Below are positions 1-64,000 of a DNA stretch of 64,000 nt, piece by piece; positions within the stretch are counted from its first letter, which is position 1; each line of letters begins with the position of its first letter. A program made the position numbers and the translations under genes. The stretch lies in NCBI GenBank assembly GCA_021442155.1, contig CM038229.1, forward strand, positions 72,498,443-72,562,442, read 5' to 3'. The DNA comes from Cymbidium sinense (lineage: Eukaryota; Streptophyta; Magnoliopsida; Asparagales; Orchidaceae). The notes under the pieces were generated by a model. That model searched no databases. It was given only the letters and a program-made list of their open reading frames with translations, and was not told the DNA's origin.

Positions 1-2014
1 ATGTAAATATTCTAATTTAATGTTGAAGAAAAAAAAAGTAAAAAAATTATCAAGTTATTATGTTATTTTTGGATAAATTCATATAAAATAAAATGCTTAT
101 ATATATATATATAAAATACTTTTTTTACATTAAAAATGTATTTCACTTAATAAATTAAAAATAGTATTATTTTTATGTAATATTAAAGATTTAGATATAA
201 TTTATATAAATATAAAAATTTATGTATTAAATATATAAATATATAAGAATTATGTACTAGATATTTAAATGCTCTTAAAAAATAGTATTGCGAGAAAAGA
301 ATTTAAGTGGTGAACCAGCGAGGCAATCAAGCAATAGGACATCTAGAAAGTCCTTACTACATGAAGTACTTGGACGAGAGAGGCCACTCATTCATCTCGG
401 ATCAAACGTGAACAATAATATGTATTGGATTCTTTTATCGCATTGATCAATAGAAAATATAGAGATTTATATATATATCATATAATTTTTATATATTTAT
501 ATATGTCACTTAAGCTTCAATTTTTATATATATAACATCTTATTCTTCAATATCACATCAAAAGTATCATAATCATTTACTTTTTAAAAATAAAATGCAT
601 ATTTTTAAGCAAAAGAAAATATTAAATAAGTAAATATCTAATTTTAGATATTATATATGTAAATATATAAGAATTGTGTGATATGTATGTAAATCTTCTT
701 CGAAAATAATACCCATTAGCTAAATATAATTTTTTTAATATTTTTTTTATAAAAATTTATTTTAAAAAAATTGATTTTAGGAAATAAAATTGAAATTATA
801 TTTAGAATATAAAATTTAATAATAAAAATAGAGAATTATAAGTAGACAAAAAAAAACCTTAGTCAATATAAAATTTAAGGATGACTATAATGAATTGACT
901 TGATTGATAGTAATATTGTGATAATAATAATATTATTATTTAATTCTTTTAAAAATAATTTATAATTCTCTGAACTGCTTAAAAAAATAATAATTTTATT
1001 GTAATAACCATACAAATATTTTTTTTTACAGATAATTGTAATAAACCAAAATAAACCCTTAGATGATCAAAGTCACATGTGCATCCTTATGTTTGAAGCA
1101 ATTTTGTTGGTATTTTTTAAATACATGCATTTGAAAACTGCAAGCTAAGTATACTGTGTGCATCTTAGAATTACATCAGTTGTCTAGTTGGATGCAAATT
1201 ATATATATTAAAAAAAATTTCTGTGTTATATTGCTTTTTAAATTCATTAAGATATGATAATTAGATGTTGGGTGTGATAGGGAGCAATGGATAAGACCGA
1301 CAATTACTATCAAAAGAAGTCATGTGAAAGGTATCAGCAACAAGCAATGGCGAGTGATGACAGTGGTGGATAATGATAGTGAGAGAATGATAGTAATTGT
1401 CATTGGTGTTGACGAAAGTCATGTGGAGTTATGAGAAAAGTTCATAAACAGAGAAGATGAAGTCATAGGATATGTGAGGACAGATCACATTTCTTGTTGT
1501 AGTCTCATATTTATGATCATTATACTTATCGTGAGGTAATGGGCGAAGAAAAGGAGCTATTATGGCATTCATGAGCATGATGGCGGGCATCAACAATCAA
1601 TAGTATGAGATGGTTGTTATTGTTAGTGGTGGGAGAAGAACATCATATCAAGGGTATAAGTTTCACCTATATTTAAAATTTACCCAATACTAATGAATTG
1701 TAAATTCTAAATATCTTGAGGCATTTCACAATCTAAACACAAAGTTAATTCAAATCAAATATAAAAAAAATTAATTTTTTTTTAAATTTATAGTTATAAT
1801 ACTTCGAAATCAAATAGCCCTTAAAGATGCACTAAAAAAAGTCTAAATAACATAGGGTCGAGGAATATTGAAATTGGTGACCATTCAAAACTACCTTCAT
1901 ATATGTACCAAAGAATGCATAGGATCTTAGCTTATCGACCTATCTACTTTTATTGGGAAGAGTTTTATTTTTATTATAATCTTGTCTTATTTCATTTGAT
2001 GAAGCAAGCTCCTT
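1..2014. other. AT-rich intergenic DNA, no gene recognised
   Basis: Very AT-rich sequence with short (TA)n runs near 98-113 and 468-535. No frame shows a recognisable protein. Two less AT-rich patches, about 300-420 and 1260-1650, are not recognisable either. The second is rich in GATGG/GTGATG words that resemble the reverse complement of the CAT-rich repeat at 12700-13420. Nothing else is supported here. Confidence 0.6.
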
Positions 2015-2022
2015 CATGGATT
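2015..2022. repeat. Left target-site duplication of the hAT element
   Basis: CATGGATT directly precedes the left end of the hAT element. The partner at 9543-9550 reads TGTGGATT, so 6 of 8 bases agree. Eight bases is the duplication length of hAT transposases; the two differences fit the age of the copy. Confidence 0.7.
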
Positions 2023-2205
2023 TAGGGGTGTAAATGAGCCTAGCTTGACGAGCTTGGTACTTATTTGTGTTCGTCTCGTTAAGAAATTTTTTTGTTCAAT
2101 ATCGACTCGTGTTCGTTAACAGCTCGTTAACAGTTGTTCGTGTTTGGCTCGAGAATTTGTTCGTGTTCGTTAACAGCTTGTGTTCGGCTCGAATTGGCTC
2201 ATTAA
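2023..2205. repeat. hAT left terminus with subterminal GTTCG repeats
   Basis: The terminal inverted repeat begins at 2023. It is followed by clustered copies of GTTCGT, CTCGTTAACAG and GGCTCGA between about 2065 and 2205. Clusters of short subterminal motifs are where hAT transposases bind. The right terminus carries the same vocabulary in the opposite orientation. Confidence 0.75.
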
Positions 2206-2229
2206 GAATTTATTTATTTATTTATTAAT

Positions 2230-2729
2230 ATTTTAAAAATATTAAATTTAATAAAAAAAATTTTATTACAAAAATGCAGCTTTGTAGTTATTTATAAATT
2301 GTGGAGTGTGGACTAATAATAAAAATGACCTTTTAAAAAATAAATTTTATTACAAATAAATTACATAACTCAAAATAACAATTGAATATGATTTTGCAAC
2401 ATAATTTATTAACTACAAAAATTACATTACTACAAATATGATTTAATACATTTGAATATGATTTAGTACACAAAAATTTAAAAGCTACAAATAAATTAAT
2501 AAATGAGTACAATCCAATTATACACTTATACAAAATAAAATGAAACTTTAACATCTTCCAAACTCGAAATAATCTTGATAGTCTTGGCTTGCTTATTCAC
2601 TCCCCAGAAATCATCAAGTTTATCTGCTCTTTATACTTGAATACTTCTTGCTGCTGTGCTGCATTAAATAAACAAATCTAAAAAAAATTATGTTATATAA
2701 TTATTGAATGGGCTCAATTTGAAATTTTA
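2230..2729. other. AT-rich hAT spacer
   Basis: AT-rich filler between the left terminus and the internal repeat block. It contains repeated words such as ACAAATATGATTTAGTACA (2430-2475). No gene recognised. Confidence 0.5.
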
Positions 2730-4900
2730 TATCAGATAATCAATGATGCCGTCATAGCTTGATGGCTACTTAAATTCTTAAAAAACCCATAAATCCAACC
2801 TATTCAACACTAAACCAAGATTGTAGTATATAGTAAAATAGCAAATAAAATAAAAATAGTCCAAAAATCAATCTAAAATATAAGCGTTTATCAATAAGTT
2901 TCGTCCGTATTAAAAAAGATTTAATATCACGTCCTTTTAAAAACTAAAAATCTAAGCAATCCACTAAATCCAGCATAAAATCAAGTGTAGTATTGATAAA
3001 CTAAGGACCAAAATACAATAAATATTAAATAAAATGAAAGCTGCAGTAAAAAATAATTGAAATGGACCCAACTAAATAAGATATATAAGCAGTCATTTTA
3101 TCAAGCTAAGTTGCATCTCATATTAGAAAAGATTTAACAACATAGTCCTTTAAAAACAATAAATCTAAGCAATTCAACATAAAATCAAGTGTAGTATTAA
3201 TAAACTAAGGACCAAAATATAATAAAATAATAAATAAAATAAAAACTACAGCCAAAAAAATAATTAAAATAGACCCAACTAAACAAGATATATAAGCGGC
3301 CATTTCATCAAGTTAAGTTGCATCTCATATTAAAAAAGATTTAACATCAGAGCCAATTAAAAACCTTAAATCTAAGCAATTCAACATAAAACCAAGTGTA
3401 GTATTGATAAACTAAAGACTAAAATACAATAAAATAGTAAATAAAATGAAAGTTGTATCAATCACAAATGGAATATACTTTAATGTTGAATTTGATATAC
3501 CTTAATGTTGTCATAAAAAGTATAGCCCAATTGCTATATAAATAGTGTTGAATGGTCCTCATGACTGAAGAATTTGGAGAGAATAGCAAGTAACCATATC
3601 TCAAAACAACTGCAAGTAATTTTTAGGCTGTATCATAGAGAATTTGATTTCTTTCTAATGAAGCAATAACTTGCCAATTTATAAAGAGACTAAAAATTTG
3701 AATGCATGTTGTGTATATATTCCATGTGGAGTTTCTCCCTCACGGCTAAGAAAATAGGAGGAAATAGCAAGTAGATTGATCTCAAAATAACAGTAAAGAC
3801 AACCAAAAAGTATTATGCAGTAAAATAAGCTCACAACTCAGAAATATTGATGGCTACTTTAATTATTAAATGAGCTCAGTTTGAAATTTTTTATCAGCTA
3901 ATCAATGATACCTTCATAGCTTAATGACTGCTTAAATTCTTCAAACACCCAATAATGATAAATCCAACTTATTCAACACTAATTTGCATCTCATATTAAA
4001 AAAGATTTAACATAACAAAATATCAGCTAATCAATGAGGCCATCATAGCTTGATTTGATGGCTGCTTAAATTATTAAAAACCCCATAAATCTAAAATATT
4101 CAGCATAAAATCAAGTGTAGTATTATTGAAGTAAAGACCAAGTGTAGTATTGATAAATTAAGCACCCATTTTATCAAGCTAAGTTGTATCTCATATTAAA
4201 AATGATTTAACATCATTGCCCTTTAGAAACCATAGATCTAAGCAATCTAACATAAAACCAAGTGTAGTATTGATAAACTAAGGACCAAAATATAATAAAA
4301 TAGCAAATAATATGAAAATTGCATCATTCAAAAAAGAAAGATATACCTTAATGTAGTCATAACGGTGTAGCCGAGTTGCTATATAAATATTATCAAATGG
4401 TCCTCATAAATGAAGATTTTAGAGAGAACAACAAGTAGTCATATCTCAAAATAGCTGCAAGTAATTATTAGGCTGTATCATAGAGAATTTTTATTTCTCA
4501 AAATAATAACAAAGGCAGCCAAAAAAGTATTAAGTAGTAAAATAAGCTCAATAATATTGATGGCTGCTTTAGTTATTAAATAGGCTTAGTTTTAAATTTT
4601 ATATCAGCTAATCAATGAGGCCGTCATAGCTTGCTGTCTGTTTAAATTCTTAAAAAACTCATAAATCCAACTTATTCAATATAAAATTAAGTATAGTATT
4701 ATTGTAGTAAAGACTAAGTGTAGTATTGATGGACTAAGCAAGTAAGCAGCCATTTTATCAAGCTAAGTTGCATCTCATATTAAAAATGGTTTAACATCAT
4801 AGCCCTTTAGAAACCATAAAATAAAATAATATAGCATAAAACCAAGTGTAGTATTGATAAAATAAAGACCAAAATATAATAAAATAGCAAAATAAAATGA
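2730..4900 (+). repeat. Internal repeat block of the hAT element, left side
   Basis: The words AAATCAAGTGTAGTATTGAT and ACTAAGGACCAAAATA recur at about 2980, 3185, 3390, 4105, 4255 and 4845. Blocks of several hundred bases recur: the segment starting ACCTTAATG at about 3497 is repeated at about 4345, roughly 850 bp on. The same family occurs in reverse complement at about 7577-8315, on the other side of the transposase. Transcripts spanning both sides could fold into a long hairpin. No coding capacity seen. Confidence 0.7.
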
Positions 4901-5117
4901 AAGCTGCATCAAATATTCAATTGCAGCCAATAAAATAAAGTATTAATAATCCAAAATCCAAATATATTCAATTATATATTGCTCCTCCATTCTCTTCGTA
5001 GACTGTAGCTTTTATATTCAGGAAGTTTCACATACAAATTTTCTCCTTCCATGATCACTTGCTGTAATAAATGGTCATTTATTAGACTCACATATGAAAA
5101 AGCTAAAACAAAGATTA

Positions 5118-7230
5118 TTAGTATAAAAAATAAATAAATATGAAACTGATTCTTACTAAAGGATTCTTAATATTTCTTTGAGAACCTCTAATCCAACTAG
5201 ATGTACAAACAAGTGCATTAACAGTTTTTGTGGATAAAGAGCTTCTATAATCATCCAAAACTCTATAGCCAACACTAAAAGCAGATTCAGATGCAACCGT
5301 TTTTATGGGAATTTTCAAGACATCCCTAGCAACTTTGGATAAGTATGGATACTTTAGAGTATTCATCCTCCACCAATCAAGAATATCAAATTGTTCTGTA
5401 CTGCACTGATATAACCCTTCTTCCAAATATATTTGTAAATCTATTTTTTGAAGGCTGAATGGAACTAGATGCTACAACAAAATCGATAAAACCTAACATA
5501 CAATCAAAAGGAGATGAAAATGATGACTCCCTTTATAGCTATGAGGACTCAATAACAGTTATTGCAGTTGAACTATAACTAGCAATATCAAAAATATATT
5601 GATTATAAATTTCCAAAATAATTGCTTCAACTTCTTTAATTTTGAATTCTATCTTTGAATGTGAGTATATATTTGAAAATGTAAAATTTATGAAGTTCAT
5701 CTTTAAGCGTGGATCTAATACAACCGCTACAAACATAAGAAAATTACATTCTCCCCAATACTTGTCAAATTTAATTTTCATAGCATTTTTTATTTCTTTA
5801 ATATATTTAGTTGATGAATTGCATACCTCCATCAACGACTTCTTAACATGCATAACCGTAGGTAGAAAAATATTTATAGTAGGATAAGTCGAACCAGAAA
5901 TCATTTTTGTGACATTATAAAAAATAAAAAGAAACTTCCTAATAACTTCATACCTTTGCCAATCGAAACAAGATGGCAACCACTTGTAATTTCTATCTTG
6001 GGCTGCATAATGGTAGAATACACTATGAAAAATAAAAGCAGATTCAAGCATAATGTATGTAGAATTCTATTGTGTAGGAACTTCAATAGATAAACCCTTT
6101 GAAGTGGAAATCCATAATTGCTTCGCCACCTCAACAAACTTATGTAATATAGTAGGAGACTTTTTAAGATATTTTATTGATTCCCTGATTTGATAAATGA
6201 TATCCTGAATCTCCTTTAAATCATCTTGAACCATTATATTCAAGATATGAGCACAACATCTGACATGAAAGAAATAACCAATAAAATATAACTTACCTCT
6301 TGACTGAAAATTAGATTTGAGAGCATTAGCAGTAACATCATTGTTACTAGCATTATCCAATATAATTGTAGAAACTTTATCCTGCAGATTCTACTCCAAC
6401 AAGCATTCACATATAGCATCACAAATAAAAGTACATGTGTAAGGTGGTTCAAGCTCAAAGAAATTGATAATTCACTTATGTAATTTCCAAGACTCATCAA
6501 CATAATGAATTGTTAAGCACATGTACCCCACTGTTTGATTGTAAGTCCAATAATCAGATGTTAATGAGACAATATGTATTCTTTTAAGAAATGCCTTCAG
6601 CTTTTCTTTTTTTTGCTTCATAAACTTTCATGCAATCATTTTTTATAGTAATTCTAGAAACTCTTTCATAATTATGATTCAAGACCTTCCACAAAATATT
6701 GAACCAAGTATGGTGAACCATCATAAAATGATACTCATGCATAATTATCATTTTTGTTATTATTTCTCTAATTTGAGGATGATTATAATTCTTTGGATCA
6801 GTAAAAATAGGAATCTCAATTTCTGAACTAGCATCAGAAGGCATAAAATTTAACAATTTTGCCTTTTATCTCGTAACTCCACAACTTATTTATTTTTAGC
6901 TTTGATCTTGTCACACTCCCTGACATATCTGAGAAGTTGTGAAGTGGTGCCAGTCTTGGATTTATGAAATTTTGTACCACAATATATGCATTGTGAATAA
7001 GATGCATTGATGCCTTTGAAAGTTAAAACAGTTTCAATAAAGTACTCTCAAACCGTAGACTTCTTTTTCCTAGTCTTCTTAGGAGGGATTCCTCCAATAT
7101 TAGTATCAAATGTAAGTGCTTTTGAACAACTAGGTTGTGAAGAAAGATTAAGATTTTCATTACTATTTCCATCCTCTATAATAATCTCATTACCAGATGA
7201 TGCAGTTTGAGATAGATCAAAATTTAACAT
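5118..7230 (-). pseudogene. hAT family BED-finger transposase, broken
   Basis: Read on the minus strand the parts are in the normal order. The N-terminal region (7230-6880) has a BED-type finger with CIYC, but the conserved Trp codon reads TGA and the expected finger His looks like Tyr. A middle segment (6856-6584) follows. The catalytic-core hallmark MDNASNND with FHVRCCAHILNIMVQD is at 6360-6200. The segment KFDKYWGECN with VVLDPRLKM is at 5830-5690. The C-terminal dimerisation domain (5426-5150) has YPYLSKVARDVLKIP, TVASESAFS and VNALVCTSSWIRG. The frames are separated by stops and shifts (for example 6060, 5540-5430). Intact relatives encode one protein of about 650-700 residues that cuts and inserts the element with 8-bp duplications. 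This copy is non-functional. Confidence 0.88.
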
Positions 7231-7576
7231 GGTAGTAGACTATACTGAAAAAAATGTGTCAAAACTAAAAGTACAATCCATATGCTTCAAATAAGAACAT
7301 TAAGATAATTTATTGACACAATCCTTTAGAAATAGAGCAATAGTAAATTTGACATTTTAAACATACAAAGTCAACTTAAACATAAAGCATGAAGCTTTTC
7401 TTCTCGATTCTAGCAAAATAAAATAGAATTAAATGAGGAGAGATTTATAAAACAACCAAGAATGCTATCAACAATAGTATTCATAGTTGACACCTTATTG
7501 ATATAAAATAGAGAAGACATGAAAAATTTAATTGAAGGTCAAGAAGTCATGAGAGTTTTAATGAAATTTTTATTTT

Positions 7577-8315
7577 ATTTATTATTTTATTGTGTTTTGG
7601 TCTTTACTTTATCAAATACTATACTTGGTTTTATGCTAAATAAGTTGGATTTATCATTTATGGGTATTTGAAGAATTTAAGCAGTCATCAAGCTATGAAG
7701 GCATCATTGATTAGTTGATAAAAAATTTCAAACTGAACCCATTTATAATTAAAGCAGCCATCAATATTAGTGAGCTATGAGCTTGTTTTACTGTGAAATA
7801 CTTTTTGGCTGTCTTTGCTGTTATTTTGAGATGAATCTACTTACTATTTTCTTCTGTTTTCCTAGCCGTGAGGAAGAAACCCCACATGGAATATATACAC
7901 ACCATGCCTTTAAATTTCAATCACTTTATAAATTGGCAAGTTATTACTTCACTAGAAAGAAATCAAATTTTCCATGACACAACCTAAAAATTACTTACAG
8001 TTATTTTGAGATATGACTACTTGTAGTTATTTTTAGATATGACTACTTGCTGTTCTCTCTAGATTCTTCATTCATGAGGACTATTTGACACTATTTATAT
8101 AGCAATCGAGCTACACCATTATGAATACATTAAGACTTAAGAGTTATGGTTTTTAAAGGGCTGCGATGTTAAATCTTTTTTAATATGAGATGCAACTTAG
8201 CTTGATAAAATTACTGCTTATATATCTTGTTTAGTTAGGTCTATTTCAATTATTTTTTTGACTGCAGTTAACATTTTATTTGCTATTTAATTTATCAATA
8301 CTACACTTAGTTATA
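7577..8315 (-). repeat. Internal repeat block of the hAT element, right side, inverted
   Basis: Reverse complement of the left block. 7681-7850 matches the reverse complement of about 3780-3920, and 8060-8160 matches that of about 3495-3570. It lies upstream of the transposase start, so on a minus-strand transcript it would precede the coding region and could pair with the copies after it. Confidence 0.7.
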
Positions 8316-9120
8316 GAACCTAACATGCATATTAGAAAAGAATCAAATGATCTGCATACTGCAATGTAGTCCCCCTCATCACTAAACAGAACATATATAT
8401 GTATATAATGAACCCTAAACACCAAATTTTCATCATTCTTGAATCAAAGCTTTTAAATACCAAGTAACAAAATAGCTACATATAGATAGTAAACCTTAAA
8501 CACCAAAATATGAATGACATAACAAAATCAAATAGAGAAGAGGCGCTTCAGCATTTGAATGCACAGTCCAACCAAAAAATAAGCACCGGGAATCAGAATT
8601 TGAGAAATTTCAAGACCAGTTTTTAGTCATCTAGAACCCATAATATTCTCCATATCTTAATCACTTCACAAATTAAACAAAGACATGGCCTAGCAAAGAT
8701 TTATTTAATGAATTTGTTCTGACCAAAAGAGAACTAGAAATAAGAGGTAAGCAAGTCTCGAGAAGCAACTCAAGAAGTTTGGCAAAAGAGGGAAACTAGA
8801 AAGTAATAATTGATACCGAACGATAGAAAAATAGAAATCACAATCGACGGTTTGGCTAATCAACTTTTTTCGTGGATTACAGCGTCGCAAGAATATGAAG
8901 TCGCAACTCATGCTCTCGTAGAGCCGTAGAGGAGGCCCAGGAGGGAAGGATATTGGGATTTGGGGATTCACGGTCGCAAAAATAGGGCAACAGTCTATGA
9001 GTCGAAGAATTAAAGAGACGAAGAGTCGAAGAGGTGTGAGCGGTGAGCCGTGAATTGTGAACTGTGAACCCTATCCCCTCATCTCATGAGCTTAAATAGT
9101 TAGGGTTTAGGATATAAGTT
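8316..9120 (-). promoter_or_regulatory. Likely upstream/leader region of the hAT transposase
   Basis: This 0.8-kb stretch has higher GC than its surroundings, notably 8860-9080, with purine-rich repeats of the type GAGTCGAAGA. It lies 5' of the transposase on the minus strand. ACTATTTAAG (reverse complement of 9091-9100) is a weak TATA-like candidate. Position and composition fit a promoter and untranslated leader; no clear start site can be read. Confidence 0.35.
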
Positions 9121-9360
9121 AATAAGAAATCTCCTGAAATCTAAACCATTAATTTAAAAAATAGAGAATTTTAATGATTCTGATTTCATACAAATCATTA
9201 AATTAATTTTATTTTTTATAATATATCTAAATTTATGTAATTTAAACTCATTAATTATATTAATTATTCATATAAATATAAATTAATTAATAAATAATTT
9301 AATGATATAACATATATACTATATAATTTTTATATAATTATTTATAAATATTTATTTATT

Positions 9361-9542
9361 TCGAGTCAAATCGAGTCGAACATGAACGAACAAAAGATTG
9401 TTCATGTTCGACTCGTTTATATATCGAGCCTAAAATATTTGTTCGTGTTTGGGTCGCATATTTTACGAACTAGCTGAACATGAGCTACTTAATGAGCCGA
9501 ACATGAACTGCTCGTGAACAACGAGCTTTTTTGACAGCCCTA
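9361..9542. repeat. hAT right terminus with subterminal repeats
   Basis: Contains CGAGTCGAACATGAACGAAC, TGTTCGTGTTTGGGTCG and TGAGCCGAACATGAACTG, mirror-image versions of the left-end words. It ends GACAGCCCTA at 9542, followed by the right copy of the target duplication (9543-9550). Confidence 0.78.
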
Positions 9543-9550
9543 TGTGGATT
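9543..9550. repeat. Right target-site duplication of the hAT element
   Basis: TGTGGATT, matching CATGGATT at 2015-2022 in six of eight positions. Confidence 0.7.
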
Positions 9551-9949
9551 TAACTACTGAAAAAATAAAAGGTAAACCTTCTATTGCAGGTATAGGTCAT
9601 AATTTTTAAAGCATAAAGAGGAGCAAAAAAAGAAAGAATAATATAGAATTTTTTTAAAAATAATTATTTTTTGGATGGAGGATGATGTTGAGGCCTAAGC
9701 TAAATTTCATTCACTATAAAAACATATAATATTTGTAAAAGATGGGAAATAATAATCATATTTACATTAATTAAAAATGACAAAAAAATATTTCGAAAGA
9801 GAGATAAAAAATAGACGAGTTAGTTAAGAAACTCTCAATTTCTTAGCATAAAAAAACTCATATGATCACCTAGTAAAAAAGTGAGTCAATTCTCACTTTT
9901 GATGAGTGATCATCCCATGAGATGATCATAGTCAAGTAAAGGACAAAAT
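9551..9949. other. AT-rich DNA with a perfect 9-bp hairpin
   Basis: No gene recognised. A perfect inverted repeat AAAAGTGAG / CTCACTTTT lies at 9877-9885 and 9892-9900 with a 6-nt loop. A second, weaker one (GATCAT/ATGATC) follows at about 9908-9927. No link to a larger element is evident. Confidence 0.45.
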
Positions 9950-12450
9950 CGAGTCATAAAGTTGTCAAAAAAGAGGGTTGCCTTGCCATCATCCTATTGA
10001 ATCATCAACAAAAATGGAGGGACAATTTTTTTGGAGGCATACTTTAGAAGAGAGAAGCAATAAAACTGCAATCAATAACACCAAATCATGATAAGTATGC
10101 AAACTTTTTCTACATCTTCACTATGCTACTAATAGCTTTATGAAATTTGATAAGTTTATTAATAATGTTATTAATATATTTCTAAGACCTTCTCTCATTA
10201 CTTTCACACTAAGGATGATACACCAAGCAGAATGTAGTAAGATGAAAGTAGTATTAGAAACTAGAAAGTGTCTAAAATAGGTGTCATCTTCTAAGTCGAA
10301 AATACTAGGCCCAATATAGGTATATAGAGAGTAGATTGAATGTATATGGGCATTCAAATATTAGATGATTTTAAAATGCATAGCAATTGAACTTAAAATC
10401 ATTTGCTTGTAAGATATCTATAACTTTTAATATATTTATCAATCAAGGTAAAGCATAAAAAGAGTGTATAATGACAATTGGATTGAAAAACTTGAGAGAG
10501 TATCAGTCTATAGCATTGTTGTAAAATGCTTTAAGATAGACATTAAAATAAGGAGAGGCTATTCTAAAAGGCAAAATCATTATTTATTTTGTGTAGGTAG
10601 GAGTGATTACTATAACATTTGTAATATTATTGTCAACAATAGAGGGAAAGTCCCAATTTCCATCCTTGATATGTTCTTTAAGACAAAATCTATTGGGTAA
10701 TTGAATAGAAAAAATAGCTTGCAAATCAAAAAACTCGTTCAAGTAACTACCATTTAATCATGGATCTAAAAAAAGAATGATGTTTCGATCATACCAATTT
10801 TGTAAGTTAGTTTTAATTAAAAGATGTCACCAAAATTATGATTTTTTTTTCTAGAAAGAAAAGGCTTGAGCTAAATAAGATTTTCAAAGAAAATAATAAC
10901 TATTTATCCACTAGATATATAAAAGATAATAGGATTTAAGAAACCTCTAAATGACTATCAGCATGTGCGAGAGCAACAATGGATGGAAACCTAAAACCTC
11001 CATTGAGTTTAGGCATAGAAGTCTTTTCTTAAGAGGTTAGGTGTCATGTGTATTAATGTTGCCATGAGAAAAAAAAAACATAACACAACATTGATTATTA
11101 AACTTGGAGCAAGCTTTAGGGATGTGAAGAGCTTTGATCTAGTATTCTAAACATTTTCAATAAAAAATTAAGTATCATGAATTACCAAAAAAAATAAAGA
11201 TCTTTTACTTTTCATCATAAAAAATCTTTAGTGTTTTGTAAAGCAAAGGAAAGAAATCTTTAAGGTAAAGAGTTTCGGAGAAGATGGGTAACCCGAGGTA
11301 ATTGAGCTTATGATCCATCTAGTGGATGTTCAGAGATGCGCTAATAATAGAGGCATTGGAAACCTTGGGGAAGATGAAAATGTCACTCTTAGCATGATTG
11401 ATGAGAAGAACCTCAAAGGTGGGAAGAATTCCTTTGAGATTGTAAATATTAGAGGAAAAAGTTTTTCCAAATAGAAAAGTCATTGCCAAGAATAAGTGAG
11501 AGACACTTTGTTTGTTCATAATGATATATTCATAAACCTTGTCAAATATCCTAGCTTCCATGATATTAGAGAAGTCATCCTTCATAATATATATATGGAA
11601 AAAGAGGGTATCCTGGTCTTAGACATAGTAAAATTTTTAAAAAAAAATCTCTCAAATGAGCTATTGATGCATACATAGGAATGAATATCATTAATATAAG
11701 CTTATGTTCAATATATCAATAGAGAGAAAAATCCTTTTTGAGCCATTCTTTAAAGAATAAATGATTTATTAACAATATTAGAAGTTTTATGATACCTCAT
11801 TTGACACAAAAAATTAAAAATTTACTATGATAAATTTCATGTAAAATTTCATTAGCAATAATGATAATATCAATAGAGTTAAGCTTTAAATAAATATAGC
11901 TTGATTTATGTTAATAATGAACTGTTGGAGACTACATGATTTTATTTAATTTTTTTTTTTGAGACAAGTAGCAAGAATTTTAGGAATTATTTTATAAAAA
12001 TGCATTGAAAAGGAGTGTAGGTTTATTGTTAAAAATAATGGTTTTAGAATTTTTAGGTAAAAGAAAATTCCAAGTGGCTTTTAGGCACACTTAATTACCA
12101 TTGCCACCATAGGAATTAGAATAGAGTTCAAACAGATAATGAGGATAGTATTACCTGGTGAGATGTTAGTCCTAAGGTTAGATAAGGAGCTACTTGAGTT
12201 AAAAAGTTCCTTAAAAGCCATATAGTAGTCTCAATAATATCAAGAGTAAAAAAGGTGTCACTATGAGAGGAGATTTCCTTGATAAAGTTATGATTTATCT
12301 TACATTTTATTTTTCTATATAGAACCTTAATGTCATCTTCATCATGCGATAACTATTTGGCATTTGAACTCAAAGAAGGCTAATAGGCCCATGAAGAGTA
12401 AGAGTCAACCAATTTACCTCTAATCACTTTAGCCTTGTTATTTAAGTAAG
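9950..12450 (-). mobile_element. Fossil of an L1-type LINE
   Basis: Minus-strand translation gives remnants in the order of a plant LINE reverse transcriptase. Near 11590-11300 are DDFSNIMEARIFDKVYEY, SVSHLFLAMTFLFG (where the catalytic FADD should be) and NHAKSDIFIFPKVSN, continuing into KLNYLGLPIFSETLYLKDFF just after the stop at 11319. Further on (11100-10950) decayed versions of the later LINE domain can be followed. Upstream, around 12000-11900, a K/RLKK-type segment followed by a decayed ANEILHE-like stretch fits the N-terminal RT motifs. No 3' poly-A tail, target duplication or ORF1 could be found, so the ends are approximate. The element is dead. Confidence 0.6.
11319..11585 (-). pseudogene. 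LINE reverse transcriptase fragment
   Basis: The best-kept part of the LINE: an 88-codon open stretch. It corresponds to the region around RT motif C through the following thumb-like segment. LINE RTs copy their own RNA at a nicked target. Here the two catalytic Asp residues are missing: the frame reads HLFLAMTFLFG where relatives have HLLFADDTLLF. It ends at a stop, with the continuation GLPIFSETLYLKDF still legible beyond it. Non-functional. Confidence 0.6.
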
Positions 12451-12699
12451 GATCTTGAGGCTTATAGTCAAGTTGTTGGAAAGTAGAAACTTCCTCATTC
12501 CCCAAACTCTATCGATACGATCTTATGCTATTAAATTATATTGGCTAGATGCTTGGCTGAAAACCAATAATTTTAAAATTTTTTTTAAAGTCTTAATCTT
12601 ATCATTGAGAATAAGATTAGATCCTTCGTTATGAAGAAAACATTCTATTGAGGATTTTTATAAAATCAAGATGTGCAACAAGATTATTGTCTATTGTCC

Positions 12700-13420
12700 C
12701 CAACAAGATTAAACTCTTTCATTGCCACGAAGGTCAACACTTGCTATCACCATTAAGACTAACATCTATAATATTGATTTCCACCATTGCTATCGATGCT
12801 CATGTCTACTATTACATAATGTCAATTCCAATCATTACCATCAAGGTCAACGCCCACCATTACTAACAATAATAATATATATCATCATCAATAATATTAA
12901 TGCCAAAATATTGACATATGTTGTCAATACTAAGGGTGATGCCAACCTTCACTAATAAGATTAAAACTCATATTTTCCAGCAAAGTCAATGCCCATCATC
13001 ATCAATATTACCAAATATGTTAATTCTCACCAATGTCAATTAGGCGATGTTTGCCATGGGAATACGATGATGCTCATTACCATTAATAAAGTTGCCACCA
13101 ATATTAATGCTCATCAACCCTAGCAGTTTTAATGCATTCCATCACCACTAAAGCCAATGTTGACCATCGCTAACAAGAGTGTTGCCTCTCTCACCATCAA
13201 TAAGGATGTGTATTGTCTCCATTAATTTTAACGTATTCCATCACCATCAAAATTTATGATTATCCTTCCCACTAATGCCAATGTCCATCATCAATTAGTG
13301 TTGATGCCCATCAACAACCAACTCTACATTAACCTCTGACCAAGATCGGTGCCTACACTCAACCAAACACTGATTATCACCTTCATTGATAACTCTATCA
13401 CCTTAGGGCTCTTACTTCCA
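12700..13420. repeat. Degenerate CAT-rich minisatellite-like tract
   Basis: Loosely repeated units of about 25-35 bases built around variants of AATGCCCATCATCACC, AAGGTCAACGCCCACCATTA, GCCAATGTTGACCATCGC and TTGATGCCCATCAACAACC. Open frames across it are low-complexity by-products. The decay is too strong to give a firm period or copy number. Confidence 0.5.
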
Positions 13421-13794
13421 CCATGAAAAGTTTTTGTCCAATAGATCATGTTAATGCTTTCACTATTTAAATCTACTTACATCAATTGTAATATTCAACT
13501 TACATTAGTCAAATTATTAATTTTTTTTCTTTATATATATATATATGAGATTTTTCATTTATTATCTTTGATAAATATTTAAAAGTATAATTTTAAATAT
13601 GATTTATATTTTTTTCCTTTCAAACAAAATAAAATAAGGATTTATATACATACCACAGGTTTATATATCTACAAATCTACAGCCTATATATTTATATTTA
13701 TTTATATAACATTTTATTATCATAATATTAAAATTATACTTAAAAAGTTATTCAATATATTAAAATTTTGGTGATATATATATATATATATATA
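13421..13794. other. AT-rich DNA ending in a (TA)n tract
   Basis: No gene recognised. An 11-12 bp TA run lies at about 13536-13547. A longer (TA)n run at 13772-13794 directly abuts the left end of the LTR element and is its insertion target. Confidence 0.6.
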
Positions 13795-14104
13795 TGTTGC
13801 ATGCAAGAAGATTCAGGTTTGTAGAGTAGGAGAATTTGATGTCTTAGCATTGCACAAAAGTTTCGCACACACAACATAAGAGTTTAAGAGACCTCATGAT
13901 TTTTATATGGAAAATCCAAAAAGGGAAAAACCACTAGGCCTAGCCCACTTAATAATAATTTCACTATATCAGGTTCTGTTACAATTATTATCCTTTCTCC
14001 AAAGTTGGAGAAGGATAGATTACAAGAATAAATTTTGTAACAAGCTTCACTAGATTAGCAATGAAAGCCTTGCTCGAGGTGGTAGTCTGATGATCTGATG
14101 AAAA

Positions 14105-14460
14105 CTATCGAAAGATGGTGCACGGCAAGTGACAATAGTGAATGACGACGGTCGACAATGATTCAGTGACTATCGGGCGGTGGCAGTTAACGGTGACCGG
14201 TGGCAGCGGCTGGTGGTGGCCAATAGTGGTGGCTGACGGCGGTGACCGGTGTTAACCAGGGGTGATTCGATGACTGTTCAGGGGCAATGATTGACGGTGG
14301 TGGCCTATGGCGGTGGCCGACGGTGCTGGGATCGAGGCGATGATGATCCGCGATGATCGGCAAAATGTCGAAGTGACCGAGCAAGTGGCCGCCAGGCAAT
14401 GATCAACGCGGTGGTTTAATGATTGTGGCGCGTGATTACCGACGGTGGTCTGTCGGTGGC
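14105..14460 (-). repeat. GC-rich variable block in the 3' LTR
   Basis: Built of GGTGGC, CGGTGACCGG and GGTGGTGGCC words. On the minus strand it lies downstream of the LTR TATA box, in the presumed R/U5 part. The equivalent block of the other LTR (about 18310-18610) has the same vocabulary but aligns poorly, whereas the flanks align well. Confidence 0.6.
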
Positions 14461-14542
14461 CCGATTATGCTTTAAGATTCTTTGAGTCTCAGAGCTCTCT
14501 CTTTCTTTAGCTTCAGGGCCCCCTCATGTGAAGAATGAGGGG

Positions 14543-14552
14543 CTATTTATAG
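14543..14552 (-). promoter_or_regulatory. LTR TATA box
   Basis: CTATAAATAG on the minus strand (plus strand CTATTTATAG), followed by CCCCTCATTCTTCACATG. It is conserved at the same place in the other LTR (18702-18711). Transcription would start about 30 bases downstream, near the CT-rich stretch at 14500-14515. Confidence 0.7.
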
Positions 14553-14885
14553 ATTATGGGAGTAACATTTCAATAAATACATGCAAAATCTAAGCCACTC
14601 CATCGGATGACTCAAAATAATTCCTTCGATCATCTGATGTATTTTAAGTATTTGAATGCTCAAATGAAGTCATAATTAAAAAATCTTAGACTTGTTAGAT
14701 CTGGCTCGTCAAGATGCTCAATTTGACTATAAACACTCCATATTTATAAGCTATTTAGGGATTTGACTGATATCCCAAAGTTTTCAATTATATTTTAAGT
14801 GCTTGATTTGGATTAGTCTTGACTCAAAATCAGATTGCTTTCGATATTAAGATTCATGCTTCAACTAGTAGAATTTTCAGTGACA

Positions 14886-14907
14886 TATTAGTTTCCCCCT
14901 ATTTTTG
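14886..14907 (-). other. Polypurine tract
   Basis: On the minus strand AAAAATAGGGGGAAACTAATA immediately precedes the 3' LTR. A purine run ending just before the LTR primes second-strand synthesis in LTR elements. Confidence 0.6.
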
Positions 14908-15049
14908 GATGATATCATCTTTGTCATTCAAAAATACATGCCAAATAATTGAAAATAATAACTTCTTCAATGTTAATGAAATTTGCAGGTTCATTAACCT
15001 TTGCATCAGATATAGTTTGAGAGAATATATCTTCCTGGGCACATAAGAC

Positions 15050-15350
15050 TAGGACCACGGAAGTGGCTGCTAGAGAATAGTTACATAGGTGCGTGAGGCC
15101 ACAAATACGTGGGCAAGCAAAGCAGAGGATGCATGAGGCCGTGGCCAACTTAGTGCATGCGTGCACATGAGAACGTGCAGGGACGTTGGCGTAGCCACCA
15201 TTGCGCATTATCGTGGGCACGTCACCGTCGGAGGCCACGGGCATGCAAGGCCCCTAGGATGCGGGCGCAGATAGAGGGTTGTGGGCACATGTGGGTCATG
15301 GCCGCGGTCTGGTGGTCAGGGCAGAAGGCCACGGGTGCACCGCTACAGTA
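15050..15350. other. GC-rich patch inside the gag-only element
   Basis: A 300-bp island of high GC in an AT-rich element, with recurring GTGGGCACGT, GAGGCC and GCATGCGTGCAC words. Open frames exist on both strands (for example 15157-15351) but look like composition effects. It may be captured foreign sequence or a decayed minisatellite. Confidence 0.45.
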
Positions 15351-15728
15351 ACTCATGAAAACACCGAACCTAAATGACAAAAATTTTGAATTTTTTAATA
15401 TTTTTCTCTAATTTTGTCTTATTTTCTTCCTTATTTTCACTTTTATGAAAGGAAGGATATATTTGGGTGCAGAAATTTTGAAACCTATTTAAGTATTTCC
15501 AAATTTCTTCCCAAAAGTTATTCCCTTTTTGCCCCTATTGTGGATCTATAAAAATCCTCCTTGGGGTCAAGTAAGAAGACACATTTTTCTTCCATATGCT
15601 CAAATGTTCTCCTACATTGGATGAGAAATTATCCAATAGAAGTTCAGGGGCTGAGGGTAATTAAAAAAAAATTTTGTTGTGAGCAAACTTTCTTCTGAAA
15701 AGAAGGTTATTTGATTTGTTGGTTAATA
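15351..15728. other. Unassigned interior of the gag-only element
   Basis: AT-rich, non-coding. A TATA-like TCTATAAAAATCC occurs on the plus strand near 15545 but nothing downstream supports a promoter. No pol motif seen on either strand. Confidence 0.45.
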
Positions 15729-15945
15729 CCCGTAGTTCATACGACGAGGCTCCAATTTTTCTTAAAGAGAGGCATGAATTGTCCTCATCAGACCAACCTG
15801 ATTTGGAGGCGATGAAGGCCCATAGATCATACGACAAGGCTATGATTTTCCCTTAAGAGAGGTGTCAACTGTCCTCATCGGACCGGCCGGGTTTGCAGAT
15901 GATTAAGGCTCGTAGTTCATTCAGTTAGGCTCCAATTTTTTAGCA
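15729..15945 (-). repeat. 90-bp tandem repeat, 2.4 copies
   Basis: Units start at 15729, 15819 and 15909, exactly 90 bases apart. They share CGTAGTTCATACGACGAGGC, AAGAGAGG and GTCCTCATCGGACC. It lies in the 3' untranslated region on the coding (minus) strand. Confidence 0.8.
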
Positions 15946-16445
15946 AAAATTTTAACCCATCCAAGGTTGTTCGTCATAATATTTACTCAATTTGAATCAT
16001 GCTGAAAGAAATTCATCATGAATTTTTGACTTATCCGAGATTGCTTATCATGATGACGTTAACCTGTATAGAACTTTTCGAAAGAAATCTGTCGATGATT
16101 TTTGATCCATCTAAGGTTGTTTATTAAAGAGTTACTTGATAATATTAACTTGTATAGAGGAGGTCGAATTGAATCTGCCAAGGATTTTTAACCCATTTGA
16201 GGTTGTTTGTCAAAGTATTACTTAATGATATTAACCGGTATGGAAGGGGTCGAATTGAATCCGCGAAGGATTTTTGACCCATCCAAGATTGATTTCAAAG
16301 TGTCACTTAATGACATTAACCTATATAAAATAGGTCGAAAGAAATCCACCAAGGATTTTTGACCCATCCGAGGTTGTTTGTCAAAGTGTTACTTGATGGC
16401 ATTAACCTATATGGAAGTGGTCGCATCGAATCCCCCTGGGATTGA
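15946..16445 (-). repeat. About 86-bp tandem repeat, six units
   Basis: Units headed TTTTTGACCCATCCGAGGTT start at 16023, 16099, 16185, 16271 and 16356, with a degenerate one from about 15947. Spacing is 76, 86, 86 and 85. Each contains TTGTTTGTCAAAGTGTTACT, ATTAACCTATATGGA and GGTCGAA. Tandem arrays in the 3' untranslated region are a known trait of Tat-lineage elements. Confidence 0.85.
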
Positions 16446-16970
16446 TTATACTATGATTGGAATGAGGTAATTACTACGTGTATCTGAATCAAAGATGAAA
16501 ATTTAGTTTGTATTTAGACCATTACTATACTTTCAGGATCAGAATTATTGTCTCGCCCAATGAGAAGAAGTCTAGTTGAAGACTATATGAAGAATTTTAA
16601 TCTTGCCCAAGAGTTTCTTATGACATCTTATATATTTGTAGAAAAGCCTCTTTATATTGCCTTACTCATCATAAATCTAATATATAAAATTAGATGACAG
16701 AAGAAATGAGCTTTGTAATCATAATTATGCTAGAATATCATCATTTGAATGTTGCAATCAAAATTGCTCCCCAATCTTGACTTGCTTATCTTAGGACTAG
16801 TAATCAAGTGGTTTTCTCCCCCTCTCAGTCCATGATTGTTCCCCATATATTGCTCAAACTACTTTTCATATGCATTGATAGCCTCATTAGCAAAAATTTA
16901 TACTTCCACACAATGAATCAAGTCGACATATGAGCATACGGTATTACACATTAGTGACATGTAGAAAGGC
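16446..16970 (-). other. Non-coding stretch between gag and the tandem arrays
   Basis: Positioned where protease and RT should begin in a complete element. Six-frame reading shows no protease, RT or integrase motif, only scattered stops. Pol is either deleted or never was present. Confidence 0.5.
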
Positions 16971-17366
16971 CTAGGATGGAGTTCTCCAAGAAAAACTCCT
17001 CTTAGTAATTCAGGGTCCACCCTTGGTATCTATCTAGCTTCTAAGGAGAATCTCTGGAAGTACTCCTTAAGTGATTCATCTTCATTTTAAGAAATTTCTG
17101 AGAGTTATGAGGAATCTTTAATGATCCTTCAGTTTGCAATGAATTGTTCTATAAAAATCTTAGCGAGTTCATCAAAAGTATAGATATATCCTCTTGGAAG
17201 AGAGTGGAATTAAGTATGACCCTGACCCTTGAGGGTGACTGGGAAGACCTGACAAAGCAGTGTGTTAGGAGCTCGTTGGATGTGCATGATGGTTTTGTAA
17301 TGGTCAATGTGTTCATATGGGTCGGCTGCCCCCATCATAGGAGTCGATGTTTGGAAGTTTAAAACC
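16971..17366 (-). pseudogene. Gypsy gag capsid domain, broken
   Basis: On the minus strand the capsid-type gag domain can be followed, starting FKLPNIDSYDGGSRPYEHID, then TIMHIQRAPNTLLCQVFPVTL, then FDELAKIFIEQF, DESLKEYFQRFSLEA and VDPELLRGVFLGEL. This is the common retrotransposon gag (PF03732-type) pattern that packages element RNA. Several in-frame stops and at least one frame change interrupt it. No zinc knuckle could be found. Confidence 0.75.
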
Positions 17367-17712
17367 TACTAGAATAAGATGTTGAAATTGATAGACTCTT
17401 TACGATGAGGGAAGATGATTTATATCTTTGAGGTGAAATTCTTCTTGCATTAAATATTATAATTTTGCACATATAACATGATGGGTAAAATCAATAGAGC
17501 AAGAATATGCTAGACCATGCGTAATTATTGGTGGGTTAGAGATTGGTTGAGCCATAAGTGATGGATGGGTAGAACTAGTAGTGCCAAGGAGGCATCATGG
17601 TTTGACAGTGGAGGAACTTCAGCCTGATAGCAAGAAGGCCCTATGCAAGCATTTTGACGTCCCCTGGCTAATGATTAATCTTGGGGAGATGCGTTGGTTG
17701 CAATAGTGACTT

Positions 17713-17934
17713 TCATATTTCTCGTAAAAGTTGAATTATCTTTTTTTGAGACTCTTCTATTCGACGAGCACGATCTTTTAGGGAGGTTCCTGATATACCT
17801 TCACCGATAGGGTAATGCCTATCGGAGGAAAATAAAGTAGAAGCTTGATATCCTTGGTTTAAGGATTGGCTTTGGGAATGATGAGAGTTGGAGCGGGAGG
17901 CTCTGTTGTTGCGAGTATTACGCTTGTTGGCCAT
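17713..17934 (-). CDS. Gag N-terminal fragment, 73 codons
   Basis: An open frame starting ATG at 17934 on the minus strand (MANKRNTRNNRASRSN...), just downstream of the primer-binding site. I chose this start because the upstream in-frame Met at 18015 lies in the LTR. The product is rich in Arg, Asn, Ser and Gln, as are N-termini of plant Gypsy gag proteins, and ends ...RIEESQKKIIQLLREI, a short coiled-coil-like segment. It stops before the capsid domain, which lies about 350 bases on. Confidence 0.6.
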   Translation of the reverse strand: MANKRNTRNNRASRSNSHHSQSQSLNQGYQASTLFSSDRHYPIGEGISGTSLKDRARRIEESQKKIIQLLREI

Positions 17935-17974
17935 AGTGCAGGTGTTCACAGATATTGCAATTATGGATTCCTTT

Positions 17975-17990
17975 CCCACAAATGGTGCCA
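17975..17990 (-). other. Primer-binding site
   Basis: On the minus strand TGGCACCATTTGTGGG begins three bases after the LTR end. It resembles the TGGCGCCGTT-type site of several plant Gypsy elements (Asp-tRNA class), with changes. Supports minus-strand orientation. Confidence 0.6.
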
Positions 17991-17993
17991 AAC

Positions 17994-19028
17994 TGTTGCG
18001 TGCAAGAAGTTTCAAGTCAGTAGAGTAGGAGAATTTGATATCTTAGCATTGCACAAAAGTTCTGCACACACAACAAAAGAGTTTATGAGATCTCAGGATT
18101 TTTACGTGGAAAACCCAAAAAGGGAAAAATCACGGGGCCTAGCCCACTTAAATACAATTTCACTATATCAGCTTTGTTTATAATTATTATCAATTTTCCA
18201 AAGTTGGAGAAGGATAGCTTACAAGAATAAGTTTTGTGACAAGCTTCACTGGATTAGCGATGAAAGCCTTGCTCGAGTTGGTAGTGTAATTATTCGATGA
18301 AAACTATTGAAAGATGGTCGGGTGGCGGTTGGAAGCAGCTGGCAATAGTGAATGATGATACGGTGATCCGATGACATCGGCGATGCCTATGGTGACCGGC
18401 GGTGGTGGCGGTGACCAATAGCAGTGACGGCTGGCCGCTGACCCCGGTGATCTGGCGATGCTCAACGCGATGACCGACGGTGGTATGGCGCGCGAACGAC
18501 GGACGGGTGGCGGTGATGACCGGGTGGTCAGGCTAACGGATTGACATTGATCGACGGTATGGCGATGACCGGTAGTGGTTGTCGTTGGTGACGGCAATGA
18601 CCGGTGAATTTGAGTGGCTCGATTATGCTTTGAGATTCTTTGAGTCTTAGAGCTCTCTCCTTTCTTTAGCATCAGGGCCCCCACATGTAAAGAATGAGGA
18701 GCTATTTATAGATTATGAGAGTGACATTTCTGTAAATACAGGAAAAATTCAAACCATTCCATGGGACGACTCAAAATGATTCCTTCGATCATCTGATGTA
18801 TTTTAAGTATTTAAATGTTCAAACAAGTCAGAATTAAGAGATCTTAGGCTTGTTAGATCTGGCTTGTTAAGACGCTCGATTTGAATATAAAACTCCATAT
18901 TTATGAGCTATTTAGGGATCTTAGTGATATCCCAAAGTTTTCAATTATGTTTAAGTGCTTTATCTGGGCTAGTCTCGAATCAAATTGCTTTCGATATCAA
19001 GATTCGTGCTTCAATTAGTAGAGTTTTC

Positions 19029-19030
<2 letters not shown>
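17994..19030 (-). repeat. 5' LTR of the gag-only element
   Basis: Starts TGTTGCGTGCAAG on the plus strand and follows the left copy closely (for example 18015-18290 and 18610-19029). It ends abruptly at TTTTCAG, where the (TA)n tract begins, so its outermost few bases may have been lost. Confidence 0.78.
18702..18711 (-). promoter_or_regulatory. 5' LTR TATA box
   Basis: CTATAAATAG on the minus strand, at the same place as in the other LTR. It would drive transcription of the gag-only element. Confidence 0.7.

Positions 19031-19112
<82 letters not shown>
19031..19112. repeat. (TA)n microsatellite, 82 bp
   Basis: Pure AT/TA repeat abutting the 5' LTR. With the run at 13772-13794 it is the split insertion target of the element. 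The Tyr-Ile repeat frames across it are artefacts. Confidence 0.95.
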
Positions 19113-19113
<1 letters not shown>

Positions 19114-19869
19114 AGTTATATAGTGTGTTTACAAATCTCTTAAATAAAAAATATCTTTCATTCTTATTTCTTGACATGGTTTTTATTAGCCTTAATGGCA
19201 ATGATGCATCAAGGTGGAATGATTGGAGACAAATAGCGCAAGCCATACAAGTGGAGGGTGTATTTGGTTCAAATTTTACTGAATTTACTATTTTTTTGTC
19301 CGATCATTTAAATTATTGTTTGATTAAAATTAGTGCGTACTTAACATTATTAGTGAAAATTATATTCTTATTTGAAGTTGAATATGAGTTAATTCAATTA
19401 AATAAAAATAAATATACGATAAACTGAGAATAATAGATCATTCATTATCTATAAATTATTTAATTAATCAAATATATGAAATTAAAATATATTATATTAG
19501 CATAATTATTTTGAGCTTTGAGTTAATAACTAGCGAAAGGTGAATGAATAAACCTCTATCTGAGCTAACTTATTAAAGAAATTGAGTCAAATCTAATTTT
19601 TGATATTAGCTCACTTAATAAATGAATTAAACAAAGGCTTTATAGAGATCCAAATATGAGCTATTTATGAACAATTAGTTTCTTTTACAGCCTTACTTGA
19701 GTGATTTTAAGCCAACATCCATGCCATATTTGAAGTAACATCTACATCAATCCACATAATCTAGTGAGCCATGCGTTTAAGATATCAAAAATAACAATAA
19801 TGAAAAAATTGAGATAAAATATTAATGATCTAAGAAAATTAATGAATTAATTTTTATAAATTTTATTCG

Positions 19870-19909
<40 letters not shown>

Positions 19910-20039
19910 TTATTTATTTTATAATTTTAATATAGGCATTACATACATACCACTTATCACTTATATATTTGCATATCTAATATTAAAAATTTAATATTTA
20001 CATATTATAGAATTAATACTAATCCAATATAATAAGCCC
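19113..20039. other. AT-rich DNA with a (TA)n tract
   Basis: No gene recognised. A pure TA run lies at about 19874-19908. The frame at 19125-19427 has no recognisable motif. Confidence 0.55.
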
Positions 20040-20397
20040 AAGCCCAAGGTTTCTTAAAGCTTCTTAGAGTAAAGAGTTTCTTGAAGTTTCTCAGAGTTAA
20101 GAGTTTCCTAAAGCTCCATAAAGTGAAGAGTTTCATGAAGCTTTTAGACTGTAGAATTATTTAAAACATACTAGAAGGTGACAAATGTATGGTTATGATT
20201 TCATTGGCACTAATAAAATACCCTCCCCACATGAAGCCATAGAGTTCTCTAGTATTATAGCCTTATAGTCTTAAGGGTGCTGTTAGAGAGTCTATCTCTT
20301 AATATCGAGTCTTGTAATATTCCTTTTGTAAGTTTATTAAAAGTTTCATTATATTTTTTAAAAGTTTGATTTTCTTTGATATGGTATTAGAGATAAG
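20040..20397 (+). mobile_element. Remnant of a Copia-like LTR with primer-binding site
   Basis: A sequence of LTR character (GTTAGAGAGTCTATCTCTTA, GTCTTGTAATATTCC, AT-rich tail) is followed by TGGTATTAGAGATAAG at 20382-20397. That is close to the initiator-Met-tRNA binding site TGGTATCAGAGC used by most plant Copia elements. No coding part survives; about 100 bp downstream it is cut by the next element. Confidence 0.35.
20050..20145. repeat. 27-bp tandem repeat, 3.5 copies
   Basis: Units start at 20050, 20077, 20104 and 20131, all variants of TTTCTTAAAGCTTCTTAGAG followed by TAAAGAG. The exact 27-base spacing makes this a clear tandem array; it may be an enhancer-like repeat of the LTR remnant. 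Confidence 0.8.
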
Positions 20398-20494
20398 TTT
20401 GTAAGATCTCTTAAGACTTTGAGTATGCTATGTGGTTGTAGCTTTGACTGACCTAAATGATTTCTTGAGATTATAATTAAGTGAGTTATTTTGT

Positions 20495-23400
20495 GTGTCA
20501 TTGTAGACCTCACTTTTGGAATGAGGATTCATTCTCCTTGTTGCTATTTTCTCTGGAATAGAGAAAAGAAATGACACGACATAGAGTTTAGGAATATTTT
20601 ATGTAGATGACCAAATACGACATTAAGGAATAAACATATTATCTCGAAAGATAAATATGCTCTTCTGTAATGGATTCAATCATTTCAATAAAAGACTTCT
20701 AAGGCTAATGGGTCTTTCATGTACTAGAGTATTTTCCTCTGAACTACATGGAAAAGTAGAACATGATTTATTTTATCTTGGGATCATGGTTCCCTATAAA
20801 GGAAAGCCTCTATAGTTAATTACATCTAGAAGGGTCTCTTCCTAAGAATACTCTCAATTAAAGAAATAAGTGGTTATTCTTAAAGACTACTAAGGTAGCT
20901 TTTAAAGGATTGATTTTTAGAAATTCAATTGGGAGAGGTCCAAATTGGAGAGAGTTATTTTCAAGAGTCAAATGGAAAAGAGTAGAAAATGTTTATTGAT
21001 ACTGGGAAGTTTAGTAGACATTTCAACTATCCTATGATTGGGCTTCAAATTTGGGATTTAATTTTAGATTTTGAGTAGTCATTTTCTTAGAAACTTAAGG
21101 ATTAGATTCTAACAACACAAGACTGCAAAAATGCCTAGGGTTGAAGACTTATTCATAAAAGGATACTTCAAAACCTAGTCTACAAGTGCTTCTGACACAT
21201 GTCAGATGCTCGACCTAATTCTATTTTGGGAATTATTAGTCTTTCTTTTCACTTGAGAGAACTAACCTATTCCTAACTCTTCTGGACTTACAACCTGCTT
21301 GGAGAAGGCTACCAGCTAACACCACCTAAGCATATTTTAAAACTATGAGGCTAAGTCATATGAATGCAAGATGGTTGGGCTATTGTATTCTTAGAAAAGA
21401 AATCTATGAACCTAGACTCACTCCCTAATCCCTAAGATTATGTAGGGCATGAGGATGCACCTAACTAATGCATATTTTTTAAATTTTTTGAATTTTGACT
21501 CAAGATTCATTTAGGTCATAGGAATATAATTTATGCTTAATGCATGCAATTAGAAAAATGTTATGGGTCAAATCAAAATAGAAGAAGGTGTTCTTCCATC
21601 ATAGACTCTCAAAGGTCAAGGCCAAGTTCTCTGGCAAAGATGGAAGCCCTTCCTTAATCAAGAGTGAAATAATATGATTTATGCATGATTTTCAACATCC
21701 AGCTAAGGGGTTGCTACAAATTTTATTTTGCTTTAATACCTAGGCTTTCATATAAAGATTATAAGTTGTATTTATTTTTATGTTTTGATTGATTTAGTTG
21801 GGTAAAAAATTTAGGTTATGCTATGAGCTTACGTCCAAGCATTCATCACAGTACAAACATAACACAGAAGGAATCCTAGAAAAAGTATTCTGTTTCTATT
21901 GTGCACCCAAAATAAATCAAGCCAAATTAAATTAATAAAATAGGCTAATGCGGTCGGGTACCACTGTACACCCTAGAAGAAAGAAAAATGGGCAGCCGAG
22001 TTCTGCCCTTATACAACCCGGCCTAGAATTACAAATTTAGATCTATGGGTCTTCTTTCTATGAAAGTGTCTTTCTTCTAGGACATCCATCGGGCTCCACA
22101 GGGGACCACCGCACCATCTCCTGGTTGGGTCAGCTCCTGCTAATCCTAGACCCCATAGATCCTAACCTAATTCTAAGCTCAAATTTACATTTAAAATTCA
22201 AAAGAAATCCTAAGCCCTACAAAATAGATGTTAGGAAATACACATAGCACACAAAATAGTTTATATTTCACAAACATACGGGCTTAACATTAGTTGCTTG
22301 CCAAGCCCACCTATCCTATGGACTATGGTAAGGATTTTTAGTACCTACAAGTAAACAATAATTTTATGAATTATTTATTACAATGATCCCTTTAACACAG
22401 TCCCCTGTAGAAAATAGTGTTAAATATAGAAAGAACGTCCTAACATTCAGTCTAATGAGCAAACAAGCCTAGACATCTAGTCTGAAGCAATACACCACAC
22501 AGACATATGAGGCACATCACAACATATCACAGGAGATTAAAAGAAAATCATTGATGATCTAACATAGATCTAGAGTTCGTGACCTAAGTAATCTAGTGTG
22601 TGTAAAAGAGGGGTTCGTGTAGTAAGGTTTTTCTAGGCTCCTTTAAGTTCAAGTTTAAATTTGAAGTGTGATTTTGTTTAATTTTTACCTTTGGATGGTT
22701 TCAATTCAATGGTGTAATGATTTAATTCCCATTTTTATTCCATTTTATTTTATTAAAGTTGTATAGGTTTTCTAGAATGAGAAATAGAATGAATTTCATT
22801 TTTAGGTGAAACTCACTTTATTCCACATCCTAAATCCTAATGAAATTTCCAAAACTCTAACTAAGATCCTTTAGTATCTTAATTAATCCTTTTGATGTTG
22901 TTTATGTTTGGATTAGTTTTATGTTTCTTTTCATTTTAGATTTGATTTGAATTATTTCATTTGCTTGAATTACTTTGTTTGATTTAGTTTGTTTAATTTG
23001 TTTCATTTTAATTTAAGCTATGTGGGTTTCATTTGATTTGGCTTATGTTAATTTAAAGAGATTGATTTTATTCAATTTAACTTAAGTTATTAAATTATGG
23101 ATTTGCAAGCTTAAGGTTTATGTTCATTAATATGAATTAGTACCTTAGGTTTGTTCATGGATTATGCTTAACCTAAAGTACTTGAGTTAACTATTTGATC
23201 TGATTTAATTAACCTAAGTTTTAGATTCGTTCTTTAAATTCATTAGAGATGAGTGGTTTCATTAAATTTTATTGATTGAAAGGTTAATGTTTAAGTTAAT
23301 TAATAGTTTTGCTAACCTAAGGTTTTACTTAATTAACTTAAGATTGAATTTGATCACTTTAATTGACTTAGGAAATTTAGAGAAGTTCCTTAATAGTTTT

Positions 23401-25893
23401 TTGATGTTTGGTTGAAATTGATTTGAATTACCATTTAATTTGATAGATTAATTAATTTCCTTAACCTAATATTTGATTAACATTGACCTAAGGATTTAGA
23501 AATTTAATAACTCATAATCCAAAGATCAATTAGGATTTAAAATTTTCTAACAGGTGGGGTTACATGCCAATTTCAAATGTTCAAAGTTTCATCTTGATTA
23601 GATTTGTAATTAGAGAGTAATTATGATTTTAATTATTTATTAAAACTTAAATTAAGCTTAATTTATTGAGATTTAGTTAAGGGTTTTATTTTTCATAAAT
23701 GCTTCACTGAAGTACCTTTCCAATGAGGGTTTACTCATAATTTTTGGATAACTGGTTGATTTACTATGATTTAATAAGTTTAGGTTATTTAATTGAATTA
23801 TTTAATTCATTTAATTGCCTAATTAGGTCAATTTAAGGATTTTTAGGGTTAATTGAGTTTGAGTGATGTTTTAATGTTCGCTGAAGTTCATTTGGGTGAT
23901 TTAAGGTTGTTAGGTTAAAGTTTCTTAATTATTTCATTAAGGATTAATTAATTTAATTAATTTAAAGGTTTAACATATGAAATTTTAATTTCCTTTGAAT
24001 TCAGAGAATTAAATCCCTAAAAATATTTCTAAGGTGTGTTTTATGCTTAATTTCTTTTTCCCAAATTGTTAAATTAATTAGATTATTAATTTGAGAGTAA
24101 TTAGGGTTTAATATTTTTCAATTAAACTTAAATTAAGGGGAAAATACCTAATAAAAATTGAGAATTTTAATTTATATGGATTCCTCTCATCAAAATGAAT
24201 CCATAGAGCTCTCATTTGCATTTTTCTGATTTGTATTTATTTTTCTATAAATTTTATAAGTTTATGTTAATTTTTTAATTATTTTAAATCGTTAAATAAC
24301 AGTATTTAACGGTTTTAAGGGCGACGCGGGATCTATGTGCTATGTGGCACGAGTTTGCATGACACATCCCGCATGGCATGCAGTTGGTCCACATGAGCCC
24401 CTGTGGCAATGATGGAGATCAGCGATTGAGCCAAGATGATCGATCCAAATACATAGATTGGATGGCGGAGGGCTCGTCTTCTTTGTTTCCTGCGGGAGCG
24501 ATAGCCATCCAATGTATTTTGCTAATTGTGAACAGTCTAGAGCACGAAATCAAGTGATTGCAATTGCTACATGATCGTTGAAGGATATCCTATGATTCTA
24601 TATAGTTTGATCTTATTGAAGATCATGTTTCCTATGAAAATGATCACAACTGAATCTTTAAGGAAAAAGCTGAAGGTCGTTAATGGCATACCTCAATTCG
24701 TTGGATGATTGGCCTTGAAATTGATCCTAGAGCTTTGAAACCTTGAATCAAATTTGCTAGCCAAAGGAATTGGGTTAATTCCTTATGAATTGTTCCCTAG
24801 AACAACCCTTGGCTTAAAAATTTCACCTTTGGTGGTTTTCAATGGTTAAGGACACTTGGGAGGGGAAACTGCTTTCATTTCGCTTTGATTTGGATGTATG
24901 AAGGTGAAGGAAACTTCAATTCTCCATAGGGAATAGCGTGTGTGTGGTTTGCTATATGGCCAAGAGCTTTAAGCTCCTTTTTTGGCTAATCCTTGGTCAG
25001 CTAGGTGGCATAGAGAGATCTAGAGGCTTGCTATGATCCCCCTCTCTGCCATACAAGTGTCTAGGCTGAAGAGGTGGGGAGATAGGGAAGGGAAAATGGA
25101 TTTTACCTTCCCTTGGTGAATTTTTAGTTAATTTTTGGGTTTTGTTATTTAGTTCCTTAAGTGGCTTAGTTAGGGAAGTTAATTAGCACTTAATTCCCTC
25201 ATTAGCAACTTAGGAGGATTAGTTTCCATCCCATATGCATTGGTTGAAAGTGATTGAATTTTCCTATTCATTTTGTCTTGTTTAACTCACTTAACCCAAA
25301 TTGGGTTAAGTGAATTAAGCCTAATTTCTTATGGGTCAAATGACCAATTTGACCCAATGAAACCCCATAGAGAATTGGGTTATGTCCCATCACCATCCCC
25401 ATATGATTTAGGACAATCAATTTAGATTTATTTTGATTTTTCTTGGGTTTGAGTTCAATGTAGCCTAATTAAGTTATTTTGATTTAAGGAATTTAACTTA
25501 CCTAATCAAGGCCTCAATGAACTCAAATTTCTTTATCATTATGATCAAACATATTTATTTGATCATTTGAAATATTTTTGACAATTTGATTTGGTCAAAT
25601 TTTAGTAGGTTGACTTTTTGACCAAGTGGGCCCACTTTAGTCAATCCAAGGTTGACTAGAGTTGACTTTAGGTTTGACTTTGAATTTCCATTTTATTTTC
25701 ATTGATTTACTTGATTTAATTTATGTTGAATATTTGACTTGATTTTGCATCAAACTAAGTAGATTGGATTTAGCTCAAAATGCATATCCTAAGTTACAAA
25801 GCATAGTGACTCGAATATTGAATTAGGAAATCCCTATTTGAACTTGAGATCTTCTCATTGCTAAAATTACCTCTTCCAAAAATGAGGTCAACA
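20495..25893 (-). repeat. 3' LTR of the subfamily B Tat element (about 5.4 kb)
   Basis: The upstream boundary is clear: the reverse complement of 25878-25893 is TGTTGACCTCATTTTT, matching the start of the LTR at 36427. Landmarks in the right order are a TTGAC-rich block (25560-25690), a GC-rich patch (24310-24500), and the segment with GGTCGGGTACCAC and GGGCAGCCGAG (21950-22020), which corresponds to 42600-42680 reversed. The terminal part, 20570-21070, corresponds to 43600-44080 reversed. The low end, near 20495, is approximate. No coding sequence within. Confidence 0.65.
24310..24520 (-). other. GC-rich patch in the subfamily B LTR
   Basis: A GC-rich, CpG-containing block (GGGCGACGCGGGATC, CATCCCGCATGGCATG) in an AT-rich LTR. 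It corresponds in position to 39540-39680 of the giant element's LTR, where CGCCGCCACACGTCGCGCC occurs. It may be the promoter/leader zone, but no TATA box can be fixed. Confidence 0.35.
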
Positions 25894-26519
25894 AATAACC
25901 CCTAATATGTGTAGTGGATTTGTCAGAATACACTGCATATATTGGTGTTGACCAGATTGATCAACATACAAGCATAAACTTGGGGTTCCAATTCATGATT
26001 TTGATTTTTTTGATTTTAATTTTTGTTTAAGTTTTGATTATAAAAGATAGGTATATGTATACCTATCTTTGCTTTGGAGGTATGGTTCATTCCTATAAAC
26101 TTAACATCATTAAGTTTTAGGATGAATAGGAATGCCATTAGGAATGGAATCAAAGAATTATCAATTCCCAATACAATCACTATGCTCAAAGAAGATGCCT
26201 TCATGGGACTTATGCTTGAGAATGGTAGCTCGAGAGGATGCCAATGTGGACACTTACTCCTAATCCAAACTACATGATGTCTTTAACCAGAAAAAGATAC
26301 CACTGGGGTTTTACTCTTATCCATTTAGCTATTAGAAAGGGGTCATAAGGACTTGATCCAATCTGAATAACAATACTAGGGAGAAGAGGCTTGAAATGCT
26401 TGATCCTAATCCATGACACTTCGACTACTAAACATGGGTGACATGGACTTAATCCTATTTTAGTAGTCTAAAGAAATGGTGCCTTCAATGGCTTGATTTC
26501 ATTTCTTAGTTCTTTGAAC
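25894..26519 (-). other. 3' untranslated region next to the subfamily B LTR
   Basis: Non-coding. On the minus strand the LTR is preceded by ATTAGGGGTTATT, a plausible polypurine tract, and by GGTCAACACC and CAGTGTATTC, which correspond to the hairpin-forming segment before the LTR at 58198. A near-perfect palindrome lies at 26043-26070. Confidence 0.55.
26043..26070. repeat. Perfect 13-bp inverted repeat
   Basis: AAAGATAGGTATA (26043-26055) and TATACCTATCTTT (26058-26070), separated by TG. It lies about 150 bp upstream of the 3' LTR on the minus strand, so in the RNA it would form a hairpin close to the polypurine tract. Confidence 0.85.
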
Positions 26520-28060
26520 AGGAAGCCAACTGGGGGACTTACTCCTGTATAGGATGCCGACTAGGGGACTTACTCCTATGTGATTAGAAAGAATGCCGAC
26601 TAAGGGACTTACATCTTTTTGGCTATTAGGAAGGGGTCATAAAGACTTTATCCAATCCGAATAGCTAGTGTAACATGAAAGAGGCCTTGATGGCTTGATC
26701 CAATCATGTACACGAAAGTAGGATACCGATTGGGGACTTACTCCTAGAAGATTAGAAAGAGTGCCAACTAGAGACTTATATCATTCTGGCTATTAGAAAG
26801 AGGTCATAAATACTTGATCCAATATAAATCACCTGTGTAACATGAAAGGGGCCTTGATGGCTTTATCCAATCATGTACACAAAGGTAGAATGCCGACTGG
26901 GGACTTACTCCTAGATGATTAAAAAGAATATGGACTGGGGGCTTATATCTTTCTGGCTATTAGAAAGGGGTCGTAAAGACTTGATTCAATCTAACTCGCA
27001 TGTGTAACATGAAAGGGGTCTTGATGGCTTTATCCAATAATGTACACAAAAATAGGATGCCGACTGGAGACTTACTCCTAGATGATTAGAAAGAATGCCG
27101 ACTGGAGACATATATTTTTGGCTATTAGAAAGGGGTCATAAAGACTTGATCTAATCTAACTCGCCTGTGTAATATGAAAAGGGCCTTGATGACTTTATCT
27201 AGTCATGTACATAAAAGTAGGATGCCGACTGGGGACTTACTTCTAGATGATTAGAAAGAATGTTGACTGGGGAATTATATCTTTCTGGCTATTAGAAAGG
27301 GGTCATAAAGACTTGATCCAATCTAACTCGCTTATGTAACATGAAAGGAGGCCTTGATGGCTTTATCCAATTATGTACACAAAAGTAGGATGTTGACTGG
27401 GGACATACTCATAGATGATTAGAAAGAATGCTGACTGAGGACTTATATCTTTCTGGCTATTAGAAAGGGGTCATAAAGACTTGATCCAATCTAACTCGCC
27501 TGTGTAACATGAAAGGGGCCTTGATGGCTTAATCCAATCATGTACACGAATGTAGGATGTCGACTGGGGACTTACTCCTAGATGATTAGAAAGAATGCCG
27601 ACTGGGGACTTATATCTTTCTGGCTATTAGAAAGGAGTCATAAAGACTTGATCCAATCTAACTCACCTATGTAACATGAAAGGGGCCTTGATGGCTTTAT
27701 CCAATCATGTACACAAAAGTAGGATCCTGATAGGGACTTACTCCTAGATGATTAGAATAAATGCCGACTAGGGACTTATATCTTTCTGACTATTAGAAAG
27801 GAGTCATAAACACTTGATCCAAACTAACTTGCCTGTGTAACATGAAAGGGGCCTTGCTGGTTTTATCCAATAATGTACACAAAAGTAGGATGCCGACTAG
27901 GGACTTACTCCTAGATGATTAGAGAATGCTGAGTGGGGACTTATATCTTTTTGGAAATTAGAAAGGGGTCATAAAGACATGATCCAATCTAACTCGCCTG
28001 TGTAACATGAAAGGGACCTTGATTGCTTTATCCAATCTTGTACACAAAAGTAGGATGGTG
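26520..28060 (-). repeat. About 167-bp tandem array in the 3' untranslated region
   Basis: Eight or more units, each with GATGCCGACTGGGGACTTAC, TCCTAGATGATTAGAAAG, GGCTATTAGAAAGGGGTC, ATAAAGACTTGATCCAATC and GTGTAACATGAAAGGGGCC. The first word recurs at about 26713, 26887, 27055, 27220, 27388, 27553, 27720 and 27886. Within each unit the GACTGGGGACTTA word occurs twice, so the 167-bp unit is itself a composite. On the minus strand the core reads GTAAGTCCCCAGTCGGCATC. Confidence 0.9.
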
Positions 28061-28481
28061 CCACGAAGAGCTTGCTCTAAACTTAAAAAGATAGTTTTTC
28101 TTGGGAATGATGCACAAAGGCTTACTCTAAACCTAGAAGGACATGAGAAAGGTGCCACAGAGGGCTTGCTCCCATCTCAAGTCATGTATAGGAAAGGTGC
28201 CACAAAGGGCTTGCTCCTATCCTACAGGTGATATGGATGTGGAAAAGGAGTTAAAATGACTTAATTTATAATCCTCAAAAGTTTTGACTAATAAACAAGT
28301 TTCTCATGAACTCAATCCTTACTTAATTAGCCTAACTTGAAGGGTGATATAAAGTCCATTTTTAAAATACATTTGCGAATGAGTTTACAACATTCCAGAT
28401 AAATGATAGAAATTGAAGCTAAAACAATAAAGAGAAATAAGCTTTTATTTTATTGATCTTTATTTGGAAACAAGTTATTAG
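28061..28481 (-). other. 3' untranslated region directly after pol
   Basis: Non-coding spacer with a diverged repeat (GGTGCCACAAAGGGCTTGCT at about 28060, 28155 and 28197). Its reverse complement matches GGGAGCAAGCCCTTTTGTGG at 56228 in the giant element, which ties the two elements' 3' regions together. Confidence 0.55.
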
Positions 28482-29090
28482 TTACACATAATATTTCTTT
28501 AGGTAACATTCATTGATAGGTGGTATTGGATGTTCACCATCACAGGTAATAAGTTGGTAAGAACCTCCTTCATAGGCTTTTTCCACTACAAATGGTCCTT
28601 CCCATGTTGGCTCGAATTTGCTGCCGATTCTTCAATGAGCTAGGATTGGTTGTCTAAGAACCAAGACCAAGTCTCCTACTTGGATTTCTAGGATGAACCA
28701 ATCTATCATGTGCCTGAACCATACATGATTGGTACAGTTCAAGGTCTTGTTGAGCTTTCAATCATTTTCCTTCAAGATTATCAAATTCTTCCAAGCGAAT
28801 CTTATGATTTTGATTTGCTGCAATATTATTATCAACAGCTATTCTCAATGAAGGCAGTTGCACTTCTAATGGAAGAACCGCTTCAGTCTCAAAAACTAAA
28901 GCATATGGTGAAGACTGAGTTGGTGTCCTATATGTGGTTCAATAGGCCCATAAGGATTCAACCAACTTTTCATGCCATTTGTGCTTGTTTCATCAAGTAT
29001 CTTTTTCAGAATTCTTACCAATATTTTAATAAATACCTCAGCCAATCCATTTGCCCTAGGGTATGTGGTGAAATTTATGACTGAAATTTC
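28482..29090 (-). pseudogene. Tat-type integrase C-terminal fragment
   Basis: Minus-strand reading gives the end of the integrase core, RANGLAEVF with the catalytic Glu. It continues as VLPLEVQLPSLRIAVDNNI and then LYQSCMVQAHDR. The terminal segment is FEPTWEGPFVVEKAYEGGSY, ending LKKYYV and a TAA at 28482. The same tail closes pol of the giant element at 55797. Integrase inserts the DNA copy into the genome. Frameshifts and stops break it in several places, and everything N-terminal to it is gone. The long plus-strand frame at 28710-29084 is its antisense shadow. Confidence 0.8.
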
Positions 29091-29094
29091 TAAA

Positions 29095-29678
29095 ATAAAA
29101 GGAGTATACTTCCATCTTCACTCTATGCGAGATAAAATGAATATATAAATATACTTTCTTCTTTTTATGCATTTTTTACACTTCGTAGATCTGTAAATAT
29201 TTTATTGAGGGTGATCAGGTATGACATTGAAGAGATGTGTACTATCTCAAAAGATAGAAATCACCGCCCTACAATGGACCTAATCACCTTAACAAGGACT
29301 CCTAAGGACCATGGGTCTGTATGTGTACCAAATATTCTTCCCCTACTTTACATGGAAAAGTAAAGTAAGGTTTATTTTAAACCAAGTTCGTTAGGTTTCC
29401 TACAGGGGCAAGCCCCCATAGTTATTTACATCCTAAGGAATGAGATCCCTTAGGAATACTCTCGATTAAGATAAATGATTATTGTCTCCAAAGATTTCAA
29501 TAGGTAGGACTATCAATCGATTAATTTATTTTGGAAGATCAAATGGGAATGATCATAGAGAGAGAGTTATTATCGAAGCCAAAGGAAGATAAGTGGGAGA
29601 TGCTCAAGATGCTAGGAAACCTAGCGATTATCTCAAACCATCCTATGGTTGGGCTTTACATTTTTGAAATCGAATTAT
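29095..29678 (-). repeat. Minus-strand LTR fragment, subfamily A (left part)
   Basis: Reverse complement matches about 43620-44080 of the giant element's LTR well: CTACTTTACATGGAAAAGTAAAG, the ACATCCTAAGGAATG run and CTAGGAAACCTAGCGA are shared. It is clearly closer to that LTR than to the subfamily B LTR at 20570-21070. It is split from its continuation (36209-36426) by the chromovirus. Confidence 0.75.
29674..29678. repeat. Chromovirus target duplication, left
   Basis: ATTAT, repeated exactly at 36209-36213 immediately after the right LTR. A perfect 5-bp duplication, the usual length for LTR elements. Confidence 0.85.
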
Positions 29679-30234
29679 TGATGTAGAACATCATGAGGAT
29701 CCAAAAAGTAGAGCTCAAGGTCCATTTACAAGATCTCAAGCTAAAGCCTAAGAAAATTCAAGAAAGAAGATGGCTTAGCCCATTATCTTGCTAAGGGCCA
29801 TTTTATGATTTCATCTTTTTTTATTTATGTAATTTTTAATTTTCTTCTAGAAACTCCATGTTTGAAATTTTGCATTTAAAAATTCAAAGCATAACATGTG
29901 AGGTGGTTGAATCCACATAAAACAATAGCATGTGAAATGGGTGGATGACATAAAATAATGAGGCAAAATGTGGCCACCCACCTTTCCCTCCATGTTTTGA
30001 ATTCTATTCTTTTGAAAGATGCTTGTAATGGCTATAAATAGCCCCTCTTACTAGAATGAAAGAGATCTTTTTGCAATTATAAAATTTTGAGTTATTCTTG
30101 TGGTTTGAGAGCTTGGTGGCCAAACCTTTGCAATCCTTGGTGGGAGCGCTAGTTATCCAACATATCCTCTTCCTTCACCTCCAATTCTCACGTCCTCTCA
30201 ATCTCATCAAAAGAAAGAATGCCCACCTCCATCA
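29679..30234 (+). repeat. 5' LTR of the chromovirus
   Basis: Starts TGATGTAGAACATCATGAGG and ends ACCTCCATCA. It matches 35641-36208 closely, the main differences being small indels (for example the segment AATTTAATGCTTCACATT present only in the right copy). Confidence 0.9.
30032..30041 (+). promoter_or_regulatory. Chromovirus 5' LTR TATA box
   Basis: CTATAAATAG followed by CCCCTCTTACTAGAATGAAAG. Conserved in the 3' LTR at 36007-36016. Transcription should begin about 30 bases downstream. Confidence 0.75.
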
Positions 30235-30238
30235 AATT

Positions 30239-30254
30239 TGGTATCAAAGTGAAG
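30239..30254 (+). other. Chromovirus primer-binding site
   Basis: TGGTATCAAAGTGAAG, four bases after the LTR. It matches the initiator-Met-tRNA site TGGTATCAGAGC with a G-to-A change. It primes first-strand synthesis. Confidence 0.85.
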
Positions 30255-30959
30255 CCTGGAAGGAGTAAATTTGGTCAAAAAATTGCTTCAATAAAGGGAG
30301 CATCTCAAGTGCTGGACTTGTCTTCAAACTTGTGAGTTTTTCTTGGACTTGTGAGGTTAATTAATTTTCTTTTATATGATAGTTTAAATACATATTAGTA
30401 GCTTGGAGAGATATATATTACTTGCAAGTTTATGGTGATAGCATAAAATTTTAATTAGTAAGCTCCATTGTATATTAGCCATTTTCCAATTATGTGAAGC
30501 CACCTTCAAAAAAAAAAAAAGAAAAAAAAAGAAAAAAAAATTAAGAGAGCACCTTAGTGAGGTTCTTCACCTAAAACAACCTAGCCATTAGTGCAAATCA
30601 AAATCTATTAGCTAACTTATGATAACTTGTTTTCTTAAGAAAGAAAAAGATGCTTGATAAATTTGAGCATTTTTTTTCATTTCATTAAAAAAAAAAATGC
30701 ATGCATAATAATATAAGTATTTTAAACCTAGTGATTTTGGAAGCTAAATAGAGCTTTGCCAAAAAGACCTAAACTGTCTAAGGAGAGCTTGGGATTTAAG
30801 TGATATTGTACCCCCTCCTCACTTGGAAGTTCTCTTAGCTTAATATTTCACTTTGATTGCACTATTATATTATACTTGTTTTTTTTTTTGTTTTTTTTTC
30901 ATTTCTTTTTTCATTGATCCCTTTTCATATATCTTTTTTTTCTTTTAAAAAATAATCTC
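30255..30959 (+). other. Untranslated leader of the chromovirus
   Basis: Non-coding. Contains an almost pure A tract (about 30509-30541) and an almost pure T tract (about 30880-30920). No ORF is supported before the gag ATG at 30960. Confidence 0.7.
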
Positions 30960-32192
30960 ATGGCACCAAAATCTATCTCTCAAGATCAAGTTGAAAATTT
31001 GACTAGATTAGTTGATGCCTTAGATCTTAAGATCCAAGATAATGAATTAAAAACTCAACAAATATTATAAGAAAGTAAAAATCAAATGCAAGAACTTAAA
31101 CAACAAATGCAAACTCTTATAGTGCATCTACAAAATAATAGAGTACCAACTCAATACCGCCAAACTGCAATAGGGATAGATGAAGAAGATTCATATCCAA
31201 ATCATAGAAAAAATCAACCACTTAGAAGAGCATCGATTCCTAGAAATGGTGGAAGGGGAGAAAATTATTTTAAGACTATAGAAGACTCTAATGATCCATC
31301 TCGAAGAGTTAAAGTAGAAGTACCAACTTATGATGGTATACATGACCCAAATAAATTTCTCACTTGGTTAGTTCAAATGGATGACTTCTTTGATTGGTAT
31401 AAAATGGATGATTACCAAAGGGTTACTTTTGCTAAAATGAAATTGATAGGGCATGCTAAAATTTATTGGACAAATACTTTAGTTAAAGAATAAAGATTAG
31501 GAAGGACAAACCTCACTTGGATAGAAATGAAAGAATTGTTAAGAAAAGTCTCTAGGCATCATGATAAGAAGCTGCATAGTCAATTATTAACTTTGAGAGA
31601 AGATAATTATCTTGTAACTGAATACTTGAATACTTTTGAAGATCTAGTTTCTTGAACTGATTATGCTGATAATGATTGACAATTAGCCAATAAATTTGTT
31701 ATTGGACTTAGGACTGACATTAGAAATGAAGTTGAATTATTTGACTCATAATCTTTAGAAGAAGCATTTCATTATGCATTATTGGTTGAACAACAAAAGA
31801 AATATGCCTCCCTCTCTAAAACTAAAAGTCAAGTACCTTCCATTTCATCCCATAGATCTACTGTTAGACTCGCCCATCCAAATGGCCCATCCCCTTTGCC
31901 TAAAACTTCAATTGAAGGAAGCTCTAAGAACATTAGGGAAATAATAAGTTTTAAATTTTATAAAAATGGTCATATGCAAAATCAATGTAAAGCTAAAATC
32001 TTATTTTTAGAAGAAGTTGAAAATCCAATAAATGATAATATAGAAGAAGTTTATGATGACACCCCATTATCTGATGAAGAATTAAAATTAACTGATGACC
32101 CTCATGTTAATGTGATGAGATGTCTTACTGTAATAAAAAATAAGGCGAAGATTGGAGGAGAAAGAACATTTTTAGCATGTATTTTTGTGTAA
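30960..32192 (+). pseudogene. Chromovirus gag, five in-frame stops
   Basis: One continuous frame of about 410 codons from ATG 30960 (MAPKSISQDQVENL...), with a coiled-coil-like Gln/Lys-rich N-terminal segment. The capsid-type domain follows, with VPTYDGIHDPNKFLTWLVQM, KMKLIGHAKIYW and EYLNTFEDLV. A decayed zinc knuckle (CKxxGHxxxxC type, here FYKNGHMQNQC, first Cys lost) and an acidic tail come last. Gag forms the particle and binds RNA. Stops near 31068, 31491, 31653, 31677 and 31749 all read as TAA or TGA where CAA or CGA would fit. There is no frameshift until the protease junction at about 32185. Confidence 0.85.
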
Positions 32193-32529
32193 TGAAAAGA
32201 GATGTAGGTTAGTTATAGATGGAGGGAGTGCTATGAATGTCATTTCAACACACACCTTAACTCGAGCCAACCTAAAATCTGAACCTCACCCTGAACCATT
32301 TCATGTTAATTGGGTAAATCATACATCTCTTCCCATCACCAATCGGTGTTTAGTTCCTATTAAATTAGGAAGCTATCAAGATCAAATTTGGTGTGATGTT
32401 CTCCTTATGGACATTTCTCATATTCTCTTAGGACGACCTTGGCTATATGATATGAATGTTATTCACTATGGTAGGGAAAATACTTATGTTTTAAACATAA
32501 TAATTAGAATATTAAACTCCTACCAATAA
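32185..32529 (+). pseudogene. Chromovirus aspartic protease fragment
   Basis: The frame contains CRLVIDGGSAMNVISTHTL, the active-site region (Asp-Gly-Gly-Ser where many relatives have Asp-Ser-Gly), and VLLMDISHILLGRPWLYDMN, the second conserved protease segment. The enzyme cuts the Gag-Pol precursor. It is shifted by one base relative to gag and ends at a stop before RT. Catalytic Asp is present, but the reading frame is no longer joined to its neighbours. Confidence 0.8.
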
Positions 32530-32816
32530 AGCCGAAAAAATACCCTCATAACACCACACAAACCGACTTGCAACCTAAGCCTTTATTGAAGAAAAATGCC
32601 AAACTTCAATTAATTATCATAGAAAATCCTACTATTAGGCCTAATACTATCATTTCTGATTCTTACTTTAAAACACCTACTCTTCCTCCTTTGACCACAA
32701 AGATAGAAATAATAGGTTTTGAAGCTTTATGAAAAGAATTTTCTGATCCATTTCATCTTCACATATTACATGTAAAAGAAGTCATACCAGACCCTAATGA
32801 GACTCACAAGCCTGCT
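32530..32816 (+). pseudogene. Protease-RT linker of the chromovirus, decayed
   Basis: About 290 bases between the protease stop and the next open frame. Fragments such as IIENPTIRPNTIIS and PFHLHILHVKEVIPDPNET can be read in shifting frames. It corresponds to the poorly conserved linker before the RT domain. Confidence 0.55.
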
Positions 32817-33518
32817 ATGGTCTCTTCTCTTCTTTCTGATTTTAATGATATTGCACCCGATGAGCTTCCTGATGAGCTACCTCCTCTAAGAGACATTCAA
32901 CATGTTATTGAGTTCTTACCTGATTCTCAACTTCCTAAACTTCCACATTATAGGATGAACCCTACCGAGCATGTTGAGATTAAAAGACAAGTTGAGGAAT
33001 TATTAAGAAAGGGTTTTATTCAAGAGAGTCTTAGCCCTTGTGCAGTCCCAACATTATTAACTCCAAAGAAAGATGGAACATGAATGTGTGTTGATAGTCG
33101 AGCAATAAATAAAATTACTATCAAATATAGGTTTCCTATTCCCCGATTAGATGATATGTTAGATTTAATCTCATGAGCAAATTTTTTTTCAAAGATTGAT
33201 CTAAAAAGTGGATATCATCAAATTCGGATTAGATCAGGAGATGAGTGGAAGACAACTTTTAAGACCCCTGATGGACTTTATGAATGGCTTGTCATGCCCT
33301 TTGGGCTTTCAAATGCTCCTAGCACATTTATGAGACTAATGAATACTGTTCTTAAACCATATATAGGTAAATTCTTGGTGGTGTTTTTTGATGATATTCT
33401 AATTTTTAGTCCAAGTGAAAATGAACATCTACAACACCTACAAAAAGTCTTTGAACTACTTAGACAAGAGAAATTATACATTAATTTTAAAAGTGTTTCT
33501 TTTTGCAAGCTGAGGTAA
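32817..33518 (+). pseudogene. Chromovirus reverse transcriptase, two stops
   Basis: A 234-codon frame holding the RT fingers and palm. LPPLRDIQHVIEFLPDSQLP is followed by [63 protein letters not shown] and the catalytic box [10 protein letters not shown] (about 33391-33411; FFDD instead of the usual YFDD or YVDD). Both catalytic Asp of the box and the upstream KIDL Asp are kept. TGA stops at about 33081 (a Trp codon in relatives) and 33174 break it, and a shift follows at about 33518. Confidence 0.88.
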
Positions 33519-34290
33519 TCTTTTTAGGCTTTATTATATCCACTACTGGACTTAAACCTGATCCTTCTAAAGTGAAAGCAATCTTAGATTGGCCATCACC
33601 TAAAAGTTTTACTGAAGTTAGAAGCTTCCATGGTTACCACTTTTTATCAGAGATTTATTAAGAATTTTAGTACCATTGTTGCTCGATAACGATATACTAA
33701 AATTAGATAAATTTTGTTGGACTTCTAATGCACAAAAGGCCTTAGAGCAAATTAAAGTTATTATCACTTCTGCACCAATCCTTAGGCTTCTGATTTTTCT
33801 AAAGCCTTTGAAGTGACATGTGATGCTTTAGAATTGGGATAGGAATTTTAAGTCAAGAGAATCATCCTATAACATTCTTTAGTGAAAAGTTAAATGAAGC
33901 TAAACAATGATTCCACTTATGATAGAGTTTTATGTGTAATTCAATCCTTAAAGCAATGGTGACACTATCTCTACAGAGAATTTATACTTAATTCTGATCA
34001 TCATGCCTTAAAATTCATTAATACTCAACTAAAATTAAGTCATAGGCACACAAAATGGGTTGAATATTTATAAGACTACTCTTTTATTCTAAAGCATAAG
34101 CCTGGAATTGAGAATAAGCCTGCTGATGATTTATCCAGGGTAAACCTAATGATTTCCTCTTTAAAATTAAGAATTCCAGGATTTGATATAATTAAAGATG
34201 ATTATATTATGTGCCCTGACTTTCACTTAATTTATCTTGAACATCTAGATAAACCAATAACTTTATAAGGGACATTCTTGATAACAAATG
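33519..34290 (+). pseudogene. Chromovirus RT connection and RNase H, heavily decayed
   Basis: Pieces in changing frames: LKSFTEVRSFHGY (RT connection), FEVTCDALEL (start of RNase H, with the first catalytic Asp), LSQENHPITFFSEKLNEAK, and SHRHTKWVEYL followed by HKPGIENKPADDLSRV, the end of RNase H. The domain degrades the RNA strand of the hybrid. Several frameshifts and stops; non-functional. Confidence 0.75.
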
Positions 34291-35330
34291 AATATTTATA
34301 TAAAGGAAAACAATTATCATTCCTCGATCTTCTCTTAGAGAATTCCTTATCACTGAGCTACATGCTGGGGGTGTAGCTGGTCATTTTGAAAAGGATAAGA
34401 CCATATGTTTATTAGAAAATAGATTTTATTGGCCTTTATTAAAACGAGATGTTAAAAAATTGGTGGCTCAATATTTAATTTGTAAATAGGCTAAAACTAT
34501 CAAACAAAGGTATGGACAATACACTGCTTTACCTGTTCCTTATAGGCCTTGGGAAGACCTATCAATGGATTTTATTCTAGGATTACCTAGGACAGCTCGA
34601 GGACATGATAGTATTTTTGTTGTAGTGGATAGGTTCTCAAAAATGGCTCATTTCTTACCTTGTTCAAAAATGGATGATGCTTCTTATATAGCCAAATTAT
34701 TTTTTAAGAAAATAGTGCAACTCCATGGTCTCCCTTTAACCATTGTTTCTGACATAGATGTTAAGTTTGTCTCATATTTTTGGAAAACATTATGGAAATT
34801 ATTAGGTACCAAATTAAAATTTTCTTCTGCCTTTCACCCACAAACTGATGGACAAACAAAAGTAGTTAATCACACCTTAGGAAATTTGCTTAGATGTTTA
34901 GTAGGTAAAAATTTATGAAATTGAGATTTACATTTACCAACCTCAAAATTTGCCTATAATAGTACTATATCTAGAACTACAAAAAAATCACCATTTGAGA
35001 TAGTCTATGGTCAAAACCCACGATGACCAATAGATGTAGCAAACCTACCATCTCATGTATTTTTTGATGCAACATTCTCATTTGCTAAAGGTTTTCAAAG
35101 CCTCCATGAATATATAGAAAATAAATTACTAGTAATGATAACTATGCTTCTAAGGCAAATCATAATCGCTCAACAAAAAAGAATATAAAGAAGGTGATTA
35201 TGTATTGATTCACATTCAGTTATCAAACTATTATATATAAGAAATTACATGCACGAGCTTGTGGTCCATTTAAAATTCTCAAGAAAATTGGAACTAATGC
35301 TTATCATCTTGATTTTCTGAGATATGCTCA
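34291..35330 (+). pseudogene. Chromovirus integrase, catalytic Glu lost
   Basis: The zinc-binding region is recognisable (ELHAGGVAGHFEKDKT; its CxxC reads ICK followed by a stop). The core is open from 34565 to 34918. It holds [15 protein letters not shown] with the first catalytic Asp, [14 protein letters not shown] with the second, and [16 protein letters not shown]. In that last motif relatives have Glu where this copy has Lys, so the catalytic triad is broken. Further fragments (NSTISRTTKKSPFEIVYG, then the C-terminal part) follow in other frames. Integrase joins element DNA to the host genome. Confidence 0.85.
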
Positions 35331-35404
35331 TTCATCCATATAAATATTGAAGATATTCTATCATATGAAGGAATTAGAAAACCTCCACTTGTTCACCTAA
35401 CTTT

Positions 35405-35740
35405 AGCGGAGATATAGCATACTAGTAAGCCTCTTCCTTTGAAGTTGACTATATTATCACCAAGGAAGCACCCATTAATGTAGCTTCTGAACATTGTTTT
35501 CTTGTTCGTTGGAAGAATACGCCACCAGCTGAAGACACATGGTTGACCCGTACTGATTTGGAGACTTTAACCCCACAATTAGTAGAAGACTTCTTAGATT
35601 TCAACTCTATGGAGCAGAGTTCAATTGAGCCTAGGGGAGTTGATGTAGAACATCATGAGGATCCAGAAATTAAAGCTCAAGGTCCATTTACAAGATCTCA
35701 AGCTAAAGCCCAAGAAAATTCAAGAAAGAAGAAGGCTTAG
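35405..35740 (+). pseudogene. Chromodomain and C-terminal tail running into the LTR
   Basis: VDYIITKEAPINVASEHCFLVRWKNTPPAEDTW, split here only for description, is a chromodomain-like module (residues CFLVRWKNTPPAEDTW are the most typical). It is followed by LTRTDLETLTPQLVEDF and a basic tail ending FTRSQAKAQENSRKKKA with a TAG at 35740. Such domains steer integration towards particular chromatin. The final 100 bases lie inside the 3' LTR, which begins at 35641. The segment from 35468 is open; before it the frame is broken. Confidence 0.75.
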
Positions 35741-36208
35741 CCCATTAGCCTGCTAAGGCCCATTTTATGATTTCATCTTTTATTTATGTAATTTTTAATT
35801 TTCTTCTAAAAACTCCATGTTTGAAATTTTGCATTTAAAAATTTAAAGCATGACATATGAGGTGGTTGAATCCACATAAAATAATAGCATGTGAAATGGG
35901 TGGATGAAATAAAATAATGAGGCAATTTAATGCTTCACATTAATGTGGCCACCCACCTTTCCCTCCATATTTTGAATTCTTTTCTTTTGAAAGATGCTTG
36001 TAATGGCTATAAATAGCCCCTCTTACTAGAATGAAAGAAATCTTTTGGCAATTACAAAATTTTGAGTTATTCTTGTGGGTTGAGAGCTTGGTGGCCAAAC
36101 TTGGCAATCCTTGGTGGGAGCGCTAGTTATCCAACATATCCTCTTCCGTCACCTCCAATTCCCATGTTCTCTCAATCTCATCAAAAGAAAGAACGTCCAC
36201 CTCCATTA
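35641..36208 (+). repeat. 3' LTR of the chromovirus
   Basis: Starts TGATGTAGAACATCATGAGG and ends CCATTA (the CCATCA of the left copy with one change), followed by the ATTAT duplication. Carries the end of the coding frame and its own TATA box. Confidence 0.9.
36007..36016 (+). promoter_or_regulatory. Chromovirus 3' LTR TATA box
   Basis: CTATAAATAG, identical to that in the left LTR; it could drive transcription rightwards into flanking DNA. Confidence 0.7.
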
Positions 36209-36426
36209 ATTATTTGTTTGAGTTGAATTTTTATTAAAAGTTTAGGGCTTATAATTCCATAATCCAAGGTTATGGAAATGCCTAAGAGGTGAGGATTTAT
36301 GCTTATGGCCCATAGAAGGGAGAAGCAACCTCAGAATCTAAAGTTAGGGAGCTTTGGCGAGGGCCAAAAGCACGACCTAAATCTAAGGCAAAAAAGGGTA
36401 TTTAGTTTACCTCCACAAGAGAGGAC
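36209..36426 (-). repeat. Minus-strand LTR fragment, subfamily A (right part)
   Basis: Continuation of 29095-29678. Its reverse complement matches about 43385-43570 of the giant element (CCTCACCTCTTAGG, GAAGCTCCCTAGATTT-like words, GAATTATAAG). It begins with the chromovirus duplication ATTAT and is cut at 36426 by the giant element. The rest of this LTR should lie to the right of the window. Confidence 0.75.
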
Positions 36427-36759
36427 TGTTGACCTCATTTTTAGAATGAGTTCTCAACCCCTCCATCTTAAACATAGGATTTCTCTTAGAATTTAATAGT
36501 TCCTTAGTCTTAAGACACATCTAATGATTAGGTGGACACTCAAACTTATCTCTGGAGACTTAGAAGATTTAGCCATAGGAATATGTTATGCCTTAGGGGT
36601 GTTAGGAAAATTTTCTCAATTTCTCACCCTTAGCTTAGATCATTCATCACCTTCGTTCCTTCAAGTCAAACTCAAAATCAATATTAATTGATTTTCTACA
36701 AACTCAAATCAATTCCATGATTGAAATCCATGATTGAAATCTATGATTGAAACCCATGA

Positions 36760-37270
36760 TCAAAATCCATCAAAAATTCCTAAGTCCAAATTTTGCCTAA
36801 GTCCTTAATCTTCTCTTATGAACTTAACCAAAACTTGATCAAACCATTGCAAACTAATGAGATTTTCTCAACTCTTTTATATTCTCATTTATATTCAGAT
36901 ATATAAATGAAATGTAAATATAAATCAATCAAATCAAACCCTCAAATTAAAATCTCCTTAAGTCATTAATTTTCCATTAATGAACTTAGCCTAAATGTTG
37001 ATCAAACCATATCAAAGTCATGGGATTTTCTCATAACCCATTTATATTCTCATTTATATTCACATATATAAATGAAATATAAATATAAATCAATTAAACC
37101 AAATCCAAAAATTCAAAACCCTACTCCAAATTTTCCTAAGTCCCTTAAATCCTTCTTAATGAACTTAGCCTAAATCATGATCAAACCACTTCAAATCCTT
37201 GAAATTTTCTCATGATCCATTTATATTCTCATTTATATTCATATATAAAAATGAAATATAAATTCAAACA
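36760..37270 (+). repeat. U3 tandem units with a 10-bp hairpin
   Basis: Three units spaced 165 and 179 bases, each with CCTAAGTC...CTTAATGAACTTAGCC..., GATCAAACCA and then TCATTTATAT / ATATAAATGA arms with a 6-nt loop (36885-36910 and 37050-37075 perfect; 37229 damaged). The right LTR has the same block (58836 and 59015). Confidence 0.75.
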
Positions 37271-37609
37271 ATCAAAACCTATTCCGAAAATCAAACTCAA
37301 AGCAACTCAAAATCCAATCTAAGCCTTTCAAGTCAAAATCTTGAACTTAGCTAAAACAATTTCAAATCAAGTCAAACCATTGATTTTCTATCATGGTTCA
37401 ATCAACCCTACAATAATGAGCTTATATATAAATCCAAACTTTAAACAAACAATCAAAACCTAGTTCAAAAATCAAACCCAAAACCTTTTCATATTCTTCC
37501 TTTGAATATGAAATTGTCAAATGGAACAAAACCCATTTGACTTCAAACCACTTGTAAATGGATTTATATTTCAATTATAAGTCCATACACAAGATAAATT
37601 GACTTCAAA

Positions 37610-38405
37610 TCAAGGTTTGACCAAACCATTTGACCCACTTAGGCTCACTTGACCCAAAGTGGCCTAAAGTATCCTTATGAGCCAAATTTTGATCCTAACC
37701 AAATTAGATTGAATCAAACTCATATTTTCCTCTCATCATGATCAACAATCATCATGGGATGATCAATCAATAAAGTTGGGTTAAACCAAGTCAAATCTAA
37801 GGGTTGACCAAGTCAACACTTAACCCAAAATAAAACCTAACATAACCAAATTCCACCATAGGCCAAATTGATTGAAACCATTGATCTAAGTTCACTCATG
37901 ACCAATGTTTGAACTTGACCAAGAAGCATAAACCTAGCCCATTTGAAACTTCTTGACCAAGTTGACCCATTTTGACCTAAAAGTCAAAATGTGTCAAAAC
38001 TTGATCTAAGCCAAATTGATTGAAACCAATGGGTCAAGTCCATTCCAAATCACTTGTGGAACTTGACCAAAGCCTCAATTGACCAACCACTACTTAGACT
38101 CAACATGACCTAAAAGGGTCATATTGAGCCAAAATTAAACTTAACCAAAATTGATTGGAAACAAAGATACCAATCCACTCCATATGACTAACCTAGCCTA
38201 AACCTACCCTTGACCTACCTCAAATAGGTAAATGAAGTCATATGAGCCAAATCCAAAACTATACCAAATTGAATCAAACCAAATCCACCAAAAAATTTCA
38301 AACGGTCATATGAACTGACCCAACCCTTGGTTTAACCCAATTTGACCTATTGGTCAACTTGACCCAAGTTGACCCATTTTGACCAAAATTGGTCAACATG
38401 AGCCA
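37610..38405 (+). promoter_or_regulatory. Cluster of TTGACC (W-box-like) motifs in the LTR
   Basis: At least fifteen TTGACC plus GGTCAA copies in about 800 bases, for example in ACTTGACCAAGTTGACCC-like runs at 37950-37990 and 38340-38400. TTGAC(C/T) is the core of the W-box bound by WRKY transcription factors. The right LTR repeats the cluster at 59400-60030, and the subfamily B LTR has a smaller TTGAC cluster at 25560-25690. The promoter role is inferred. Confidence 0.5.
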
Positions 38406-38858
38406 AACCCTATCAAATGAATTCCAAATCTCATGAAACTTGGACAAACCTAGTTTCTCCACATACCCAACATATCCAAAGTGGAAAAATAATAAAATGA
38501 CCATCCTTCACCTAGGCCATAGAACAAATTTTGGCTTAATCCATGGGTAATTTGGTCATACCCTCTTCACATTCACTTGAGGTTTTCCTAAAAGCTCAAA
38601 GGGATCTAGGGGAGAGTGGTGCACCCAAACCTATGGGTTTAGGTTAGCCCATTTGGTCCATAGACCAAACCCAACCCTTTGGGTCAAATTTGAAAATTCA
38701 AACTCCCTTTCAAACTCAAATTAAGGCACATGGGAGGTTGGAAATCCAAACTTGGTTCAAACCGACCATGTGCACACTCCTAACTGATCACACAACCCGT
38801 TGCCTAAGCTTAATTGGATCAAAATGGCAAGTGCATTGCCGGTCATCCGATCCTTCAA

Positions 38859-38877
38859 GGGGGAGATATACTCCCCC
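38859..38877. repeat. GGGGGAG/CTCCCCC inverted repeat around ATATA
   Basis: GGGGGAG-ATATA-CTCCCCC, a perfect 7-bp inverted repeat. In the right LTR (60488-60505) it is reduced to GGGATAG-ATATA-CTCCCC. ATATACTCCCC may be a core-promoter element; a CT-rich stretch (38890-38910) follows. Confidence 0.5.
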
Positions 38878-39447
38878 TAATTCAATTCAATTCTTACTTC
38901 TCCTCTGTCGATTGAAGCTAAGGAACTCAGATAAATCACCAAAGAGTGCTCCCAAGCTTCTTAAAAAGGATTTGAGAAATCCATTTCTCAATTTTCAAAT
39001 AGTGAAAATAGGGGAGCGCAATCCATTCTCCAACTTCTTCCACACTATAATCCACTGCTCAAAGCACTCAGACCAAATCTTCACCCAAGTTCTTTAAGCT
39101 CTAAAGGCAAGGAGGAGTAATTGATCAAAGTGCAAGCTACCCAAGGAGGATTTGGTCCATACATCATCCACTCAATCCCTAAACTTGAAAGGCTTTTCTA
39201 ACCGCATCTAAGCTTCTCCAAGGGAATCGCACTCATCAAGGTATGGGATTTTTTGACCGTTAAACTCAATGTGGTGTGGAGCTTTGTGAAAAAAATTATT
39301 ACCTCATGGATTTTTGACAGTTGGATTTGCCGCTCTTTAGCTTTAGATGGTGTGGGTTGAGTTTGATTTAAATCCATGCTAGATCGAGCTTGGATCTTCT
39401 CCTTGATCATGGACGATCTTTATTGATCAAGGGAAAGAACTTAGGAG

Positions 39448-39490
39448 ATCTCAGCCATCCATCTGTGCATTTTAGATGGACGGCTGAGAT
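39448..39490. repeat. 17-nt hairpin arms in the left LTR
   Basis: ATCTCAGCCATCCATCT (39448-39464) and AGATGGACGGCTGAGAT (39474-39490) pair at 16 of 17 positions with a 9-nt loop. The right LTR copy (about 61027-61070) is more decayed. Confidence 0.75.
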
Positions 39491-42424
39491 AATTCTACAC
39501 ATTTAGATTTCCTTTTATCCGTTTTAAACCACGGGGAGATCCCTGGCCATCCGATCTTTGATTGGACGACAGGGCACGTGCACTGCTAGTCGCCACCTGA
39601 GATTTGACAACTTAAGTAATCCCCTCACAGCATGACGCATGTAAAGTGCACTGACTCTCGCCGCCACACGTCGCGCCATGAGCCAGGGATAAGTTAGGGT
39701 TAATTAAAATGCCTTAATTAATTTTTATTAATTCAGGAATCTTCCAAAATTCATAACTCCTTCTAAAAAATTCAAAAAATTATGAAATAAAATTCTATGG
39801 AAAGATAATACAACCTAGAATATTTTAAAATTAATTTCATTTTGAGTTTATTTTCTGAATTTGGGTTTTATTGGAAAATTTATTTTGCTAATTACTTTTT
39901 TAAGCTCTAATCTCAAATTTCTTGGGTATGATTTAGGGGATGACTTCTGCCTCTCCTAATTTGCTTGGGATTTGTTGAAGACTTGATTAGAAGAATTGCA
40001 TATGGTTTCCTTAATTACCCTCCTTATGTAATTAAACATAATTAGGGTATGATTAGTGATTTTAACCTATAATTAGGGTTGATTAAGGTTAGATATAGTA
40101 AGTAGGAGGTTTATGGAATAATTTTGTGGCATTTCCCCTAAGATATTTCCTAAACCCCCACTTCTCTCCTTAATCTCCTCTTAATTAAGGGTTAATTAAT
40201 TAATTATCCCCTTAATTAATTTCTAAAAATTCTAAAAAGTTCCAGAACTTAATTAATCTACTTTGGGTAAATACTTAGGTATTTAATAGCCTAAGTTCAA
40301 TTAAGGAAATCAAAACCCAATTTATATGTGTGAAAGGGTGTTTTGAAATTACTTAAGTTAAACCACTTAGCTTAATTAACTTTTAATTGTGAGCCAAATT
40401 GTATTAGGCCTCTTTCTTATAAAGTGCATTGCAAATTTAAATTCCTTGTGGGTTTTATGTCATCTAATTGGCTCATGATTATTTGGTTAACCCTTCTAAG
40501 GTGGTGTAGGTAAGAGTTAATTAAGTTACTTAATTCATACCTTAACCTAATTAACACATAAAAATGGATCTAATTATCTAAAAATTAAACAAAAATATCA
40601 AACACATGTAGGAATGGGTTAGGAACAACAAAGTCATCTCACATTTACAAAATTAACTCAAACTTCAAACTAAACAAAATTCACTTTGAATTCACTTTGA
40701 TTTATTTTAAACATTCTTATTCCATAAGTATGTCTTTAGGATTTAAGTAAAGTGAACTTGTTTATATGCTTTCATTACTTTGAATCTTTCCCAAACATGT
40801 TAAGTTGTATTCCATGTGATTTCATGCATTCATAATTTTAAAATTAAAAATTTAAAATGAAATTATTTACTTTATGTCAAATTTGCATGTGTTGGCTAAA
40901 GTAGAAATATGAGTGGCTATTATCACTACTAAATTCAAATTATTTTCAAAACATATAAATTAAATACCAAATCTGAAAGTATGCTACTTATAATTTAATT
41001 ATGAGTTTGCATGAGATATAACATAAAGGTATGGTGAGCATAGGTTTCCTTTCTTTCTTATGTTGGTATAGTTTTGAATAGGAGTTGGTAAGATGTTGGG
41101 TTCATTTGAAAAGAACCCAACACTTACTTAATTCCATACCCTATTCATCACTATGCTATCACTTAAGAAGGGTTATCTATACTTGCATACATAAATTGCA
41201 TAAATAAATGAATCCATTAAACAACTTTGCATTCTCCTTTCTATTTCATTTCTTTTATACACATGTTTGTATTTAAGGAAAGTGGTATATTAGTCTGACA
41301 ACCCCAGATTGCAGACTTAAGTCTCTAGGTTTTGTACCTTACACTATTGGTTAACAATAGCACTATACTCACTTATGCCTTTCTTACTTTCACGTGTGTA
41401 TGTGAAAATTTAGATATGGAAAACCCTTTCAACTTAAGAAAAATCATGGATATTAAACTTCTAAATTTCCTTAAATGGAATACTTAACATGCATCATAAA
41501 GTGTGTTAAATACTCTCATTTCCATGTATAGATATGCTTAGGGCCCATCCATAAGTATGTTATTTATGTTGGGAAAGAAATGAAGTAATGTGTGCTATGT
41601 GAATTTTGATTCATTTTATTTAATCTTAAAAATGCCTTTCTTTTTTGAATAGGTTTGTTTAGAGTTCATCTAAACTTATGATTAATTAAAATATTTAATC
41701 AAAACATTCACCTAAAGGAAATTAGAATGTGAATCTACTTTAGAAATTAGTTAGGTTAGGGAAGAAAAGAGAAGTTCTCTTCTCTTTCCCTCTCTTCATA
41801 ACCTAGTAATTAATTGTAGGGTCCATTTAAAAATAAGTTAAAACATAAAATAAAATGAACCCAAACTAATTAAACAACTTAAATGAAATCCTCCTCTAAG
41901 TTGATCATGTTCTTTACACCTAGAAAATTTAAACCTAAAGCCATAGCTAAGCACACCACACAAAGCCTTCAAAGCACACACATTAGCTTAAGTCACCACT
42001 TTAGTTAGGGGTGCATGGTTTGATGTTTATTTTATTTTGTGATATATGTTTTAGACTGGATGTTAGGATGTATGCTCAAGAATGAATGGTAGGACTCTTA
42101 GTCTAACTATTCTTCTTTTATATGTTGCTATCATAAATAAAAATATAAATGCTTTTGCTTGCAGGTGCTTTATACCCTTAAGCATAATCCATATTCTAGG
42201 TGGACTTAGTCACCCGTGTGTGAGGTGATATGTCTAATATACATGCTTGAGATTTGTGTGGTTTGTTTTAGCTAACCTTTATTTTATAGGTGTTAGTTAG
42301 ATTTCCAATTTTTTCCTTTCATGTAAATTTGTGTAATTAGAATTTTGGAATAATTATTATGGGGATTAGGATGAGCATTGGTCATAAGATCCTATCTTAT
42401 GCATCATGTGAATCCTTGGAGCAT

Positions 42425-42530
42425 CTACCTTCCAACCATCCAAAAGAAGGAACCAAAAGAAGAAACAAGAAGATAAAAGAAGAAAGAAGAAAAGAAGAAA
42501 GAAGAAAAGAAGAAAGAAGAATAAAGCTTG
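42425..42530 (+). repeat. Purine-only (AAGAAGAAAG)n tract
   Basis: About 100 bases of almost pure A and G, built of AAGAAGAAAGAAGAAAAG. The Lys/Glu/Arg-rich open frame across it (42359-42562) is a low-complexity by-product. It lies in the distal part of the LTR; the right LTR is cut just before it. Confidence 0.8.
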
Positions 42531-44168
42531 AAGACCCCCATAACAATGAGTTCCTTTGTTAATTGTAATTTAATTCATTTGTAATCCATGTTGTATAAGG
42601 GTAGAGCTCGGCTACCCACATTTGATATTTTTAGGTTTGTACGGTGGTGCCCGACCACAATGACCTATTATTCTTTTTATGATTAGCTTTATAAATTGAT
42701 TAATGATTTGTTTAGTTTTTGCATTAAGGGGCATACTTTTCCTAGTTTATTCCTTGCTTTATGTATGTCCTGAATGTGGATTAGGCTCTTTAGGGAAAAA
42801 TAAATCTTTTACCCAACTTAACAACTCAAATTAAAATTAAACAACTCATAACCTCACCTAAAGCTTAGGTTTAAAATCAAGATAAAAGAATTAGCAACCT
42901 CTTAGCTGGATGAGAATTTCTTTAATAATATCATGCACAAATGCATATTATTTCACTCTTGATTAGAGGGATTCCACCTTTTTCAGAGAAACTTGGCTTG
43001 ACTTTTGAGAGCTATGGTGGAAACTCATCTCCTCCCTTCTCGATGATTTTGGCCAATAACGTTATTTCTCATGCATTTGTCATATGAATCCTATTAGCTT
43101 GAGTTAAAATAATTGTCCAAAATGAAAATCAAAATAAAATTTGAATTGCATTAGATTTAGGTCATTTGAAGCATATCCCTTTACATGATCTATACTCTTT
43201 AAGGAGTGAGCTTAAGGACTTAGTCTCTTTCTAAATAAGCAACCCAACTATCTTCCATAAGCATAAAGACTTGCCTAAATGTATTTAAAATCATAGGAGG
43301 AGTTAGTTGGCCACCCCGCGGTAAGTCCAAGTCTCGGTGGTTTGTCCTTTTATGAGGCAAACCAATTATCCATTTTTGCCTTAGATTTAGGTTGTGATTC
43401 CGGCCCTCATCGAAGCTCCCTAGATTTAGGTTCTGAGGTTTCTTCTCCCCTTTGTGGGTCCTAAGTTTAATTCCTCACCTCTTAGGTATTTCCTTAATCT
43501 TATATTAAGGAATTATAAGTCCAAAAATTCTAATGAAAAATTTAACTCAAATAAACTAAATCAATTTCAAAAATGAAAAGCCTAATTATAGGATAGTTTG
43601 AGATTGCTCGCTAGGTTTCCTAGCGTTATGGGCATCTCCTACTTATCTTCCATTTTGGCTTCGATAATAACTCCCTCTTTTGACCAATCCCATTTGATCT
43701 TCAAAAATAAACCAGTTGATTGATGGTCTTTCTTATTGAAGTCTTCAAAGATAATGATAATTTACCTTAATCAAGAGTTTTCCTAAGGAATCCCCATTCC
43801 TTAGGATGTAATTAACTATGGGGACTTGCCCCTCTAGGGAACTTAATGAACCCGATTTAAAATAAATCTTGCTTTACTTTTCCATGTAAAGTAGGGGAAG
43901 AATCTCTGGTACATATGCAAACCCATCATCTTTAGGAGTCCTTATTGAGGTGATTAGATCCATTAAAGGGTAGTGACTTCTATAGCTCAAGATAGTACAC
44001 TATTTCTTTGATGATGTACTCGATCACCTAAATAAGTAAATCTGTGGATCTGTGTGGTGTCTTAACAAGATGAATTTCTATAAGGGTCTTATCCTCTTTC
44101 ATTTCTCACCAATAGATTTGATAGGCGACTCCGATCCCCTCATAGAAATTTTTCTCCATAGATTTTTT

Positions 44169-44186
44169 TGGCAACTCCGCTGGGGA
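44169..44186 (+). other. Primer-binding site of the giant element
   Basis: TGGCAACTCCGCTGGGGA. It matches the TGGCGACTCCGCTGGGGA site used by Ogre-type elements (Arg-tRNA) except for one base. A diverged second copy of the core (GGCGACTCCGATCCCC) lies 35 bp upstream in the LTR. Confidence 0.8.
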
Positions 44187-44735
44187 TGGTTCCTTTCTCC
44201 ATCTTTGATAAATGATCATTGTCTATGAGTATCGATAATGGGTTTGTACTTTAGTATGAATCCAATACTATCCTTCTTTCCGTTGACACTTAGCTCATTT
44301 CATTCTTGAGTTGAGTTGGCCAACATCTTTAGGTTTTAGGACTGCATTCCTTGTTTGTCTTAAAACTCCCGTTGGGTCCTCCAATGGGTAAAATAAAAAG
44401 ATCTAAATAAAAATAGAAAATATATTTTTTTAAGACTTCCTCCTAATCATTTTCATGATAGGAAAATGTTCATCCTAAAATAATAAATCTTCCATAAAGA
44501 ACTTTGCTTTTTCAAAAGCAACTTTTCAAAAATGCACTTAATAAAATATTTTCCACAAAATTTTGTCACCTTCATTTAACAATTCCCATAATTGTTACAT
44601 GTAGGGATTTTCAAAAATAAAACTTACAAAATTTTCCAAATTCACTTTGATGTAGATTTCATTTTCAAAATAAAAAAGAACAATCATCTTTTCAAGAAAT
44701 CACAATCATAATCATAAAGTTTTCAAAAAGCACAC
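44187..44735 (+). other. First part of the leader of the giant element
   Basis: AT-rich and non-coding. From about 44540 onwards A-rich segments like those between the hairpin units appear, so it grades into the array. Confidence 0.6.
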
Positions 44736-46600
44736 ATAAAATTTTCTATTCAATACACTCACACTTATTGAATGGAAAGTTCATTTGCAAACAAAATTAA
44801 AATTTCCAAAAAAAAGCACACATGAACACCTTCATTTATTATACTCAAATTTATTAAATGAAGATTTCATTGCAAACTAAAAAAAATAATAATAAATATG
44901 TTTTAGGAAATCCCACTTAAACATATCCCAGATATCTTTTAAGTTAGAATTTCTATTTTTCAAAAAGCAATAATCACACACAAAACAAAAATTTCATATT
45001 TCAAAAATAAGATTGATCTCCATTCTACATACTTAAATTTGTTGAATGGAACTCCACTTTTAAAAATATTAAAACTTCAACAATCATATTTCAAAAAAAT
45101 TTCAAACATACATTTGGAACTTCATTTAGCATAATCAAATTTGCTAAGTGAAGTTTCCAAATCTAAAATAAAAATCTACAATCATATTTTAAAATTTTTC
45201 AAACATACATTTGGAACTTCATTTAGCATAATCAAATTTACTAAGTGAAGTTTCCAAATCCAAAATCAAAATCAACAATCATATTTCAAAATCTTCAAAC
45301 ACATTTGGTACTTTATTTAGCATAATCAAATTTGCTAAGTGTTGTTTCCAAATCCAAAATCAAAATCTACAAACATATTTCAAAAATTTTCAAACACAAT
45401 TGAAACCTCATTTACCATACCCAAATTTGCTAAGTGAAGTTTCCAAATCCAAAATCAAAATCAATAATCATATTTCAAAAAATTTTTAAACAGCATTTGA
45501 AACATCATTTAACATACCCAAATTTGTTAAGTAAAGTTTCCAAATCCAAAATCAAAATTTTCAAACAACATTTGGAACTTCATTTAACATACCCAAATTT
45601 GTTAAGTAAAGTTTCCAAATTCAAAATCCAAAAAATTTTCAAACACATATTTGGAACTTCATTTAACATACTCAAATTTGCTAAGTAAAGTTTCCAAATC
45701 CAAAATCAAACATTTTTTCAAAACATATTTTTTGAACTTCACCTAGCATACTCAAATTTGCTAAGTGAAGTTTCCAAAGTCAAAACCAAAATTTTCAAAC
45801 ACCTTTTGGAACTTCTTCCCTTAGCATACCAAATTTGCTAAGGAGAAGTTTCCATTTTTTAAAACCAAGACAAATCAAAAATTTTGAACACACCATTTTG
45901 GAATTTCATTTAGCATACTCAAATTTGCTAAGTGATATTTTCATTTTTTCCAAAACCAAGTGGGACGTCATCTTTAGCATACCAAATTTGCTAAAGTTAA
46001 ATCTCCACTTTCAAAACACATCAAAACAAAACAAAGCACCTTGGGATTCCCTTAGCATACCAAATTTGCTAAGGATCCTACCCTTTTCAAAAATCAAAAC
46101 ATTCCAAACAAATGAAACACTTTGGATTTTCTTAGCATACTTAAATTTGCTAAGGATCTTATTTTTAAAAATAAAACAAAATACACTTGAATTCTTCTCT
46201 AAGCATACCTAAATTTGCTAAGTAAGAATTCCAAAATTTTCAAAATAAAAAAAAAATTCACAAAAAGAAACAATCACTTTCTCAAACACTTCACTTAACA
46301 TACCTAAATTTGCTCAGTAAGTGTAATTCCAAAATAATCAAACAAAAATAAAATCATTTGACCCTTACTTTAACATACCTAAATTTGTTAAAGGAAAGGG
46401 TCCTCAAAATAAAAAAAATTCAAATTTGAAATAAATAATGAACCTATGGAAGCATCCTATCAAAAATTTTGAATCCACTTTTCAACATACCTAAATTTGT
46501 TGAAGTTAGATTCATATTCAAATTCCTCTTCAATCAATCTTCTCAAATCCATTTGAACCCCACTTAACACTTCCAAGTTGTTGGATGTGGGTTCAAATTT
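44736..46600 (+). repeat. Hairpin-repeat array in the 5' leader
   Basis: About 20 units at 63-112 base spacing. Each contains a variant of TTAGCATACCAAATTTGCTAA, which is self-complementary around a conserved loop, with arms that extend outwards. Between units lie A-rich spacers (TTTCCAAATCCAAAATCAAA). Arms differ from unit to unit but stay complementary: for example 44748-44755/44766-44773, 45116-45131/45142-45158, 45808-45826/45836-45853, 46189-46196/46224-46231, 46360-46375/46386-46402, 46471-46487/46498-46513 and 46553-46560/46589-46596. No coding capacity is evident. Position between primer-binding site and first ORF suggests a role in packaging, dimerisation or translation of the RNA. 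Confidence 0.9.
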
Positions 46601-46725
46601 TCAAATTCAAAAATTAAAAAAAAAAAATCTATGGAGATAGAAATCAAATACAAGTTCATTTCTCATTGCAGATTCTTTACAGTCAATATAGTATAGTTCA
46701 GTTTCAGTCTACTATAGTTTTGGAA

Positions 46726-47361
46726 ATGGCCGATTTTCAGAAGTTTGTCTTCACCTTCCCCCACGGTATAGATCTAGCTTTAGATCAGGTTGACTTCCCT
46801 TGTCTAGATCATACACACCTGATTCATTTTGGCTAGGGATTTGAAGGGGCCAGGATTAATTGTGAGGGCATTCCCCTCACCATAGGAGACCAGGTGACCG
46901 CGGTATCATCGATACTTACCTATTATTTCGATGTCTCCTCACTAAAGAGAAAGGCGGGCGTCACCACAAACTTCAATTGAACACCGGTAGTACTAGCTCT
47001 AGTTGCAATTCATCCCAGAGTTGCTCATGTTGCCCCAATATAGGCTAGTACCCTACCATCTATACCTTCCAAGGGTAAGGCTCCCCTAGTCTCAGGGCTT
47101 GCCTCCCCTACATTTGAGTATGGGTGTAGCTCACACTCCTCTTGTTCTACCCGTACCCAGCATAGGAACAAGAACCGTATGATCAAATGGTTCCACACTA
47201 GAATAGCTAGGGAGTTAGAGGCATTAGCTCAATCAGCCATGGATGAGTCTCCCATCATCACTTCACCCGGTTATAAAACCGCCATTTCATCTCTATTAGA
47301 TGAGAGGATGCCAAGGATCCATTCATCACCTCTCTGGTGCACTCAGCGCCAGCTAGAGTAG
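46726..47361 (+). pseudogene. ORF1-like frame upstream of gag
   Basis: A single frame of 211 codons from ATG 46726 (MADFQKFVFTFPHGIDLALD...) to TAG 47361, interrupted only by three stops (after LIHFG, NFN and VAPI) and with no frameshift. I know no domain in it. The N-terminal part is hydrophobic and acidic; the C-terminal part is Ser/Arg-rich (CSTRTQHRNKNRMIKWFHTR) and ends in a possible helix RIARELEALAQSAMDE. Ogre elements carry an extra ORF of unknown function at this place. Confidence 0.6.
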
Positions 47362-48640
47362 AGGTCGAGGCCTCTCGATCTATGCCAGGCAGGTGGAGCA
47401 TAGACGCCGAGTTTGACCTTTTGATCTCTATCCCCACATAGGGAGGCAGATTCATCAGGAGAGGGCCCGTGAGTCCCATACATCACATTTTACTAGCAGG
47501 GAGCAACATAGGTTCAACCATCAGTCGACATCGTCTGCTCTAATCAATTTTTCAGCTCGATGTACTACCCGAATCGACAGATTTTTTTCTCACTAGGACC
47601 ACCACGGAGGGCGCTCCAACAGAGTCGGTGGTGTCTCCACCCCATTGCTTAACCCCTTGTCCACCAGCCCGACAAAGTTACATCTCCCATTTCATCCAAG
47701 GCCATGAAGGCCACATCCAGGGAAAAGCGCACCCCGTTGGTGATCCGGCTATGGCCAAGGGATCCTACCCCTCCTACACCATCGATTGTGGTAGGGCCGA
47801 GATCTTCTGGTCAACCTTTTTCCTTAATGGTGGTGTGGAAGGAGTGGCGACCCCGAAGCATGATGGTCGTCCCTTCACCAACTCCTCCCATATAACTAGA
47901 TGTGGAGATGGTGATAGTTGTTACAGATATTCCAGATGATAATTCAGCTGCAGTAGTGGTAGAGGAACATCCTAGGATTATTACCTCTACGTATAGTTAG
48001 AGTATCATTCATCTAGAGTATAGTCCGCATAATATTGACTCAAAGGACAGTGAGGTCTATGCCTCTCAATGCAGATAGTGATCACACCTCACTAAACTAT
48101 TTGTAGGATCATTCCTTAGATGAGATAGTTGCACACTATTTCATGGAGAAAAAGGAGATCTTGGGGTACGCCTAGTCCGATGAAGAGAGAGTCAGCTTTG
48201 ATCTCAACAAAGATGACTTGATTGGGGATTCAGCTAGAGTGTGCATGGTTGACACTAGAGGATCTCTCCTTAGGGAACAAAAGGCCATGGAAGGTGATGA
48301 GGTTGATCAAGAGGACATCGTAGAATCATCGCAACACCTCTGACATCAGTTAAGGTAGAAGGATGGGCAGATTGATAGGATGTCATGCCAGTTATAGGAC
48401 TTGTTAGTAGAGGAAATAAGCCTCCAGTTCATCCTATTATACGATGTCAGCTGAGAAGTGCATGTCTTGGACCCACAAAGACTCACCTCCTTGAGCAAGG
48501 TAGCACTAGCCTATAGGAAGATAGTGGAAAGTCCACAAAAAAAAGATATAAAATCCATGGTTGAGCAGTGAAGAAGATTTTGGCTCAAGGGAGGATCATT
48601 GATTCCAAAGGGTAGACCCTAGAGGAATTGATGCTATCCA
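47362..48640 (+). pseudogene. Region between the ORF1-like frame and the gag core
   Basis: Decayed coding-looking DNA with higher GC than its flanks. A legible frame runs from 47704 to about 48080 (KATSREKRTPLVIRLWPRD... to DIPDDNSAAVVVEEHPRI), with two stops. Acidic and Gln-rich fragments follow (VSFDLNKDDLIGDS, EGDEVDQEDIVESSQHL). It may be the end of ORF1, the N-terminus of gag, or both. No family recognised. Confidence 0.45.
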
Positions 48641-49900
48641 ATATCCCAAGGGTTTCATGCCTCCTTCCTTCAAAAGCTTGATGGTATGGGAACCCGAGAC
48701 ATAGCTCACTTGGCTTTGCAATGTGGCGTGGCACATGCTTTACTTTTGACTTTATTTAGCCTAGGTATTACTTTTGATTGTATGTCCAACGCTCAAGAAA
48801 TACATTTTTGAGTTAGAGCTTCATCAAGAGGTTTGTCAAGCTCAACAAAGCATTATGTAGGTGATCTGTAGCACAATAGTACCTTGATTTCACTCTTGTA
48901 ACTGGTATGAATGAAGTGAACCACAACCATTCGAACAATATGCCATTGAGATTCTCTTGAAGAATATCCATGGCCCTTCATGCTTAAGGGCTTCACTATT
49001 ACATTTGAGAAGCTAATCAACAAGAATAGTCTGGAGAGAGGCTAAATAGTTGCCTTTCAAGATCAAGCAGAAATCCCAAGGTTTATGAAAAGAAGACAAG
49101 AGCGTGAGCAAAGTAAGTGAGAAAGCCAGCTAGAGATCACCCAAGATATCACGACCTCCACCTCCCTTTGCCACCACCAAGGCAGCCATTAGCCTCCACC
49201 GTAGCCAATCATTGCCATACCATACCACCCGTGGCGACATTTATATCCGCCGCCAGGTAGCTATGGTCCATATACTCTTTTAGATAAGTTAAACAAACCT
49301 TATTATTTTAATAGGGAGGTAATCAGGAAGATCTTTAAGAATCTCTTAAAGAAACTTGATTTTCGCCTACCCTAGAGACAAGAAGTAGAAAAGTCATGAT
49401 CCAAACTTTTGCCCTTACCACTGTTAGCCATATTTTGGAGGATTGCTCACATTCAAGGATGGCTTGAACATAGTTTCAAGATCGATGTTATAGTTATCCC
49501 AAAGGAATACCTTGTGAACAACCTTCCCAGTTCCATTAGGTAATCCCATGATCCTACCAAACCAAAGAAGGTTGGGACATTTTTTGTCTAAAACCTCTAA
49601 AAAATAATTAAGATCAAGAAGCTTTCCTTCCTCGAAGATCAAACCTCCAACACCGTGGAAGGTTTGCAAGTTACCCGCCAACTCTAGGAAAGTGGGAGCT
49701 CAAGAGTAGAAGAAGAAGCAACATGTGTGCCCAAGATAGCCCTTAGCAACCACTCCGAGTCCACTAGCCTTCACCAGTTTCCACATGACTTTTTCCATTT
49801 CGCTAGCTCTTCTATTTCTTCTACTAGTAGAACTCTTGTATCGGAATAAGGGCATCAAATCTACTCCACTCACTCTACTTGACTTCTATTTAAATAATTC
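48641..49900 (+). pseudogene. Ogre-like gag capsid and zinc-knuckle region
   Basis: Starts FMPPSFKSFDGMGNPRH, the opening of the Tat/Ogre capsid domain. Pieces such as FTFDFI, FVKLNKAL and FEQYAIEILLKNIHGP follow in shifting frames. Near 49260-49460 YTLLDKLNKPYYFNREVIRK and FALTTVSHILEDCSHSRMA correspond to the linker and the CxxH-type segment before protease in this lineage. Gag would form the particle. Many stops and at least four frame changes; clearly non-functional. Confidence 0.65.
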
Positions 49901-50418
49901 CAAGAAATTGAATAAAGCTTTGAATTACATGTCACGATGGATTATCTTTTTCTATTCCCAATGATAACTTTAAGTCTAACTATAATAATTATCTTCCTCT
50001 TTTCTAATTGAGTTGGACTTCCCCAATACTATGGGTTCACCTCTTGAGATAGACTTGGAATCATCCATTCTCAGAGTCCCATAGGAAGTAGGTGAGCTCA
50101 AGTGAACCTTCCACCACCTTGCCCAAGAGATCATCGAAGTCAACCTCCATAGTGGCAAGGTTCTACCTCCTTGGGCAACACTTCAAGATAGAGGGAAACA
50201 AGTCATTGGTACTGAAGATCGAGAAGCCCTTCCACAGGATACTCCACCCTTGGATATGCTTGTGGAAGACTAGTCGAAGGTGGACTACAACATCCTTTCT
50301 CATCTAAGAAAGTTGACATCTAAGCTAAGCATATATGATGCCATTACCTTATCCAAAGAGATGCAGGAATCACTAATCAAGGCTCTCCTTGATCTAAATA
50401 TTAGCTTAATCGCTATAG
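49901..50418 (+). other. Decayed gag-protease linker
   Basis: Short frames on both strands and no confident motif. Acidic plus-strand fragments near 50290-50400 (DYNILSHLRKLTSKLSIYDA, then ITLSKEMQESLIKALLDLN) resemble the segment preceding protease in Tat elements. Confidence 0.45.
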
Positions 50419-50830
50419 GTGAGGAAGCACATTATGCAAAAGATCACCTTCATAGATGAAGACCTTCTACTGGGGAACTTGGAGCACAACCATCCCCTAT
50501 ACATCACAGTCAACATGGATAGGTTTAGACTTGCCAGGGTTCTCGTGAATTTAGGTACATCGATGAACATTATGAGTCTTAAGACCCTTGCCTATTTGAA
50601 GATCGACATCTCTACACTCCGAGGAGATAGGATGATGTTGAGAGAATTTAATGATCATGGTGAGCGGAATTTGGGTTCTATAGTGTTACCATTGGAGATC
50701 GATGACTGAAAGACTGAAGCCAAGTTCTACATCATTGATTTGAATACTTCGTTCACTGCTTTGCTTGGTAGGCCTTGGATACATGTAAGATCGCCATCCT
50801 CCTTCATCGTGCATCAAGAAGATGATTGAA
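50419..50830 (+). pseudogene. Tat-type aspartic protease, catalytic Asp lost
   Basis: A 96-codon frame with LGNLEHNHPLYITVNMD, then RVLVNLGTSMNIMSLKTL. In relatives this is the active site (Val-Asp-Asn-Gly-Ser-Ser); here Asp reads Asn and the next residue is changed, so the enzyme would be dead. After a TGA at 50707 the same frame continues KFYIIDLNTSFTALLGRPWI, the second conserved protease segment. It would process the polyprotein. Confidence 0.82.
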
Positions 50831-52060
50831 TTGAGAAGATGAAAAGCCATTTTCATTTGGAGAGGTTGAGATCTATGAGGATGCGACCTACTATCTTCCT
50901 CAAAACACCCTTTATCATGAACTTGGATAAATTCAAATGCAAAACCAAAGGAAAAAAAAAATGAAGCAAAAGAAAAGATAAAAAAAATGAAAAGAAAAAT
51001 AAAAGTCCAAGTGAACAAGAAAGGAGAATTGAAGAAGAAATAGATCAGCATATCACATTCCACCCACAATTCATTCAATCATATGAACATGTGGGTAAGA
51101 TGGCTCAACCTCTACCAAGTAGAGGCAGAGGCAGAAACGGAGGCAGTTCCAGAGGTGGGAGACCCCTTAGTTGGCTTTCAACCAATAGAGTTCTATTCTA
51201 GTTCATAGAAGTACCCTTGCTATACAAATAGACTTGGAATCCATCTCAGAAGATGAGTCTAATGTGATTAGTATATCAACCAAGCCCTCTCAGTGGGTTC
51301 CATTGGAGGTGACTTTTGATCTAGCCAGAGAAGAAGACCAGGCCTCAAAGCAAAGCAAAGTATTTGAATCTAGTTTATGTGAAAATATTAGGAAACAGTT
51401 GAAAACCTTAGCTCTTATCTCACTTACATCTTAGGAAGTTGAAGGTTTAGTAGTTAAGGAAGTCCCTAAGTCTTCTAGTGACATGAAGCAGAAAAAGTTC
51501 TTTTTGGGATCATCTTCCTTAAGCCCTGAAGTTGATGTAGAGCTGGAGGAAGATACTTTTAAAGAATTAATGGAATTAACTTTTGACTTTTACTCGCCTT
51601 GTGTTCAAAATCTTATACAGAGGGTTTAGTTCATCACAAATGGTCCAAGCACAGGTCAGAATACTTTGAAAAGCTATGGAACAATACAGGCAGGGAAGCA
51701 CAATCAAGAGCAAGACTAGGATTCGATATAGTGGGTCTGGTCGATGATGAATATTATTGCCTAGTTGTTACTAACCATTTTGAATCTGATAGGTTCTTCT
51801 CACACATCCCTAACTCTTATGAGAATGTGTGTTTAGAGACTTCAGATGATCCAGATGATCTCCAAGTCAAAGAGCCATCGCCGGAATTTGAAGAGGAAAT
51901 TCATTCAATAATCGATAAGCTTAAAGAAATCAACCTCGGGATAGAAGAAAATCCTCGCCCGACATGCATCAGTTCATTATTGAATGAAGAAGAAATCAAT
52001 GACTTAGTTAGCATATGAAGTTAAAGATTGCTTATAAGAAGAAATGCCCGATTATCTGAA
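50831..52060 (+). pseudogene. Long protease-RT spacer of the giant element
   Basis: About 1.2 kb. It begins with a Lys-rich stretch (CKTKGKKK, then KRKDKKNEKKNK), followed by an Arg-Gly segment SRGRGRNGGSSRGGRP at about 51116-51165. A Ser/Glu-rich stretch (SISEDESNVISISTKPSQWV; SSLSPEVDVELEEDTFKELM) and an acidic frame at 51599-52018 ending EEEINDLVSI come next. Ogre elements have an intron between protease and RT, and this is the right place, but I cannot fix splice sites. No catalytic domain. Confidence 0.5.
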
Positions 52061-53187
52061 AGTAGTGTCTAATAGACCCTCTATTAAGCAAGCTCCTAGA
52101 TGCATGCGATTATAAATTGAACAATAGGTCATTTATGAAGTCAAGAAACTGATCGATGCTGGTTTCATCAAGGAAAAAAATATCCTACCTCGTTAGCTAG
52201 TGTCATCCCAGTTAAGAAGAAGAATGACCAAATTTGCATATGCGTCGATTTTAGAGACTTAAACAAGGCATGTCCTAAGGATGTGTTTCCTCTTCCTATA
52301 CCTGAATTAATGGTGGACATTGCATCATATCATATAGTCTTCTCTTTCATGGATGGGTCATCTGGCTATAACCAAATCAAGATGTCTCTTGAAGATGAAA
52401 GAAACATTACTTTTTGAACCCCGATCAGAATCTTCTATTATAGGGTCATGCCTTTCGGCCTTAAAAATGCTGGTGCTACATACCAACGGGTCATGACTTT
52501 GATCTTCAATGAACTCATTCATCATCAGGTTGAGTGCTATGATGATGATTTAGTAGTCAAGAGTTTAGAAAAAGAAGACCATCTCTTTTTTGAACGGTTA
52601 AGAAAATATAACCTCAAAATGAATCCCTTGAAGTGTGCATTCAGAGTCGCTTCAGTGAAATTCCTTGGGTTTGTTGTCCGACATCAGGGAATAAAAATTG
52701 ATCCTAAAAATATTAAATCTATCTTCAAAATACCACATCCTAAGAGTTTAACTCAACTTAGATCCTTTCAAGGATGGTTGGCGTATCTAAGATGCTTTAT
52801 CTCGAACCTATCAGAGAGATGCAAGCCATTCTCAGCACTTGTCAAAAAGGATGCCAAGTTCAAGTGGGATGATAAGTATCAACATGGTTTTGAAGATATT
52901 AAAGAGTACTTGGTGAAGCCACTAGTTCTAGCAGCTCCTATCCTGGGTTGGCCACTCATCCTTTACACTGCTGCATTGGATGACTCTCTCGATACTCTAT
53001 TGGCTCAAGCCAACGATGAAGGGAAGGAGAGCATACTCTATTACCTCAACCATCGCCTAATTCCTTCTGAAGCAAACTATCCACCTATTGAGAAGCATTT
53101 CCTAGCTTTGATCTTTGCATCTCAGAAGCTACGACATTACATGCTTTCTCATAAGGTAAACTTATTCCCTCGAATAAATCCACTGTA
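52061..53187 (+). pseudogene. Tat-type reverse transcriptase and RNase H
   Basis: RT begins in decayed form (KKLIDAGFIKE, then ASVIPVKKKNDQICICVDFR and DLNKACPKDVFPLP). It is open from 52448 to 53188: MPFGLKNAGATYQRVMTLIF, catalytic box CYDDDLVVKS (about 52533-52562; the usual YVDD reads YDDD, both Asp kept), LNPLKCAF-type and LGFVVRHQGIKIDPKNIK segments. RNase H follows from about 52950 (LILYTAALDDSLDTLLAQ; ILYYLNHRLIPSEANYPPIEK; LALIFASQKLRHYML). The enzyme copies RNA to DNA. Stops lie upstream (for example before TPIRIFYYRV) and at 53186. Confidence 0.9.
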
Positions 53188-53397
53188 ATACCTCATGACA
53201 CGGCCAACACTATCTAGACGTTAGGCTTGTTGGTCCATGATTCTCTCACAGTTTGATATCACATTCATTCCCCTCTGTGCGGTAAAAGGATAAGCACTAT
53301 ATGATTTCTTAAGAACACACCCACTTTCTACTGATTCTCTGTTTAGTGATGATCTCCCCGATGAACAAATCATAAACTTAGGAGAGGCTGGCAACCA
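53188..53397 (+). pseudogene. Linker between the two RNase H domains
   Basis: Continues RNase H in decayed form (QYDITFIPLCAVKG, LSTDSLFSDDLPDEQ), corresponding to the linker between the RT-associated RNase H and the second RNase H of Tat elements. Stops in all frames. Confidence 0.55.
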
Positions 53398-53790
53398 CTG
53401 ATGGGAGATGTATTTTGATGGTGCTTCTTCTTTTCTTAAAGGTGAAGCACCACGATCAATTCTTTCAGGAAAGTCAGGGGTAAGAATAGTTCTTCTAACT
53501 CCAAATCGTGATGTGATGAGATTCTAATACTATCTTTCCAACCCCTGCACCAATAATAAAGTTGAGTATGAGGCTTTGATTGCCGGTCTGGAGTTAGCCA
53601 TCACTATCAGTGTCAAGAGCATCAATATCTTTGGAGATTCTCAAGGTCATCAAGCGATTCGGGTCCTACCAGTCCTCAAGCAAGCTTCATTATTACTACA
53701 CGTATACCATGAAGTTGCTGGCCCAGATTCCCGAAGTCACCATCTACAAGGTTCCACGAGCAGAGAACGCAGCAACAGATACCTTGGCCA
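53398..53790 (+). pseudogene. Second (archaeal-type) RNase H
   Basis: WEMYFDGASSFLKGEAP, then SGVRIVLLTPNRDVMRF, YYLSNPCTNNKVEYEALIAG, LELAITISVKSINIFGDSQ and the tail VTIYKVPRAENAATDTLAKL. The catalytic set is visible: Asp in YFDGA, Glu in EYEALIAG, Asp in FGDSQ and Asp in TDTLAKL. An extra RNase H of this type between the first RNase H and integrase is diagnostic of Tat-lineage elements. One stop (in MRF*YYL) and a frameshift near 53640 break it. Confidence 0.88.
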
Positions 53791-54300
53791 AACTTGCCAA
53801 AGAATTGGCATGTCCAGAAGATGAGTCCATTTCAATAAGGGTCCAAAATAGACAGGTCCTATCCCTTATTGATGCTGAACTCATCGAGAGACTTTCTCAT
53901 GAAGGGGAGGTTACCGTTGCCCAAATGGACAAGGAGCTGGATTGGAGGCAACCGTTCATAGATTACTTGAACATCGGTAAACTACCTCGAGAAAAGTCAC
54001 AAGCCCATCAGGTGAAATAAAGAGCACTCTCCTATGCTCTTGTTGATGGCACCTTGTACCGACGGTCCTTTGACCTAATGTGATTACGTTGTTTAGACAA
54101 ACATGAAGCTCATGGCATTATAACTGAGGTACATTCAGATCTATGTGGAGGTCATCAATCTAGTCCAAAGATGAAGACGAAGATCAAAAGACTTGGATAC
54201 TACTGGACTTCTATGATCATAGATTGCATGGTCATAGCTAGGAGATGCTTTCAGTGTCAGGTGCAGGGTGTGGTCCTCCACCAACCACCCAACATCCTAC
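53701..54300 (+). repeat. Tandem duplication in pol, copy 1
   Basis: A 600-bp segment covering the tail of the second RNase H, the linker and the integrase zinc-binding region (ALSYALVDGTLYRRSFDL; EAHGIITEVHSDLCGGHQ; CFQCQVQGV). It is repeated at 54323-54918, offset about 620. This copy keeps the open frame (53610-54020) and the CxxC, so it is the better of the two. Confidence 0.9.
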
Positions 54301-54322
54301 CAGGTCCTCATGCACAAGCGTT

Positions 54323-54918
54323 GTACATACCATGAAGTTACTTGTGGTCGAAGTCACCATCTACAAGGTTCCTTGAGCAGAGAACATAGTAGCAGATACC
54401 TTGGCTAAACTTGCTAAAGAATTGGCATGTCCAGAAGATGAGTCCATTTTAATAAGGGTCCAAAATAGATAGGTCCTGTCCCTTATTGATGCTAAACTCA
54501 TCGAGAGACTTTCTGTTGAAGGGGAGGTTTCCATTGCCTAAATGGACAAGGAGCTAGATTGGAGGCAACCATTCATAGATTACTTGAACATCATTAAACT
54601 ACCTCAAGAAAAGTCAGAAGCCCATCAAGTGAAATAAAAGAGCTCTCTCCTATGCTCTTATTTATGGCACCCTGTATCGACGATCCTTTGACCTAATGTG
54701 ATTACATTGTTGAGACAAACATGAAGCTCATGGCATTATAACTAAGGTACATTCAGATCTATGTGGAGCTCATCAATCCAATCCGAAGATGAGGATGAAG
54801 ATCAAAGGACTTGAATACTACTGGACTTCTATGATCACAGATTGCATGGACATAGCTAGGAGATGCCATCGATGTTAGGTGTATGATGTGGTCCTCCACC
54901 AACCACCCAACATTCTAC
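54323..54918 (+). repeat. Tandem duplication in pol, copy 2
   Basis: Second copy, about 90% similar by eye, with extra stops (KVP*AEN; QNR*VLS) and a damaged CxxC (CHRC followed by a stop). Its right end flows into the integrase core, so pol as it stands reads through the linker and zinc finger twice. Confidence 0.9.
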
Positions 54919-55797
54919 ACCCTACATTGGCTTCATGGCCATTTGAGTGTTGGGGTACCGACATTGTAGGTCCGATCGATCCTCCTTCTTCCATGGGATC
55001 TCGATTCATCTTAGCTGCTACCAACTACTTTTCCAAGTGGGTGGAAGCCATCCCACTTAGAGAGGTCACAACTCACCATGTGCTTCAGTTTTTTAGGAAC
55101 CATATCGTATATAAGTTTAGGGTGCCTCAATGAATTATATCCGATAATGGTACTACATTCAAAAGCATGAAGATCAACAGTTTTGCCAGAAGTCATGATA
55201 TAGATTGGAGATACTCCACCATATACTACCCCATAGCTAATGGTTTAGCAGAAGCAGTCAACAAAAATCTCATCCAAATACTAAAGAAGATGGTTGATGA
55301 CATCAAACGATAGTGGAACGAGCAGTTGGTTGAAGCCTTATGGGCCTACCACACCACATACTGAACTCCAACTCAGTCTACCCCATTTTCCTTAGTGTAT
55401 GGGTCTGAAGCCATTCTTCCTTTAGAAGTTCAACTCCTATCACTAAGGATAGCATTGGGTAACAAGATCACTATAGAACAGAATGTAAAGTTATGGTTAG
55501 AAGAGCTTGAAGGTTTGGAGGAAAGTTGCCTATGGGAGAGCCAGAACCTCGAGTTTTACAAAGCCAAAATGATTCAAGCTCATAACAAGGTGTAGCCCTT
55601 TAGTAGGAGAACTTGTGTTAGTCAGGAGACTAATTGTTGACCATCGAAAGATAAGAGGCAAGTTTGAACCCACTTGGGAAGGCCCCTATGTCATAGAGAA
55701 GGCCTACCAAGGAGGATCTTATCAACTTATTAATTATAAAGTGGAACACCCAATGCTTCCAATTAATGGGCTCTACCTAAAGAAATATTACTCATGA
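54919..55797 (+). pseudogene. Tat-type integrase core and C-terminus
   Basis: PFECWGTDIVGPIDPPSSMG carries the first catalytic Asp, IISDNGTTFKSMK the second (after a TGA at 55132), and YYPIANGLAEAVNKNLIQIL the Glu, so the D,D-35-E set is complete. Then ALWAYHTTY, TPTQSTPFSLVYGSEAILPL and EVQLLSLRIALG. The C-terminal module is LVRRLIVDHRKIRGKFEPTW, EGPYVIEKAYQGGSYQLI and LYLKKYYS with TGA at 55797. In-frame stops at 55132, about 55311 and 55362, and a frameshift near 55595, inactivate it. Confidence 0.9.
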
Positions 55798-56180
55798 AAA
55801 AAACTATGTTTGAAAACAATCATTAATAAAAAGAATAAAAATCTGATTCCATTCATCAAATCTTCTCTTCTTTTGAAGTGCTATTTGCTTGTCTTGTGAA
55901 TTCTCCATGACGTGTTTTACAGTAGGTGTAAGAGTCACCCAGTGGCATCCTATCCCTCTTTCACAACACAAACACAATCTCCTGACACTTTTAGAATAGG
56001 TGTAAGAGAACCCGAGAGGCATCCTATATTGATTAGCATAACTAAGATATGTGTGAGAGAACCCAAGTGGCATCCTTCCTTAGTGGGAATCCTTTTTACC
56101 ATATCTGGCATCATTTCATCAAACCTTTAGTGTATTTTAATTGGTGTAAGAATCCCCAGAGGCATCCTATTCCTTTTAAC
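55798..56180 (+). repeat. Short repeats after pol (about 70 bp)
   Basis: Four units with GGTGTAAGAG(A/T)(A/C)CCC(A/G)G(T/A)GGCATCCTA: about 55924, 56000, 56047 and 56142. The word corresponds to the reverse complement of the 167-bp array core in the subfamily B element (GTAAGTCCCCAGTCGGCATC). Confidence 0.75.
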
Positions 56181-58120
56181 ACATGCACAAAATAAACTTA
56201 AATCTTTTGTCTTGAACTATTTGATATGGGAGCAAGCCCTTTTGTGGCACTCACTCATTAACTGCTCTAGGTCGAGTCTACATGCTACCTCGCTAGTATG
56301 TCACCCAGATGGTCACTTGTTTGGAAGATGTGAGTCCCTGCGCTTTCTTTTTAACTTGATCATTGCAAACCAATGAGCACCTTGTTAGTACGGTAGGCTT
56401 CACTGCTCAGCCAGTAAGCTACATCATGTTAACTTCATGTAAGAAGATGTGAGTCCCCGTGCTTTCTTCTTGAACTAGCCATCATGATCTAACTAGGTTG
56501 AGTATATTTGAGGTTTAGGGTAAGTCTCATAGAGGCTCCTTTCCTCTTGACTACTTTTGAGTCGATATAAGTCCCCCAGTAGCATTCACTTAGTAGTCAT
56601 CCTAGGTCGGGTAGCACCTGTCGAGCCAAAGACAAACTATCCCAACAATCAGTTCTGCTATAGGATGATGTGAGTTGGCGAGCTTTCTTCCTAGGCTAAT
56701 TGTTGCAAACCAACGGGCACCTTAGGTTGATTGATATTCGCTATGCTGACAGCAACTCACCCGGTGAGTACACCACTCTTGGCAGATACGAGCCCCCATT
56801 ATTTCACCATGAGTTGGACACTGAATACCTATTTTATATATAACTAGCCATGTCATTTTCTCTAGGGTGTTGGATTAAGCCCTTAGCGGCCCCATCCTCT
56901 GTGGGCACTCTATTTAGATCAAGTCCTTTTATGACCCCATTTAGAGACTACCCGGGTTACTTTTGGATTGGATGGTTCCCCTTTCCTAGTAGCCACCCCT
57001 ATGGTTAGAGAAGTTGTTCAGCGGATGCTTAGATTCTCCCTTGGTTCAATTAATCTAAGATAGGCCTAGGCTGATATAAGTTCATTTTCAGATTGATCCC
57101 TCGCAAACTAACAGGGTCCACGATAAAATAAACTAAAATAAACAAAATTAAAAATGAAATCAATCTTGACTATTCTTTGAGTTGATCTAAGTTCCCTAGA
57201 GACATTCACTTAATAGTCAGCCCTAGGTCGGGTTCCATTTGTTGCCCAAAACAGCTGATCACCCCAATGGTTTCTTATTTCTAGAAGATGTGAGTCCCTG
57301 TGCTTTCTTCTTTAAACTTGACCATTGTATACCAAAAGGCATATCTCCTTGGTTGGGTAGTCCTACCTTATGGTTGGTAGACTATTCCATTTGAATTAGT
57401 AAATGTGAGTTAGGTCTAGGCTTCCATGGCCCCTACTTAGTGTAGTTCATCACAAACCTGTGGGATCCATCATAATCAAAATAAATAAATATAAAAAAAA
57501 TGAAATCAATCTTGACTATCGTTGAGCTGATCTTAGTCCCCCAGTGGCATTCACTCAATAGTCAGCCCTAGGTTGGGTTTCAATCTGTTACCTTGCCAAT
57601 AGATTTCCCCAACAACTAGTCTCTACTTTGGAGGATGTAAGTCTATTATGCTTTCTTTCTAGTACAACCCCAATAGATTACCTTGCCAATAGATTATACC
57701 GAAAGACATCCCTTTGGTTGGCTAGTCTTACTACGTGTTTAGTAGACTACCCCTTTGAATTGGTAAATCTGAGTTAGGTCTTGGCCTCCATAGCTCCTAC
57801 TTAGTGCAACCCATTGCAAACCAATAGGGTTCATCTAAAAATTTAAACCTAACAAAAATTAAAACAAATTCAACCCTCTTCCCTAGTGGAACTCAAATCA
57901 ATTTTTTTTCTCCTCAGTGAGAATCAAATCAAACCTCTCATCCCCCTATGGATGATTTGAACCTGCTTCCCTAGTGGAAGGTTCACACTCTATCCCTTAG
58001 TTGATTTTTCCCAGTCTTTTATGTCTTGGACATAAGTGGAGCCACATTGCACTAAGCTCTAGATTCTTTCTTTTCCTTGGGCTAAGGATAGATTGTTTCT
58101 GTTAGTGCTTGTGATCTTTT
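56181..58120 (+). repeat. Repeat-rich 3' untranslated region of the giant element
   Basis: Larger diverged units, the two clearest being 57147-57495 and 57497-57840 (period about 350), with AAATGAAATCAATCTTGACT, AGTCAGCCCTAGGTCGGGTT and GAAGATGTGAGTCCCTG words. Older copies are visible at 56320-56760. A TGTGAGTCCC(T/C)(G/C)TGC word recurs at 56329, 56448 and 57288. No ORF supported. Confidence 0.75.
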
Positions 58121-58181
58121 GGTGTTGTTGATCATTTCGGTCAACACCAATACATGTGGTGTTTCTTGTCAGTCACACCAC
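58121..58181 (+). other. Two hairpins just before the 3' LTR
   Basis: GGTGTTG (58121-58127) pairs with CAACACC (58142-58148). GTGGTGT (58156-58162) pairs with ACACCAC (58175-58181). Both are perfect 7-bp stems lying 17-77 bases before the LTR. TATTGGGCGC at 58185 may be the decayed polypurine tract. Confidence 0.6.
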
Positions 58182-58197
58182 ACCTATTGGGCGCTCT

Positions 58198-61100
58198 TAT
58201 TGACCTCATTTTTAGAATGAGTTCTTAACCCCTCCATCTTAGATATAGGATTTCTCTTAGACTTTAATAGTTCCTTAGTCTTAAGACACATCTAGTTATT
58301 AGGTGGACAATCAAACCTAACTATAAAGACTTAGAAGGTTTAGCCATAGGAATAAGTCATGCCTTAGGAGTGTTAGGAAAATTTCCTCAATTTCCCAACC
58401 TTAGCTTAGACCATTCCTCACCTTCATTCCTTCAAGTCAAACTCCAAATCAATCTTAATTTATTTTTTCCAAACTCAAATAAATTCTATGACTAAAATCC
58501 ATGATTGAAACCTATGATCAAAATCCATCAAAAATTCCTAAGTCCAAATTTTGCCTAAATCCTTAATCTTCCCATAAGGACTTAACCAAAACTTGATCAA
58601 ACCATTGCAAACTCATGAGATTTTCTCAAAACTCTTTTATATTCATATATATAAATTAAATATAAATATAAATCAATCAAATTAAACCCTAAAATTAAAT
58701 TCTCAAATTAAATTCTCAAATTAAATTCTTAAATTAAATCTCATTAAGTCATTAATTTTCCATTAATGAACTTAGCCTAAATCTTGATCAAACCATATAA
58801 AACTCATGGGATTTTCCTATAACCCATTTATATTCTCATTTATATTCACATATATAAATGGAACATAAATATAAATCAATCAAACCAAATTCAAAAATTC
58901 AAAACCCTACTCCAAATTTTCCTACATCCCTTAAATCCTTCTTAATGGACTTAGCCTAAATCATGATCGAACCACTTCAAATCCTTGAAATTTTCTCATG
59001 ATCCATTTATATTTTCATTTATATTCACATATATAAATGAAATATAAATTCAAACAATCAAAACCTATTCCAAAAATCAAACTCAAATTAACTCAAAATC
59101 CAATCTAAGCCTTTCAAGTCAAAATCTTGAACTTAGCCAAAACAATTTCAAATCACGTAAAACCCTTGATTTTCTCTCATGGTTCAATAAACCCTACAAT
59201 CATGAGCTCATATATAAATTCAAACTTCAATCAAACAATCAAAACCTAGTTCAAAAATCAGACCCAAAACCTTTTCATATTCTTCCTTTGAACATGAAAT
59301 TGTCAAATGGATCAAAACCCATTGACTTCAAAACACTTATAAATGGGTTTATATTTTAATCATAAGTCCATACACAAGATCAATCAACTTCAAATCAAGC
59401 TTTGACCAAGCCATTTGACCCACTTAGGCTCACTTGACCCAAAGTGAGCTAAAGTACCATTATGAGCCAAATTTTGATCCTAATCAAATTGGATTGATTC
59501 AAACTCATATTTGCCTCTCACCACGATCAACAATCATCATGGGATGATCAATCAATCAAATTGGGCCAAACCAAGTCAAACCTAAGGGTTGACCAAGTCA
59601 ACACTTAACCCAAAATGAAACCTAATATATTCCCATAGGCCAAATTGATTGAAACAATTGATCTAAGTTCACTCATGACCTATGTTTGAACTTGACCAAG
59701 CTAACATTTGAGCCTAACCTAGCCCAATTGGCCACTTGACCCAAGTTGACCCATTTTGGAAACAAAGACACCAATCCACTCCATATGACTAACCTAACCT
59801 AAACCTACCCTTGACCTACCTCAAATAGGTCAAATGGGTCAAATAGGTCAACTTGACCCATTTGACCTAAATGAAGTCATATGAGCCAAATCCAAAACTA
59901 TACCAAATTGAATCAAACCAAAGCCACCAAAAAATTTCAAATGGTACATATGAACTTGACCCAACCCTTGGTTCAACACAATTTTACCTATTGGTCAACT
60001 TGACCCAAGTTGACCCATTTTGACCTAAATTGGTCAACATGAGCCAAACCCTATCAAATGAATTCCAAATCTCATGAAACTTGGAAAAACCTAGTTTCTC
60101 CACATACCCAACATAAAAAAAACAAAATGACCATCCTACCCCTAGGCCATAGAAAATATTTTAGCTTAATCCATGGGTAATTTGGTCAAAATATATTCAA
60201 ATTCACTTGAGGCTTTCCTAAAAGCTCAAGGGGTCCTAGGGGAGAGTGGTGAACCTAACCTAATGGGTTTGGGTCAGCTCATTTGGTCCCTAGACCAAAC
60301 TCAACCCTATGGGTTAAAATTGAAAATTCAAACTCCCTTTGAAACTCAAATTAAGGCACATGGGAGGTTGGCAATCCAAACTTGGCTCAAACCAACCATG
60401 TGCACACTCCTAACTGATCAAACAACTCATAGCCTAAGCTCAATTGGATCAAAATGGTAAGTGCATTACCAGCTGTCCGATCCTTCAAGGGATAGATATA
60501 CTCCCCTAATTCCCCTCTGATTGATTGCTAAGGAACCCGTGAGCAACCATCGAGAGTGCTCCAAGAGGAGGATTTTAGTGGAAAATAGGGAGCTCAATCC
60601 ATTCTCCACACCAATCTATAAACACTCTGTGACCAAGTTGAGCTCACATGTTCTTCCTAAAGGAGGGACCATTTTGGATCAATGTTGCAAGCTACCAAGT
60701 AGGAGTTGGTCCATACATCAATCCACTCAACCTCAAGTGCTCATACTCTCAGCAAGGCTTCGTCTCAACCAAACGAAGCTTCTCCAAGGGAATCGAGCAT
60801 CGGTGATCACCTCCGGCAAGGTATGGGATTTTTCTACCATTAAACTCAATGTGGTGTGGAGCTTTGTGAAAGAAATTTTCACCCCATCAATATTTGATCG
60901 TTGGATTTGCCGCTCTTTAGCTTTAGATGGTGTGGGTTGAGTTTAATTTAAATCCATGATAGATCGAGCTTGGATGTTCCCCTTGATCATGGACAGTCTC
61001 TGTTGATCAAGGGGAAGAACTTGGGAGATCTCAACCATCCATCCGCACATTTTAGATGGATGACTGAGATAATTTCTCATGTTTAGATTTCCTTTTATCC

Positions 61101-64000
61101 ATTTTAAACCACGGGGAGATCCCTGGCCATCCGATCTTTGATCAAATGATAGGGATCAAATCACGTGTGTTGCCAGCCGCCACCTGGGATTTGATAACTT
61201 AAGTAATCCCCTCACAGCGTGATGCATATAAAGCACGCAGACTACCGTCACCATGCATCGTACCGTGAGCCAGGGATTAGTTAGAGTTAATTAAAATGCC
61301 TTAATTAATTTCTATTAATTCAGGAATCTTCCAAAATTCATAACTCCTTCTAGAAAATCCAAAAAATTATGAAATAAAATTCTATGGAAAGATAATTTAA
61401 CCTAAAATATTTTAAAATTAATTTCAATGGGTTTGAATTATGATTTTCTCTGAATTTGGGTTTTATTGGAAAGTTTTTTTATTAATTACTTTTTAATTAA
61501 GCCTCTAATTAATCTCAAATTTCTTGGGTATGATTTAGGGGATGATGTCTACCTCCCATAGTTTTCTTGGGATTTATTGAAGGCTTGATTAGAAGAATTG
61601 CATATGATTTCCATAAATGTAATTAAGCATAATTAAGGTATGAGTAGTGATTTTAACCTATGATTAGGGTTGATTAAGGTCAGATTCAGTAAGTAGGTGG
61701 TTTATGAAATAATTTTGAGGCATTTCCTTTAAGCTATTCCCTAAACCCCCTCTTCTCTCCTTAATCTCCTCTTAATTAAAGGTTAATTCATTAATTATCC
61801 CCTTAATTAATTTCTAAAAATTTTAAAAAGTTCCAAAACTTAATTAATCTACTTTGGATAAATGCTTAGGTGTTTAATAGCCTAAGTTCAATTAAGGAAA
61901 TCAAAACCCAATTCATATGTGTGAAAGGGTGTTTTGAAATTACTTAAGCTAAACCTCTTAGCTTAATTAACTTTTAATTATGAGCCAAATTGCATTAGGC
62001 CTCTTTCTTATTAGATGAATAGCAAATTTCAATTCCTTGTGGGTTTTATGTCATCTCATTGGCTCATAATTATTTGGTTAAATCTTCTAAGGTGGTGTAG
62101 GTAAGGGTTAATTAAGTTACTTAATTCATACCTTAACCTAATTAACACATAAAGATGGATCTAAATATCTAAAAATTAAACATAAATATCAAACACATGT
62201 GGGAATGGGTTAGAAATAGTAAACTCATCTAACCTTTTCAAAATTAAATCAAACTTCAAACTAAACAAAAATCACTTTGAATTCACTTTGATTTATTTTA
62301 AACTTTCTTATTCCATAAGTATGTCTTTAGGATTTAAGTAAAGTGAGCTTGTTTACATGCTTTCATTACTTTGAATCTTTTCCCAACATGTTAAGTTGTA
62401 TGCCATGTGATTTTCATGCATTCATAATTTTAAAATTCAAATTTTAAAATGAAATTGTTTACTTTATGTCAAATTTACATGTGTTGGCTATAGTAGAAAT
62501 ATGAGTGGCTATTTTCACTACTAAATCCAAATTATTTTAAAAACATATAAATCAAATACCAAATCTAAAAGTATGCTACTTATACTTTAATTATGAGTTT
62601 GCATGTGATAGAATATAAAGGTATGCTTAGCATAGGTTTCCTTTCTTTCTTATGTTGGTATAGTTTTGAATAGGAGTTGGTAAGATGTAGGGTTCATTTG
62701 AAAGAACCCAACACTTAATTAATTCTATACCCTATTCCATATGCTATCACTTAAGAAGGGTTACCTATACTTGCATACATAAATTGCATAAATGAAATGA
62801 ATCCATTAAATAACTTTTGCATTCTCTTTTTCTATTTCATTTCTTTCATACACATGTTTGTATTTAAGAAAAGTGGTATATTAGTACGGACAACCCTGAG
62901 GTTGCGAGGCTTTAAGTAGCCCTAAGTAGGTCTTGCACCTTACACCTCTGGTTAATAATGGCGCTGTACTGACTTATGAAAATTTAGATAAGGAAAACCC
63001 TTTCTACTTAAGAAAAATCATGCATATTCAACTTCTAAATTTTCTTAAATGGATTACTTAGCATGCATCATAAAGTGTGTTGAATACTCTCATTTGCATG
63101 CATTGATATGCTTAGGGCCCATCCATATGCATGTTATATATGCTGGGAAAAAGAAGAAGTAATGTGTGTTATGTGAATTTTGATTCATTTTATTTAATCT
63201 TAAAAATGCCTTTCTTTTTTAATAGGTTTGTTTAGAGTTCATCTAAACTTAGGATTAATTAAAAAATTTAATCAAAACATTCACCTAAATGAAATTAAAA
63301 AGTGAATCTACTTTAAAAATTGCTTAGGTTAGGGAAGGAAGGAGAAGTTCTCTTCTCTTTCCCTCTCTTCAGAACCTAGTAATTAATTGTAAGGTCCACT
63401 TAAACCAAATCAAAACATGAAATAAAATCATACCAAAATAATTAAACAACTTAAATGAAACCATCCTCTAAGTTAAACATATTCTTCACACTTAGAAAAT
63501 TTAAACCTAAAGCCATCGCTAAGCTCACCACACATCCTTCAAAGCACCCACATTAGCTTAAGTCACCACTTCTAGCCTTAGGTTAAGTTGGTGCATGGTT
63601 TGATGTTTATTTTGTTTTGTGATATATGTTTAAGACTTGATGTTAAGGTGTATGCTTGTAGAATTAATGGTAAGACATTCTTAGCCTAACTATTCTTTTC
63701 TATAGGGGATTATGCTTAAGGGCCACTATCATAAATAAAAATATAAATGCTTTTGCTTGCAGGTGCTTTATACCCCTAAGAATAATCCATAGGCCAGGTG
63801 GACTTAGTCACCCATGTGTGAGGTGATAAGTCTAATATACATGCTTGGGATTTATGTGATTTATTTTAGCTAACCTTTATTTCATAGGTGTTAGTTAGAT
63901 TTCAACTTTTTCCTTTCATGTAAATTTGTGCAATTAGGATTTTAAAATAATTGTTATGGGGATTAGGATGCGCATTGGTCGTAAGATCCTATCTTATGCA
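58198..64000 (+). repeat. Right (3') LTR of the giant element, cut by the window edge
   Basis: Starts TATTGACCTCATTTTTAG; the terminal TG of the left LTR reads TA here. Collinear with 36427-42401 and carrying the same U3 hairpin units (58836, 59015), W-box cluster (59400-60030), GC-rich patch (61130-61260) and distal part. About 1.75 kb of it should lie beyond 64000. Confidence 0.85.
59400..60030 (+). promoter_or_regulatory. TTGACC (W-box-like) cluster, right LTR
   Basis: Same cluster as at 37610-38405. It includes a perfect 15-bp inverted repeat, GGTCAAATGGGTCAA (59828-59842) and TTGACCCATTTGACC (59853-59867). Confidence 0.5.

Follow-up and report, generated by a model that had tools for sequence, protein, structure and literature searches.

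An array of hairpins with one shared loop and unit-specific complementary arms in the leader of a Tat/Ogre-like retrotransposon of Cymbidium sinense

In the leader of a retrotransposon in the genome of Cymbidium sinense, the original prediction, made from sequence alone, placed an array of about 20 hairpins in which a loop core recurs while the arms change from unit to unit and remain complementary. Such a locus raises the question of whether the hairpins are kept by selection on a folded RNA, and to what end, or whether they record the way in which the element is copied. We addressed this question in a window of 64,000 nucleotides, the whole stretch of DNA analysed (assembly GCA_021442155.1, contig CM038229.1, forward strand positions 72,498,443 to 72,562,442), and in further copies from the same genome. 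Positions given below are those of the window, and the features are collected in Table 1.

The carrier resembles a decayed Tat/Ogre-like Ty3/gypsy element, and it is so called on account of its long LTRs and its layout of reverse transcriptase (RT), RNase H, possible extra RNase H and integrase pieces, by comparison with the excerpts of PMC6317226 and PMC9289625 that describe the clade; the predicted Ogre-like identity therefore agrees with the Pfam pieces and their layout. The order RT, RNase H, integrase expected of Ty3/gypsy elements was found by Pfam, as were, by self-comparison, the multi-kilobase LTRs expected of a large Ogre/Tat element: the left LTR, its length of about 7.7 kb counted from the first match to the primer-binding-site (PBS)-like sequence, is 88–90% identical to 58200–64000 over the four longest matching pieces. 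Very long LTRs and a PBS-like site are common to the carrier and the Ogre clade as outlined in these excerpts (PMC6317226, PMC9289625), and the short open frame with ATG at 46726 may correspond to the extra pre-gag ORF of the clade, which often carries a plant mobile domain. An extra RNase H domain placed between the usual RNase H and the integrase, which the excerpt of PMC6317226 gives for the clade, is only possible in the carrier, where the PF13456 match (E 4e-4, 20.6 bits) lies below the cut-off of 21.6 bits. According to the excerpt of PMC9289625, Ogre-type elements use tRNA-Arg as primer. No Pfam match was obtained for the open frame at 46726 or for the piece at 54879–55130, and no plant mobile domain was found in the decayed open pieces scanned. 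The four best protein relatives of the carrier are from Dendrobium (64–71%), and IMG/VR yielded no confirmed RT relative. We infer that the frame at 46726 is the first ORF of the element; with the PBS-like site starting at 44169 and the ATG at 46726, the array at 44736–46600 occupies the interval between PBS-like site and putative first ORF in which it had been predicted. On the + strand the leader consists of A 0.40, C 0.18, G 0.09 and T 0.33, with a GC skew of -0.35. The first part of the left LTR is also hairpin-rich (z -6.9 to -9.2 in + strand windows starting at 36801–38401) and G-poor (G 5.8% at 36750–37450).

Local folding of the + strand gave 21 hairpins of a shared type in 44736–46600, structures lacking the core (e.g. 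44904–44955) being left out of this count, and 19 of the 21 carry the loop TA[A/C][C/T](N)AAATT, the variant loops being those of the first and the last hairpin; the expected number and common core were thus recovered. The outer arm pairs that had been said to differ between units are all present in the sequence and in the local fold, and the intermediate state AACA against TGCT corresponds to unit 10. Stems contain 8–21 Watson–Crick pairs, and an ungapped hairpin scan with a single threshold yielded 6 hairpins in the same interval, since bulges or mismatches interrupt many of the stems. The fold z of the + strand at 45201–45800 was -13.2, the lowest among 318 strand-windows of the 64 kb (mean -1.7, sd 2.4), with neighbours at about -8.9; ranks 2 and 3 were taken by LTR windows (-10.8 and -9.2). 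On the minus strand, too, folding of the array is better than that of its shuffles (z -5 to -6.6). Rfam covariance models gave no match to 44000–47000 at E up to 1. When the complement of the loop was considered as a pairing partner elsewhere in the element, one + strand match was found, at 50548, which was taken as chance; loop-complement matches in the window outside the array numbered 5, with 4.1 expected.

Table 1 Features of the array and of its carrier retrotransposon in the window
Feature	Positions	Strand	Basis
Left LTR, about 7.7 kb, ends approximate	36429..44168	+	Self-comparison
Primer-binding-site-like TGGCAACTCCGCTGGGGA	44169..44186	+	Sequence
Leader, 2.5 kb, A-rich, G-poor on + strand	44187..46725	+	Composition
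Hairpin 1, variant loop CACTCACACT at 44756, arms ATTCAATA/TATTGAAT from 44748	44736..44784	+	Fold, arms
Hairpin 2	44830..44863	+	Fold, arms
Hairpin 3	45019..45058	+	Fold, arms
Hairpin 4, -23.5 kcal/mol, arms GGAACTTCA/TGAAGTTTCC from 45116	45112..45162	+	Fold, arms
Hairpin 5	45209..45259	+	Fold, arms
Hairpin 6	45303..45353	+	Fold, arms
Hairpin 7	45402..45443	+	Fold, arms
Hairpin 8	45497..45547	+	Fold, arms
Hairpin 9	45570..45620	+	Fold, arms
Hairpin 10, A-C mismatches, loop at 45669	45649..45699	+	Fold, arms
Hairpin 11	45729..45778	+	Fold, arms
Hairpin 12, 9-nt loop	45807..45854	+	Fold, pair table over 36 copies
Hairpin 13	45900..45942	+	Fold, pair table over 36 copies
Hairpin 14, 9-nt loop	45958..46010	+	Fold, pair table over 36 copies
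Hairpin 15, 9-nt loop	46042..46080	+	Fold, pair table over 36 copies
Hairpin 16	46129..46156	+	Fold, pair table over 36 copies
Hairpin 17, arms GAATTCTT/AAGAATTC	46189..46231	+	Fold, pair table over 36 copies
Hairpin 18	46286..46324	+	Fold, pair table over 36 copies
Hairpin 19, arms GACCCTT/AAGGGTC	46360..46402	+	Fold, pair table over 36 copies
Hairpin 20	46470..46514	+	Fold, pair table over 36 copies
Hairpin 21, degenerate loop at 46570, long outer stem TTGAACCC/GGGTTCAA	46551..46598	+	Fold, pair table over 36 copies
Start of first recognisable open frame (MADFQKF...)	46726..46833	+	Open pieces, ATG at 46726
Reverse transcriptase and RNase H piece	52418..53185	+	PF00078, PF17919, PF17917
Possible extra RNase H, preceding integrase	53528..53821	+	PF13456
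Integrase zinc-binding piece	54084..54332	+	PF17921, E 2e-8
Right LTR, cut by window end	58200..64000	+	Self-comparison

If the hairpins were mere copies of one ancestral palindrome, each arm would pair equally well with the opposite arm of any unit, and on average this was not so. The mean duplex energy over the 21 units was -15.3 kcal/mol with the own partner and -10.0 kcal/mol with permuted partners, and none of 20,000 arm-swap permutations reached as low a value for whole, outer or inner arms, in line with the prediction that the arms change yet stay complementary. The own partner ranked first among the 21 in 6 rows and 9 columns; it is often not the single best because units 4–11 resemble one another. 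Kinship between units was allowed for crudely, by way of 13 sequence-distinct units rather than a tree, and the pairing persisted among them (whole arms 0 of 20,000, outer arms 1 of 20,000). Covariation measured against a shuffled control, a check suggested with the original prediction, stood out in the inner stem by its score, which over the inner nine pairs was 0.378 compared with 0.214 (sd 0.029) in shuffles, none of 500 being as high, and at most 0.13 with slid partners; the numbers of paired and of double-changed cells were likewise above all 500 shuffles. Two other measures were unremarkable in the inner stem, namely the number of pairs with changes in both arms (5, attained in 50 of 500 shuffles) and that of further pair types (9, attained in 475 of 500). 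Between units, the difference was 0.13 for the loop, 0.25–0.32 for inner arms and 0.58–0.59 for outer arms, against 0.68 for random 10-mers of the array, in a comparison of 15 of the 21 units that left out the two with variant loops and so lowered the loop figure.

A search of the genome (3.53 Gb assembly) with the array as query gave 5639 first-look candidates, which are places and not a copy number, and 40 places including the window were scored, of which the other 39 were retrieved; that all 40 have the array follows from the choice of query and is no test of its presence. Longer matches to the array were 78–87% identical. The copies contain 11–29 loop matches by a loose pattern, some of them outside the array, and 3–26 by a strict one, with core-to-core spacings mostly of 75–84 or 95–99 nt. 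The 3' half of the array (units 12–21) could be aligned in 36 of the 40 copies, four that are without most of it being omitted. In this alignment the column majority was Watson–Crick in 166 of 176 pairs, which had been chosen for pairing well, and slid partners gave 23–37% Watson–Crick cells. At several places, mismatches of the window are paired in most copies, suggesting that part of its imperfections represent decay of the window copy. When arms of units 12–21 were swapped within each copy, in 33 of the 36 copies no permutation of 5,000 was as low with whole arms, and in 32 of them no more than 5 of 5,000 were as low with outer arms.

After L023 and L014 had been dropped, the former and parts of the latter being out of register in the alignment, 34 copies were left, and arms at the same unit, whose covariation between copies had been proposed as a further check, showed 22 double changes where 15.2 were expected, which is weak covariation. 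A stronger value obtained beforehand (39 double changes, 21 expected) was rejected, as 12 of these, all in L023, came from an alignment of largely non-orthologous units. The weak covariation of orthologous units indicates that the paired divergence of the arms is old and lies between units and subfamilies. An excess of G-U over A-C pairs, a mark of selection on RNA, was absent both from the window (G-U 17, A-C 15 among imperfect pairs) and from single-change cells of the 34 copies (G-U 181, A-C 169), although single stem positions were lopsided, with 207 G-U and 7 A-C at position 7 and 108 A-C and 18 G-U at position 9. Symmetric decay after insertion probably dominates these counts; the test is weak for this reason, yet it gives no support.

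Presence of the array was assessed with the RT of the window as query, which gave 127,748 first-look candidates in the genome, again places and not copies. Eight + strand places were picked, six without and two with internal stop codons in RT, and 4.5–9 kb upstream was fetched for each. Copies lacking the array had been named as grounds for abandoning the prediction, and on this point the outcome was divided: the array was found in all six stretches whose RT has no internal stop codons, and it was not seen in the stretches fetched for L068 and L069, whose RT has internal stop codons in both cases and which may lack the array or be rearranged. In some of the six the loop is kept as in the window and the arms differ: where the window array repeats GGAACTTCATTTAGCA/TGCTAAGTGAAGTTTCC, L062 and L064 have GACTTTCACTTAACA/TGTTAAGTGAGAGTT and L067 has variants such as GGATCTTTCATTTAGCA/TGCTAAGTGAAGATCC. 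Loop and structure are retained with these other arms, at fold z of -20.9 in L064 and -15.6 in L067, and G amounts to 7–11% and C to 16–20% in the arrays of L062–L067. For 87 units pooled from seven loci, outer-arm swaps never reached the observed value (0 of 3,000, z -10.1). Locus by locus, the signal was strong in the window (0 of 5,000), L063 (2) and L065 (3), weaker in L066 (14) and L062 (31), and weak in L067 (252) and L064 (736), in both of which the units are much alike. Among the 59 distinct inner rows of the 87 units, 72 double-change cells were counted against 28.4 in shuffles (sd 6.3; highest 50 of 1,000 shuffles), though a unit was kept only when 6 or more of its 8 inner positions paired, a filter that favours this inner-stem count and leaves outer arms unaffected. 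In a more distant lineage (query P0055), a PBS-like site lies at 2865 of L054 and is not followed by a hairpin-rich stretch, and L055 showed neither array nor PBS-like site in the 9 kb fetched, outside which its leader may lie. As far as this small sample goes, the array is a feature of the family of the carrier and its subfamilies, and not of every related element. Matches to the loop pattern in 2 contigs of IMG/VR and 3 contigs of GTDB genomes, one match each, were taken as chance.

Among the 34 copies, variable letters in units 12–21 increase from loop to arm to spacer, both at A/T sites (0.024, 0.038 and 0.064) and at C/G sites (0.061, 0.095 and 0.187), so that loops vary about one third and arms about half as much as spacers, whose variation may be inflated by misalignment of low-complexity sequence. 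The clearest sense-strand signal is that G is confined to the arms: on the sense strand of the window array, G and C make up 15.7% and 17.1% of the arms, 2.9% and 18.4% of the spacers and 0.5% and 21.4% of the loops, and of the Gs on the + strand, local folding pairs 94%, compared with 74% in 20 shuffles. Single-copy mutations in spacers revealed no significant strand bias, either in transitions (A>G 42 per 192 sites, T>C 21 per 102, p 0.88) or in transversions (T>G 9 per 102, A>C 33 per 192, p 0.11), which suggests that mutation by itself does not keep G so much scarcer than C. Shared gains of G in spacers were fewer than their counterparts (A>G 16 per 192 vs T>C 26 per 102, p 0.001; T>G 1 per 102 vs A>C 18 per 192, p 0.005), but this deficit was dropped as a proof, since the same pattern can arise from C sites that changed to T or A. 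The view of the array as a product of selection on a folded RNA thus stands in part: loops and arms vary less and sense spacers are nearly free of G, while the G-U excess is missing and the double changes of orthologous units are few.

One loop kept, stems free to change yet paired and linkers left unpaired fit an array that shows a loop to a partner. We consider it quite possible, though tentatively, that the array is a multivalent protein-binding platform on the full-length sense RNA, serving packaging or RNP assembly. We infer that it is the RNA and not the DNA that is targeted, that the loop is read by a protein and that the array serves packaging or assembly. In this scenario, ten to twenty-odd hairpins would each present the same loop of 9–10 nt, UA[A/C][C/U]NAAAUU, separated by nearly G-free linkers that would stay single-stranded. 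The stems would need only to pair, and their sequence could drift by paired changes that differ between units and subfamilies, whereas the letters of the loop would have to be kept. The loop would most likely be recognised by a protein, which may be Gag of the element itself, the product of its first ORF or an RNA-binding protein of the host, and the many copies of the loop would allow multivalent landing on the full-length RNA before reverse transcription. Retroviral nucleocapsid zinc knuckles usually grip G; a classical nucleocapsid site is therefore unlikely in loops and linkers almost without G, which makes the first-ORF product or a host protein at least as likely as Gag. Of the marks of packaging and dimerisation signals, leader hairpins with conserved pairing are present at the level of sequence only, and the exposed G that nucleocapsid would bind is nearly missing from the window (loops 0.5%, linkers 2.9%).

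Several observations were counted against the loop-display reading, namely the lack of a G-U excess, the weak covariation of orthologous units, the folding of the minus strand, the varying number of units and the weak outer-arm swap in some divergent loci.

A role of the array as a translation leader appears unlikely. G-free, AUG-poor linkers would let the 40S subunit scan or shunt across 2.5 kb, with hairpins that tune initiation or hold off other structures. The leader of TMV, omega, is G-free, and the G-poor linkers may by analogy resemble it. The arrays contain fewer ATGs (294) than dinucleotide frequencies predict (690, or 506 with the cores cut out), which is not so in the flanks (downstream 823 found vs 726 expected, upstream 674 vs 578), and no ATG starts in 45047–46111 of the window. 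However, 20 ATGs stand at the ends of the window leader and 9 to 13 per span are left in the five copies listed, ATG is only the eighth most depleted of 56 triplets in the arrays, behind CAG, CTG and others, hairpins of down to -23.5 kcal/mol would hinder scanning, and the fixed loop is left unexplained.

It is improbable that the palindromes are purely mutational, RT switching templates within a hairpin and copying arm onto arm, so that arms would match without selection. The element does replicate through RT, palindromes of unrelated sequence are frequent in the LTR of the carrier, and the lack of a G-U excess agrees with such a process. Against it, loops and arms vary less than linkers, linkers are G-poor on one strand only, and the loop pattern lies in the sense orientation 536 times and inverted 4 times. 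Furthermore, bulges and G-U or A-C pairs common to most copies persist where correction would erase both, and clustered paired changes between copies are few once L023 is set aside. Arm correction by template switching, recognised from the outset as the alternative to be excluded, is disfavoured by loop orientation, bulges and fixed wobbles, and may still have contributed to the old divergence of the arms.

Similarly improbable is an array of sites acting at the DNA level, as insulator, enhancer or methylation-poor promoter block. A conserved core motif in tandem would suit it, as would the near absence of CG and CHG sites from the arrays (found/expected: CG 59/973, CAG 32/406, CTG 30/313, CCG 3/178), but plain deamination can bring about the same loss, one-strand depletion of G is unneeded, and a protein that binds double strands needs no complementary arms up to 20 bp out. 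A source of small RNAs for Dicer-like cutting, or a decoy absorbing silencing factors, is very improbable: near-perfect stems in tandem invite the idea, yet Dicer-like substrates are longer than stems of 8–21 Watson–Crick pairs, and arms free in sequence would yield no fixed small RNA.

Loop display would have several partial precedents. Packaging or dimerisation hairpins of retroviruses and retrotransposons (psi, DIS; plant BARE) have in common with the array a position between PBS and first ORF and a place on genomic RNA. Leader hairpins of the psi/DIS type are few and unlike one another, and the array differs from these leaders, BARE included, in its approximately twenty hairpins with one loop almost without G and with free arms. 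In the 5' UTR of Drosophila gypsy, the Su(Hw) insulator array of tandem short sites, AT-rich, likewise lies between PBS and first ORF; it is alike in tandem sites and position and unlike in that its sites are double-strand DNA without complementary arms. RNA phages and viruses have multi-site packaging hairpins for coat protein, whose loops share a motif and whose stems are free, but these are dispersed through coding genomes, whereas the array is in tandem within a leader. BARE has an untranslated leader, as given in an excerpt of PMC3735527. The descriptions of the Ogre clade in the excerpts of PMC6317226 and PMC9289625 do not mention a hairpin array, and the words 'hairpin', 'tandem' and 'palindrom' are absent from the main text of PMC9289625. 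No such leader was among the matches listed in a literature search that left most subscription-journal papers uncovered, which is weak evidence of absence. It is conceivable, though we hold it with more doubt than the platform reading, that the array constitutes a new retroelement control region that repeats one loop about 10–25 times on sequence-free stems with G-free linkers, recruits a dedicated loop-binding protein and expands and contracts between copies.

To our knowledge, little is understood of the means by which giant plant LTR retrotransposons single out their RNA for packaging. An abundant family that repeats a single loop while its stems evolve freely amounts to mutagenesis done by nature, in which the variation names the loop as bait and shows which features matter: the letters of the loop, the pairing and the G-free linkers. 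Furthermore, G confined to paired arms provides a compositional signature for finding such RNA elements in raw sequence.

Across the array spans of the copies, the genomic places matching the array, 59 CG sites were found against 973 expected, and CHG sites were similarly scarce (CAG, 32 against 406; CTG, 30 against 313; CCG, 3 against 178). The stretches that were chosen by RT and contain the array (L062-L067) held 6 CG and 9 CHG sites, with 103 and 94 expected, respectively. Depletion of both site types was stronger in the arrays than in the LTR or coding part of the window's element. The near-absence of CG and CHG in the arrays may reflect either deamination or avoidance of symmetric methylation.

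In L068, an RT relative with no array seen in the fetched stretch, the A-rich, G-poor segment upstream of the related RT showed no excess of folding; it may be a different sequence or a hairpin-less leader. Another RT relative, the protein P0006, is 63% identical to the RT of the window's plant element, yet its database entry names Serratia marcescens as the source; contamination of the assembly may account for this.

Further repeats were observed in the window. The hairpin core, allowing up to 3 mismatches, had no match close to the three segments that resemble the LTR's 3' part.

Features in the window and in L068
Feature	Coordinates	Observation
Left LTR start	36750-38150	local-fold z, -9.2 (+ strand; folding window at 36801)
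Right LTR start	58540-59150	local-fold z, -10.8 (+ strand; folding window at 58801)
Integrase part, tandem duplication	53732-54300; 54349-54918	~0.57 kb; 91% identical
Tandem repeat	26550-28057	9 x 167 bp units; GCCGACTGGGGACTT within unit
LTR 3' part matches	20668-20826; 21594-21813; 29202-29677	opposite orientation
L068 segment	L068:1000-3000	A ~50%, G 3-6%; ~6-8 kb upstream of RT

Hairpins of unrelated sequence were plentiful on the + strand at the start of both LTRs, where G made up only 5-12% of the sequence. Given these hairpin-rich, G-poor starts, the 3' end of the element's RNA may hold a second array.
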